Assembly: GCA_028386065.3 (NCBI GenBank)
Contig: JAKUCV010000237.1
Location: 86,881-150,880 of the forward strand
Source: Turnera subulata
Taxonomy: Eukaryota; Streptophyta; Magnoliopsida; Malpighiales; Passifloraceae
Direction: 5' to 3'
Length of the DNA: 64,000 nt
Shown: positions 1 to 64,000 of the stretch, one piece after another
How positions within the stretch are numbered: position 1 is the first letter of the stretch
How the letters are laid out: every line of letters starts with the position of its first letter
The notes under the pieces: model-generated
What the model saw: the letters and a program-made list of their open reading frames with translations, nothing else
Database searches by the model: none
What the model was told of the DNA's origin: nothing
Program-made: the position numbers and the translations under genes

Positions 1-24
1 CACACATTTATAGATGTATAAAAA

Positions 25-130
25 TTAAATTTTGTGATTAGTCACCTTATGTCCTAAAATTTAAAGACATTTTAACACTTGCTCTTTTATAGTGGCTCCT
101 TTTGTTGGCTTAAGACCATCTTCTCTTACT
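25..130 (-). pseudogene. PIF/Harbinger transposase fragment
   Basis: This short stretch matches, in the same orientation, the joined sequence at about 20985-21058 plus 22553-22615. That sequence is part of the minus-strand Harbinger transposase in this window. Shared words include GTCACCTTATGTCCTAAAAT, ACACTTGCTCTT and AAGACCATCTTCT. It lacks the hAT insertion seen in the other copy, so it shows the uninterrupted target sequence. It is a fragment only and no reading frame is preserved. Confidence 0.7.
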
Positions 131-1059
131 TACTAGTAAATCTGTCACACTAGTTGATGTGAAATCTACCACAGTAGCAACGTGTCTATTTACACCAAAT
201 GATATTTGTAACTTGTAGTAAAACGTTGCCCAAAACTTGAGTGAAAAATTCTGAAGCATAAGTATTTTAACAACCGTTGGAACATCGTCTCAGTTGTTGC
301 TGCTGTGGTGCTGCTACTCACTTTGACATAGACTTTCTAATGGGGTTTATGCCTACTACAGGCTAGGTTCTGGTTCCTTATTATATTCTTTAAAGTTTTC
401 TGTTCCAGCAAAAGCTTTTCACACAAATGGACAATAGGTTAACATATATTGGCATATAAGTGTTTAAGCTTATGATTTTTTTTTTTGCGATTGATTGTTT
501 GACACCCAAGTGTTGGGCAACGTTTTATGGGAAGTTACAAATATTGAAATCCCTCTTCTATATATCTAATACTCAATTGTAAAATATTAATAATAATAAT
601 AATAAAGGAAAATAACATAATAAAATGTTGCTTCGGTAAAGTGTGGTATATCAAAACACTAACTTGATTTAGTGGGCTTTTCCTAATTAAAGCAGCAGGT
701 GGTTTGGCAGTTGGCGCAAATTATGCAACAAATCACTTTCCTTGCCTTCTTTTTTTGTTAGGGATCGTGTAAAGTGTCTTTTTCACAGCATAGATATAAC
801 TAAATATGTTATTGTGAAATCTTATCCGTGTCTTAAAACTACTATTTAAGGGAGTGTCAAACCAGTGATGTACTCATATCTAGTCAGCCTTTTTTCTAGT
901 TTTTTTTTTTTTTAAGAAATGAAGATATTTATGTTTTTGCTGCTAGTATGTTTTTGTTTCCCATGTCATGCACCGGCAAAAGGATTGTGCCCCCAAATCG
1001 TCCTTAAGTCATAATGTTTCCATTTCGTATTATTTCAAGAGGGAAATTATCAGAGTGCT
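131..1059. other. AT-rich non-coding stretch
   Basis: I see no gene here. It holds the inverted-repeat element listed separately, a (TAA)n microsatellite at about 584-605, and several poly-T runs (for example 899-914). It probably consists of degraded transposon and intergenic DNA. Confidence 0.6.
202..545. mobile_element. MITE-like inverted-repeat element
   Basis: The segments at 202-238 and 508-545 are imperfect inverted repeats of about 37 bp. Both outer ends read ATATTTGTAACTT, and both inner parts contain AAAACGTTGCCCAA on the corresponding strand. A roughly 340-bp non-coding element with long terminal inverted repeats fits a MITE. I could not define a target-site duplication, so the exact ends and the superfamily are open. 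Confidence 0.5.
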
Positions 1060-1360
1060 AGGGAAGACCGTTATGCAATTTTCGGAAGGATTGTCAGGAA
1101 TTCTATATCAAACGATATGTGGAAAAATTTTAATGCGTGATTTTTTTAAAGGATTGATATTTATTTGACTTTTATTTTTTTTTGGACATGTTTGCAATTT
1201 ATTTATTACTGATTTAATGGCATATTAGTTTTATGATTATTTTTTATATTAATATTATTACTCGTGTATTTTTTAATAAAATATTTGTATTAATGTATAA
1301 ATGTAGTTTTTTCATGACGAAGAGAAAAAGATTAGATGGAGTAGAAAAATGCATCATAAG
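1060..1360 (+). pseudogene. Harbinger Myb/SANT-like ORF, 5' part
   Basis: This matches the reverse complement of about 19780-20075, the region around the start of the Myb/SANT-like ORF in the second Harbinger copy. The ATG at 1314 opens a frame beginning M-T-K-R-K-R-L-D-G. PIF/Harbinger elements carry two genes, a DDE transposase and a Myb-like DNA-binding protein needed for transposition. The frame is cut after 15 codons by the Ogre-like element at 1361 and resumes at 17614. The ATAAG duplication of that insertion occupies 1356-1360. Confidence 0.75.
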
Positions 1361-1422
1361 TGTGAACACCCAAATTTGACCCACGAACATTTTACTAAAA
1401 ATAGATTCCAAACATACTCAAA

Positions 1423-1452
1423 CTTGAGGTTAATGAGATGCTTGATTTTGAG
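1423..1452 (+). promoter_or_regulatory. LTR hairpin with TGAGATG loop (copy 1)
   Basis: CTTGAGGTTAA (1423-1433) and TTGATTTTGAG (1442-1452) can pair if G-U pairs are allowed, around an 8-nt loop TGAGATGC. The 3' LTR equivalent is at 16055-16085 with loop TAAGATGAT. The loop matches that of the large 3' hairpin array of this element. Confidence 0.5.
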
Positions 1453-1524
1453 TTAAGGCAAGATAAGAATTTAATTTAGTAGAATTAATGTATTTTGATA
1501 ATGTAAACATTTGTGCACTTAAAC

Positions 1525-1555
1525 CTTAGGATTAATGAGATGATTTAATCTTAAG
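1525..1555 (+). promoter_or_regulatory. LTR hairpin with TGAGATGAT loop (copy 2)
   Basis: CTTAGGATTAA (1525-1535) pairs with TTAATCTTAAG (1545-1555) over 11 positions with one G-U pair. The loop is TGAGATGAT, identical to the loop of the 3' array. The 3' LTR has the same structure at 16158-16188, where one A-U pair has become G-U. Confidence 0.65.
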
Positions 1556-2046
1556 ATAAAACATATAATAAGGTTTATTTACATTAGAATACATTCCATT
1601 TTGTTGCTTGGGCTTTTTTAGTTCTTTTTTACCCAATTATATTGAGATGATTTATTTTTGGGTTAGAAATGGGTTTAATGGTCCAAGTTAATGAATTCTC
1701 CAGAGTTTGTCCAGCCCATTAACACATTTCTTGCAGGCTAATTTTAGCTCTAATTTCCGTGGGAAATCAGAGTTAAATTATCATTTAAGTAGTTTTTTGT
1801 GCTTTTGATATGATTTTGCTTAAAATGGGTATAAATGTGTAATCAATCAAATCTTGGGATGATTTAAGGGAGTGGGGATCAAGTAACTGAGTGATTCTGG
1901 GTTAATTAGGGATTAATTATGCAGTAGGATCAAATTAGAGCTGAATTAGGGGATTGGGAGTAAAAAAAAAGGAAAGAACGAGTGACATGCGGGGTGACCG
2001 GCGGTCCTCTCGTGATGACCGCCAGCACCTGGCAGTCCTTCTCACA

Positions 2047-2068
2047 TGACCGCCAACAGCGGCGGTCA
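2047..2068 (+). promoter_or_regulatory. TGACCGCC/GGCGGTCA palindrome in U3
   Basis: Perfect 8-bp arms TGACCGCC and GGCGGTCA are separated by AACAGC, about 130 bp upstream of the first TATA box. More GACCGCC-type half sites lie just upstream (about 1995-2035). Related palindromes occur upstream of the antisense gene (14007-14026) and in the related LTR at 24988-25009. It is a candidate protein-binding site or RNA/DNA hairpin. Confidence 0.6.
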
Positions 2069-2197
2069 TAGGTGCCCAGAACCCCCCCGACTTTTCTCCG
2101 ATTTTGTTTCTAATTCTATCCTACGCGGTTTTGGACCAGATTTTCGGGCATAATCTTCACCATTAAGCAGGTCCACGCCCCTAGGCTCCTAGAGCAC

Positions 2198-2205
2198 TAT
2201 AAATA
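2198..2205 (+). promoter_or_regulatory. LTR TATA box 1
   Basis: TATAAATA follows the conserved context TAGAGCAC. The 3' LTR has the same box at 16830-16837. The LTR transcript probably starts about 30 bp downstream. Confidence 0.7.
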
Positions 2206-2273
2206 GGACTCCTAACACACATTTCAAAGGACACACAATCTTTCTCACACACACACCCATAAGCCTTGAGTGC

Positions 2274-2945
2274 TTAGAAATGGGTTTAATGGTCCAAGTT
2301 AATGAATTCTCTAGAGTTTGTCCAGCCCATTAACACATTTCTTGCAGGCTAATTTTAGCTTTGATTTTCGTGCAAAATCAAAGTTAAATTATCATTTAAG
2401 TAGATTTTTGTGTTTTTTGTATGATTTTGCTTAAAATGGATATAAATGTGTAATCAATCAAATCTTGGAATGATTTAAGGGAGTGGGGATCAAGTAATTG
2501 AGTAATTCTGGGTTAATTAGGGGTTAATTATGCGGTTGGATCAAATTAGAGCTGAATTAGGGGATTTGGAGTTAAAAAAATGGAAAGAACAAGTGACAGG
2601 CGGGGTGACCGACGGTCCTCTCGCGACGACTGCCAGCACGTGGCGGTCATCCTCACATGACCGCCGACAGTGGCGGTCATAGGTGCCCAGAACCCCCCGA
2701 TTTTCTCCGATTTTGTTTCTAATTTGATCCTACACGGTTTTGGACCAGATTTTCGGGTATAATGTTCAGCATTAAGCAGGTCCACGCCCCTAGGCTCCCT
2801 AGAGCACTATAAATATAATCTTCAGCATTAAGCAGGTCCATGCCCCTAGGCTCTCCAGAGCACTATAAATTGGACTCCTAACACACATTTCAAAGGACAT
2901 ACAATCTTTCTCACACATACACCCATAAGCCTTAAGTGCTTGGAG
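2274..2945 (+). repeat. Internal tandem duplication of the U3/promoter
   Basis: This is the second copy of a 611-bp unit whose first copy is 1663-2273. It repeats the region from AGAAATGGGTTTAATGG through the GACCGCC tract and TATA box to the ATAAGCCTT-AGTGCTT segment. It differs by scattered substitutions and by a further 56-bp duplication at about 2771-2870. The 3' LTR has only one unit. Confidence 0.85.
2808..2871 (+). promoter_or_regulatory. LTR TATA boxes 2 and 3
   Basis: TATAAATA at 2808-2815 and TATAAATT at 2864-2871 are 56 bp apart. They lie in the two copies of a short tandem duplication containing GCATTAAGCAGGTCCA and CCCCTAGGCT. Together with 2198 they give this LTR three promoter cores. 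Confidence 0.65.
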
Positions 2946-3609
2946 AAACTCTACCTCTCCAATTCTATAGATACATTCTTAGGCAGAAACTCTGGAGGAA
3001 TTTCGTAGGAAGCATCAAAAGTAGTCCAGCAAGGAAGAGTGAAGAATAGGATCAACCATTGAGCTTAGAAGTGGGAAGAAGGTGGGTGTAGAACTCAACC
3101 CATTGCAAGAAGCTAGAGGAGGGATATCGGAGGTAACACTAAACCTTCTTTTGATTGATCTTTGTTGATTATACGCTGATGCTTTTGATGATATAAGTGG
3201 CTGATTCGTGCCATGCTTAGAACTACGTAGCTTTGACCCCGGTCACTCGGGTACATAGGTAGTCTTGGTTTTACAACTGGATGCAAGCCAATTCTTCTTC
3301 TTCTCCCCTATTCTTTTATTTTCCACACTTGCAAACTTGCACCAGTCACACTTACATTTTACAATTGCACATAGTCTCGACCCAACAAGGATGGTTGCCT
3401 AACATCTTCCCATCCGTGACGAACCCCCGATCCCATGACTTTGGTTCGCCATGACCATGTAGCCTAAAGGAGTCACATGAATGTTTTTCCCAAGTTTTGT
3501 CCTTAATAAAATTTTGGTGGCGACTGCAATGTCATGGGATTGACCCGAGGAAGAAGGTGAAAGGATTAGGTGAATAGGCCCAAGTGATTTTGGGTCGGGT
3601 ATTCACAGT

Positions 3610-3626
3610 TGGTGACTCCACTAAGG
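3610..3626 (+). other. Primer-binding site of the Ogre-like element
   Basis: TGGTGACTCCACTAAGG begins two bases after the end of the 5' LTR. It resembles the TGGCGACTCC-type site of Ogre elements, which is reported as complementary to a tRNA-Arg 3' end, with C-to-T and G-to-A differences. It fixes the element's + orientation. The next 470 bp are an untranslated leader. Confidence 0.7.
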
Positions 3627-4098
3627 AAGTAGTGGGTTCAAAACACTTTGTGCAATTGTAAAAATCTTGTGTGCCTTTTACTTGTCATCATAAGTGCCTT
3701 GCATTCATGTTGGTTGATGTGAAGCCTTTACCGTAAGAGGGCAAGGGAATCCAAGTCCACCACAATGCTTTCTTTAAGCGATGGCGGCTTTAGTGAACCT
3801 GTTTCTCGATGCTTAGCAATGATGGGGATTAATTGGCCTTGGACCTCACGTGATACCCATTATCACATGTGAGTAGGTCAACCTATTCTTTAGCAGCAAT
3901 TTTTGGCCCCCAACCAGCTGCATACCCTGAGCATCTCATGCATTATGAATCACTAAGTGGTACGTGCATTTGGGTGTATATTATTGTGGATTTAAGTAAT
4001 TGTAAATAGAGTGCCTCCTTCATGAACTTTACCCTAAAAAAGAGAGAGAGTTTTCCCTTTGGGTACCTAGAGTTTTCACACCTATCTCCCCTCAATAG

Positions 4099-5609
4099 GA
4101 GTGCAAGAAGAGTGAAGATAACACTACCAAGGCCAAATCCCTGTTGCAAGATCCAACTGTGAGGGATGCATTGATGATGCTCAAGCATAGAACTGCTTCC
4201 CGTGGGACTAATGGGGGACAGACTTCAAGACAAAATGGTGATGGGAAAACGACACAAGACGGTGGTTTGATGATTCGAAGGCCCAAAGAAGATGAAGAAA
4301 GGCTCAGGAGAGTAAAGGAGCTGCTGGAAACCATGAAGAGGAAGGAGGATGACTGGAATCTAGATCGCTTATCTTTATTCCCTAAATCTCGGTTACCTGA
4401 GAAGTTCAAGATGCCTGAAATCGAGAAATTCAATGGAATGGGAAGCCCTACAACTCATTTGAAGATCTATGTGAGGATGCTGCAGCCTATGGGGGTAGGA
4501 CCAGAACTGATGGTTCAATTGTTTCAAAGGACTCTATCGGGGGCAGCCTTGAAGTGGTTCATGACCTTGGACGAGAGTAGGATCAGTAAGTGGGATGAAT
4601 TCTGCAAGGAGTTTGTGAACCAGTATGGTTATAACACCGAGGTGGATGTGACTAAGAGGGATCTCGAGACAACCAAGCAAAAGCCCTAGGAGACTTTCTC
4701 TGCTTATATCTCGAGATGGCACAGTACGACATCGTTAATGGTCTGCAGACCAATCGAGGAAGACCAGATACAGATGGTCATCAAGAATCTATAGCCGACA
4801 TATTATGATCGTATGGTTGGCAATTACTATGCTAACTTCAAAGCCCTTGTTAGGGCAGGGAAGCAGCTAGAAGATGCCATCAATTCGGGAAAGATCAAGG
4901 TGCCCATGGGCGCATCCACATTCAAAGGAAGCCCAAATCTGACCCTGGGAAAGAAGTTGGCTNCAGTACGACATCGTTAATGGTCTGCAGACCAATCGAG
5001 GAAGACCAGATACAGATGGTCATCAAGAATCTATAGCCGACATATTATGATCGTATGGTTGGCAATTACTATGCTAACTTCAAAGCCCTTGTTAGGGCAG
5101 GGAAGCAGCTAGAAGATGCCATCAATTCGGGAAAGATCAAGGTGCCCATGGGCGCATCCACATTCAAAGGAAGCCCAAATCTGACCCTGGGAAAGAAGTT
5201 GGCTGGGGTAAATTATGTGACCGCTCAAGCTGGACCTAAACCTAGAAAGTTTACCCCTTTGCCTATGTCTCTAGGGAGGATGTTCAAGAAATGTGTAGAG
5301 GGAGGCCTACTACGATCTCTAGAGCCTAAGTCTGACTCACTCGTTAGAGGAGACCCAAGCAGATATTGTGAGTTCCACCAGATGACGGGGCATACCACTA
5401 ATGAGTTCCTTCAACTCTGCCAGAGGATTCAAGATTTGGTGGAACAAAAGGAGATCATATTGCCTAGACAGAATGGAACCAAAGAAGTCAATCTTGTGGA
5501 TAGGATGGGTGAGGAAGACTGTTTTATGCTCAGTACTGGTCAAGGAAAAGAGGCAAGTGGATTTGCAAGAATTATCACCCAAGACACCACGCGAGCGGAC
5601 AAGAACTAG
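4099..5609 (+). pseudogene. gag of the Ogre-like element
   Basis: The frame opens after a stop at 4096 and has no good ATG before about 4174. It shows the gypsy Gag core: a KMPEIEKFNG segment, then aromatic/hydrophobic stretches such as GAALKWF and WDEFCKEFVNQY, the Tat-lineage segment YYDRMVGNYYANF, and a knuckle-like CEFHQMTGHTTNEFLQL in place of a clean CCHC. In-frame TAG codons occur at 4687, at 4792 (repeated at 5034) and at 5607, where Gln codons would be one C-to-T change away. The reading frame appears to jump at the N at 4963, but removing one copy of the 241-bp duplicate restores a single continuous frame. Gag packages element RNA in cytoplasmic particles; this copy cannot make it. 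Confidence 0.85.
4722..5204. other. Duplicate flanking an N: probable assembly overlap
   Basis: The bases 4722-4962 and 4964-5204 appear identical over 241 bp and are separated by a single N at 4963. The copies are offset by 242 bp, which breaks the gag frame. Collapsing them gives one uninterrupted frame apart from the shared TAG. A contig-end overlap joined with a placeholder N explains this better than a biological duplication. Confidence 0.85.
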
Positions 5610-6738
5610 GAGTGGCACGGATCAAGCATTATCTTCAAGACAGAGGAAGAAGAAGCTGGAATGGATCCTTTCATAACCTTTGAGTCTGAGAGTGAATCCG
5701 AAATAGATTGTGAGCCTGATGATGTAACTAAGGAATTAGATAATGATTCCTTTGATTTTAGTTTTTCTTGTTCCAAAACCTTAGAAAACGATGATGTCTT
5801 CATATCCCAGAGTAATGAAATGAGACAGTCTTTTGCTTACTTGGATGTTTTCTATGGTGGTGCTTATTGCATGCATAATATGTGTGAATGTAATGAGACG
5901 AATGAACTCCCAGATTCTATCGAAATCAATCTGGGCATTGATATTGATCCAAAGATCACAAGGATTGGCACAACTCTCGAAAGTTCGATCCAAGACGACC
6001 TTGCAGTTTTGATCAAAGAGTATGTAGATGTGTTTACATGGTCCTATGAGGATATGCCAGGTATTGATCCAGCCATCGCCCAGCATCGGATTCCGCTCTT
6101 CCCAGGTGCCAAGCCAGTGAAGTAGAAAACCCGTCGTCTCCAACCCTAGTGGGCCTTGAAAGTAAAAGAGGAAGTTGAGAAGTAGATTCGGGCCGGATTT
6201 TTAGAAGTGATCGAGTATCCTAAATGGTTGGCCAACATAGTACCAGTCCCAAAGAAGGATGGGAAAGTAAGAATGTGTGTGGATTACCGAGACTTAAACA
6301 AGGCTTGCCCCAAGGATGAGTTCCCCATTACCGCACATTGATCTTTTGGTGGATGCAACGACTGGACATGCATTATTATCCTTTACGGATGGATTCTCAG
6401 GATACAACCAAGTGAAAATGGCACCAGAAGATAAGCACAAAACGTCCTTCCGAACAGAAAGGGGGACATTTTGTTACAAGGTCATGCCTTTTGGATTAAT
6501 CAATGCCGGAGCAACATACCAAAGGATGGCCACCACACTCTTACACGACATGATGCACAAAGAAGTCGAGGTCTATCTCAATGACATGATTGTGAAGTCA
6601 GAGACTCGGGAATCCCATGTGGCCAACCTAAGAAAGTTCTTTGAGAGATGTCGGGAATTCGGCATGAGAATCAACCCTCAGAAGTGTGTCTTTGGTGTTC
6701 AAGCAAGAAAGTTGTTGGGCTTCATGGTAAGCGAATGA
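5610..6738 (+). pseudogene. pol: linker and reverse transcriptase
   Basis: The gag frame continues through an acidic linker (about 5661-5960) into RT. Recognisable RT pieces are PVPKKDGKVRMCVDYRDLN (6246-6302), FTDGFSGYNQVKMAPEDKHK (6381-6440), TSFRTERGTFCYKVMPFGL (6442-6498), and the catalytic box, here YLNDMIVKS (about 6574-6600). The box is normally YVDD, and the changed Asp would abolish polymerisation. One extra base near 6329 shifts the frame. TAG codons at 6123, 6147 and 6183 and TGA at 6736 interrupt it. I see no D-S/T-G protease motif between gag and RT, so that domain seems to be lost. Confidence 0.88.
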
Positions 6739-7800
6739 GGTATAGAAGTGGACCCTTCCAAGATCAAAGCTATTCAAGAAATGCCAACCCCGAAGAGTGA
6801 GAGAGAAGTCTGAAGCTTCCTCGGGCGAATACAATATGTCAGCCGTTTTATTGCTCAACTCTCTAGTATTTGTACACCCATTCACCGCTTACTTAAGAAG
6901 GGAGCTCCAGTCAAATGGGATGACAGGTGCCAAGACGCCTTTGAGTAAATCAAGAAGTATTTGTCTAACCCCCCAGTACTCCAACCTTCCAGGCCAGGAA
7001 AATCCTTGTTGTTATACTTAACTGTCACAGAAGAAGCTATGGGTGCAATGCTAGCCCAATATCTGCCTGAGTCTCGTACTAAGACCGCCATCTACTACTT
7101 GAGCAAGAAGTTCAATGGGTATGAATTGAATTACAACATGGTGGAAAAGACGTGTGTGGCTTTAACATGGGCCTGTCAAAAGCTCCGACACTATTTCATT
7201 TCCATTGAGGTCTTGCTCATTTCCCAAATGGATCCTATCAAATACTTAATGGAGAGGCCAGTGCCAAGTAGCTGCACAAGCAGATGGGTGGCAATCCTGT
7301 CACAATTCAATGTCCGGTTTATTTCACAAAAGGCCATCAAAGGAGGTGCCATAGTTGACTTCCTTGATTCTCAGCTGGTAGGGAATGATGAGAGATTCGA
7401 ACCACAGTTTCTAGACGAAGAAATAATGAACCTGGATACACCAACCTGGGAGATGCATTTTGATGGGGAGGCCAACGCAAGTGGTTTTGGGATAGGAGTA
7501 ATTCTCATGTCTCCTGATGGAGTGACCTATCCAATCTCCTGTAAATTAGAATTCAAGGCGACCAATAACGTAGCTGAATATGAAGCATGCACCATTGGCT
7601 TGGAGATAGCACTCAATATGGGAATCATGCAGATGAGAGTATTCGGGGATTCGGCTCTGGTAATTTTCCAAGCAAAGGAAAAATAGAAGATCAAAGAAGA
7701 GAAGCTGGCGCCCTACCACGATGACTTGTAGACCCTAGCCTCCAAGTTTGAAGTAATTGACTTCTAGTACGTGCCAAGGAAAGACAATTAGTTCGCTAAC
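6739..7800 (+). pseudogene. pol: RNase H and second RNase H-like domain
   Basis: After the RT thumb come the gypsy RNase H signatures TVTEEAMGAMLAQ (about 7021-7060) and AIYYLSKKFNGYELNY. A second RNase H-like domain begins at about 7447 with MHFDGEANASGFGIGVIL, then NNVAEYEACTIGLEIAL and RVFGDSALVIFQ. These contain the D, E and D of the RNase H fold. A second RNase H after the first is a known Tat-lineage trait. Stops interrupt the frame at 6811 (TGA), 6946 (TAA), 7684 and 7729 (TAG) and further TAG codons up to 7800. The frame is +1 relative to the 5' part of pol because of the insertion near 6329. Confidence 0.85.
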
Positions 7801-8512
7801 ACATTAGCCATACTCTCTTCAATGATGGGGATGCCAAACAATGCCATCATCTTGCCATTGATAGTCCGAAGGAAAGAAAAGCCATCCTTCTGCCAGAAAG
7901 AGGGGGTGAGTGAACCCTGGTTTCAAAGTTACCTGAATGAGTTGAATCCCAACAAAACTTCCATCATGGCCCTTACCACTACGAAGGTAGATCAACCATT
8001 ACATGTCCAGACTGAACTTGACAGTGACTCAGAGCGTTGGTATGAAGACATATTGGAATATCTAAGGGAAGGGACATTCCCTGAGGGAACAACAACGGCT
8101 GAGGAAAAGAGGACTTTAAGAAGATTAGTTGGAGGGTATGTCATATGCGCCGGGAAACTTTACAAAGGCACGCTACGGGGGTCCACTTGTTATGCGTAGG
8201 TACAAAGGAAGCAGAACAGATAATGAAGGGAGTACATGAAGGAGATGAGGGCCCATATATGGAAGAGGACATGTTAGCTCAAAAAATATTGCGGTTGGGG
8301 GACTTTTGGTCAACAATAAAGACTGACTGTGCAAAATTCGTGAAGCGTTGTCATACATGTCAAGTCCACGGGAGGTTGCAGCAAAGGCCTCCACTACCAT
8401 TAACGGCCACATCTTCACTTTGGCCATTCTCAGCATGGGGCATTGATGTTATTGGAAAAATAACCTCGAAGGCTACAAATGGACACGAGTACATACTGGT
8501 GGCCATCGACTA
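7801..8512 (+). pseudogene. pol: integrase N-terminal half
   Basis: A linker frame (7822-8199) is followed, after a one-base shift near 8165, by the integrase HHCC zinc-binding region. The CHTC pair is intact at about 8349-8360. The second His appears replaced by Tyr in EGPYMEED. The catalytic core begins WPFSAWGIDVIGKI, which supplies the first Asp of the D-D-E triad. The coding sequence stops at ...AIDY, where the solo LTR at 8513 is inserted. The GACTA before it is half of that insertion's duplication, and the frame resumes exactly at 11600. Confidence 0.87.
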
Positions 8513-11500
8513 TGTAACGCCCCGAATTTTCATAATTTGATTTTTCGGAATTTTTGAAAATTTTATTCCAATTTTACCCTTGGGGTATTCTCGAGTTTTA
8601 GTCGAGGAAATTGATCACTATGCCTTGGAAATGTCAATTTTAAGTGGGTGTCGTTCATGGTTCGGGTTCCGTTGGAAACGGATCCGAGAACGGGGTGAAA
8701 CACGAAGATTAACGGAGGGTACTATGAAACTACGTCGTTTTGGGACTGTTTTAAAAAAAAAAACAGAAACGCGTTGACCAGGGGGGTTGACCGCGCCTAG
8801 TGGAACGACATGTCGTCCACTAGGAACAGCCAACCCTAGCCGGCCACTCCCTTCTTCCTTTCTTTTTCTTTTCTTCTTCTTTCTTATTTCTTTTTCTCTT
8901 CTTCTCCAAACCGTAGCCGCCTCCTCCTACCTTCCTTCTCCTTCTTCCTGTTCTCTCTCTCTTCTCTTCCCTTCCTCCTCCCTCTCGTTTTTCCTCTCTT
9001 CTTCTTCCCTCTTCTCTTCTTTTTCTCTCTTCCTCTCTCTTGCTTTCGTCTTCGACTACACACCAACCTCTAAGCCCCACGCCGTCGACTTCTTTCTCCC
9101 CTCTTCGTGAGCCGCCGCCGCCGTTCTCGTCGCAGCCGCCACCGCGGGTTGAGAGGAAGCCGAGACGAAGGACGAGCTTGGTGCAGGTCCGACGAGGATC
9201 ATCTCCGGTAAGCACCGCCGCCCCTAATATCCTTTTGGTTCGCGTTTTCTTTTGAGTTCTTTTGGGTTGATGGATTTTGTTGTTGATGTGTTGATTGTGG
9301 TTTGGTTTGGTGTTGTTTCGGGCTCGGCGGTGGGTTGTGGGTGTGCCTGCGTGGCTGTTGTCGGGGCCGGTCTTTGCTCGGAATGGTGGTGGCCTGTTGA
9401 CGGGTCGGCTCACAGGTGAGGCTCGGGATTTGCGCCGTTCGTCGGGTCCGGCAATCCACTAGGAGGTGTTCTCGGGTGCTGCTGTTGTTGTCGTGCTCAG
9501 ACCCGTCACTTGGCTTGGTTTCCGGTAAGGACCCAGAATTCCTCTTGGTTTTCTCTTCAATTCTTGGATCTGTTTCCGTAACGTAGCTCTTGTGGACGGT
9601 TGAATTTTGGATGTTTTGGTTTGGCAGAACTGTGGAGATAGATTGGTGGTGTAGTGGCAGTTTTGGGTGTTTTTCCGGCGAGTTCACCGGAATCCGGCGA
9701 AGGCTCGAGAATTTTTCGGCGAGGCTCGGGAATATTCTGGCGAGGGCTCGGGTCGTTATTTCGGCATTCCACGGTATATATGGTGTATTTTTAATCTATA
9801 TCCGGCATGTACTTATAATTCGGAATTGGGTTATGTATTTAATTGTAATTAGTGGAAACCGAGGGTGTGAGTAGTATAAGGCCGGTAATTACCGACACGG
9901 GTAGAACCTTAGGCCGGGAATCTTTGGACATCGAATTAACCTTGGACTTAAGTAACAGGCTCTGAGCCCAATCCTATGCTGGGCTTAATAAGGACTTAAG
10001 GAAGTGGGCTTTAGGCCGAAAATTGTAATTGGGCTTAGATTGGACTTTAGGCCGGGAATTCATAAAGGACATAATGAGTGGGCCATAGGCTCGGGAACTA
10101 CTCTTGGACTTAGTTGGGCTTAAGCCCGGTGAACCTTAGGTCCCGATACTCGGAGTTTTGGTGAGAGGACTTTAAGTCGGGTTTAGACCCGGGAATTTCA
10201 TAGATGGCTAATTAGGGACGGGTTTAACCCAGTTGAGCATTATAGTTACATGCTTGCACGTTTTTGTTGTTATTGTTTGTAATTTGTTGTGTGTGCCAGT
10301 ATTCAGGCACGGGTAATACCTCGGGAGCTGGAGGATCTGTTTTGGGAAAAGCTCCACAGGACAATCGTCGTTGAGGTGACTTTATATGTCTTTTTATGTT
10401 TGTTTGCATGAGCTCGTTGGATTGGTTTGTTTGAGTTGCATGCTTGTTGCTAACATGCTGTAATCTGTATTGTGTGCCTAAGTGTATTATTTGCTTAAGA
10501 GCTGGATGTTGGATTTGTTATGGATTATAACATGTGTGATTTTGGGTGTTTGTGTGATGTGTTGTGGGTCGGAGACCCGGTGATCTGTTTAAGCTGTTTT
10601 ATCACACAACCCTGTTAAATCACAATCTCTTGGCACATGAACTCATAATTTGTGAATCAGAATAATGTACAATAGAAGTTAGGCTACTGTGTGCTGATGA
10701 CCGGTTGTATCGAGCAAGAAGTGATACCCCTCGGGTTTGCTTGCGGAATGGCAATTGTTATGCGGATTTGCATATGGGTCTGTTATGACCGGTTCTACCT
10801 CCCTCCTTCTACCTCCCCCTTTCTACCTCCCTCTTTCTCTCTGTCTCTCTCTCTCTATATGGTTATGTTGGGCTTCGTGCCTGGTTGTATTTGGGCTTAT
10901 GCCTGGTTGTCTCATGAGACGGGACCGAGCTCGACGCACACAGTAGGGGGCCCTGAATAATAAAGTATAATAAGAAAACTTAACACACAACAGATGGAGA
11001 ATAATGAACAGTTTGCTTGATTGTGTTGGCATGTTAGTACTGATTGTTGTATGTTTGCATGCTTGCTTTGTTACTCTTCTTTCCTTTTGAACTTGATCTG
11101 CACACTCTCATAATTAGACTTATATTGTTCACTGAGTAGGCGACTCACATAATCGCCAACGTTGTTTTTCAGACTTTAGATAGCGTGCAGTCACTTTCCA
11201 TCCTTCCAGAGTACGGACGTGGTTATCTCAGCAGGTAGCTGTGCTTGATCTCCCGGTTGGATCCATAGAGTCGGCATGCATGTCGTTTTGTTTCTCTTAT
11301 TTCTACTCCGTTTGTTTCTTCCGCTGCATTGAATTTTTATTGAGATGTCTCTATTGATTTTGGATTATATTATCGGCGGATTGTCGGGATTTACTATTGA
11401 GGATGTATCGGCAGGATGCCGGGTTTGATTTGAGGCTTGCTAAGCCAGTTTGACTATGTTTGTTGTGACATCTTTTTCTATTAAGAATTTTGGATATTGT

Positions 11501-11594
11501 TGATTTTGGATTTCGTGTCCCGGGTTTCAGGGGTATTTTGGTAATTTCCTTTATTTAAGTATTTTATTTATAAAATTGGGACACGGGTGTTTCA
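8513..11594. mobile_element. 3.1-kb solo LTR inserted in integrase
   Basis: It starts TGTAACGCCCCG, ends CGGGTGTTTCA, and is flanked by the perfect 5-bp duplication GACTA (8508-8512 and 11595-11599). No gag or pol motif occurs inside, so this is a solo LTR left after LTR-LTR recombination. The TGTAACGCCCCG start and large size recall Del/Tekay-type chromoviruses, which is an inference. Inside are a long pyrimidine tract (about 8840-9060), a GC-rich stretch with CCG triplets (about 9080-9200), a degenerate repeat based on TTAGGCCGGGAAT (about 9880-10210) and a CT-rich tract (10790-10860). Removing it rejoins the integrase codons for D-Y-F-T-K-W. Confidence 0.92.
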
Positions 11595-11599
11595 GACTA

Positions 11600-12354
11600 C
11601 TTCACCAAATGGGTGGAGGCTGAGTCATATGCCATTCTCACATCTAAGAAGGTGGCTAAATTCATCCGCAATAACATTATTTATCGCTATGGCGTCCCAC
11701 ATGAGTTAATATCGGATAATGGCTCACACTTCAAAGCTTATATTGAAAGGTTATGTCGGGAATTCGGGGTCAAGCACCACAAATCTTCACCATATCGGCC
11801 CCAAGCCAATGGAGCGGTAGAAGCCGCCAATAAGAACATGAAGGCCATCCTAGAATAGATGATATCTACACACTGAGAATAGGCAGAAAAATTGCTATTG
11901 GCTCTATGGGGATACCGGACCTCCATTAGATCCTCCACGGGCGCAACCCCATACTCCTTAGTGTATGGCATGGAAGCCGTGCTGCCTGTAGAACTCGAAG
12001 TATAGTCATTAAGGGTGGCCCGGGAGAGCAAGCACCCTGAAACGGAATAGGTGCAAGAAAAGCTTGATCAATTGGCATTACTGGATGAAAAGAGACTGTG
12101 TAGGGATACTAAAGAAGAATAGCTCGGGATTTTAACAAAAGAGTCAAGGAAAAGGACTAAAGGAAGGTGATTTGGTGCTAAAAGAAGTAAGACAACCAGT
12201 GCATGACCCTAGGGGCAAATTCAAGGCTAAATGGATTGGGCCTTACATCATCAAGGAGATTCTACCAAAAGGGGCAACAAGAGTCAAAGATTTGGATGGG
12301 AACGAGTTTCGAGAGCTAGTCAATCTAGATCAGTTAAAGAAATATTATTTGTAA
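11600..12354 (+). pseudogene. pol: integrase C-terminal half
   Basis: This continues the integrase core after the solo LTR. LISDNGSHF (about 11708-11734) gives the second Asp and GAVEAANKNMKAIL (about 11812-11850) the Glu of D-D-E. Then follow LLALWGYRTSIRSSTGATPY (about 11893-11952) and VYGMEAVLPVELEV. Stops at about 11856, 11874, 11880, 12003 and 12048 would revert by single transitions to Trp, Arg or Gln codons. A frameshift near 12160 leads into the C-terminal tail GKFKAKWIGPYIIKEI (about 12208-12255), ending at the TAA of 12352-12354. Confidence 0.87.
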
Positions 12355-12571
12355 TCTGAACTACGTAGACCTGATTCCTTGCGCTCGAAAGAAAGAAAAG
12401 AAAAGTAATGATAAGCCAAGAATACGTAGGAAGCCCAACTTGGGGTCCGGTCACTTTATTAATAAAAAACGAAAGGTTGACAAGAAAGGAAATGGGAGTT
12501 CATTCACTCGTTTATTTTGCATGCATTATACATGTCATGAATACTCATCTAAGCAAAATATCTAAGTACGC

Positions 12572-13928
12572 CTAAGCGTCTTCCTCATAATCACTAGGGG
12601 CCTCAGGTTCGTGGCGGACATTCGATCCCAAGAGTCTATCTCTGTACCCAGAGAGGATTCGTTCAACCTCGCCCACACCCCTCTTTAACCACCTTTGATA
12701 ATTCATGAAAGAAGAGGGATTGGCGATGTTACAAATCTTGATCTTTGTGGGAAGGCTTCAGTACCCTTGCAAAAGCTTTATGGTGCGCCCATCCATTAAC
12801 CTGTCGAGAGGCGAGCGAAGAAGGGGAGGAATTATCTGATCATGTCCAAATTACCTGACTACCCTGGATGGATAGTAAAAGGTAGTCCAAAGAATCCCTA
12901 GGAGCACTACAACCTTTTGACCAGCTGTGTGGACGATCACCTCTCGTATCCCGAACCAAGGACAGTGCAATATGACTTGATGTTTCTCTAATTGTTTCAT
13001 GAAAGTCACCCATCCATTGACAGAAGAAGGAGTAAAGGAAGAGACCCGTTCATGGTATTCCCCCGAAGTATACAAGCCAGATTTTGGAGGAGTGATCAAT
13101 TTGAGATGGTCGCACAGCCACATCTACAAAGAAACAGATTCATAAGAAAAGAGGGGAAGAAGATGAATTCTAAAGATGCAAGAAAGTTAAAGGCGATACC
13201 TGGAGAAGCAGTGGGGAACCTGTCAAGGGCCTATCAGGATAAGCCGTCAGAGTATCCACACAAGTAAGAGTTTCACCTAGAACAGTAGGCACCATGCTAT
13301 GACCACTGAACAACTTGGCCACTAGTGTACCCACGCTTAAAGAGCAAGTACCAGAACGACTAGTCAGCAAAAATTCACACACCATCGCCAGAGCTAAAGC
13401 ATGATCATGCCCATCTTTCCAGGATGCGTCGCGCTCCATGTACTCATATAGCACAATATCTACAGAATATTGATCGACTAGTGCTGACAAGTTCACGTGC
13501 ATATCCCTGCCTAGCAAATATTCCATCTCCTCATTAGTAACAGACAAGAAAACACTGACCTCAGACTTAGTCACTGCGGCAGGAGAAACCATGGCAATAT
13601 CATCTTCCACCTGGATTTCAAGGAGTGCACAAAACTCATCCACAAATGGGCAGAGTTCCACCGTAGAAGGTCCAAAACGAAACACACGACAATCATAATC
13701 CCAAAACATAGCTGCAGCACAGATTAGGTCCTCATTAATCTTTACTGTGGCCAGGTTGAATGAGGCAGAAAGCCCCGGTACCTTGAAATCAAGGTGACGC
13801 GCTTGGGGAACATCCTCCATCCACTGGAGCACTTTGGCACGAAAATCTCTACTCATGGCCACCTCAAATGTGTTTGGAAGATATTCTAACAAGTTATAGA
13901 TGTCTCTTGATACCGAAGGTCTTATTTA
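12572..13928 (-). pseudogene. Antisense two-exon DUF7745/plant-mobile-domain ORF
   Basis: This gene lies on the strand opposite to gag-pol, between integrase and the 3' LTR. Exon 1 runs from about 13925 (no ATG seen; the frame is open from an ATA after a stop at 13926-13928) to 13200. Exon 2 runs from 13123 to a TAG at 12572-12574. The proposed 76-bp intron has CAG|GT and TTTGTAG|A borders and keeps the frame. Exon 1 contains VLQWMEDVP, FWDYDCRVFRFG, and ELCPFVDEFCALLEI. Exon 2 contains WLCDHL, CPWFGIREV and TFYYPSRVVR. These resemble retrotransposon-borne relatives of the plant mobile domain (DUF7745). The molecular function of these products is unknown. An in-frame TAA just after VVR and a TGA near 12770 probably inactivate this copy; the former is a C-to-T change from CAA. 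Confidence 0.75.
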
Positions 13929-14095
13929 TATCTTTCCTAGGTCAGTGGAATTCGTGGAAACCCTAAAGCTCAGGCCTGAAAACCAAAAAGAAAATTCCGG
14001 GGGCACGACCGCCACTACCGGCGGTCATCCATGCAAGACCGCTGCGCAGGTGGTCATTCTCCCCACATGACCGCCCGGTCGATCGGCACCGGCCC
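13922..14095 (-). promoter_or_regulatory. U3-like promoter of the antisense ORF
   Basis: Read on the minus strand, this region has repeated GACCGCC/GGCGGTC sites, including a perfect 7-bp palindrome at 14007-14026 (loop ACTACC). These are followed by a CCCCCGGAATTTTC segment and, about 75 bp further, a TATAAATA box (about 13923-13930). The plus-strand LTR has the same order: GACCGCC palindromes, CCCCCCCGACTTTTC, then TATAAATA at 2198. The similarity suggests that a U3-type promoter drives the antisense gene. Confidence 0.6.
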
Positions 14096-15160
14096 ATCCG
14101 GAAAATTCTAAAAAATTCAAAAAAAAATTGGTGAGAAGGAAAAAGGGTAGGAGAGTGAAAATAAAAAGAAAAGAGGAAAAAAGAGAAGGTTATATCCGTC
14201 TACTGAGACCAAACTATTCATTGAAAAAAGGGGCACCTGTTGACTTTTACTTGAATTTTCAGTAATAAATATTTTGTATGTCATGCGTGCATAATTGATC
14301 AGGCCTTAATGCATACAGCCCCCTTTTGATTCCCAGGGGCACGATAAGCCCATTCCTCATTTGATGTTAGGATAACCGATAAAACAGGGGCACACTGAAT
14401 CCTATCTCTCAAATCATGGCGAGATATTAGGGACATCACACCCCACTTCTGATTTGTATCTCTCAAGGGGCACGACACACCCCATTACCTTCAAACCCGA
14501 TTCATCGACATAAGAGGCATGGGGTCCAGACAATCCAACCAAGGGAGAATCTTGAGAGAACATCCAAAGGGGAGTGAACTCGGACATGAGGAATCCAGAT
14601 ATGAGAGAAAGCCCGAAGCCAAAGACCCGGTCCTTGCAAACCTTGAGATGAAGAAACCTGAGGGAACACTACGAGGGACCTAGCCCCCGCAAACCAAGAG
14701 ATGTTAGAGAAGCCAGAGAGGAGTCCAGACGTGAGGGAACCCAGTCAGAAGAGAGATGGGAAGGAAACCAGACATGAGCAACCTAAATGAGAGAAAACCA
14801 TGAGGGAGTCCAAATGCGAGGGAGTCCAGACAAAGATGAACCGTGAGTAGAACAAGGCAAACCAGAAGTGAAGGAGTCCAGACATGATGGAAACCAGCCA
14901 TGAGGGAGAAGACCGTGAGGGAGTCCAGACATGAGGGAAACCAGCCATGAGGGAGAAAACCATGAGGGAGTCCAGACATGAGGGATCCAGACATGAGGAA
15001 AACCAGTAAGCCAAGGGCCCAGCCCTTGCAAAACCAAGATGACCAGACCTTGAGACATACAAGTTAGAAGCCGGGAACCCAGTTCTCGCAATAAGGAAAC
15101 CAGACAAAAGCTGTGTACCCAATACCCGCAAAACCAAAGCCTAGGACCTGATTCTCGCAA
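14096..15160 (+). repeat. Repeat-rich 3' untranslated region of the Ogre-like element
   Basis: There is no sense-strand gene here. About 14330-14510 carries several GGGGCAC motifs. About 14570-15000 consists of degenerate tandem units built from GAGTCCAGACATGAGGGA and AACCAGCCATGAGGGAG. About 15000-15160 has CCGCAAAACCA-type units. Long variable 3' UTRs with tandem repeats are known in Tat/Ogre elements and can seed satellite DNA. Open frames on the minus strand across this tract are by-products of the repeat. Confidence 0.75.
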
Positions 15161-15165
15161 ACTCC

Positions 15166-15872
15166 GGGATGAGATGATTCCCAAAAACCATAGCTTGGGA
15201 TGAGATGATTCTCAAACAGAATCTAGCAGACAATGATGAGATGATTCCTTGTCAACAACCCCGATAGATGAGATGATTCTATCACCCCGGGATGAGATGA
15301 TTCCCGAAAACCTGGGATGAGATGATTCCCACAAGACCAAACAAAATCCAGTCGACAAAGAAGAGATAATTCTTTGTCAACAACCCGATAGATGAGATGA
15401 TTCTATCGCCCCGGGATGAGATAATTCCCGGAAACCATAACTTGGGATGAGATAATTCCCAAACAGAATCCAGCCGACAAGGATGAGATGATTCCTTTGT
15501 CAACAACCCGATAGATGAGAAGATTCTATCGCCCCGGGATGGGATGATTCCCAGAAACTATAGCTTGGGATGAGATGATTCCCAAACAGAATCCAGCCGA
15601 TAAGGATGAGATGATTCCTTGTCAACAACCCAATAGATGAGATAATTCTATCGTCCCGGGATGAGATGATTCCCAGAAACCATAGTTTGGGAAAAGATGA
15701 TTCCCAAATATAATCCAGCCGACAAAGACGAGATGATTCTTTTTCAACGACCCGATAGATGAGATGATTCTATCGCCCTAGGATGAGATGATTCCCGGAA
15801 ACCTGGGATGAGATTATTCCTAGAAGCCGAGGGCCAGTTCCTTAAAACTTCAGGATAAGATGATTCCTGAAG
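15166..15872 (+). repeat. Array of 23 hairpins with constant loop TGAGATGAT
   Basis: About 23 units each have a 9-nt loop TGAGATGAT (or a one- to three-base variant) flanked by complementary arms ending in GA and beginning with TC. Arm pairs differ between units: GACAAGGA/TCCTTGTC, GACAAAGA/TCTTTGTC, CGATAGA/TCTATCG, CCGGGA/TCCCGG, TTGGGA/TCCCAA, TTTGGGA/TCCCAAA and CTTCAGGA/TCCTGAAG. Loops start at 15170, 15201, 15237, 15269, 15293, 15318, 15362, 15393, 15417, 15448, 15484, 15516, 15540, 15571, 15607, 15638, 15662, 15693, 15729, 15760, 15784, 15809 and 15856. Most deviations keep pairing or give G-U. A higher-order period of four hairpins is visible. Confidence 0.9.
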
Positions 15873-15992
15873 AGGAGCATGGGATGCTCCAAAACTTGGC
15901 ACACACACCGCACATTATCATTCAAATTTGGTTGATTCATTTCTTACGTTGTTTCGTCCTTAGTCCCTAAGGACTCATCAACGAGGGACATC

Positions 15993-17608
15993 TGTGAACA
16001 CCCAAATTTGACCCATGAACATTTTACTAAAAGTAAAATCTAAACATGCTCAAACTTGAGGTTAATAAGATGATTTGATTTTGAGTTAAGGCATGATAAG
16101 AATTTAATTTAGTAGAATTAATGTATTTTGATAATCTAAACCTTTTTGCACTTAAACCTTAGGATTAATGAGATGATTTAATCTTAGGATAAAACATATA
16201 ATAAGGTTTATTTACATTAAAATACATTCCATTTCGTTGCTTGGGCTTTTTTAGTTCTTTTTTATCCAATTATATTGAGATGATTTATTTTTGGGTTAGA
16301 AATGGGTTTAATGGTCCAAGTTAATAAATTCTCCAGAGTTTGTCCAGCCCATTAACACATTTCTTGCAGGCTAATTTTAGCTCTGATTTCCGTGGAAAAT
16401 CAGAGTTAAATTATCATTTAAGTAGTTTTTTGTGTTTTTTATATGATTTTGCTTAAAATGGGTATAAATGTGTAATCAATCAAATCTTGGGATGATTTAA
16501 GGGAGTGGGGATCAAGTAACTGAGTGATTCTGGGTTAATTAGGGATTAATTATGCAGTAGGATCAAATTAGAGCTGAATTAGGGGATTGGGAGTAAAAAA
16601 AAAGGAAAGAATGAGTGACATGCGGGGTGATCGGCGGTCCTCTCGTGATGACCGCCAGCACCTGGCAGTCCTTCTCACATGCCCGCCGACAGCGGCGGTC
16701 ATAGGTGCCCAGAACCCCCCGACTTTTCTCCGATTTTGTTTCTAATTCTATCCTACGCGGTTTTGGACCAGATTTTCGGGCATAATCTTCACCATTAAGC
16801 AGGTCCACGCCCCTAGGCTCCTAGAGCACTATAAATAGGACTCCTAACACACATTTCAAAGGACACACAATCTTTCTCACACACACACCCATAAGCCTTG
16901 AGTGCTTGGAGAAACTCTACCTCTCCAAGTCTATAGATATATTCTTAGGAAGAAACTCTACCTCTCCAAGTCTATAGATACATTCTTAGGCAGAAACTCT
17001 GTAGAAATTTTGTAGGAAGCATCAACAGTAGCAAGGAAGAGTCAAGAAGAGGATCAATCATTGAGCTTAGAAGTGGAAAGAAGGTGGGTGTAGAACTCAA
17101 CCCATTGCAAGGAGCTAGAGGAGGGCTACCAGAGGTAACACTAAACCTTCTTTTGATTCATCTTTGTTGATTATATGCTGTTGCTTTTGATGATGTAAGT
17201 GGCCGATTCGTGCCATGTTTAGAACTACGTGGCTTTGACCCCGGTCACTCGAGTACGTAGGTAGTCTCGGTTTTACAATGGGATGCAAGGCAAATCTTCT
17301 TCTTCTCCCCTATTCTTTGATTTTCCACACTTGCACACTTGCACCAGGCACACTTGCATTTTGCAATTGCACATAGTCTCGACCCAACACGGATGGGTGC
17401 CTAACACCTTCCCATCTGTGACGAACCACTGATCTCATGACTTTGGTTTGCCATGACCATGTAGCCTAAGGAGTTACATGAAGGTTTTTCCCAAGTTTTG
17501 TCCCTAATAAAATTTGGGTGGCGACTCCAATGTCATGGGATTGACCCGAGGAAGAAGGTGAAAGGATTAGGTGAATAGGCCCAAGTGATTTTGGGTTGGG
17601 TATTCACA
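15993..17608 (+). repeat. 3' LTR of the Ogre-like element
   Basis: It begins TGTGAACACCC and ends TATTCACA. It carries one promoter unit (TATA box at 16830-16837), unlike the triplicated 5' LTR, and a short duplication of AAACTCTACCTCTCCAAG at about 16915-16970. The same LTR hairpins are present at 16055-16085 and 16158-16188. The sequence just upstream (15980-15992, AACGAGGGACATC) is a weak polypurine tract. Confidence 0.93.
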
Positions 17609-18590
17609 ATAAGGAGGATTGAGCAATTAGCGTAGTTGGACAATAACAATGGTATTTATTGGTTGATGCATTTCTCTATGAACGTTGTTTGGGAAATGGG
17701 GTGGGTGGAACTTTCACTACAACTGTATACAACAACATTGTGAAAACACTGCAAAACACTCTTCGGACAAGCCATGAGATAAAATTAAAGTGCAAAATCG
17801 AATGAAATATTTGATGCAAAGGTTTAATCCTCGCTATGACATTTCCAAACATGGCACCAGTGGTTTTGCTTGGAATTCTAAAACTAAAATATTTTATGCC
17901 AAACCTGAAATTTGGAAAGTGCTGTTTGAGGTAAGATTTTTTTAATCTATGATTTAATATTTTTGTATTAAAAATTTAGAAATTCCAAGCTTTCAGAAAT
18001 TTCCTGTAATAGAGGAATGGATGAATAAGCCTATTCTGCATTATAACAAAATGGTGGAACTTTATGCAGGAGATAGAGCACCTGGTGACCAATCTAGTAA
18101 CGTTAGAGAAATTAAACAAAAAGTTAGATCATAAACTGTTGATCCAAATAGTATTGATGACATGATAGCCCAAAATGAGGTGACATTGCAAGAGTTTTAA
18201 TGTTCCTACTGCTGCTGATGATCTTCAATCTCCTAGAACAAGACATGAATCACTAGCTCAAAATACCACTGTGAGAGGGAAGACAAAAAATGGTAAAAGA
18301 AGTGGATGCTGATAGTGTAAATTAAAATTTTGAACAAAGGGCTTGATAATATCGTAGAAGAAATTGTAACATCATCAATAGAGATGGTTAGAGGAAGCCA
18401 AAACGCACCTTTGGGTAAGAATGAAGTATGGCAACTTTTGGTGGAATTGGAAATTGAATCTTCTAGGGTACCAACCATTTATCTTTATCTGATCCGCAAT
18501 CTCGGTATACTGAGGGCAATGTTTGGATGTCCAGTTGAGAATCGAAAAGAATTGTTGATGAAGATGGTCAAAGATGAGTAATTTCATCAT
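17609..18590 (+). pseudogene. Harbinger Myb/SANT-like ORF, 3' part
   Basis: This continues the ORF interrupted at 1360; 17609-17613 is the duplicated ATAAG. The translated pieces resemble the minus-strand Myb ORF of the second copy, including YERCLGNGVGGTF-like and HGTSGFAWNSKTKIF-like stretches. A GTAAG-like donor sits near 17933 and a second exon runs from about 17995 (EEWMNKPILHYNKMVELYAG). The C-terminal part extends to a TAA at 18579-18581. Stops and shifts make it non-functional. The family binds subterminal transposon DNA and helps the DDE transposase. Confidence 0.7.
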
Positions 18591-19440
18591 GGATTTTTTA
18601 TTAAATGAATTGCAATTATTTTGTAAACTTCTTTTTTAGAATTTTTACAACAATTTAACTATGTAGATTATGAAATATTTTTATGGTTTTAGCAATTTTT
18701 TTAGTTGTGAAATTGAAGATACTTTCATCATGAACAATTTTAATATTTTTATTATAAAAAATTTTATATGGTTGGATGTTTGAGAAGTAGAATTTTTGCT
18801 AAATTTTCTTAATCTTTTGATGTTCATATATAAATTATCCTCCATCTTTTGATATTTATATATAGATTAGGGTATATATGTCTATATCATATTATTGATT
18901 CTCCTTCCCCTCCGTTAAACAAACAATGGGAAATTATTAACCTCCATTCCCCTTCCTAACCTATCCAAAGAAGAGGAATTTAATTTTTTCATCTCCCCTC
19001 CCTTCCCTCCCATCAATATTCCCAAACAAAATGTTAAGCTAAGATAGCAATGTCGATGCTTATTTTTCTTGCTTGGTTCCTCTATTGGCCGCAAGGAGGA
19101 AAGACCCTCCACTCCCAACAAGCTTAGGTTCTACTTGATTTAGTGCTCTTTTGGGAAATATGGTTGTCTCCCAATGCGTTGATCTTTTCCAACTAACCAC
19201 TGCAGATGGACATCTTGTTTGACCTTGTTCTTATTCGGACTTTCGGGTGGTTTAAGATTCTGCACCCGTATTCCTGTTCAATGTAGGGCAATCCTATCTT
19301 CCTCTGAACGCCTGGTGCAATGGCAAGGCAGTCGTTGTTAGGCTCACATAGTGAAGCATAGTAGTGTTTCTTTGTTACTCTTTCTTCTCTAAAACTAGCT
19401 TGGAATTTCTAAAATTCTTAATGAAGTAATATTTATATCA
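18591..19440. other. Non-coding, with a Harbinger-type terminus
   Basis: There is no gene here. The segment at about 18890-19035 is pyrimidine-rich and ends CCCAAACAAAATG|TTA. It resembles the segment at about 23880-24055, which ends CCAAACAAACTG|TTA. These look like the same terminal inverted repeat of two Harbinger copies next to a TTA target triplet. The remainder is unremarkable AT-rich DNA. Confidence 0.45.
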
Positions 19441-19454
19441 TAGATTTAAAAAAA

Positions 19455-19826
19455 TCTTACCTCAATCAGCACTTTCCAAACTTCAGGTTCGGCATGAAAC
19501 ATCTTAGTGTTAGAATTCCAAGAAAAATCACTGGTGCCATGTTTGAAAATGTCACAGCATGGTTTAAACCTTTGCTTCGAATATTTCATTTGATTTTTCA
19601 CTTTACTTTTATCTAACGGCTTGTCCGGAAAGTGTTCCTACAACGTTTTCACAATGTTGTCGTATGTAGTTGTAGTGAAAGTTCCACCTACTCTATTTCC
19701 CAAACGATGTTCATAGAGAAACGCATCAACCAGTAAATCATCCATTATTGTTTTCCAGCTACACTGATTGTCCAATCCTCGTTGTGATGCATTTTTTACT
19801 CCATCCAATCTTTTTCTTTTCGTCAT
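19455..19826 (-). pseudogene. Second Harbinger copy: Myb/SANT-like ORF
   Basis: The ATG at 19826 opens MTKRKRLDGVKNASQRG, followed by CSWKTIMDDLLVDAFLYEH and GNRVGGTFTTTTYDNIV. This pattern (tryptophan, then a helix-rich segment) fits the Myb/SANT-like domain of PIF/Harbinger accessory proteins. A stop near 19638 is followed by more coding-like sequence with HGTSDFSWN and EPEVWKVL up to a possible splice donor near 19455. It lies downstream of the transposase on the same strand. Confidence 0.7.
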
Positions 19827-21058
19827 GACAAAACTACATTTATACATTAATTCAAATATTTTGTGAAAAAATACACGAGTAATAATATTAATATAAAAAT
19901 TATCGTAAAACTAATATGCCATTAAATCATTAATAACTAATTTGCAAACATGTCCAAAAACTTAAATTTTTGAAATAAATATCAATCCTTAAAAAAAAAT
20001 CACTCATTAAAATTTCTCCACATATCGTTTGATATAGAATTCCTCACAATCTTTCCGAAAATTGCATCATGGCCTTCATTAGCACTCTGATAATTTTCCT
20101 CTTGATCTCCATTTTGGCTGGTGAGTTCTTTGTCTACCTCAATAATAAGTGTCTCATTATTATCATTATCATCATCAAGTAGTTATGCAAAATGCAACAT
20201 ACTAATATATTTTTTGTTTGCATTTCTATGCAAAAATGTGGTTCTACAATATCTAGGATAGGAAATCGTTTCTTAAATACGCCAAATGCTCTCTCACTTG
20301 CATTGTGTAGAGATCCATACCGAAGGTTGAACAATTCAGATACATTTTGTGGTGGATTTCTTGAATATTCTTTCAAGTGATATCGTGTGCCTCTATATGG
20401 TGTGATTAATCCCTTCTTCAACTTGAAACCGGCATCAACAAGATAATATTTTCCTAAAAAAATATAGTTTTCATTAGATACAATAATTAAGATTAAGATC
20501 AATTTAATTATGTTTAATTTTAAAAAATTACCTTTAGGAATTTGGAAAGGATATTCTCGTGATAGAGCATTTTTAAAATTTTTGAATCAGGTGCTATTCC
20601 TTCCATCCAGCTAGAACATATATAAATTTTAAATCAAATGTGCCTGTTGCTAGCACATTTTGTGTTGGAAAATCTTTTCTACCACGATATCTAAGAGCAT
20701 CAATAGAGGTTACTTTAACACGAACATGTGTGCCATCAATAGCTCCAATACAATCATAGGGTTTATAAAAAAAAATTGTCAAAAAATAATTTCCTATAAT
20801 TTTTTTAAAAAACAACGAATTATTCCAAAGGTGGTTACCTTAAAATATGGATAAAATCGTGAAGAATGTTGAATTTGTGGAGGAATTAGTGATCCATCAG
20901 GTTGCTTAAGATATTGTTCCTCGAGTTCCAGTATAGCATTTAGCACGCTATGGAAGTGACGATGAACATTTTCTCCAGAACGATGCCAAAAAAATTGAAT
21001 TTCGTGATTGGTCACCTTATGTCCTAAAATGTAAAGACATTTTGACACTTGCTCTTCT

Positions 21059-22544
21059 TAGGGGTGAGCAATCGGTACGGTACGGTATACCGTACTGATT
21101 TTTGGGTCATACCGACGGTATCAAAGGGACCCTCATACCGACCTCCTACCGATCGGCTCATACCGAGCCAAAAACCAGGCAATGCCAACACAATACCGAT
21201 CGATTCGGTCGGTATACCGTAAATACCGAGCCGACTAGATACATAGAAAAAATAAGAACTGAAAGCAAGCAAATTTAATGGAAAAAAATTTTAATTTTAA
21301 TTCTAATTTTCCTTGTCAAACTAACGGATAACGAGTCTATCTTGCAACAATTAAAGATAAATATTGCCATAAATCAATATACAAATCATATCAATATGAA
21401 ATTATCAGTAACAATTAAAGCAAAAATCACACTAATTAAGCAACAATTAAAGCTAAATATTGCCATAAATCCATATACAAATCATATCAATATGAAATTA
21501 TCAGTGACACTTAAAGCAAAATCACACTAATTAAGCACTAATTAGCCAAATCGCACTAATTAAGCACCAATTAGCCAAATCGCACAAATTAAGCTAAATC
21601 AAAACAATTTAAATCCCACCAATTAAACCCAAATCCCACCAGTTAAACCCAAATCGCACCAATTAAAGGCAAATCTGCCATAAAAGAAATAAAAAAAATC
21701 CCACCTTCAATTTTGCCAACTAAAATTTGCCAAAAGAAATACCCAATTGAACCACCATAACCTAAAACAAACTGACGCCCAAACCGTTCTACTCCTCTGC
21801 CTTGAGGATTTATGCCTTCTCTCCCAGATCCATCACGAAAGCCATCTTCAAGACCGCCTCCACCTTGAAGTCACGCGCCGCCTCCATCATCGCCGACGAG
21901 GACGAGGAGGAAATGTTTTCTAACATGGTATATCTGTTTCTGGAGCAGCCCCCAATGCCTTTGTAGGTGCAGTAGCACTGGGTTCTAGGCCTGGGTTGTC
22001 AGACGCCTAGGCGGGTGTTGGCTCCAGGAAGGAGGCGGAGGTGCTCGAGCCGTGTGAGATGTGGAAAGGTGGTGGAGGAGGGGAAGGATGAGGCAGTGGT
22101 AACCGTTAACCCCTTCTTAACGGTTGGTGGCCGGGAATGTGGAGGAAAGGGAAGAGGAGAAAGGTGGGTATGTGCGTGCATGGTTGGTGGCAGGGTGAAG
22201 AAGAAAGGAAGGAAGGAAGTGATGAAGTCAGAGACAGAGGGAGAGAGTGTCGAGAGAGAGAGAGGAAAGAAATTAGGGATTAGGGTTTATTTTAGGTTGT
22301 GTGATTTGTAAATGTTGGGTCAATAGGTGGGTTGGTTAGGGTATTTATATGCCCGGGTCATTCCTCGGTATGAGTCGGTAACCGACATACCGACCGACAA
22401 GTACCTCCTTCCTCCTGACGTTTTTGCGGCACGGTTTGGAGCTGAGCCGACGAGTCATTTACGCCTTATTTTCCAACCGATACCGAGCCGAACCCGATCG
22501 GTATCGGGTTGGTTCAGTCGGCTCGGGATTTTTACTCTCCCCTA
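21059..22544. mobile_element. Non-autonomous hAT element
   Basis: The ends are TAGGGGTGAG and CTCTCCCCTA, imperfect inverted repeats. They are flanked by an 8-bp duplication GCTCTTCT (21051-21058 and 22545-22552), the hAT target length. Subterminal regions are packed with TACCG/CGGTA words on both sides (21070-21240 and 22370-22520). No transposase is present. The centre has tandem repeats and a GC-rich stretch (about 21830-22170). It is inserted in the Harbinger transposase gene; the copy at 25-130 shows the empty site. Confidence 0.9.
21345..21536. repeat. 96-bp tandem duplication inside the hAT element
   Basis: Two near-identical 96-bp units (21345-21440 and 21441-21536) begin CAACAATTAAAG. 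They are followed by degenerate units of about 29 bp based on CTAATTAAGCACCAATTAGC, continuing to about 21680. Confidence 0.85.
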
Positions 22545-22833
22545 GCTCTTCTACAGTGGCTCTTCTTGTTGGTTTAAGACCATCTTCTTTTACTAATATA
22601 GTATATAAATCTGCAAATGGTCTAACTCCCATCCGAATGATATCATAACATTTTTCATCACTAGCCATGCGGGACATCATTTCTTGTGTTGCTTTTGCTC
22701 TATCTACACTTAGTTGGTCTTTCATAAGTGTAGCTATGCACCTTCTTCGTGCAAACCAATAAAATATACTACAAATAACTTGTACAATTGTCATCTGATG
22801 TATATGTCGCAGTTTATTACCCTCATTAACCAT

Positions 22834-24440
22834 ATCAATAATTAAAATTAAATTAATAATTAGGAGTGAGAAATAAGTTAAATTATAACTAATTACAAAA
22901 ACAATATAAAAAAATATTAAATATATCTTACATATGTTAATGTGATGATTAAATTTTTATGTTAGAAAAAAAAGTAGACGGCAAATTATGGTGATGACCA
23001 TCACAATAATATTATACTATATTTTTTTTTAGAAGCTGATGGCTGCAATTCGACCTCACAAGTAAAATAATACTTTGCGATTGAATTAAATTCAATTTTT
23101 TTGTCCATTTAATTTCAATTTTCTAAACACTATGTTCTCTTATAATTTAAATAAAACCACTGTTTAAGTATGTTACTACTCCATAAGTTTTACACTACTA
23201 GTAGTATTTTTAATCACTCTCTTTTCTCTTGTTTAATCTCTTTTTTCTTATACTAGTATTATCATAATTTTTTTTAAAAAAATAAATTTGATTGAATGAA
23301 GGGTATAAATTGACCTGACAAGAAAATACTCACTTGATAAGAAAAATATTACTTTATCATGGCTACTACAGTACGACTAATCCGATGAATAGTTCTAGAA
23401 AACTTTGCAGGGTTTATACATCTAAATTATAAATAATCTAGCGTGGCATACATAATAATAATAAATTTAAAAAACATTGAAGAAATAAATTACAGAGATA
23501 CTAAAGCAATTTACACAATTTTAATATAACATGACATACTATAAGAAAGAAGAAAGGGATTTTAAGAAAGCTTACTTGTTGGGATAATTTCCACCGATCG
23601 AAGAAAAAATAAAAAATTTTTGGTGGAGAAGCATTATTGCGAGAGGTGAGTGTATAAGATACATATTTATATGGTGCAAGAAGATAGGTAGAGTTACTTA
23701 GCAAGAAAATAGGCAGGGTTAACAAAAAAAATAATACGATTATCTGTGTGCAAAAGAATTGATAACATTATTTTGTTGCTCGCAAAAACATTGGTAGGTT
23801 TCTAAGTTTTCATTATTTGCTAAAAAAACAAAAGAAATGTGAGGTTAAAATTGGAAAATAAATTTTAAATTCTTTTAACAATTCCCTTCCATTTCATTCC
23901 CTGCCGATTTGGTGGAGAGACATTTTAAGGGGATTGGATGTAAAAAAGTTAATCTCCATTCCCATTCCCCTCCAGTTAAATTGTCTATTCAAATAAAATT
24001 CCCCTCCCTTCCCCATCATTTCCTTCCCTTCCCATCATTCACCTCCTATCCAAACAAACTGTTAGTAAATTTGGATACCTTATCTTCACTTGTCCTTTAC
24101 ATTGCGTTTCGTTCATGGATTTGGACTTCTCCAATTGGACAGGGCTTAGCCCAATTATGTTTGAATTTTTTGCTTTTACCCCCTACTATTATTATGAATT
24201 GCAACGGATTTCTACAACCAATATATGAGAATACCTTCAAAATGGAAAATAACGATGCCAAAAGTGCGTTTGGGAGTACTCTGAGTTTTTTTGTCATTTG
24301 AGAATTGTTCTTAAAATTAAGGACATAAAATAAAATTTTTCAGATCAAAATATTTGAAAATTTGTTTGGATACTCTCTACTTCAAAATTATTCTAAAAGA
24401 ACCAAATTTATAGAAATTGTTTGGCAGAAATAAATTTAAA
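22834..24440. other. AT-rich DNA with a probable Harbinger terminus
   Basis: There is no supported gene. The pyrimidine-rich block at about 23880-24055 ends CCTATCCAAACAAACTG|TTA and is the likely right end of the second Harbinger copy. The sequence beyond 24060 is low-complexity and I do not recognise it. At about 24440-24640 there are two similar pieces reading CCCCxAAAAGGGACAAT whose origin is unclear. Confidence 0.45.
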
Positions 24441-24987
24441 AGGAATGGGCGGGTAATGCACTTACTGCTCGGACAGTCCACGTCAGCTGCAGGGCTGACC
24501 GAGACCCCAAAAAGGGACAATATAAGAGAGTATGGGTATATAAAAAGGAAAAAAATTAGTACAGACCCCCTAAAAGGGACAATTGAAATAGTACGAACCC
24601 CAAAATATGCATCTACCCTTTATTTATTTAATTTTTGGGTTGAAAATAAATATTAAGTCTGGGCCAATGAAATATGGATCCTCCAGTAAGTATCAACCCA
24701 TTTAAACACATGGCCTGCAGCTGATTTTAATTCTAATTTTTGTGGAAATTTAGGATTAAATATATATTTTGCCTATTTTGTATTTTTATGGTAATTTGAA
24801 TGGGAAAGAGGAATAATTTGATGTGTAGTTGATAAAAAGGAAAAGTACTAGAGCAGGATACAAGTTTAGGGTGTTTTCTAGGTCAGGAAATATTATAGAG
24901 GGCGTGGAAACCAACTAGGAATCGAATTGGAGGAGAAAAAGTCTAAAAAAAGGAAAAATCGCCCAGTCGGTGGCGGCCATGGCGACA

Positions 24988-25075
24988 TGACCGCCATGAC
25001 TGGCGGTCAAGTAGAGATGACCGCCACGCCGGGGCGGTCGCCCCGGCATGACCACCGGGGCTGTGGCGGCCAAGC
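24988..25075. promoter_or_regulatory. Palindrome cluster in U3 (TGACCGCCA type)
   Basis: TGACCGCCA and TGGCGGTCA (24988-24996 and 25001-25009) form a perfect 9-bp palindrome with loop TGAC. A further palindrome, CCGGGGCG-GT-CGCCCCGG, lies at about 25032-25049, and other GACCGCC/GGCGGTC half sites surround both. The position corresponds to the tract upstream of the TATA box in the Ogre-like LTR. Confidence 0.65.
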
Positions 25076-26108
25076 ATTCCAAAAGGTTCTTCTTTCCTCT
25101 GTTTCTCAATCCTAGCTCTTAACCGTCAGAGTTAGGGTTTCAATCTCGACCCTTAGATCAATAGGACGAATCCCAGTCCCCTTGAACGCTATTCTGCAAG
25201 TGCACGTAAAGTTGTAGCAATCAAGGTCGTCCTCTAGGACCAGGTTAAGTACTGATCGCTTAATAACTTGTGATCGTCTAGGCAAATAAAGATTGGATTT
25301 GAGTAGGAAATAAATAGCTGAAATAATAAAAGGTGGATTCTCAATATTCAAAAGATGTCTAGGACTTCGGGGGCTCACTTGCCTATTCTTGATGCTTCAC
25401 CTTAAAATCGTGCACAAATAGATCATGCAGCTAGCATGCATAAGCAGACTATGCAACCATAAATTGACCTAACTCTTGAATTTCCTAAGTTCATTGAAAG
25501 ATGAGTTGAATAATGCAGAATAAATAACCCACTCTCGTGGCGAGACTTAAACCCTACTTAGCTATCTCAACTTCGTGTTCACTAGCGAAGAAATAACTAA
25601 GGCATTAATGCACAGTCAACCTAAGCAAATATTCTTCACTAGAAGGTCATCCTTTCTCAAGGCAAGTTTCCAGTGTTCAACCTATGCAACTCCAGTAGTC
25701 AATTGATGCTGTCACTTAACAATCTTCTACCTAAATTTTATACTATCTAATGGCCAGTTAAATAGCATAATTAAGTGCCCTAGGATTGAATCAATGAACA
25801 ATAGGCAATCAGGAATTAAATGTAATTTATTAAAACATATGCATCAAAGAATAGACAAGCTACCTCCCTTAATTCCTAGACTTAATAAAATTAGTTCAAA
25901 ATGGTAAGAGAGAAGAAAATACTCATGAATTTCATTGCAGGCATTCGAATAAGAAGTTACAAGAATAGAACTTGAAGACAAACTTGAACTAAGCTACTAG
26001 CTAGAATTTTCTTCCTCTTCCTAGAAGAATAAATGAAGAGCTTCTCTTTAATTTGAGAGAGAATGAGAGAATGAGAGAGTGTGAGTGTGTCCTTTCCTCC
26101 TAGAATGC

Positions 26109-27743
26109 TGATAGCTTCCCGCAAGTATACGGGGTTATTGTAGTACCAAGGTCGTCTCACAGGGATCTTTGTTAAGTACTATTCAACTAAGCAACTTATG
26201 ATTATCTAGAGAAATAAATAATGTTAAGGACTGATGATTGAATTGGAAAATGAAAGCGAATAGAAACGATTAAAATTCAATAATATTAAATATCTAGGAC
26301 TTCGAAGAATTCCTTGCCAACATTTCCATGCAATTAAGCTGCACATAAGCAAACCATGTCCTGTCACCACATAGTTAGCCTATACAAAATCTATGAATTA
26401 AATCTAAAAATAAACTCTTTTAAAAGAAACAGTAAATCTAAGCTAGAACGATAACCTACTCTCGTAGTGCCGTAAAATCCCTTCCTAATTTACGTCCACC
26501 ATCCATTTTCCAGTGACGAGGTAAATTCAGAGCATTAAGAAATTTACCTACTAAATCTCCAATAAAAATCACGCCTCCCTCGAGGTCGGTAGCCCGGTTA
26601 ATGTTTTTCTATAGGCAAACGACGCTGTCACTTAACATTTCCCTATTATGGATTTATGCTAAACGATGGGCAGTCAATTAACATAGTGAAGTTTCATTAC
26701 CGGATTAAAAGAGAATAAATTCAGAAATAAAACTTTAACTAAATAAGCATGGAAACATTAACAAGTTCATCCCCTAATCCTAGACAAGAATTCTAGCAAG
26801 ACATAGCTTCAAAGAAAATAATAATTACTTGGAAATAATACATCATAATTAATTCAAGGGAAAACTTACAAGAAATTTGGAGCCAACCTTGAACCAAAAG
26901 AGACAAATCTCTAAGCTAAGAAACTTCCAAAAGCTACAGCCAATTAGGAATTACAAAGTAACAAAAGAAAGTACAAATCCTAAGCTACTTGTGTTTTTTG
27001 TCGATTTGAGTTGGATGTAGAACTTGATTCCTTCAGCTTTGATGTGGGGCCTTTATATAGTGAAGGGAGAGGAGTGTTGTGTGGCTGGAAATATAATCAA
27101 AGGAGACAAAAGAGGAGCTTGTGTGGCTCCCCCTTTTTGCGCCAAAAGAGTGGAAGTGGAGGCCGACTTCATGCGCCAAAATCAGCCAACAAATGAGCCA
27201 CCTTCCCACCATTTTTCCTCATGCAACGTGAGTGGACCTGATTTCATGCATGTGTGGCCACTTGTGTTTGGACTCATTCTTCCCTGGATGAGGCCTGTAA
27301 AAGCACATGAAATTGGATTTGATGGATGAGCTTCTCACGTGAACCATTCCTCCAAATTGGGCTTCTACATCCTTCTTCTTTTCTTCTTGACTATAGGCTT
27401 TGGGCCACTAGAGATTGGTCCACCATGATTTTTGGCTGCACCATGGAGGATTTTTGGCCCAAATTTTGGAGGATTTCACCTTGTCTTGCCACGTGTCCAC
27501 AGGATGCTCATGTTGAAACAGTTCACATGGGCAGCCTATGCTGGAACTGCACATCTTGTCCGAAAAATCCAATTTTTATTTCTAAATTCTATAAAAAAAG
27601 TTAAAACTTGAAGAAAAAGGAAATATAAAGATAAAAGGGAGAAAAACACTAAAAACAAAATGGATTAATAAAATAAATAAATATTTTGCAAGCTAAAAAC
27701 GTTGAAAGAACCCGTGAAATGAGTGCAAAATGCGTACTCATCA
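26109..27743 (-). repeat. 3' LTR of the Athila-like element
   Basis: 1635 bp, nearly identical to 32151-33782. On the minus strand the adjacent polypurine tract AAGTTTGGGGTGGTG (27744-27758) marks it as the 3' LTR. The TTTATATAG at about 27051 in plus view is not the sense-strand promoter. Confidence 0.92.
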
Positions 27744-29360
27744 CCACCCCAAACTTAGAATTTTGCTTGTCCGCAAACAATTATCGTGAAAAATCGGGAT
27801 AAAAACATCTTACCCATTGGAATCAACGGAACCCAATCAACCAAAGTTACATGCAAAGTCTCTAATTATCAAGAAGGAAGCCTCGGTATCCAACCTGCAA
27901 GAATCGTGAGAAAAGGTGCCAAGATGGTCCGAATATGCACTTTGTTAGGCAATTAATCCCATTGATTCTAATTCACAACTTCCCACTTTGTTTGCTAATA
28001 ATAATGAATTTGGCATTTACAAAAACAAAAATATGGTCAAATATACAGATTCACTTCCCGGTCTCCACTAATGACAAGGATAGATTTACAGGGATCAAAA
28101 GGTCTTTATTCGGGTTGAAATGAGGCTTAGGTTATGTTTAAGAAAGAAAGGGATAAAGGAATTCAAAAGATGCAAATGCCCAAAAGGAGAATCTTACCGT
28201 AACATAGCCAAGCAAGGGGTCTTCGGAATGGTTCGAAAGAACATTGTGCGCGCCATGGAGAGTTTTTTTTTTTTGCCTTCTTTCTTTTCTTTTTTTTTGC
28301 GAGATACATCAATTCTGTGCATCATTTCTTTTTCTTTTATTTTTTTTTGTGAAGTATCTCTCTTTTTTTAAAAAAAAAAGCAAAGGCAAATGATCTCTCC
28401 AACATCGACACAGGCTGCTTGTGTTGTGCATGTGTGTAGATGAACCGCCACTTTTCTTGATGTTAGGCATATGTTAACGAAAGATGAATTCGAGAAAATG
28501 CACATGGGTGGATATCTATGAAAAATATGGTGATAGTGATAGGTTCAAAGGGTATAAGTGGTGAATGTCGGTTTACAAACGAAAAATGGCTATCAGCAAA
28601 AAAGGCTCGAAGAGGTTTACGAAGGTAAATTTATATACATGGGTAGGCTGTGTGGTTTGTGTGGGCTGCGAAAGAATGCCTTAATCCTATCCCTGAAAAA
28701 TAATCCTTGTAATAATTTCGCTTTGATCGGGTTGTGAACCTGTTCTAAGACCCAAAAGATTTATGCCAAATGTGTTCAAACAAAAACAAGCAAAGCGAAG
28801 AGGTTAGAAACGAATTGAAACCAATCGGAAAAGTTTACCAACAAGCATAACTCGGCCATTTGGGAACTCATCCTCAATGTTCATGCAAGCAGATACGAGA
28901 CTCGATCGTGGAAACTCGGAGGAATCCCTGTACTTGTGTCGAATTTGGCCCAATTAAGCCCAACGGGTTCATCTGTAACTTGCAAAAATTTATTCAAACA
29001 AAAGAAAAAACAAAAAATAAACTGAAAAAAAATTACTTATTATCATGCTAAGAAAGCTAAAAAGAAATAAAAGGCCGCAGCCACTATGTTGAAAGTATAG
29101 CCACCCCAAACTTAAAACTTGCAGTGTCCTCACTGCATAAAAATAGGCTAGAAAGTCCAAAAAACAAAGCAGGGGCAGCAATCATATTTAGCAAAAAATG
29201 AGCTTGCGGACCAAAATTTTTAAAAGAAAATAAGTTGAAACAGCAAAAGAACTAAAGGAACCTGAACTTGCTGCTTTTATTTGCGGAAAAAAGGGAAAGA
29301 ATCGTGGGTTGCCTCCCACACAACGCTTCTTTAATGTCTTGTAGCTGGACTCGGAGCTCT
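27744..29360 (-). other. 3' untranslated region of the Athila-like element
   Basis: There is no gene here. The polypurine tract AAGTTTGGGGTGGTG (minus strand) abuts the LTR at 27744-27758. A second copy of the same motif is at about 29100-29114. A T-rich tract lies at about 28263-28380. Near 29310 the minus strand reads GTGTGGGAGGCAACCC, a motif commonly found just after pol in Athila-like elements. Confidence 0.7.
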
Positions 29361-30071
29361 TCATGCTGAAGGTGATTCGGGGAATAGTTTCACTACCTCT
29401 TGTCCGGTAGGCTCTCCAGGATGATAAAGCTTGGGTAACAAGACTCGGTTTCCAATTTTGAGGTCTTGTTTTTGGACGCTACTCTCGCACCAGTGTTTGG
29501 TTCCTTTTCTGCTAGCTTCATGAGCATAAACTAAGGGATTAATCCCGATAAGATCATCGGTGGAATACACAATCGTCTTCTTGTGTCGTCCATTATCTTT
29601 CAACAACTTATCTTCCTCTCCCTCAGTAAAACTCACATTTATATCACTTGGATGTGTGGATTTTGTTCCCAGTAATGCATATTGGAGCTCAAGAGGTAAA
29701 GGTTTCATTTTAACCTTCGGAGCATTTTCTTCTGTCATGACTTCTAGCGTATTATCTAACTTCTCAATTCTCATGTCTTCTTCGTCAGACGCCAGAGATA
29801 AGATCTCAAGCTGGCGTGCATAATCTGCTATCTCAGGATTTGGGTCTCGAATACCTTTACTAAGAGCGATACACGCCAACAGTGGATCTGCCCAGCCTGC
29901 CTGTGCAAAGTTTTCATCAACTGCTATCTCTTGTATGTCAACTCGGTAGCACGAATCGTCCGGCACTCTTTTGCGAAATACTTCATCAACAGCGAAGCAA
30001 ATCTTTTCAGAGCCGACTTGTAGCAAGAGCTTCCAGCCCTTGACATCAATGATGGCACCAACAGTTGCCAA
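29361..30071 (-). pseudogene. Protease C-terminus fused to RT start and integrase tail
   Basis: The frame begins FLATVGAIIDVKGWKLLLQ, the region after the protease core, and continues through an acidic linker to LELQYALLG and LLKDNGRHKKTIVYSTDDLIG. The latter is the start of Athila-type RT. At about 29530 it passes directly into a segment ending KQDLKIGNRVLLPKL, which resembles the integrase C-terminus (KIGDRVLL type). About 3 kb of RT, RNase H and integrase is therefore missing. The stop at 29361 follows ...FPESPSA. It cannot support autonomous transposition. Confidence 0.75.
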
Positions 30072-31047
30072 AAAGGGTCATCCTAGGATGATGGGTACGT
30101 GGTGATCTACTTCCATGTCGAGAACCACGAAATCAACTGGGACGAAGAAGTTCCTAATTTTTTATAGGAACGTCTTCCAAAATTCCCACTGGATACTTGA
30201 CAGACCTATCTGCTAGGTGAAGTGATATAGCAGTAGGTTTGAGATCCCTTAGGTTGAGTTGTTTACTGATCGACAAAGGGATAACACTAACACTTGCACC
30301 TAGATCGCAAAGTGCTCTTTACCTTCCCTATGTCGCAGGGGATAGTGAATGTTCCGGGATCTAGAAGCTTGTTTTGAATGATCGCACTACACTCCCCCGT
30401 CAAGGCCACTGTCCCGTAGTCAATCAATTTCTTCTTATTGGACAAGAGGTCCTTTAAGAATTTAGCGTATGCGGGCATTTGGGACACGGCCTCGATGAAC
30501 AGAATGTTAATGTAAAGCTTCTTCATGATCTCCAAGAAGCGTCCAAACTTCTTATCATGAACCAGTGGGTTGAGCCTTTGAGGGAAAGGAATAGGCGGAA
30601 CGTAAGCCTTAACTTCATCTTTCTTTTCCTTCCCCTTGTCGGCCTGCACAGCCTGCCCATGCTCCGCAGGCTTGTCTTTTTGCATGGCCTGGCCATGCTC
30701 TACTTCATTTACCGGGGCTAGAGGTGGTTATCGCTCTTCGTATTGAGTACCACTCCTCAGAGTGATTGCATTGCATTGAGCATTAGAGTTGACCTCCGGT
30801 TTGCCCGGTAATCTGCCTGGATTGCCCTGACTAGGGCCAGCTTATGCTATCTGACATTCAAGATTGTTAATTTTGTTAGAAAGCCCTTTCACGACCTGCC
30901 GTTGTTCTTCTATAAATGACTTGAGTAACGACTGCAAGTCATCTTTAGGAGCTGGCTGATACGCCTATTGGTATGTCTGTGTAGGTTGTTTCGGAGGTTA
31001 TTCGGGAGGACCCCTTCCGGTTTGATTTTGGTTGGTCTGTTGAGGAT
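30072..31047 (-). pseudogene. gag C-terminus and aspartic protease of the Athila-like element
   Basis: The minus strand shows NAQCNAITLRSGTQYE, AYVPPIPFPQRLNP and KFLKDLLSNKKKLID, typical of the Athila gag-protease junction. A one-base shift then leads into the active site ALCDLGASVSVIPLS (about 30270-30320), so the catalytic motif is D-L-G-A. Further frameshifts occur near 30160. A TGA at about 30077-30079 replaces the Arg of the ILG-R-PFLA motif, a CGA-to-TGA change. It acts in polyprotein cleavage when intact. Confidence 0.8.
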
Positions 31048-31995
31048 TCAAAGAGAAATTAGGATGGTCCCTCCAACTTGGGTTGTAAGTGTTTGAGTAA
31101 GGGTCCTTTTGGACTCTTTGATAACTTGCTCTTGGCATGCTTGCTCATAACCTCCCTCTGCTGGACACTCCTTATAACCTCCTTCACACCTAGCATAAGA
31201 ATGAGACTGTCCTTTCCCATTCATCTTCAAGATGGCATCCAACTTGACGTTCATCAGGCTCATAGCATCAAGTTCAAGAATGCCGACAATTTTTCTGCCA
31301 AGTATCTCGGCTGGCCATTCAAATTTTTGCTGGTGATGTGCTCGAACAGGTCGTACATATCCTCAGCGTCTTTAGCTAAAGCAACTCCTCCAGCTGCAGC
31401 ATCAACACGTGCACGTAAGGACTCACACAAGCCTGCATAAAATTTTTCCACAATCAGCCAGTCAGGAAGGCCATACTGTGGGCATCTTCTTAGTGCATCT
31501 TTAAACCTTTCCCACGCATCGTAGAACGATTCATTGGACTTCTGTTTGAACTCCATAATGTTGTTCCTTAATATCATGGCTTTGCTGGGCGGGAAAAATT
31601 TCTTCAAGAATGCCTGTGATAAGGCAGCCCATATGTCAAACGTCCCAGGAGCTTGTGCAGTCAACCACGCCTTCGCCTTGTCCTTGAGTGACAAAGGAAA
31701 AAAGGCGCAGCTTGATAGCATCCTCGGAGGCTCCATTCACCTTGATTGTATCGCAGATTTCCAAGAAATCTTGCAAATGTTGATTTGGGTCTTTAATGGA
31801 GGAACCCACGAAAGGCTCATTTTGGACCATCTTGATTAGGGCTGGCTTTAGCTCAAAGTTATTTGCTTGCACAGCTGGGCGTACCACGCTGGACTGTACA
31901 AAGGTTGCATTGGGGACGGAGAAATCCCAGACTGGCCTGTATCGAGGCCCGTATCGGACTACCACGTCCCCCTCGTTGTTGTTATGTCCTGCCAT
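31048..31995 (-). pseudogene. gag of the Athila-like element
   Basis: The ATG at 31995 starts MAGHNNNEGDVVV. The Gag core follows: FVGSSIKDPNQHLQDFLEIC, then, after a frameshift near 31690, LSLKDKAKAWL, FLKKFFPPSKAMILRNNI and FYDAWERFKDALRRCPQYGL. This is the retrotrans_gag domain of Athila-type elements. A second shift near 31262 leads into a Gln/Thr-rich tail. Gag would form the particle that packages the RNA. Confidence 0.87.
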
Positions 31996-32126
31996 CTTTC
32001 CTTCAGTAAGACTTAAAGAAACCTGAAGAAAAAACAGAAGAAAAACTACCCAAACGGGTGAAAAAGAAAAAGAAAAATAAAAATCTAGATTAACCTAATC
32101 ACAGAGTTAAATAATATTAACGCCGA

Positions 32127-32144
32127 TCCCTGGCAACGGCGCCA
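32127..32144 (-). other. Primer-binding site of the Athila-like element
   Basis: The minus strand reads TGGCGCCGTTGCCAGGGA, six bases inside the 5' LTR. This site is typical of Athila-type and related plant elements and is usually assigned to tRNA-Asp. It proves the minus-strand orientation. Confidence 0.85.
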
Positions 32145-32150
32145 AAAACT

Positions 32151-33782
32151 TGATAGCTTCCCGCAAGTATACGGGGTTATTGTAGTACCAAGGTCGTCTC
32201 ATAGAGATCTTTGTTAAGTACTATTCAACGAAGCAACTTATGATTATCTAGAGAAATAAATAATGTTAAGGATTGATGATTGAATTGGAAAACGAAAGCG
32301 AAAAGAAATGATTAGAATTCAATAATATTAAATATCTAGGACTTCGGAGAATTCCTGGCCAACTTTTCTATGCAATTAAGCTGAGCATAAGCAAACCATG
32401 TCCTGTCACCACATAGTTAGCCTATACAAAATCTATGAATTAAATCTGAAAATAAACTCTTTTAAAAGAAACGGTAAATCTAAGCTAGATCGATAACCTA
32501 CTCTCGTAGTGCCGTAAAATCCCTTCCTAATTTACGTCCACCATCCATTTGCCAGTGACGAGGTAAATTAAGAGCATTAAGAAATTTACCTACTAAATCT
32601 CCAATAAAAATCACGCCTCCCTAGAGGTCGGTTTTTATAGCCCGGTTAATGTTTTTCTATAAGCAAACGACGCTGTCACTTAACGTTTCCCTATTATGGA
32701 TTTATGCTAAACGATGGCCAGTCAATTGACATAGTGAAGTTTCATTACCGGATTAAAAGAGAATAAATTCAGAAATAAAACTTTAATTAAATAAGCATGG
32801 AAACATTAACAAGTTCATCCCCTAATCTTAGACAAGAATTCTAGCAAGACATAGCTTCAAAGAAATAACAATTACTTGGAAATAATACATCATAATTAAT
32901 TCAAGGGAAAACTTATAAGAAATTTGGAGCCAACCTTGAACCAAAAGAGACAAATCTCAAAGCTAAGAAACTTCCAAAAGCTACAGCCAATTAGGAATTA
33001 CAAAGTAACAAAAGAAAGAACAAATCCTAAGCTACTTGTGTTTTTTGCCGATTTGAGTTGGATGTAGAACTTGATTCCTTCAGCTTTGATGTGGGGCCTT
33101 TATATAGTGAAGGGAGAGGAGTGTTGTGTGGCTGGAAATATAATCAAAGGAGACAAGAAAGGAGCTTGTGTGGCTCCCCCTTTTAGCGCCAAAAGTGTGG
33201 AAGTGGAGGCCCACTTCATGCGCCAAAATCAGCCAATAAAAGAGCTACTTTCCCACAATTTTTCCTCATGCAACGTGAGTGGACCTGATTTCATGCATGG
33301 GTGGCCACTTGTGTTTGGATTCATTCTTCCCTGGATGAGGTCAGCAAAAGCACATGCAAATTGGAGTTGATGGATGAGCTTCTCACATGAACCATTCCTC
33401 CAAAGTGGGCTTCTACTTCCTTCTTCTTTTCTTCTTGACTATGGGTTTTGGGCCACTAGAGATTAGTCCACCATGATTTTGGGCTGCACTATGGAGGATT
33501 TTTGGCCCAAATTTTGGAGGATTTCACCTTGTCTTGTCACGTGTCCACAGGATGCTCATGTTGAAACAGTTCACATGGCAACCTATGTTGGAACTGCACA
33601 TCTTGTCCGAAAAATCCAACTTTTATTTCTAAATTCTATAAAAAATGTTAAAACCCGAAGAAAAAGGAAATATAAAGATAAAAGGGAGAAAAACACTAAA
33701 AACAAAATGGATTAATAAAATAAATAAATATTTAAAAACGTTGAAAGAACCCGTGAAATGAGTGCAGAATGCGTACTCATCA
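32151..33782 (-). repeat. 5' LTR of the Athila-like element
   Basis: 1632 bp, matching 26109-27743 with few differences (for example GCAGAATGCG here against GCAAAATGCG there). Its minus-strand start carries a hairpin: TGAGTGC and GC-gt-ACTCA around a 5-nt loop at 33759-33779. Confidence 0.92.
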
Positions 33783-35419
33783 AATGCCTAAGTATTTATA
33801 GGCTCCAGGAAAGGGTGGTTAGGATTTCTCTCATTTGAATTCAAAAACTAGGATCTTATCTATTTAAATTAAAAAATAATCTTTGGAATTTAATTACAAA
33901 GATAAATAGCAAATAAATCATCCTATTTTGAATTTCAAACAAAATCTTCAAAGTATCCTGAAAGATAGTCTTGGATAATAGGACTTTGATCTTCTGCACA
34001 GCCGAAAAAACTCCGTGTAGGCAGGTTGCGCAAGTGAGAGGATAAATCCTCTCATTATCTTCCAATCCATCCAAGATAAATGATCAACTTATCTTTATCT
34101 TCCAGAATCTATCCATATCCTTCAAATTCTTTCAAATTCAACCTGTAATCATCAAAATCTAAAGGAAGAGATTATTAAATAAAAAATAAATGAAAAACTA
34201 ATTAAATAAATAATAAACTAACAAATCAAAGCTCAAAATTATTAAATTAATGGCCCAAAACATGTGTATAAAATCATACACATCACCCCTGATCACTTTA
34301 AATAGACCCCCTTACTACAAACAATTAAGGATACATATTAGAATTATTCTCTACACACTTTAAGCCTAGAGTGCTTGGAGAAACCCTAGTTCTCTAAGCT
34401 TAGGATTGCTTTTAAGAGCTATTATTCTGGAGAAATCTTGTGGAGAGGAGTAGCAATAAGTCAGCAGTGAGTGGAGATCAATAGGAGTGCAAAAAGGAGA
34501 CCAATCAAAGCAAATCGTTGGAGAAAAGAGTGCATACTCAAGAGGAGTGTTCCTCTGTGAGCAGTCTCGGTAAAATTGCAATATTTGGAGCTGTAGATGT
34601 CGAATTGCTGCATTCTTGGTATCTATGGAAAGCGAAAAGAAAAATCTTCAACTTTGTTGTTGATGCTAGACGCTGATTCTCCTTCTGCATCGATTTACTA
34701 CTCAAATTCGAGCCAAGATTCTATTGAGGAGTGGAAAGCGCATAGGAGCTAAAGGAGGGCTTCAAGAGGTAACCCTAATCCTTTATATCTTTGTTTGATT
34801 GCTGTGGCGTGATGCTATGATGATGATGCTACTATTGATGCTTTGATTATTATATAAAGCCATGTTAGAACTACGTGGCTTTGACCCCAGTCACATGGGT
34901 ACGTAGGTAGTTTCAAGTTGCCAATGGAATGCAAGCCAAATTTTGTTTTTATTTTGTGTTGTGTTGTGTTTCTGTGTCGTGATATTGCTATGTTGTGTTG
35001 TATTGTGATGCAATGTATAAACTACGTGAGCTTTGAATCCGGTCGTCGAAGTACGTAGGTGGATTCTAGTGGTGGAATCTCAAGCTGAATTATGTGTTTA
35101 TTTTTTGTTTTGCTTTTATTTTTGTTTTGTTTTCGTTGTTGTGTTGATTGTTGCATAAGGCATACTCCGATCTGCAATTGCATACGATTTCGCCCCAACA
35201 CAGATGGGTGCCTAATACCTTCCCGTCTGTGACAAACCCCCGAATCAAACATCTTTGGTTCGCTATGATTGGTTGCCACGGGTAACGGATGTCAGGTTTT
35301 ACCTGGATTTTGTTCTTAATAAATTCAGGTGGCGACTCGATTGATATTGGATTGACCCTAAAAAGAAGGTGTAAGAATAAGGTGCGGGGGTACAATTAAT
35401 TTTGGCCTGGGTCTTTACA

Positions 35420-36400
35420 CTCGCCTTCTCCAACTGTGGCTCTGTCAAAGTCTCCCACAACTCCTCCACCAGTTCTGTTACTGTCTGCTTTACTTTGTTA
35501 GAATTTGGAAAATTTTTCGTAATCCATATGTTTCCAGCACCGTTCATCTCTTTATTTGTGTTTTACTATCCAACATTTAATCAAATCCGAATACACTCTC
35601 ATTTTTATCAGAATACCAAAGGCTTATTTTTTTTGTTGTGATTATGGATGTAATGCCATTTAAAGGAAACAAAAAGGTATGAAAGGGTAGTAATTAATTT
35701 CATCTTTGTTTGATTTATTAGTAAACTGTTTTTTGATAGGGCGGCAGAATTGACAGTGACAGTGTTTGCCGAGAGATTGTAGGTGATTTTTGACAAAATT
35801 AATGGGTTGAAGCAGGTCTAGACGATGGTATAGAAGAAGGTGTGGATGATGATGCTAGAGGCATGAATCTAAAGGAGATTTGGAAGAAAGCTATGATAAA
35901 AAATATTTTTTTAAAAAAATTTAAAAAATAAAAAAGAGAAAGACATTGATAAGTGTTGTTTTCTTAAACGAGTTTAAATAAAATATAAATAGAAGGAAAA
36001 AAAGATGAGAAAAAAATCAAATGAAAAAGGTGGAGAAGGAAAAAGAGACAAGACACGACGTTGTTTTGGACATGTACCCGTACAGTAATGGCGTCAAGAC
36101 GAGGTGAACGATGCTTTTGTCCGGTAAAAAATAAATTGCTGAACTGATTTTAGATTAATTGTGTAAATTGAAATTAAGAAAAAAAAAGGAGTAAAGACTT
36201 TTACTGACCTCATCCAACGGCTATGGAGGCGTTGGACACATCACATGGGAACATCCGTTAATTAAATTTTAAGTAAAAAAAGGAAGTAAAAAGTTTTAGT
36301 GACGCTATCCAACGGCTAAGGAGGCGTTGGACACATCACATGGGAACATTTCCCTTGCCACAAAAACCTTGGTAACAAAGAAATGCCGAGAACAGCAATT
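35420..36400. other. Upstream intergenic region of the delta-COP gene
   Basis: There is no supported gene. A minus-strand open stretch at about 35410-35547 looks weakly coding, but I do not recognise it. The rest is AT-rich. Two promoter-proximal repeats are listed separately. Confidence 0.5.
36191..36350 (+). repeat. Tandem repeat in the delta-COP promoter
   Basis: Two copies, 95 bp apart, contain ATCCAACGGCTA and GGAGGCGTTGGACACATC, followed by ACATGGGAACAT. Each contains the inverted repeat TCCAACG...CGTTGGA with a 10-base spacer (36213-36236 and 36308-36331). They end about 60 bp before a possible TATA box. Confidence 0.8.
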
Positions 36401-36408
36401 ATCCCCAC

Positions 36409-36418
36409 ATATATATAG
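36409..36418 (+). promoter_or_regulatory. Possible TATA box of the delta-COP gene
   Basis: ATATATATAG lies about 420 bp upstream of the start codon and is followed by an A/G-rich run (36440-36543) and a CT-rich leader (about 36585-36720). The CT-rich leader is plausible 5' UTR. There is no direct evidence for the transcription start. Confidence 0.35.
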
Positions 36419-36829
36419 AGAGAGGTGAGGACTAAGAGGACACCAAAAAGAAAAGAAAAGAGTCAAAGACAAAGAAAAGAGACGAAAAGAAAAGAAAAAC
36501 CATAAAAGAAAGAGAGAAAAAAAAAGAAAAAAAAAAAAAAAAACTGAATCGATTACTGTACTTGACAGGTAATGGACTACCATCGTCTTCTCTTCCTCAC
36601 CTTCGATTTTTCTCTTCAGGAACCTCTCTTGCCAAACCCTAAGCAACCACGATCTACTACTCTCACATAGCTACCTGTTACCTAACATTTCCTTTGCTCT
36701 CTGTTTCTCCTCCAGATCAGGAGGTTTCCGAATCAGATCGCAAAATCGCCGCTGCTCGTTTCGCTATCTCCACTCTCGTTCCAGTGTTCCTAGACCTGAT
36801 CTCTGCGTTCCGGATCGATCAAAATCACA

Positions 36830-40873
<4,044 letters not shown>

Positions 40874-41760
40874 AACTATACGCCCTTTTATATCTTGGAG
40901 TAATGAATTTGTAGCATAGGTAAAGTGGTTTGTGCTCTATGGTGAAATTAGATTAGTATATTCTCAGCTTTGAGTTTTTGGTTATTGACGTCTGAATTTT
41001 TATGCACACTGGCTTTTTCTGTTTAGATGGGTAGATTTCGCCTAAACTTTACGCACTTTTTGTGCGGTCATTTGTGGTTATGGATGATACCCACCAATCT
41101 GTCCGGTAGGTTTTTGTACAACTATCTGGTTTGTGTCATGTACACTTCTGGAGTAATTGTTGTTTTGGGGTTGGCTGCATACGGTGAACTCGCTTATCAT
41201 GCGTTGCATTATGACCCTTTTGAAAAGAAAATTTTTCATTTCTGTATTGTGACCGTAGCAAAATGCATGTGGCAAATTACGAATCCTTTGCATTCTCCTT
41301 TTCCGGAATTGAAAATGCTGAACCCTTTCCCTATTTTGGGCTTTTGGACTAAATTTTTGGCATTTTGTCGAAATAGTTTAAACTATGATCTTGCTTAAAG
41401 GACATTAAAATTCATTCCCTACTAATTTCCTCTTCTCGAGTAATTGCACCAATTTGCGATCCTTGCATCATGTATCCTTATGACATTAGCCTACTGCATC
41501 TTATTATTAACGATCATGAAGGTCACTTTAGTAGGTAGCGGTGTTTCTATAGGGTTTGCATGCATTATCTGTTTTACGAATGTGGTTTGTTTAATATTTG
41601 TAAATATTCCGCTTTGAGTTGTATTCCGTGGCATCATTGATAATATATATACATGCACATACCTAAGTGTATATTGTCATATTTTGGAATAAGAGTCTGT
41701 TCAAAAGGAAGTATAAGTAGGTTTTAAAGAATAATGTCGGTAAACATATTCATTTCAGAG
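40874..41760 (+). other. delta-COP 3' UTR and downstream spacer
   Basis: The first few hundred bases are probably 3' UTR, although I see no canonical AATAAA just after the stop. The remainder is AT-rich and non-coding. An open stretch at 41027-41398 has no recognisable domain and is probably chance. Confidence 0.5.
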
Positions 41761-41780
41761 TTTTCAGAATTTTGTTGTAT

Positions 41781-41867
41781 CCTAAAAATCTCTCATTTAG
41801 TTTAAGTGAGAGAAATTAAACATCCTAAAAGTCTCTCATTTAGTTTAAGTGAGAGAAAATAAACGCC
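41781..41867. repeat. Tandem duplicate of a TCTCTCA/TGAGAGA hairpin
   Basis: Two direct copies, 43 bp apart, start ATCCTAAAAxTCTCTCATTT. Each has perfect 7-bp arms TCTCTCA (41789-41795, 41832-41838) and TGAGAGA (41807-41813, 41850-41856) around an 11-nt loop. Confidence 0.8.
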
Positions 41868-42052
41868 TTCAAGATAGTGATTTTAATGCCTCAAATCTCA
41901 CCTCTACTATTTATTTTACTAACATAGGGGGTTGTAGGTCCACGTTTCAATTCAGTTAGGTGGGATTTGGTACTAAAAAATTAATTATGAATTAAAAAAT
42001 TAGGAAAAAAATTGTTTCGAGTGATTAGATTGCAATATTTGGTTAAAAATAT

Positions 42053-43448
42053 AACTCGCATTTTTTAAAAATTATGTTTTGGAGCCTATATGTAGAGCTT
42101 TTCAGCTTAGTATTTTACAGACAACTCAAAGCAAAACTTTCTTTCCTATCAACTTTTTGCCTACTGCTAGGTTTTTTATTCTCGTTCTTAGTACTCTCTA
42201 TGTTCACCTGTATTTTGTAGGAGGACCCATTGTGAAATGCCTGAACTCCAAAATGAATACTTAAATATAATAATTTTAAAAAATTACCAAAATGCCTTTG
42301 AACCAAATGCGAAATGCAGTAATAGACTAACTAGGTTTTTGATTCGTATCAATAAACTCTTTCTTCATACACTCACTAAGTTTCTGCTTGATATCAACAA
42401 ACTCTCTTCAATTGCTCCTGATAATTGACAGGAAGAAACTCCTAGTAGAAAGCCTCCTTGAAGTCCTCCCACGGTATCACAATAGGACGAGGCTAATTCT
42501 CAACAAGTGTGTCCCACCACTCTAGAGTAGGTCTTGCAAACATATCAGTAGCATAATTTGCCCAATACTCAAATCTGCAGGTATATTTCTCCATAATTCT
42601 TTGCATCTATCAGAGCCAATCTTTAGTCTCTTTTGGATCAGTTGATTCACCCTTGAATGCCGCGCTCCCATCTTGTCCGTAGCCGTATATCCACTCTCGA
42701 CATCATCCACTGCAGGGTCAACAATAGTGATACGGCAACACCACTAGACAGAACTAGGAGCACCCCCGTTTCAATCAATCATTCTAAAATTCCAAATCAA
42801 AATCAACCAAGGGTTTATATGCAGTATCCCTCTACCTTCTAACCGACTAGCAACAAAGGGAATGGAAAGCACAAAAGAATCTTGAAAACACCACAAGTAA
42901 TTGATACCCCTCAGTTGTGGCTCCTGAAAATTGAGATTGTGCCACTCGTGTTTACTCTCAGTTCGGCTTCACACACTCTGCCTTTTACCTTTCTTGATTC
43001 TAGTTATGTTTATTCATTGGGATTAAACTAAACACAATCAAATAAACAACTACCAGCAACCAATTCAAAAAAGAAGCAAGGAACTTCCTAAAGAAAAATG
43101 GATAAACACATAATGCTAGAAGCAAATAAAAGCAAAGAAACGATAAGCGCACACCACGATGAAGGTTACTGTATGTGACGAATCCTGAAATTGAGCAAAG
43201 AAACAATTCCATCCAATATAATGTAAAAATAAAAAAATTTGCTAAAGCAAGAAAAAAACTCTTAGAAAGCAATAAAGACTCAAACTAGGAAATCATACTC
43301 ACTCACCACACAACTATGGTGTGTAATCCACTTTTCTGTTAAAAGGACTCCTTTTTTTAATTTTTTTTCACTATGATTTCTTTTTCTGTTTTCATTTTTT
43401 TTTGAACGGTAACCGCCGATGAACATTAATTGATGAACAAGCTGTGCA
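42053..43448 (-). repeat. 1.4-kb direct repeat R1 with gypsy gag remnant
   Basis: Nearly identical to 50046-51446. On the minus strand, about 42400-42660 encodes pieces of a Ty3/gypsy gag (FEYWANYATDMF, WWDTLVEN, IPWEDFKEAFY) with stops, so the repeat derives from a degraded gypsy element. It begins ACTCGCATTTTTTAAA and ends CAAGCTGTGCA. Breakpoints with the copia-derived block are abrupt on the right. Confidence 0.8.
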
Positions 43449-43818
43449 TATAAGGCACACACAGGCATGTGCTACAACTTTGCACATATAGCTGCTATAT
43501 CGTTGGGACCACAAAAGCAAGATGGCAAGGAAGGTGCTCCAACAACGAATTATGAAGATAATGCTGTCCACATTGTCCAATTAAAGTTGTGATGTATCAA
43601 AAGTGATCGGACAAAGCATACGTCACCAGAAGGATAATTGGCATACAACGACATCAAGAAATCAAGAGAGGCCAAGATGAGGGGCAGTAGAATACGCACT
43701 GCACTCTTTTTTACTTCACCAAGTTTTTATCCCACTGGGTTTTTCTTGGTAAGGTTTTTAATGAGGCAGTTATTCCAAAAGCGTATTCTACCCAAAGTAC
43801 AACAGCATTCAAGGGGGA
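43449..43818 (+). pseudogene. 3' end of a copia pol with polypurine tract
   Basis: The frame around 43545-43650 reads TTNYEDNAVHIVQLK, then IKSDRTKH, the C-terminal RNase H signature of Ty1/copia, with TGA and TAA stops. It ends with the polypurine tract TTCAAGGGGGAG (43807-43818) directly before the LTR at 43819. The first about 255 bp are repeated at 49483-49745. Confidence 0.8.
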
Positions 43819-43994
43819 GTGTTATAGAACGTGTAAATAATGTGAATACTGTTGTTATACCTACCAAAACAGATAACCCCTCCCTTCTTATTTATATTGT
43901 TCAATTAGCAGAAATAACGTGATGAAAAAAAACTGAGTTCCTCTCCATTTTCTCTTCTCCATCTCCTTCTTCATCAATCTTCATATTCATAACA
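43819..43994 (+). repeat. Short copia LTR
   Basis: 176 bp, starting TGTTATAG and ending CATAACA, with the terminal inverted repeat TGTTAT/ATAACA. It is preceded by a polypurine tract and followed by CGTTAGCAGCACGA, a primer-binding-site-like sequence. It therefore acts as the 3' LTR of the fragment on its left and the 5' LTR of the block on its right. A degraded partner of its 3' half is at about 49944-50045. Confidence 0.75.
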
Positions 43995-45300
43995 CGTTAG
44001 CAGCACGATCATTTTCTACCCGAGCTTAAAAAAAACAGTGTATGAAAAACCACAAGAGAAAAAGAAAAACCCAGAGAAACCATGAATGGCTCATCAACCC
44101 TTCACGATTACTGTTCACCAGAACCAGTTCCGCGTCGCCTCTCGTCTCACCTCCGCCATCGGCGCCTTGGTCGTGCCGCCGTCTACAGAGCGACGCTGTC
44201 CCCATCCTCAGCCGCCGCCTGACGCCCCGCCTAGGCGCGACGACCCGACGGCCACGCCCGCAACCCGACAAAGATCCGTCGGGTCGGCACCTCTCCTCGC
44301 CGCCTGCAGCCGGCTCCCTTGTGACCGCGAGCTATGCCACCACCACCGCTGCAGTTCGCCGACCCCAAGCATCCACCGCCTTCTTTTCTTCCCTCGCCAT
44401 GCCGTCGCCGCAAGCAGAAACCGTCGCGACCCGCAGCCACCCGCGATCCGACGACAGCGGCGCATCCTCCTACCGCCGCCTCTTCTCCTGTCGCGCTCGT
44501 CTCTGCTCCTAGCGCCGCCCTCCCCGTGCCTGTCGCTGCTGCGCCGCCCGCAACCACCAAGGAGAACGAAGGTTGAAGAAGACCCGGATGCGTGACCCGC
44601 CTCACACAGCCGGGTCGTGTCCTGGGCCGGGTTGACCCGAAGGGTCCCTGGCCTGTCACATGATCCGGGCCGGGCTCACTCCTGGGCTTGGGCGCTGGGC
44701 TGGCTGGCTCGGGCCTTTGCACGGGCCTGGACTAGGTACAATGAAAAAGGTCTGGGCTGGTCCTATTTAAGGCCCAGCCCGGGATTTTTTAAAAAAAAAA
44801 AGAAAAGAAAGAAAAAAGAGTAAAAAAAAAAGGAAAGAAAGAAAAAAAAAGGAAAAGTAATATATATATATATATATATATTCTGTTACAAGAAAAAAAA
44901 AGAGAGAGGGGGAGAATTTAAATTGCTGAAAGATTTATCGAGTAAGCATACCCTCTATTATTATGCTTTACTTAGTATTGGTCGGCTAAGCCGCCTTATC
45001 TCTTTGTTGGTCGGCAAAGCCGCCTTATTTCATCTGTTGGCCGGCTAAGCCGCTTTTTATCGAGTAAGCGTATTTTATGTTTTTATTTAAATTACGATTG
45101 GGCTATTAAAAGGCCCATTGCATTTAATTTCTCACTTTAATTTCATTTACGTCTTGCTTGGGCTCGTACAAGGCCCATCATATCTATCTTTCGGTTATTA
45201 ATTTTTTAATTGGGCTAATTAATAAAAGGCCCATGTTTATTTATTTTGTTTAAGTCTTTTATTTATTTAATTTTGGAATTATGTTACAAATATTGGAGGC
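43995..45300 (+). other. Copia leader with GC-rich island and hairpins
   Basis: No gag motif is recognisable. A GC-rich block (about 44110-44760) stands out from its AT-rich surroundings and is open in more than one frame, with Pro/Arg/Ala-rich translations and no domain. Its 3' end has GGGCCGGG/GGGCCTGG words. After an A/G-rich tract and a (TA)n run (44860-44881) come three CGGC-NNN-GCCG hairpins (44983-44993, 45012-45022, 45042-45052). Three TGGGC...GCCCA pairs follow between 45100 and 45235. Confidence 0.6.
44860..44881. repeat. (TA)n microsatellite
   Basis: About eleven TA dinucleotides follow a purine-rich tract of A and AAAGAAAGG words. Confidence 0.9.
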
Positions 45301-45654
45301 TCTTAAAATTTCCGGAAGAAATTTGTAATGGGCATTTAAATGCATATCGTCTGGAAGACGCAATAAAAGAGAAAATACAGCAAAGACCGGAAGTCTTATT
45401 GCCAAAAGATCCTGCAGATCTTTAAGGAAAATTAAAGAAACATATGACCACCAGAAGATGGATATTATGCGACCACCAGAAGATGGATATTGTTCTTGCT
45501 TACCCTGAAGGCGCAAGTCATTTTTATTGAAATTTTTTGTTTTATGTTCTGTTTAATTATTATTTGTTATATTCTATTTTATTATGTTTACTTTACAGTT
45601 ATTGTAATCGTTTGTAGAATAACGGCTCAGGCATTTGTCCTGGAGACAATGCAA

Positions 45655-45695
45655 GTTGACATCCAAGGGGGAGAGTTATATGTGTGGATGTCAAC
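45655..45695 (+). other. 10-bp inverted repeat around a polypurine tract
   Basis: GTTGACATCC (45655-45664) and GGATGTCAAC (45686-45695) are perfect inverted repeats. They enclose AAGGGGGAG, a copia-type polypurine tract like that at 43810-43818. This may be the remains of a further copia 3' end and LTR start. Confidence 0.6.
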
Positions 45696-46083
45696 TATTT
45701 TACATAACATGTACAATCTCAAAAATGAGAAAAAGATTTGTACGCTCCAGAAGAGCATAAGTTTTGAATATGTTCCTGAAGAACGCATACTTTACTATGA
45801 ACTAGAAGATCGTATATTTACGCTCTGGAAGAGCAAATACTCTTGAAAAGTACAGAAAACTCCCACTTACAGTAATGAAAAGAAGTTATTATGGATCCCG
45901 TCAAATTGACTCTGCTCTATTCCCTGAAGCGAATAAGACAATATAATTAATTGTGTATGTGACTGTGAATGAGGTTATAATGGCAAAGCTAAAAGAAAAC
46001 ATGCATATTATTGCAAAATGGATCCATTACTTGAGAACAACCACATAGAGGAATTGTTCTCATACAAAAGTTCAAATAATTAT

Positions 46084-46767
46084 TTATCTGTTGGGTACAA
46101 CATTGACTCTAAAACTCTGAGCTTCGTTGTTGATGTTGACCCTAACACTGTCATTCCAAGAGAACCACATACCACCCATATTGTTTTCTCCAGGTATCTC
46201 AAACCGATTCGTTGCAGGAAAACGGAGTGGGATTACACCATGATTTTCTTCTGCTTGCCACAAAGTCTCAGTAATCAGTACCATGTTGGGCTTGTACTGA
46301 TTCTTCAGATCCCTTAAGGTACGCACAAAGTCTTGAGACCTTCTTGCTACCCCCCTGCAATTCCATAGTAGCAGTCGTACCTTAGGCCATGTAGGTGGTA
46401 ACCCAGTAACCCTTGGGACGCTCCGAGCCATCATGGAAACCTGATAATAACTGCTTTGATTTAAAATTTGACATGAAGGCTCTAGTTGAAATTCCTGCAG
46501 TCTATCAGATATGAAAAACATAATAGAGTTAGCCGAGCCATAAAAGGAAGCCCTTAGATTGCTTTGATCCTCTAGGAAGAATGTTTTTTCCATAGGAGTT
46601 ACAAAAAACCTAGATGAATAAAGTTCATCAACAAACACTAAACGAGGAATCCTCGCCAGATCATTCGGTAATTCCTCTTGCTGCTCATTCACCATGCTAT
46701 AAGCTAACCTATTCCTTCTTCCTAGAGAGGCACTTTCAACAAAGAAAACAGTAGCTGGGGAAGGCAT
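46084..46767 (-). pseudogene. LINE ORF2 5' fragment (endonuclease start)
   Basis: The open frame of 227 codons has, in its C-terminal half, VRLLLWNCRGVARRSQDFV, KPNMVLITETLW and NNMGGMWFSWN. These are the beginning of the apurinic endonuclease domain of plant L1-type LINEs. The N-terminal 110 residues (MPSPATVFFVESASLGRRN...) carry no motif I know. The fragment ends without RT, poly(A) or target duplication. LINE copies usually lose the 5' end, so a 5'-only piece is unusual. Confidence 0.75.
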
Positions 46768-47445
46768 TTTTCTTGTCTTGTTGAGTTTTCTGCATCTTCC
46801 TGTCTCAACCGCCTCCCCTTCTTATAGTCTGAGATTAGACAGCTAGGTGTCAGTTTTTCAAATGTGGACCCTTTCTGTCTCCGAAAAGATCCAAAAGATT
46901 TTTCGGTAATTAAAACTTTGCATTATTTGTCAGTAAAATCCAAAGCTTTTCAATCTTTGAGGTTTTGCTTTTAGAAAAGTTTGCCACTACTTTAATTATT
47001 GTCCTATAATTCTGATCTTTTCTGACATGAGTGACAGATATAAGCCTAAAATTGGCACATATATTGCAGCCTGAAGCTAGCAATTTAATTTATTAAACTT
47101 ACCATATCCAGCCAGAAGCTGGAATGCACTAGCCTGAAGCTAGCAATTTTTAAGTGTTTAAATACACAGTTTGCACAGCCCGAAGCTGAGAATAACTAGA
47201 AGTTCGCTGATATATATGTAATTTATGGCTAGTATGCCCCAGCCAGAAGCTGGTAAACAATCTTCCTAAGTTATCATATCCAGTCTGAAGCTGACACATA
47301 AATAGCAGCCTGAAGCTGGTACTAACTTGAAGTTAGTTCGTGGATTTATTGTTGGCATGACCGGTTGGGCCATTCTGGATCAATAATGATGCACGAAATT
47401 TATTTGGTGATTCATTGAAAAACCAGAAGTTTTACAATCAATGAA

Positions 47446-48146
47446 TTTCCATGTGTTTGTGTGCTGCGAAATTAATTATACGGCCTTCCTAAGATGAGAT
47501 TGGTCTGGAATCACCAACAAGTTTGGAAATAATTCAGGGACATGTACGTGGACTAATAACTCCGCCGTGTTGACCATCTAGGTAATTTTTACGATGCATT
47601 GACTAGATGGTCTATTGTATGATGCAAGTTGGCATTGTGCGCACTTATTTTAATGATTAAGCCACTTGCGGGTACATATCCTTACTTATGTTATTAGACT
47701 ATATGTCTAGATAATGCTGGTATATTTCTTCAATGGAAAATGTATATCATTGGCAATAAACCCAAAAAGATCTGGGCGAACATTTCCAATTGATTGCAGG
47801 ACCACTGTTAATGAAATATTACTGTTTGAGAAAACGGTATTTTACATGCAGCAGCACTTGTGTGCATCAAGCCAACAAGTTATCATAATATCTCCCCATT
47901 TAATTGGTTCATGGTCACGAACCTAGTATCTCCCATCTTCGGATCATTGGTTGTACAATATATAATACTCTACCACAGCATAGTAAAATTGGTCCTTAAA
48001 GAAGCCTGGGAATATATGTTGAGTATGTAGGGTATGTTGGTTATTAATTAGATGCAAAGTTTACCCAACATAAGGGGGAGGAAATAAGCAGCTGGATCAA
48101 GATATTATTATCAATGTATAATTGTTGATCCTCAAACAAATTAGTG
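47446..48146. other. Copia internal DNA, no domain recognised
   Basis: There is no supported gene. A stem TTGGT/ACCAA near 47500 resembles the hairpin family. The segment CATAAGGGGGAGG at about 48069-48081 is polypurine-like. Confidence 0.4.
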
Positions 48147-49352
48147 TGAACCTGAAGTTCAAAAGATGATTCATTTGCAGGAAAATTGATATGCAATTGC
48201 CAGACAAATAAAGTGACCAAATATTATATACCAGCTGCAAATGCTCCTGTTCAAATTAATGTTCCAGAAGAACAAGTATAATATGAAAATGAATCTAAAG
48301 TACGCAAGAAGCGTAGAATATACTCGGTTCCAAAAAAAAAAGGGGGAAAACAAAATTCTCGATAGAAAAAAAGGAGCAAAGAAATAAGATGGCCCCAGTA
48401 AGAAAATAAGGCCTCCAGTAGAGGTTCATATTAAAAGTCCTCAAGAAGAAGAAAATCCTCCAGAAGAGGTCCCTGAAACAATTGATAAAAGTTCCAGAAG
48501 TAACTCAGGTTCTTGAAATAAATGAGTATAATGAGATCTCAATTACAGTGTCAGGAATAAGATGGAACCGACGTGAAATAACCGTCGACGAAATATTTAT
48601 TCTTATATGTAGCGCTAAACATTATGAAAAAAAATGAGGATCATGAACCTACATCTATTGATGAATGTAGGCGCAGAATGATTGGCCAAATAGAGAAATA
48701 TAATTAAGGCTATGTTAGACTCGCTTGTAAAGCGAGAAATTTTTGGACCTGTAGTCCGTACACCAGATGGTGTAAAATCGGTCGGTCATAAAATGGATAC
48801 TTGTGCGAAAAAGGAAATAAATAGTAAGATATAAAGCACGGTTTGTAGCACAAGGTTTTACCCAATACGACCTGATATTAATTATGAGGAGATATACTCC
48901 CCTGTGGTGGATGCAATTATTTTAAGTGTTTGATAAGTCTGGCAATATATGGAATATTAAAAATGCATCAAATGGATGCCATTACAGCCTATATTTATAT
49001 GGATCCACAAGTCATGATATATGCGTGAGAATCCCTGAAGGATTCAAGTTGCTTGAAGCAACTAATTCCCAGGAATATTCAAAATTAAGCTAAATTAATC
49101 TGCACATGGTTTAAACTAGTATGAGTATGTATAGTATAAGTACATGAATTTATTATTGCTTATGTTGACGATGCATATTTATATGTGATATTTATTATTT
49201 TTTGATTTAAATATTATCGGAACTCCTGAAGAAGCTTCCAAATGCCGTGCTATGTTTTTAGGAAAGAATTTTGAGATGAAAAATTTCATTGGTCCTGGAA
49301 CACCATGTCAAAGTGCAATTTATCATGTTGGTAACATAAAGCCTGTAGCTTT
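48147..49352 (+). repeat. Constant-pentaloop hairpins within copia pol
   Basis: Perfect stems with loops CTGAA, CAGAA, TTGAA, CAGTA or CTGTA. They are TGAAC/GTTCA (48147-48161), TGTTC/GAACA (48260-48274), CCTC/GAGG (48412-48424 and 48457-48469), GGAC/GTCC (48745-48757), GAATCC/GGATTC (49029-49045), AGTTGC/GCAACT (49047-49063) and AAAGC/GCTTT (49338-49352). Two with other loops are CTCGCTT/AAGCGAG (48720-48736) and TACACC/GGTGTA (48759-48774). Several lie in sequence that also encodes RT motifs. Confidence 0.75.
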
Positions 49353-49745
49353 TTCCATAAGCCTATTGACAAGATATGGCTATGCTCTTATCTTCGGGAT
49401 ATAATAAGATGTGGCATTATATTAACCCTATAAGCCCGAAGAGAATATAGTTGGTCTTTGCAGATGCAAGTCCTTTATTTGATCAACATAAGGCACAAAC
49501 AGGCATGTGCTACAACTTTGCACATATAGCTGCTATATCGTTGGGACCACAAAAGCAAGATGGCAAGGAAGGTGCTCCAACAACGAATTATGAAGATAAT
49601 GCTGTCCACATTGTCCAATTAAAGTTGTGATGTATCAAAAGTGATCGGACAAAGCATACGTCACCAGAAGGATGATTGGCATACAACGACATCAAGAAAT
49701 CAAGAGAGGCCAAGATGAGGGGGAGTAGAATACGCACTGCACTCA
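48230..49745 (+). pseudogene. Decayed Ty1/copia reverse transcriptase and RNase H
   Basis: Pieces of copia pol can be read in shifting frames: APVQINVPEEQ (48243), a Pro/Glu/Lys linker, MLDSLVKREIFGPVVRTPDG (48712-48770), INYEEIYSPVVDAI (about 48880-48920), QMDAITAYIYMDPQV, and the catalytic YVDD (49161-49172). Near the end YEDNAVHIVQLK-type RNase H sequence recurs (49584-49625). Stops and shifts are so numerous that it is an old copy. The last 255 bp match 43449-43703, giving a direct duplication of the pol end. Confidence 0.8.
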
Positions 49746-50045
49746 AAAAAGGAAGTGGTTCAAAAATAGGGTGACCCAAAAAGAACCATTCCAAAAATTA
49801 CTCCGTCAATAAGGTTTTCGCATAAGATGGGTTTCATGTTGTTATAAGTTCCCCCTCACAATATTTTGCACATTTATTACGCTTATGACAACAATATGGA
49901 TGGTTTTGTCAATTGGGGAGGGAAGAATAAATATAACAAGTTATAGCAGAAATAACGTGATGAAAAAAAACTGAGTTCCTCTCCATTTTCTCTTCTCCAT
50001 CTCCTTCTTCATCAATCTTCATAGTTTAATCTTCATATTCATAAT
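49746..50045 (+). repeat. Rearranged copia 3' end and partial LTR
   Basis: After the repeated pol end the sequence diverges from 43704-43818, and no polypurine tract remains. From about 49944 (AGCAGAAATAACGTGATG) it matches the 3' half of the LTR at 43819-43994. It ends CATAATAA at the junction with repeat R2, and a short TTCAT duplication sits near the end. Confidence 0.65.
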
Positions 50046-51446
50046 AAACTCGCATTTTTTAAAAATTATGTTTTGGAGCCTATATGTAGAGCTTTTCAGC
50101 TTAGTATTTTACAGACAACTCAAAGCAAAACTTTCTTTCCTATCAACTTTTTGCCTACCGTTAGGTTCTTTATTCTCGTTCTTAGTACTTTCTATGTTCA
50201 CCTGTATTTTGTAGGAGGACCCATTGTGAAACGCCTGAATCCCAAAATGAATACTTAAATATAATAATTTAAAAAAAATTACCAAAATGCCTTTGAACCA
50301 AATGCGAAATGCAGTAATAGACTAACTAGGTTTTTGATTCATATCAATAAACTCTTTCTTCATAAACTCACTAAGTTTCTGCTTGATATCAACAAACTTT
50401 CTTCAATTGCTCCCGATAATTGACATGGAAGAAACTCCTAGTAGAAAGCCTCCTTGAAGTCCTCCCACGGTATCACAATAGGTCGAGGCTAATTCTCAAC
50501 AAGTGTGTCCCACCACTCCAGAGTAGGTCTTGCAAACATATCAGTAGCATAATAAGCCCAATACTCAAATCTATAGGTATATTTCTCCATAATTCTTTGC
50601 ATCTATCAGAGCCAATCTTTAGTCTCTTTTGGATCAGTTGATTCACCCTTGAATGCCGCGCTCCCATCTTGTCCGTAGCCGTATATCCACTCTCGACATC
50701 ATCCACTGCAGGGTCAACAATAGTGATACGGCAACACCACTAGACAGAACTAGGAGCACCCCCGTTTCAATCACTCATTCTAAAATTCCAAATCAAAATC
50801 AACCAAGGGTTTATATGCAGTATCCCTCTACCTTCTAACCGACTAGCAACAAAGGGAATGGAAAGCACAAAAGAATCTTGAGAACACCACAAGTAATTGA
50901 TACCCCTCAGTTGTGTCTCCTGAAAATTGAGATTGTGCCACTCGTGTTTACTCTCAGTTCGGCTTCAGACACTCTGCATTTTACCTTTCTTGATTCTAGT
51001 TATGTTTATTCATTGGGATTAAACTAAACACAATCAAATAAACAACTACCAGCAACCAATTCAAAAAAGAAGCAAGGAACTTCCTAAAGAAAAATGGATA
51101 AACACACAATGCTAGAAGCAAATAACAGTGCAAGCAAAGAAACGATAAGCGCACACCACGATGAAGGCTACTGTATGTGACGAATCCTGAAATTGAGCAA
51201 AGAAACAATTCCATCCAATATAATGTAAAAATAAAAAAATTGGCTAAAGCAAGAAAAAAACTCTTAGAATGCAATAAAGACTCAAACTAGGAAATCAAAC
51301 TCACTCACCACACAACTATGGTGTGTAATCCACTTTTGTGTTAAAAGGACTCCTTTTTTAATTTTTTTTTACTATGATTTCTTTTTCTGTTTTCATTTTT
51401 TTTGAACGGTAACCGCCGATGAACATTAATTGATGAACAAGCTGTG
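50046..51446 (-). repeat. 1.4-kb direct repeat R2
   Basis: Second copy of R1 (42053-43448), with the same gypsy gag remnant on its minus strand (IPWEDFKEAFY type). It differs by scattered substitutions and short indels. On the right it continues into unique DNA (ACTGGAGCAACATTC), which is probably the original flank. Confidence 0.85.
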
Positions 51447-54400
51447 CAACTGGAGCAACATTCACACCCTAAAAAATTTGTTTGCATCTGTTGAAACATC
51501 TCCAAATCACCACAGTAATGGAAGGTATTGGTGACACTACATTTTGAGTCTCGCTTACCATGATTGAATAGGAAACATGATCAGGGAGATCACCTTTATT
51601 AAGAGAAATATCAAATGAAATAATATATGAAGTATTATATTGTACTCAAATAAATGTTTATTTTACTTTTCAAAATATTGTTTGTTACTTTTGGTGCTAC
51701 ATTATATATTAAATTAAAACTTTTTTCCAATAAGAGAAAGAAGTTTACTAATCAATTTAAATCAGTATTTTATTGTTAATTAAGGACAATGAAAAAAATG
51801 GTGAAATAGAATATAAAATAGCATGATAAAAAATAAATTAAGAATGTATTTCAATGAAGTCTCAAATTTCAAAAATAATAAATAATTATACCCTTATATG
51901 ACAACATCTTGCTATCCGATTATATATCTGTGAATTTATATCATTATTCTTTATTTTAGCTTTAATTTTAAGTTTTAAGGATATAACTCAATTTTTTAAT
52001 ATTAAGTTTGATTAATTTTAAATTTTTATCTTTTTTTCATTATTGTATGAAAACCTAGTAAACTTTGAGAAATTTATATCTGTTATGATACATAGGTAAA
52101 TAATCTTATATTTTAAACTCATGTTCACTTGGAAACTATAATAATCTAAATATCTATTTCAAAATTTAAGGTGAAATTATGATTTTCCAGGTGTATTGAT
52201 AGCAAAGTTATAAAATTATTTCTTCAATATTAAAACCATGCGTGAAGCTAATCAACCTCAACAAGGGGCGCCACAATTGGGGCCATTGTCAATCAGTACT
52301 ACTAAGAAGAATCCACCATTATTTATAATTATGTTTGTACAAATATAAATGGGAATGAATTTTCCCTCGGGCCTCCCAATTGGGAAACTGAGTAACGAGA
52401 ATCAATATTCTTTCTTTATGTATATGCTAATATGGGTGTGGAGATAAGGTTCTGTGACTTGTGGGTGCGATAATTGATGTTTGGCTATACAAAGCAAGGC
52501 AACGACCTACCTTCAAGGAATCATAACGGTACATACTACATATTGGCATATTTCTTGTGGTATAATAATATCCGTCCCTTTCCCGTCTGATTAATGATTT
52601 CGTCATGGAAACAGTATTTAAACACAACCATTTCATCTCATCAATATTGTTGGGCTACCAAATAACATATTATTTATTACAAACATTCATTACAATTTAA
52701 GTGTCCTATCTCAATTTTTGTGAATTATAAAACTAATATTTATTTCACAATGAATTAGGAATCCTGACCTTTTCTTTTAAAAAAAATGAAAAGTTTAATT
52801 TTTTAAATCAGGAATTTTAATATTAGATTCTCCCATTTTCTGGAAGATTAGGATTTCTCACTTCGGGTACATTTTTTCCTCAAGTTTTCAGGGGGTTATT
52901 GAAAAGTCTATTTTTTTTTTCTTATCCTTAATTTTAGACCAACTCAGGGACATCAACGCCCCCACACACAAGTTGGTTTTGTACTTGAGAATCAAATATC
53001 TTAGACCAAACCTAGTTTTGACAGACATCAAATCAAATGGTCTAACCTAATTCAAATTGATACATAATAGAGATATGCACCCTTAGTCTTTAAGACCTGA
53101 AATGCCTTGGTTATTTGATGAACTGCCCCCAAGAATGATTGAATTCAAAAGTTGTAAGCATACTAGTGAAAGACTGGGAAATTTTCATCCTCTCAAATTT
53201 CAGTGAAAAGAAAACCAGTTCAGTGAAAATGCTAAAAACAAGGGTGCTCGTATCAATTTCCCTTGGTACGCATAGGAATTATGTCACTGGTGTTTTGTTT
53301 GTTGTACGATATTTGCTATCCTTGTGAGAGTTTATCGTTGGCCCTCCCTACATGAGCCATTGTCCCTCCCTACAGGAGCCTTGAATTTATAAGAATTTAT
53401 GTCAGGGAAGCATGCAACTTTGCGTGCTTTTGAGAGAGAGGGAGAGGCTCGATTGTGTTATTTATTTTGGTGCACATGGGGGCCTTCTATTTTTGCATGG
53501 AAGCATTAAGTATATATTGAATTAAGCTACAAAAGCAATTAGGAAAAGAGGATACATTGTCTTTTGTTCTTTATATGAATAATAGGTACTGATTTAAGCC
53601 ATCAGAAGTTTTTGATTATAAAGTGGAGGAAATAGAAAACACACACACACACAGAATTACCCCTCTTGTGCAACCACTTAAAAAATTCATATGCATACAT
53701 GCCACTGCATATTACATAAAAATATGAGTTAATTACCCTGGCCCTTACTGTCTCTGTGAAACAAACTTAGAATTTCAATCAAACAAGGAAAATGCTTGCT
53801 CTTCCATTTCTCATCAATCTGAATGAGGGGTGACAGCTGAAGAAGTTAAAATGAAATTAAGAATATTAGTCACATCATGTACATCAATATGGAAGGGACT
53901 TTTGATGGTAGGAATTGAACAAGTAGGACGCTTTCTAACAGAAGGCATTAATTTCCATTTCTTTAATCTTGTGCTAGTTGTTCGGAGAGTTATTCAGAGC
54001 TCCAATGCTATATGTTGGTAAGCAAAAATACTACTCTCTATCTGTTTTCCAATAGTTTCAGATTTTTCATTTTGTTTCAAGATATAAAAGCGTGCTGATA
54101 GTCTCAATAAACACTCAATATAAAAGCGTGCTGTTAGTCTCAATAAACATCCAATTGACTTATTTCATATTTAATTTGTCTCGTATTTACTTAACCAAAC
54201 AACCTATAATAATTATCTAGTTTAATAAAATTGAATTGGTCACAATAATAATATTTTAATAAATTTACATGCATTCCTGTAGAGGTATATAAGATCCTTA
54301 AACGAGAGAAACAAAGGAAATATAAATTATTTCTTTGAATTATTTACTTTGTCAAAGTAAAAGCCAATATACTTTTAATATTCTATATGCTCACTACTTT

Positions 54401-56480
54401 TTTTTTCTTCGAAGAATTACTCATGTTCACCTCCCAGAACAATTTAATTATTCTGAAACGTTTCCAAAAGATTTCATATGAGTAATGTTACATGCGTAAA
54501 ATCTTAAAAATCATGCAGAACTTCTCGTTTGAATGTCATCTACAATAATCTTTGGCTTTGTCTTTGATTAGTGAAAGTTGTCATGTTAATTTACTTCCTT
54601 TTGGTGGGAGTGGCAATGACATGGTTGGTCTACACAAACCTCAACAAACCGACAAACTGTCGGTCCGATTTAAATATAAAATGAATGGATACATTTATTT
54701 TCCCTACTTGTAATTTGGGCCAACACGTAAACCTGCCTTTTAATTAGTTTCACACTAAATAGGAAAACTATAGCTAGCTCAGTGTAACCATAATATCCAC
54801 CCACAAACGGGATTCAGAGAGGACCCCCCCTAATCAAAACATATATGCAAGTACTCCTATTGATGCCATTTCAAGGACATTAATTAGGGCAGGATTGATT
54901 TCTGCTCGTGGCTCTGTGCATGTCAACAGCCATGCACAACGCCTAGATTCCCATTAACATGTCAAGGGCTCTCTCAACTTCAAGGCACATGTTAATTATA
55001 TTTTAGTCCTCTGCCCTTCTATTTTTTTTTTTTTTGGAATTACAATGAAGACAAGCCAAAGCTCCTGCAAACTAGGGAACAGGGCAGAACTGTTGCACAT
55101 CTAAGTCCCGTAGGACTAGACTTGGACAACCCTGTGGAACTTTAGGTGGAACCACATTTCATGCACAGGAGAGGTAAGGATAACTATTCAGTTGCTGTTT
55201 CGACCAAACCAAATAAAAAGAAACTGATCAGTGCTATATACGAATAAAGTCGAGCTCCTATAGAGGATCTGCAAATACGTACAAATCTATGTGAGGTCAA
55301 CTTTTGATTGACTCAGGGATTATAAACTAATGAATATATATATATGCACCGTTTTTTCTATGCTAATCGAGTTTATTTTATTGATTTCAAGAAGAAACGA
55401 AAGATACATCATACAGGGGGAAGCCACTAGACTAATGGATATAGCTTTTTATATATTTTCTAATCACAACCTTCTTTTATTTCATCTTATGAACTCATAG
55501 TTTCATAGCCCAACAAACACATCAAAAGATGAATTAAGCACTTAAAAAGTCAACCATGCTTTATGAGAAAAACAATTTTAAGAGAAGTATAAGAAAATTT
55601 TGATATAATGGTGATATATATGCGATCAATATTAACAACAGATTCCAATTACATCAAACAAATTAAGTGCAGAAATTCACTTAGTACCAACCTGGCTCCT
55701 AATCCTTACTTTTTTGTTTTTTTCCAAAAAAATTTATCGTGAATCCTTTTTTTTTTTTCCTGTTAGCAACTTAGTCTTCTATATATTCTATAAAATGGGA
55801 TTTTCTGTCTTGTCTGTTCAATATCCTTCATGTGTAATATTCAAGTGAGGATATATTTGTCCATATCGCAAACGAACGGAGCGATTTATGATAAATTATA
55901 TAAATATAAATCCAAAACAGAATTGGAGTGTAAAAAAATATAGTATTGAAAAAGCAGATTCTTTCTCGGCAAAAAAAAAAAAAAGAAAAGAAAAAGAAGA
56001 TTCTTAATTTGAGAGAGTTTCACTTCCAAGTTTTAATAGAATCTCCTCCTTTATAATTTTTTTCCTTTATTCTTGTTACCAAATGCCACCTTAATCCATA
56101 CGTATAGGTTTTCCTTTTTTATCTGTTACACACAAATCAAGGGATTTCAACCAATTAATGTTAACCCCTAAAGTTACGAGGATCTTAGAGACAGAATCCT
56201 AAGTCGAATTGCATAATCGACAAGTAGAGTTTTTTAATCCTTAGTACATCTTTTCGCAACCACTAAAGCTCCAAATTAGCCCAAACTCAACTGGAATTTG
56301 GCAGCCTAATTTCATGTTTCGGTCGGTTTTCTCCTTGTCGCTATAAAGCACAAAAATAGCTAGAATAAAACTAACTACCTAAAAAATATAATAACAAAGA
56401 TAATTTTGACATGTCAATCATGGTAGCAATCTGGTACTCCTAGCCTCTGGACATATGCAGATTCCCTCATGCCTTTGTCC
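51447..56480. other. Gene-free AT-rich intergenic DNA
   Basis: I see no coding region with a recognisable domain. It holds an (AC)n run at 53639-53654, a short tandem duplication at about 54083-54150 (TATAAAAGCGTGCTG twice) and poly-T/poly-A runs. Parts may be old transposon sequence. Confidence 0.5.
54083..54150. repeat. Short tandem duplication
   Basis: Two units of about 36 bp, each starting TATAAAAGCGTGCTG and continuing TAGTCTCAATAAACA. Confidence 0.75.
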
Positions 56481-56481
56481 A

Positions 56482-56618
56482 AAAATTGGAGAAGCACTAG
56501 CAGCTATTCTTGGCATTGAAACTGTACGCGGAATGGGTTCTCTTCATATTTAGTTGGAATCTAACTGTCTTGCACTGGTAATTAGTTACATCAATTCAGC
56601 TCCTCACACTCTTTCTTA
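56482..56618 (+). pseudogene. RNase H-like (RVT_3) LINE remnant
   Basis: One frame reads KIGEALAAILGIETVRGMGS and then LESNCLALVISYIN. This follows the E-A-x-A-x-x-x-G-(I/L) and (V/L)ES-(D/N)-C pattern of the RNase H-like domain at the C-terminus of plant LINE ORF2. An in-frame TAG separates the two motifs. A directly repeated segment, GGCxGTCCAAAGTGTAxTGG, follows at about 56670 and 56770. Confidence 0.45.
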
Positions 56619-58440
56619 GTACTTCAATTTACTTGGAGAAACATTCTACTTTCATACAAGGCTTTTAGGTGGTCCAAAGTGTATTGGTAAAACCCTTGAT
56701 GTACCCTGAGTTTTCAATATGTGCAGATTGTATATTCCAAACATTCATCCAAGGCTTTTTTTAGGCAGTCCAAAGTGTACTGGTAAAACCCTTTGATCTG
56801 CCCGAGAGTTTTCAATTTGTTCCGATTGTATTATGTACCCAAAGTCTCATTTTCTATCCCAATCCTATACCTCAGGAGACAAGTTGGGTGCTGATGACAT
56901 AGAGATTTAGAACTCCCAATGCCTTCATCCCCAAATTTGATGGTCCACTCCAGAATAGTGCAGTACATGTTGTGTGATCCATTGTTTCACCAAGATTTAA
57001 TATGTTTTTCTAAGCTATTGCTCACATAACTTAAAGTAGGTCTTACACTACTTCATGTCAGATCGAGAGAAAAAAAATAATGATTTTATATGTTTGTCTC
57101 GATTACATCTTAGTGGTTTTGAACGGATTATTGTATAAATTTTATAACCTTAAAAATATATAGATAAAGTATAATTATTTTTGTGTTGGCTATAAATAAT
57201 TAAATCAAAATGTTCAACACAAGGGGAAGAAAAATATTAATATAATAAACTGTGATGTGAAATATTGAAAAATAATAATACCTGCTTATCCCAATTATAA
57301 TTTAGTTGGAGAGTTGAGTTGGTTATTGTATAACTATTTTTTAAAGAAAATATGAACCAAATCATATTGTATAAATATCAATGATATGTTATTATATATT
57401 TTTGTATATTTTTTCTCTAAATTTGTAATATTGAGTGGATGGAAGAGAAAAAAAAATAAAAATGAAGATACAAGATTTCTCATGAATCCACAGATCCAAA
57501 TCTGGCTTAATGGGCCAAAATTCCTTGGATCTTACTAAAAAACCAAGAATTGGTATTCAATTAATGCAATTTTATGTCTAATTTAGAAAATAGTTGTATT
57601 AGTTTGTATGGAACTACTAACTTTGAAATCATTGAAATAATCCTTTTTTGCTTTGCATAAAAAAGTTCATTTTTTGCTTTTATTCAAATTAAAAACATCC
57701 ATTTTTGCTTCACGCACAATGCTCAATTTAGTTTCTAATAAGTTCTTGGCAGTTGGCACACTAATTTAATTTTGGCGCCCAAACTTGTTCGTTTCCTACC
57801 TAAATTGTGTGGGGACAATTTTCAGTATTCTTACAAATTTTCAAACTTAATTAATTAAGTGTAATGTTTCTATTGGTTCACATGAGAATAAGTTTTGATA
57901 CTGTAAAAGTTGACATAAGTACCGTATAAAATTTTCCATTCTTTTCTTTTTCTTCTTCTTTTCTTGGCTTTTGATCCGTTGTAAGGTTAATTTGCGTGGC
58001 AGTTGAATGTTAGGGTAAACTAAACAAGTTTTTTTATTTGTATGACCCCAATAGGACTGGCATCCAAATTGTTTACATGATTCCTTCATAGTCCCGCTGT
58101 TTTTTGCAAAATTCCCGCAATTGATATGGTGCTCCACACGCTCATAAAATTATAGGAAAATTATAAAAGTTTTAAAAAAGTTACCAGGAAGAAAACTAAT
58201 AAAAATAAAATTAGTTTTAAAAGGTATTTTTTTTTTTGGCTGATATGCATGGTGTGACTCAGATTTCAAAAAAAGAAAAATACTTAGCTGTTTTGTGTGT
58301 GATGTGAGAATTTAGTGTGAAGTTATAATTATAAATGGCTGTAGGTAGCATTTGCTTTTATAGGACAGTGATTGGGACACCAGCATTGAATTCCATGCAT
58401 CCATCGTAATAGTGATTTTTTCTTCTGCACTTTCTATTGG
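56619..58440. other. Upstream intergenic region of the MYB gene
   Basis: There is no supported gene. It is AT-rich throughout. The last few hundred bases are presumably the MYB promoter. Confidence 0.5.
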
Positions 58441-58450
58441 CTTGCCTCTC

Positions 58451-58460
58451 TATAAATATA
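58451..58460 (+). promoter_or_regulatory. TATA box of the MYB gene
   Basis: TATAAATATA lies about 150 bp upstream of the ATG, in the context CTCTC-TATAAATATA-TAGG. A start about 30 bp downstream would give a 5' leader of roughly 115 nt that includes a GAAGAA-rich run just before the ATG. Confidence 0.7.
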
Positions 58461-58603
58461 TAGGAATTACAAGCTTCATCACAGGCTAAGTCCGGAATCA
58501 AATTGAATCACAAGAAAGCATCTTAATTTACTGCCTTCATTTTATACGTTGGCACCTCCAACAGAAAAGAGGAAGAAGAAGAAGAAGAAAAAAGAAAGGT
58601 GAA

Positions 58604-60135
58604 ATGGTTAAGGCTCCTCGTTGTGATAAAGAGGGTTTGAAGAAAGGGCCGTGGACAGTTGAAGAAGACCAGAAGCTCTTGGCTTATGTCCAAGAACATG
58701 GGCATGGAAGCTGGAGATCTCTCCCTGTGAAAGCTGGTGGGTTATTTACTCTGATATACCTATATGTATACACACTAAGCAGTTGTCCTATTTTTTTATA
58801 GCTGATTTTAGCATCTTCTAAGTACGCAACTGTTCTGTTTTATATAAAAATAAGGTACAAAAAAAAAAAAAACTGTTCTGTGTACATCTCTAGGATTATA
58901 TCTACAAATTTTGATATTATATTTTCAAATATATGTAGGCCTTCAAAGATGTGGGAAAAGTTGTAGGCTTAGATGGACAAACTATCTCAGGCCAGATATA
59001 AAGAGGGGAAAGTTCAGCTTGCCGGAAGAACAGACCATCATTCAACTGCATGCTCTTCTTGGTAACAGGTAAGACATGACCACATACAGTGGAGGGAAGG
59101 ATTTAACTTAGTTAATGTATTGTACATATAGAGATAATTAATTATATGTGACCGTCATTTATATTATTTTGTAACAGATGGTCTGCCATAGCAAAGCACT
59201 TGCCTAAGAGAACGGATAATGAAATCAAGAACTACTGGAACACACATCTGAAGAAAAGATTGGACAAGATGGGGATTGATCCCGTGACCCACAAGCCTAA
59301 GGCAAATGTCTTCGGTCTAGGGACAGGCCAAGCCAAGGATGCCGCCACCCTAAGCCATGTGGCTCAATGGGAGAGAGCTCGGCTGGAAGCAGAAGCCAGA
59401 TGGGTCCGTGAGTCAAAAACAATCCCCACCTCTAATATTAATCCTCCCCCACCATATCAATGTCCACCAGCTGCTCGCTCCATCAAAAACAAAGAAGAGA
59501 TCAGTGGACGGCGGCCAGCTGCTGCAGCTAGACCACCCTGCCTGGATGTGCTCAAGGCATGGCAAGGGGTAGTCTTCGATATGTTCTCTGCCAAAGGCAA
59601 CTCTATCAAGTCCCCAACTTCCACTTTGACTTTTCCTGAAACCAGCCCCAGGTTGGTACCAGGTGCGGCCACTCATGAAAAATCCACTGCTGCACCTGGA
59701 GGATATCCCGCTGACAATGATATTATTGTCACGAACAACCCTGACGATCATCAGACGAATAACGTTGAAGGGAGTGAGTGGGAATGCTTTGATAAACTGA
59801 ACCAAGTCCCACAAATGATGAATCAACAAGTATATCAAAGCTCTGTGGCGATGCATGGAATGGGTAGTCCTGCAACTAATTTCTGCGATGCTTATAACGA
59901 TAGTGCATGGTTTTTGGAGAATACCTGCTTTGCGGAGGCAAATGACAAGGCACCGGTTATGGATGAACTGACACACATTTTGGCTCGCAATCCTGAAGAC
60001 AAGAAGTCATCTTTGGGTGAATTGGAGAATAATAATGGAAGTGTCGACAGTGCAGTCCAAAATACTACTAGTAGGTACTACTGGGAGATGATGAGCTCAC
60101 AAAATCTCATGATGGATTCCAACATGTTTAACTAA
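58604..60135 (+). CDS. R2R3-MYB transcription factor, MIXTA-like (subgroup 9)
   Basis: Exons 58604-58736, 58939-59068 and 59178-60135 give 406 residues. Both introns are at the two positions typical of R2R3-MYB genes. The R2 repeat (about residues 14-61) has [21 protein letters not shown] and [20 protein letters not shown]. The R3 repeat (about 67-112) has [20 protein letters not shown] and [18 protein letters not shown]. The helix-3 sequence and the following [12 protein letters not shown], together with [23 protein letters not shown], match MYB16/MYB106/MIXTA proteins. These control conical-cell and trichome shape and cuticle genes. The N-terminus reads [11 protein letters not shown] rather than the usual MGRSPCCDK. 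The acidic, Asn/Ser-rich C-terminus is probably activating. The reading frame is intact, so it is likely functional. Confidence 0.94.
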
Positions 60136-61476
60136 CACAAGGAAACATCTCTAAGTTACTAATTAAGAAGAATGGGTGGTTCCCAAGAACAGATCATCAT
60201 AACTCCTCCTCCTGACTACTGCATCAACATCAGTTGCATCTCTCTCAATAATGGCTTTTCTTTATTAGATATGCTAATTAATTATGGTCTGCTAATTACA
60301 TTCTGTATTAGGGATTAGAATAAATAGCTATCTTCAGGTTAATTTTGCCTCACTTTGTCTTTTGCGTACTACTGCCCTCCTCAAACAAGAAAGATTTGAG
60401 TAATAGACAGCGACCGCATGCATGTCCTTTCTTTTTCCTACTCCTGTAAGAATAGGGTATTTTTGTTTTTGTTTTCCCAATATTAGTTTGTCCCATGTAA
60501 GCAGGGATGCCGTGCCCGATGAGTAGCCACAAAAATTTATGAAACATCTTTTTACTCTTTCTTGATCATCCTCGCTAGCTTGACCACACCTTTTATATGT
60601 ATACGTATGCATATAATCGGAAATTTTTGGTCAACAAAACAATTAATAATTAACTTCGTTTCCTTAAATTGTGTAGGTCCCATTCAAGTTTCAAAATCTA
60701 AAATTCAAAAATTTTAAGCTTCTATTTTGATCATTCTTCCCAACCAGGATAGAAACGAAAAAATTGTTACGTGGGATTTCGTAACGATTCAACTTGCTAG
60801 ATTCCGGTGACATCACCAGGAAATTTCCCAAAAACTTGCATCCAAAAAACTCCACCATAACACAACCTGAACCCCGCAAGAAAATCCAATGCCAAGGTCC
60901 GGCAACTCGTGTTCAACTCTTTGCTTTCCGAAACCTGCAACCTATGGATCAAACTCGTATTCAACCCAAACATCACCGCCATCAAAATTCCGGTCAAGAC
61001 CCATACTTCTTCGATTATAACACTAAACCCAGCAACACGGTTGGAGCTCCAATAGGCTTTACTGGAGTTTAACCCAGCTTCCTTAATTAGACCCGGACCT
61101 GCGCACATCCACGACAGGGGTGACGTAGACGGTAAGGCTCCTCCTTAATGATCTCAAGGTGCATGCACGACCTATGGTGGTTGGCGGGATATAGGGTTGT
61201 GTTGTAAAGATCAGCGACGGGGTGGCTATAACACGACCCTCCTCTTCCTCTCACTCGTCGACGACGGCGCCATAAGTGTACCATTGCACGAACTCTTTAC
61301 TCCTCCTTGGGCTGACAGTATGTTCTCCTTGGTTCTTGTCGATGGTTTCCTAGCCATACCACCAACGAGATCGCTTTGAATTTTTTTTTTTTTGGTGTTT
61401 AAAGAAAATTTAAAGTCAAATTTGGAATCAAGACCGGGTAAGGTATTTGGAGAGGGGCTCTGGGTCAGGTTTTTCG
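60136..61476. other. MYB 3' UTR and spacer
   Basis: The first about 200 bp are likely 3' UTR (an AATAAATAG-like signal near 60320). The remainder holds no recognisable gene. Open stretches around 60797-61379 on both strands have no known domain. Confidence 0.5.
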
Positions 61477-61484
61477 GTTCAGTA

Positions 61485-61830
61485 TAGGGATGGCAATTGG
61501 GTAGGGTCGGGTAGGGTAAGTGTTACCCGGACCCGGACCCTTAATTAAACCGAGTAGGGTAAAACATAGACTGATTATAGATCGGGTAGGGTAAAATTTT
61601 ATTTTTTTGCCCAAAGGGTAATTCGGGTCTGGGTAAAGGTATACCCGTTATACCCGTTAAGTAAAAAATTAAGATTTATATAAAAAAGGGAAAAATTAAG
61701 TACCCAATAAAATAATCTAATTAATAAATAATCCATGAAATATGTTGAAGGTTGAAGCAAAAGAATTTTAAAAATAAAAAAGCAAGACCAAAAATTTAAA
61801 GTGCGTGTAACAATTCACAACTAAAACTTN
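61485..61830. mobile_element. Small hAT-like element ending at an N
   Basis: It begins TAGGGATGGCAATTGGG, close to the start of the hAT element at 21059. It is flanked by the 8-bp repeat GTTCAGTA (61477-61484 and 61831-61838). The N at 61830 lies exactly where the right terminus (expected ...CCATCCCTA) should be, so sequence is probably missing. No coding sequence is present. Confidence 0.65.
61499..61516 (+). other. G-quadruplex-type motif
   Basis: GGGTAGGGTCGGGTAGGG has four GGG runs with 2-nt loops. It lies in the subterminal region of the hAT-like element and may simply be its subterminal repeat. Confidence 0.6.
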
Positions 61831-61838
61831 GTTCAGTA

Positions 61839-62916
61839 TCCGAAAGGATATCAAAACCTAGTTTTTTGACATGTGGCGCCCACAAAATCATTAATAAATA
61901 CGATTAGTCAGCTAATATTCGTTTTTAACCAGGCGAGGGAACGAAATTAATCATTTTTAAAAAGTAAAGGGACATAATTAATCGTAATTACTGTAGGGGA
62001 TATTCTTATCATTAGTATAGTAAAGGTACCAAACAAATATTTAACCTTATTAGTTTTAATTAAAGTAAGCAGTTTACATCTTTTAATAACATCTTCCTTT
62101 GATTTAATTAATACTAATTTGATGAACATATATTTATTTAAGCTTATTGACATAATTAACATATTAACATTTTTTCTAGTAAGCGTTTTGTATTATGGAG
62201 TTAATTTGCTTTGGTGTTAATATAACTATTATATACAACTCTTATCTCTATAAGGTTTTGTATTTCTTTTCTAAAGCTTAGTGGTTTCCCAACATTGAAT
62301 GTGAATTTAATATTGTTGAATACAACATACTCATAAATGGAGGAATTAACCTTAGCTTGTGTTTATTTAATTATATGAAATTAATATTTCAGTATGCTAA
62401 TGGTAACAACTTGTCGAAGATTCAAATTTAAAACCCCAACGTTAATGTGACTTTTTTTGTCTTTTAAAAATTAGTTTAAGGATACTAATTGAATCCAGCT
62501 AACCCAGACCAACCTTCTTTAATGTGAATTTGCATGGGTCTAGTGTTTTTTTTTTTTTTTGTATTTTTGGTGAGTGTATGCGTCTGGGTTCATCCAACGG
62601 GTAAACTGCGAGTGATCGTGTAAACAAGACCGCCGTAATTGGACGGGCCTGAGTTGTGGGCCTTTTAAGGCAACACTGAGTCGTGCCTTTCAATCCCCAA
62701 AGAATTTAATCCCAGGGTAAGGATTTCACTCTTACCAGTGATTGAAAGTCAATTTTGAGTTTGGCACAACACTGTAAAAAAAAGGGGGTGCCGTTCATTT
62801 ATCAATTTATTTGCTATCCAATGTTACCAGCAGGCAACTAAAATAAAGCGCAACCGGTAATGATGGATACTTGGGGAATAACATAGAATGAAATGAAACA
62901 CTACAATCCAATTATA
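61839..62916. other. Spacer and 3' flank of the glycosidase-like gene
   Basis: There is no supported gene. AT-rich DNA; the part next to 62917 is probably the 3' UTR of the minus-strand gene. Confidence 0.5.
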
Positions 62917-64000
62917 TCATAGTTGGAATCCTAACCATCTTCTAAAACTACAAATATCATTACCCTGAGAAACAGCCATTCCAATCCCAGTTCTTCCTTG
63001 GCGGTTAACTCCTGTATAATACAACCTCCACTCATCAACATCTCCATCCATTTGAACCAAACAGGGAGACCCTACACCCTTGCAATCCCATCCATCACTC
63101 TCTGATGATGATGGCTTTAAAATTGCCTCGTCCTGTAATCTTTCCCAACCTCTTAACCCATCCGAGGACACTGTCAATCCAATACCTGTGGTACCATCAG
63201 CAGCAACACCTTCATATACCATTAAATACTTCCCATCTTTATTGTTTCTCACCACACATGCATTTATGGCCCCTAACTCATCGAAAGAGCCCCTTTTGCC
63301 CCCTGTCATTATTTTCCCCAGCTTCACCCAATTAATTCCATCTCTAGACCTTGCAAGCCCAATACAAAACTGTCCATTTTGTACATCAAAGGAATGATAA
63401 TACATCCTAAGATCACCGTCGCTGTGGAAAACAACCTGTGGAGCAGCAATAGACAAAGAATCCCATTCCCCCTGTGAACCCACGTCAAATAAAGCTCCAC
63501 TATGATGCTCCCCTTCAATTCTGGCCCAATGCCTCCCGTCCTGACTTATAGCCAATCCTGGCAAAGTCTTTAAGATTTTCCCATTCTCAAGATAAAACCT
63601 TTCTGGGTTGAGCTTATTATCATGTATAAAATCAAAATCCACCTTCTCGTTACTGCACCCTGTATAGTAGAGGAAAAACATGGTACTTGAGGCTCTGACC
63701 TTAGGATTTGACATGATAAGCACCTCGGTAGGCCTAACGCTGACAGTATCGAAGGTCCACCAATCTTGACCGCATTTCATGACCAGACCCACATCCCCAC
63801 TTGAGCTAACAGCCCCAGTCCCTCTCTCCCAGTGGATTCCATTATTGGAGACTGCTAATCCTATGGAGTCAGGTGAGGCTGAGGTTTGACCAGAGCTGTC
63901 ATTCCCGTGGTACCACATGACCCATCTCTCCCCTTGGTCACTCAAGAACCTTTTCACCACCGGGGACCCAATTTCCTTGCTGTCCCAAGAGCCCGGGGCA
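62917..64000 (-). CDS. Arabinanase/levansucrase/invertase-like beta-propeller protein (5' incomplete)
   Basis: The minus-strand frame is open from the window edge to a TGA at 62917-62919, at least 361 codons, without an intron in this part. The start lies beyond 64000; the edge reads APGSWDSKEIGSPVV. Five regularly spaced W/F-x-x-Y-Y/H-x-G strands mark the blades of a GH43/GH32-like five-bladed propeller: WVMWYHGND, MFFLYYTGCS, LRMYYHSFD, KYLMVYEGV and WRLYYTGVN. Between them lie repeated GLAxSxDGxxWxR/K motifs (LAVSNNGIHWER, LAISQDGRHWAR, LARSRDGINWVK). Plants have a conserved protein of this type, often annotated as glycosyl hydrolase-related. Its substrate is unknown, and any targeting peptide would be in the missing N-terminus. 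There is no sign of decay. Confidence 0.85.
   Translation of the reverse strand, partial: APGSWDSKEIGSPVVKRFLSDQGERWVMWYHGNDSSGQTSASPDSIGLAVSNNGIHWERGTGAVSSSGDVGLVMKCGQDWWTFDTVSVRPTEVLIMSNPKVRASSTMFFLYYTGCSNEKVDFDFIHDNKLNPERFYLENGKILKTLPGLAISQDGRHWARIEGEHHSGALFDVGSQGEWDSLSIAAPQVVFHSDGDLRMYYHSFDVQNGQFCIGLARSRDGINWVKLGKIMTGGKRGSFDELGAINACVVRNNKDGKYLMVYEGVAADGTTGIGLTVSSDGLRGWERLQDEAILKPSSSESDGWDCKGVGSPCLVQMDGDVDEWRLYYTGVNRQGRTGIGMAVSQGNDICSFRRWLGFQL

Follow-up and report, generated by a model that had tools for sequence, protein, structure and literature searches.

A Ty3/gypsy LTR retrotransposon in the genome of Turnera subulata carries an array of 23 small hairpins, immediately 5' of its polypurine tract and 3' LTR, in which a near-constant loop of nine nucleotides is held on stems of different sequence. 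This loop, or a near copy of it, returns in the U3 of both LTRs, where three other stems carry it at intervals of about 100 nt. Comparison of genomic copies revealed that the U3 hairpins occupy fixed places, that the stems differ between copies by matched changes, and that pairing in the U3 is biased toward the sense RNA. The array was found in a 64,000-nt stretch of one contig (the window, hereafter) and its relatives were sought in the source assembly, which comprises 518,689,335 bases in 7,125 contigs.

The host element (Table 1) is flanked by a target duplication, ATAAG, at 1356-1360 and 17609-17613, and an empty site related to its insertion site lies near 19782. Its reading frames are broken; Pfam matches were nevertheless obtained to gag, RVT_1, RT_RNaseH, and a second RNase H, RVT_3, with Integrase_H2C2 below threshold. 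Two traits of the Tat/Ogre lineage were seen. RT_RNaseH and RVT_3 lie together on one 245-aa frame, and we take an RNase H additional to that of RT-RNase H to be the mark of the Tat lineage, which includes Ogre and Retand. In addition, pol is separated from the 3' LTR by a long region that holds tandem repeats (14855-15006 and 15164-15820) and an antisense frame beside the array (13173-13925, with a sub-threshold match to DUF7745). Ogre proper has a spliced intron and an extra ORF ahead of gag. An earlier note on this DNA had placed the array in the 3' UTR of an Ogre-like element, and the LTRs, Pfam domains and Tat/Ogre affiliation show this placement to be right.

The named proteins closest to the RNase H region (6949-7683) come from plants that we take to be eudicots, save for one partial record labelled Modestobacter lapidis; this record is the best protein match and is probably plant DNA in a bacterial assembly. 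No relatives were confirmed by protein in viral_contigs. The 5' LTR is composite: its U3 shares 97% identity with the U3 of the 3' LTR, and a second, partial LTR follows (2274-3607; 88-93%). Across the whole window, the sole Rfam match at gathering threshold was to snoR71, a plant C/D snoRNA (31468-31574, just over threshold), located between LTR-like repeats at 26109-27743 and 32151-33782; the hairpin array belongs to no Rfam family.

Table 1. Coordinates in the window of the host element, its hairpins, and the features around the polypurine tract.
Feature	Position	Strand	Details
Host element, Ty3/gypsy LTR retrotransposon, Tat/Ogre lineage	1361-17608	+	Self-comparison, ends rechecked, Pfam
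5' LTR	1361-3607		Self-comparison
+74 hairpin, 5' LTR	1422-1453	+	Loop lacks one base; model score weak (E 0.22)
+177 hairpin, 5' LTR	1524-1556	+	
Third U3 hairpin, 5' LTR	1631-1663	+	
Array unit 1	15164-15286	+	Hairpin loops A 15170, B 15201, C 15237, D 15269
Array unit 2	15287-15410	+	Hairpin loops A 15293, F 15318, C 15362, D 15393
Array unit 3	15411-15533	+	A 15417, B 15448, C (one-base bulge) 15484, D 15516
Array unit 4	15534-15655	+	Hairpin loops A 15540, B 15571, C 15607, D 15638
Array unit 5	15656-15777	+	Hairpin loops A 15662, B 15693, C 15729, D 15760
Array end	15778-15825	+	Hairpins A 15784, F 15809
Hairpin E	15848-15872	+	Arms CTTCAGGA / TCCTGAAG, loop TAAGATGAT
Hairpin K	15874-15890	+	GGAGCAT-GGG-ATGCTCC
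Stem beside polypurine tract	15947-15983	+	CGTTG..GTCCTTAG / CTAAGGAC..CAACG
Polypurine tract region ahead of 3' LTR	15980-15992	+	AACGAGGGACATC
3' LTR	15993-17608		Self-comparison
U3 hairpin +74, 3' LTR	16054-16086	+	12 paired positions, 5 G-U, loop TAAGATGAT
U3 hairpin +177, 3' LTR	16157-16189	+	
U3 hairpin +284, 3' LTR	16264-16296	+	Stem imperfect

The array had been reported as 23 units at 15166-15872, and both the count and the coordinates were reproduced. The loop, which had been called invariant, equals TGAGATGAT in only 13 of the 23 hairpins and departs from it by one mismatch in eight and by two in two. The arms had been described as different yet complementary, which stood for the 21 hairpins with at least four contiguous pairs adjoining the loop and did not for those at 15237 (two pairs) and 15784 (three). 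Tandem Repeats Finder resolved the array as a repeat with a 122-bp unit, 5.2 copies, and 84% matches, a period that had been missed, as had the U3 hairpins; the feature also extends to thousands of places elsewhere in the genome. Each full unit holds four hairpin types, i.e., A (CCGGGA), B (TTGGGA), C (GACAAGGA), and D (CGATAGA), and there are two extra types, E (15856) and F (15318, 15809), the latter taking the place of B in the second and last units and resembling B with a short deletion. The arms differ between types and are mostly constant within a type, so the contrast that had been drawn with an ordinary satellite fails within types.

Other repeats were observed in the same region. Seven upstream hairpin-like repeats (14620-14636, 14673-14689, 15012-15028, 15072-15088, 15112-15128, 15141-15157, and 15828-15844) have a loop near CCCAG and differing stems; with the register set by eye, their own arms form 35 pairs versus 30.7 when permuted (88 of 5,040). 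The 3' UTR has five GGGGCAC motifs resembling the polypurine tract (14000, 14230, 14336, 14387, and 14467), which span about 470 nt, and multiple copies of the tract are known from Sireviruses (PMC2829016, excerpt). GACCGCC and GGCGGTC alternate as inverted repeats in the 3' UTR (14006-14085) and in the U3 (16629-16705).

Within the window, the association of loop and stem exceeded chance. Allowing up to two loop mismatches and requiring a stem of at least five pairs, 18 array hairpins were counted on the plus strand and none on the minus strand; the largest count among 1,000 permutations of the loop letters was 14, none reaching 18. When the right arms were permuted among types A to E (positions 3-8), the mean was 13.8 pairs versus 24 for the true pairing, which only the true one of the 120 arrangements attained. 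With nine types, including those of the U3, 43 pairs were formed versus 21.4 permuted, a value reached by 4 of 362,880 arrangements. An alignment of 22 of the 23 array hairpins (the bulged copy at 15484 was omitted) with the three U3 hairpins of the 3' LTR had 81.3% of cells paired versus 53.7% after shuffling and a covariation score of 0.644 versus 0.178 (0 of 500 shuffles), with an unexceptional number of pairs showing two-sided change (121 of 500). The proposal that a constant loop on covarying stems denotes a structure read through its loop is thus upheld by the pairing of types A to E and by the covariation score.

Compensation inside the array itself is weak, and the statement that changes there are often compensatory was an exaggeration. 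Leaving aside the bulged C copy at 15484, 17 stem pairs have changed, of which two are two-sided, four G-U, eight A-C, and three other, such that pairing was lost in 11; both two-sided cases are a single G-C to A-T change found in two C copies. The arms of a hairpin pair hardly better with each other than with same-type arms of another copy (4.43 versus 4.30 of 6 pairs). Conservation of hairpin columns was not significantly higher than that of spacers in the array (p = 0.15), and a cruder fixed-offset count gave 0.105 for loop, 0.109 for stem, and 0.203 for flank.

A covariance model built from the hairpins yielded 23 matches with E < 1e-3 in the 64 kb, all of which lie on the plus strand inside the host element: 18 in the array and five in the U3s (1528, 1635, 16058, 16161, and 16268). 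The five remaining array hairpins overlap listed matches or are absent from the list, and the next match, outside the host element, had an E of 0.004. The weakest members score 23-24 bits, which does not surpass the top scores from bacterial and viral loci (253 kb, most of them fetched by the loop), namely 23.7 (L001, fetched by a hairpin pattern) and 22.3 (L035). Among these loci (L001-L035, all except L001 fetched by a two-loop pattern), exact loops have stems of at least four pairs in 5 of 102 cases and of at least six in none; the two-loop matches comprised 28 prokaryotic and six viral stretches, none with long stems. The exact loop occurs nowhere in the window outside the host element and nowhere in the other 86,880 bases of the contig.

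RNA folding, which had been proposed as a check, agreed with a structured region in the sense strand. The segment 15140-15992 gave z -4.4 in sense and -2.1 in antisense (20 shuffles each). For 150-nt windows (40 shuffles each), sense z fell to -6.5 both in the array and around the polypurine tract and to -6.3 where U3 begins, versus values down to -4.7 in sense and -5.5 in antisense elsewhere in the element.

The arrangement is widespread in the genome. A 13-nt core, GATGAGATGATTC, has 8,654 exact occurrences in the source assembly (4,382 forward and 4,272 reverse), whereas its reversed control has nine (seven forward, two reverse). Twenty-two regions fetched around listed copies of the core, i.e., selected by core sequence, were read. 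Twenty of these and the window together contain 216 loops that are exact or have a single mismatch. The distinct arm pairs number 206, in which stem positions 3-7 form 681 Watson-Crick pairs with their own partners versus 306 when swapped (z 23); mismatches other than A-C fell to 0.30 of their swapped frequency, G-U to 0.85, and A-C to 0.81. In a search for any loop repeated on perfect stems of at least six pairs, run over 196 kb that includes the loop-selected regions of this genome, TGAGATGAT ranked first, with 13 distinct stems in 14 stretches. Chance as the origin of the array hairpins was ruled out by the arm-permutation, loop-permutation, and genomic arm-swap tests.

The LTR start, TGTGAACA or nearly so, was recognised in 18 of the 22 regions and in the window (where L082 and L086 have two, the second was used). 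Across these 19 copies, loop hairpins fall at +70 to +76 in 18, at +169 to +180 in 14, and at +269 to +285 in 13; seven of the 18 copies carry the search core itself at the first place, which is to that extent not independent of the selection. The third hairpin has mismatches adjoining the loop in most copies. Ahead of the LTR, the number of exact loops in 17 copies ranges from one (L068 and L070) to 19 (L076), some of the hairpins of L076 lying about 1 kb before the LTR junction. Copy L067 has the array and a U3 devoid of the loop hairpin; a 10-bp hairpin with another loop lies at +76 (reverse-complement 1189-1200).

Paired changes were also found in other hairpins of the element. Hairpin K reads GGAACAT-GGA-ATGTTCC in L070, a paired change, and its stem is 7-8 bp long in 7 of 17 copies. 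Among 15 copies, eight have C-G and six U-A at one pair of the stem next to the polypurine tract. The tract AACGAGGGGCATC is exact in 8 of the 17 copies compared upstream, and 15980-15992 presumably represents the functional polypurine tract. A further U3 hairpin with a loop around GTG (16381-16405, 1748-1772, and 2359-2383) shows a paired change, C-G to T-A, between U3 copies. In the leader, AGCATCTCA (3930-3938) is complementary to eight of the nine loop letters and to all nine of TGAGATGCT at 1434 in the 5' LTR; this candidate kissing partner could be a chance match.

Homologous hairpins from different copies were aligned place by place, with significance from shuffle tests that ignore the relatedness of the rows. 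At +74 (17 rows: 16 of 18 copies, L087 and L082 being repeats of L085 and L069, plus L080, whose LTR start was not recognised), 89.2% of cells are paired, with 31 cells of two-sided change versus 11.9 shuffled (0 of 500), distributed over 8 of 12 pairs (14 of 500 shuffles as high). At +177 (13 rows: 12 of 14 copies, without the L085 repeats L086 and L087, plus L080), such cells numbered 12 versus 4.3 (0 of 500), on four pairs, a number not clearly above shuffles (130 of 500). The C hairpin of the 3' UTR (20 rows: 19 of 27 distinct C hairpins plus one further L084 row) had 23 versus 9.4 (0 of 500) on 7 of 11 pairs (15 of 500 as high); one of its pairs is A-U in nine and G-C in eight rows, and another G-C in ten and A-U in eight. 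Further pair types were not clearly above shuffles at +177 (136 of 500) or in C (204 of 500). The tract-side stem (15 of 17 copies; L077 has no stem and L087 is a near-repeat of L085) had eight two-sided cells versus 3.9 (3 of 500) and a score of 0.152 versus 0.114 (7 of 500), nearly equalled by a register slid by one (0.149). Slid registers, which keep relatedness, scored clearly lower at +74, +177, and C, a direction in which a structure chosen from the sequence tends anyway. Covariation across genomic copies, a check proposed in the earlier note, was therefore found at +74, +177, and C, where two-sided changes exceed all 500 shuffles, and no excess was found for D hairpins (23 distinct rows).

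Which nucleic acid forms these stems can be approached through the two imperfect pairs, since sense RNA tolerates G-U only. The +74 hairpin has 50 G-U and 4 A-C cells versus 56.1 and 14.6 after column shuffling, with A-C as low in 0 of 1,000 shuffles; at +177, the counts were 24 and 7 versus 28.1 and 10.5 (22 of 1,000). The 27 rows of C hairpins had 42 and 17 versus 55.4 and 31.4, a partial sense bias. Avoidance of A-C with G-U common favours pairing of the U3 hairpins as sense RNA over antisense RNA and DNA, a conclusion confined to the U3. Array-type hairpins (139 arm pairs, positions 3-6) have G-U and A-C equally depleted, both at 0.52 of swapped, and 28 arm pairs that are neither array-type nor U3 lean in the opposite direction (G-U 0.44, A-C 0.88). 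Because decay after insertion would make G-U and A-C alike, pair changes in the array may mostly reflect decay. The choice left between a structured RNA and a cruciform thus tips toward RNA in the U3, and the array shows no such difference.

Conservation of the loop was scored in 137 hairpins whose stems have five or more contiguous pairs. Letters 4, 5, and 8 are unchanged in 135 of them, letter 6 in 113, and letter 7 in 117, figures that flatter the loop, as the count was confined to loops with up to three mismatches. Two stacked G-A pairs beneath a triloop may be formed by the loop, read as U-GA-GAU-GA-U. One loop on many stems, present in several copies and at fixed places near the 3' end of the sense RNA, fits recognition by a protein with additive binding. 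The reading we prefer, tentatively and at a little under an even chance, is a multi-copy cis-acting RNA element with a protein-bound loop that acts on the genomic RNA. The 9-nt loop UGAGAUGAU would be the recognised part of each short hairpin, the stem mainly needing to pair. Full-length sense RNA would present the hairpins downstream of the final coding region, ahead of the polypurine tract, and a second time in the U3 of the 3' LTR. The loop would be bound by a host protein (an RNA-binding or export adaptor) or by the element's own Gag. If the loops act additively, hairpin number would be free to drift, from one to about twenty.

As to the step served, we infer the order RNA transport, then packaging, then a role at the polypurine tract. 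The likeliest role would be nuclear export of the unspliced genomic RNA by a transport element, like the CTE, RTE, and MTE of animal retroviruses and retrotransposons. CTE-type elements have their position near the 3' end. Transport is placed first because known transport elements of LTR elements act at such places and because of the Ogre intron. A functional intron is described for Medicago Ogre in a 2025 review, according to which RNA export of plant LTR retrotransposons has so far had no direct studies (PMC12786077, excerpt).

Packaging, in which Gag would bind the loops and many copies would nucleate particle assembly on the genomic RNA, seems to us rather unlikely. It has parallels in viral dispersed signals, stem-loops that differ among themselves but have a recognition motif in common (PMC6281560, excerpt), and in the Gag site of MMTV, a purine loop (PMC8096270, excerpt), and exact loops are present ahead of the LTR in the poorest copies (one in L068 and L070) as in the richest (19 in L076). 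However, the hairpins lie at the 3' end in the copies read, so that spliced RNA would carry them too, and a motif search of the three frames of 3601-9000, which are broken, found no zinc knuckle. An aid to reverse transcription, with hairpins in RNA or minus-strand single-stranded DNA helping plus-strand priming, strand transfer, or integrase binding, is improbable in our estimation. The junction of polypurine tract and 3' LTR is flanked by hairpins, L068 and L070 having a single exact loop upstream and a near-match at +74; the stem beside the tract has its paired change; and an inverted repeat occupies the same junction in Sireviruses and almost half of the other Ty1/copia elements studied (PMC2829016, excerpt). 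Some hairpins are, however, far from the priming site, as they precede the junction by about 1 kb (L076) or follow it by nearly 300 nt, and A-C avoidance without G-U avoidance in the U3 points to pairing of RNA rather than DNA.

The stems might also have arisen without any function, if hairpin-templated repair or template switching kept arms complementary and tandem duplication spread them. The equal frequencies of G-U and A-C in the array, expected if perfect arms decay, and hairpin columns not significantly more conserved than spacers (p = 0.15) accord with such an origin, which we nonetheless regard as quite improbable, as it leaves unexplained both the A-C avoidance in the U3 and the presence of one loop on different U3 and 3' UTR stems across divergent copies. 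Least of all do we expect regulation at the DNA level or by antisense, with a cruciform or an antisense transcript as the active form, a very improbable case. An antisense ORF does adjoin the array, and such ORFs are general in Retand elements (PMC11963269, excerpt), but antisense folding is the weaker, and antisense RNA would have A-C mismatches in place of the 50 G-U cells counted at +74.

As a putative protein-bound element acting on genomic RNA, the hairpins resemble several known systems in part. MPMV CTE, IAP RTE, MusD MTE, and MER11/SERV-K CTE are likewise cis-acting structured RNAs of retroviruses or LTR retrotransposons; the MPMV CTE has loops that bind NXF1 (PMC11379458, excerpt), and RTE and MTE are mentioned as RNA transport elements of mouse IAP and MusD (PMC12786077, excerpt). 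The present case differs in that up to about 20 small hairpins share one 9-nt apical loop in a plant element, for which export would be the presumed role. Packaging signals of RNA viruses also comprise many stem-loops with a common recognition motif, but are dispersed through the genome (PMC6281560, excerpt), whereas these putative Gag sites are clustered at the 3' end. Sirevirus LTRs contain high-copy symmetrical motifs as well as the inverted repeat at the tract junction; there, symmetrical arms with a CGG-CCG core are conserved (PMC2829016, excerpt), while in the present element it is the loop that is kept and the arms that differ. Sireviruses are Ty1/copia elements, and the present host is Ty3/gypsy. 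The 3' tandem repeats of Retand elements occupy the same place within the broader lineage and are family-specific, with no function known there (PMC11963269, excerpt). The text of that source contains neither "hairpin" nor "stem-loop", and its elements have LTRs of 315-1,194 bp versus 1,616 bp here; in our element, the repeat is built of hairpins and its motif appears again in the U3.

In the open-access literature, with subscription papers mostly outside its scope, arrays of hairpins with a constant loop were not found described for any plant LTR retrotransposon. At least one of five spellings of the loop occurs in 310 open-access papers, and among the 30 matches listed, none concerned this element, judging by titles and the starts of abstracts. 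We see an even chance that the hairpins constitute a modular recognition array of plant Tat/Ogre elements, with a 9-nt loop on interchangeable stems, amplified in tandem and found again in the U3, and thereby a transport or packaging signal of a type so far undescribed in plant LTR retrotransposons. Tandem arrays between pol and the 3' LTR are frequent in the lineage, with about half of potentially active Retand elements having one in a single survey, which describes neither their origin nor their function as known (PMC11963269, excerpt). If the proposal is true, a modular array of loops would explain what the 3' tandem arrays of the Tat/Ogre lineage are for, and, if such arrays seed satellites, some satellites may bear many protein-binding RNA hairpins.
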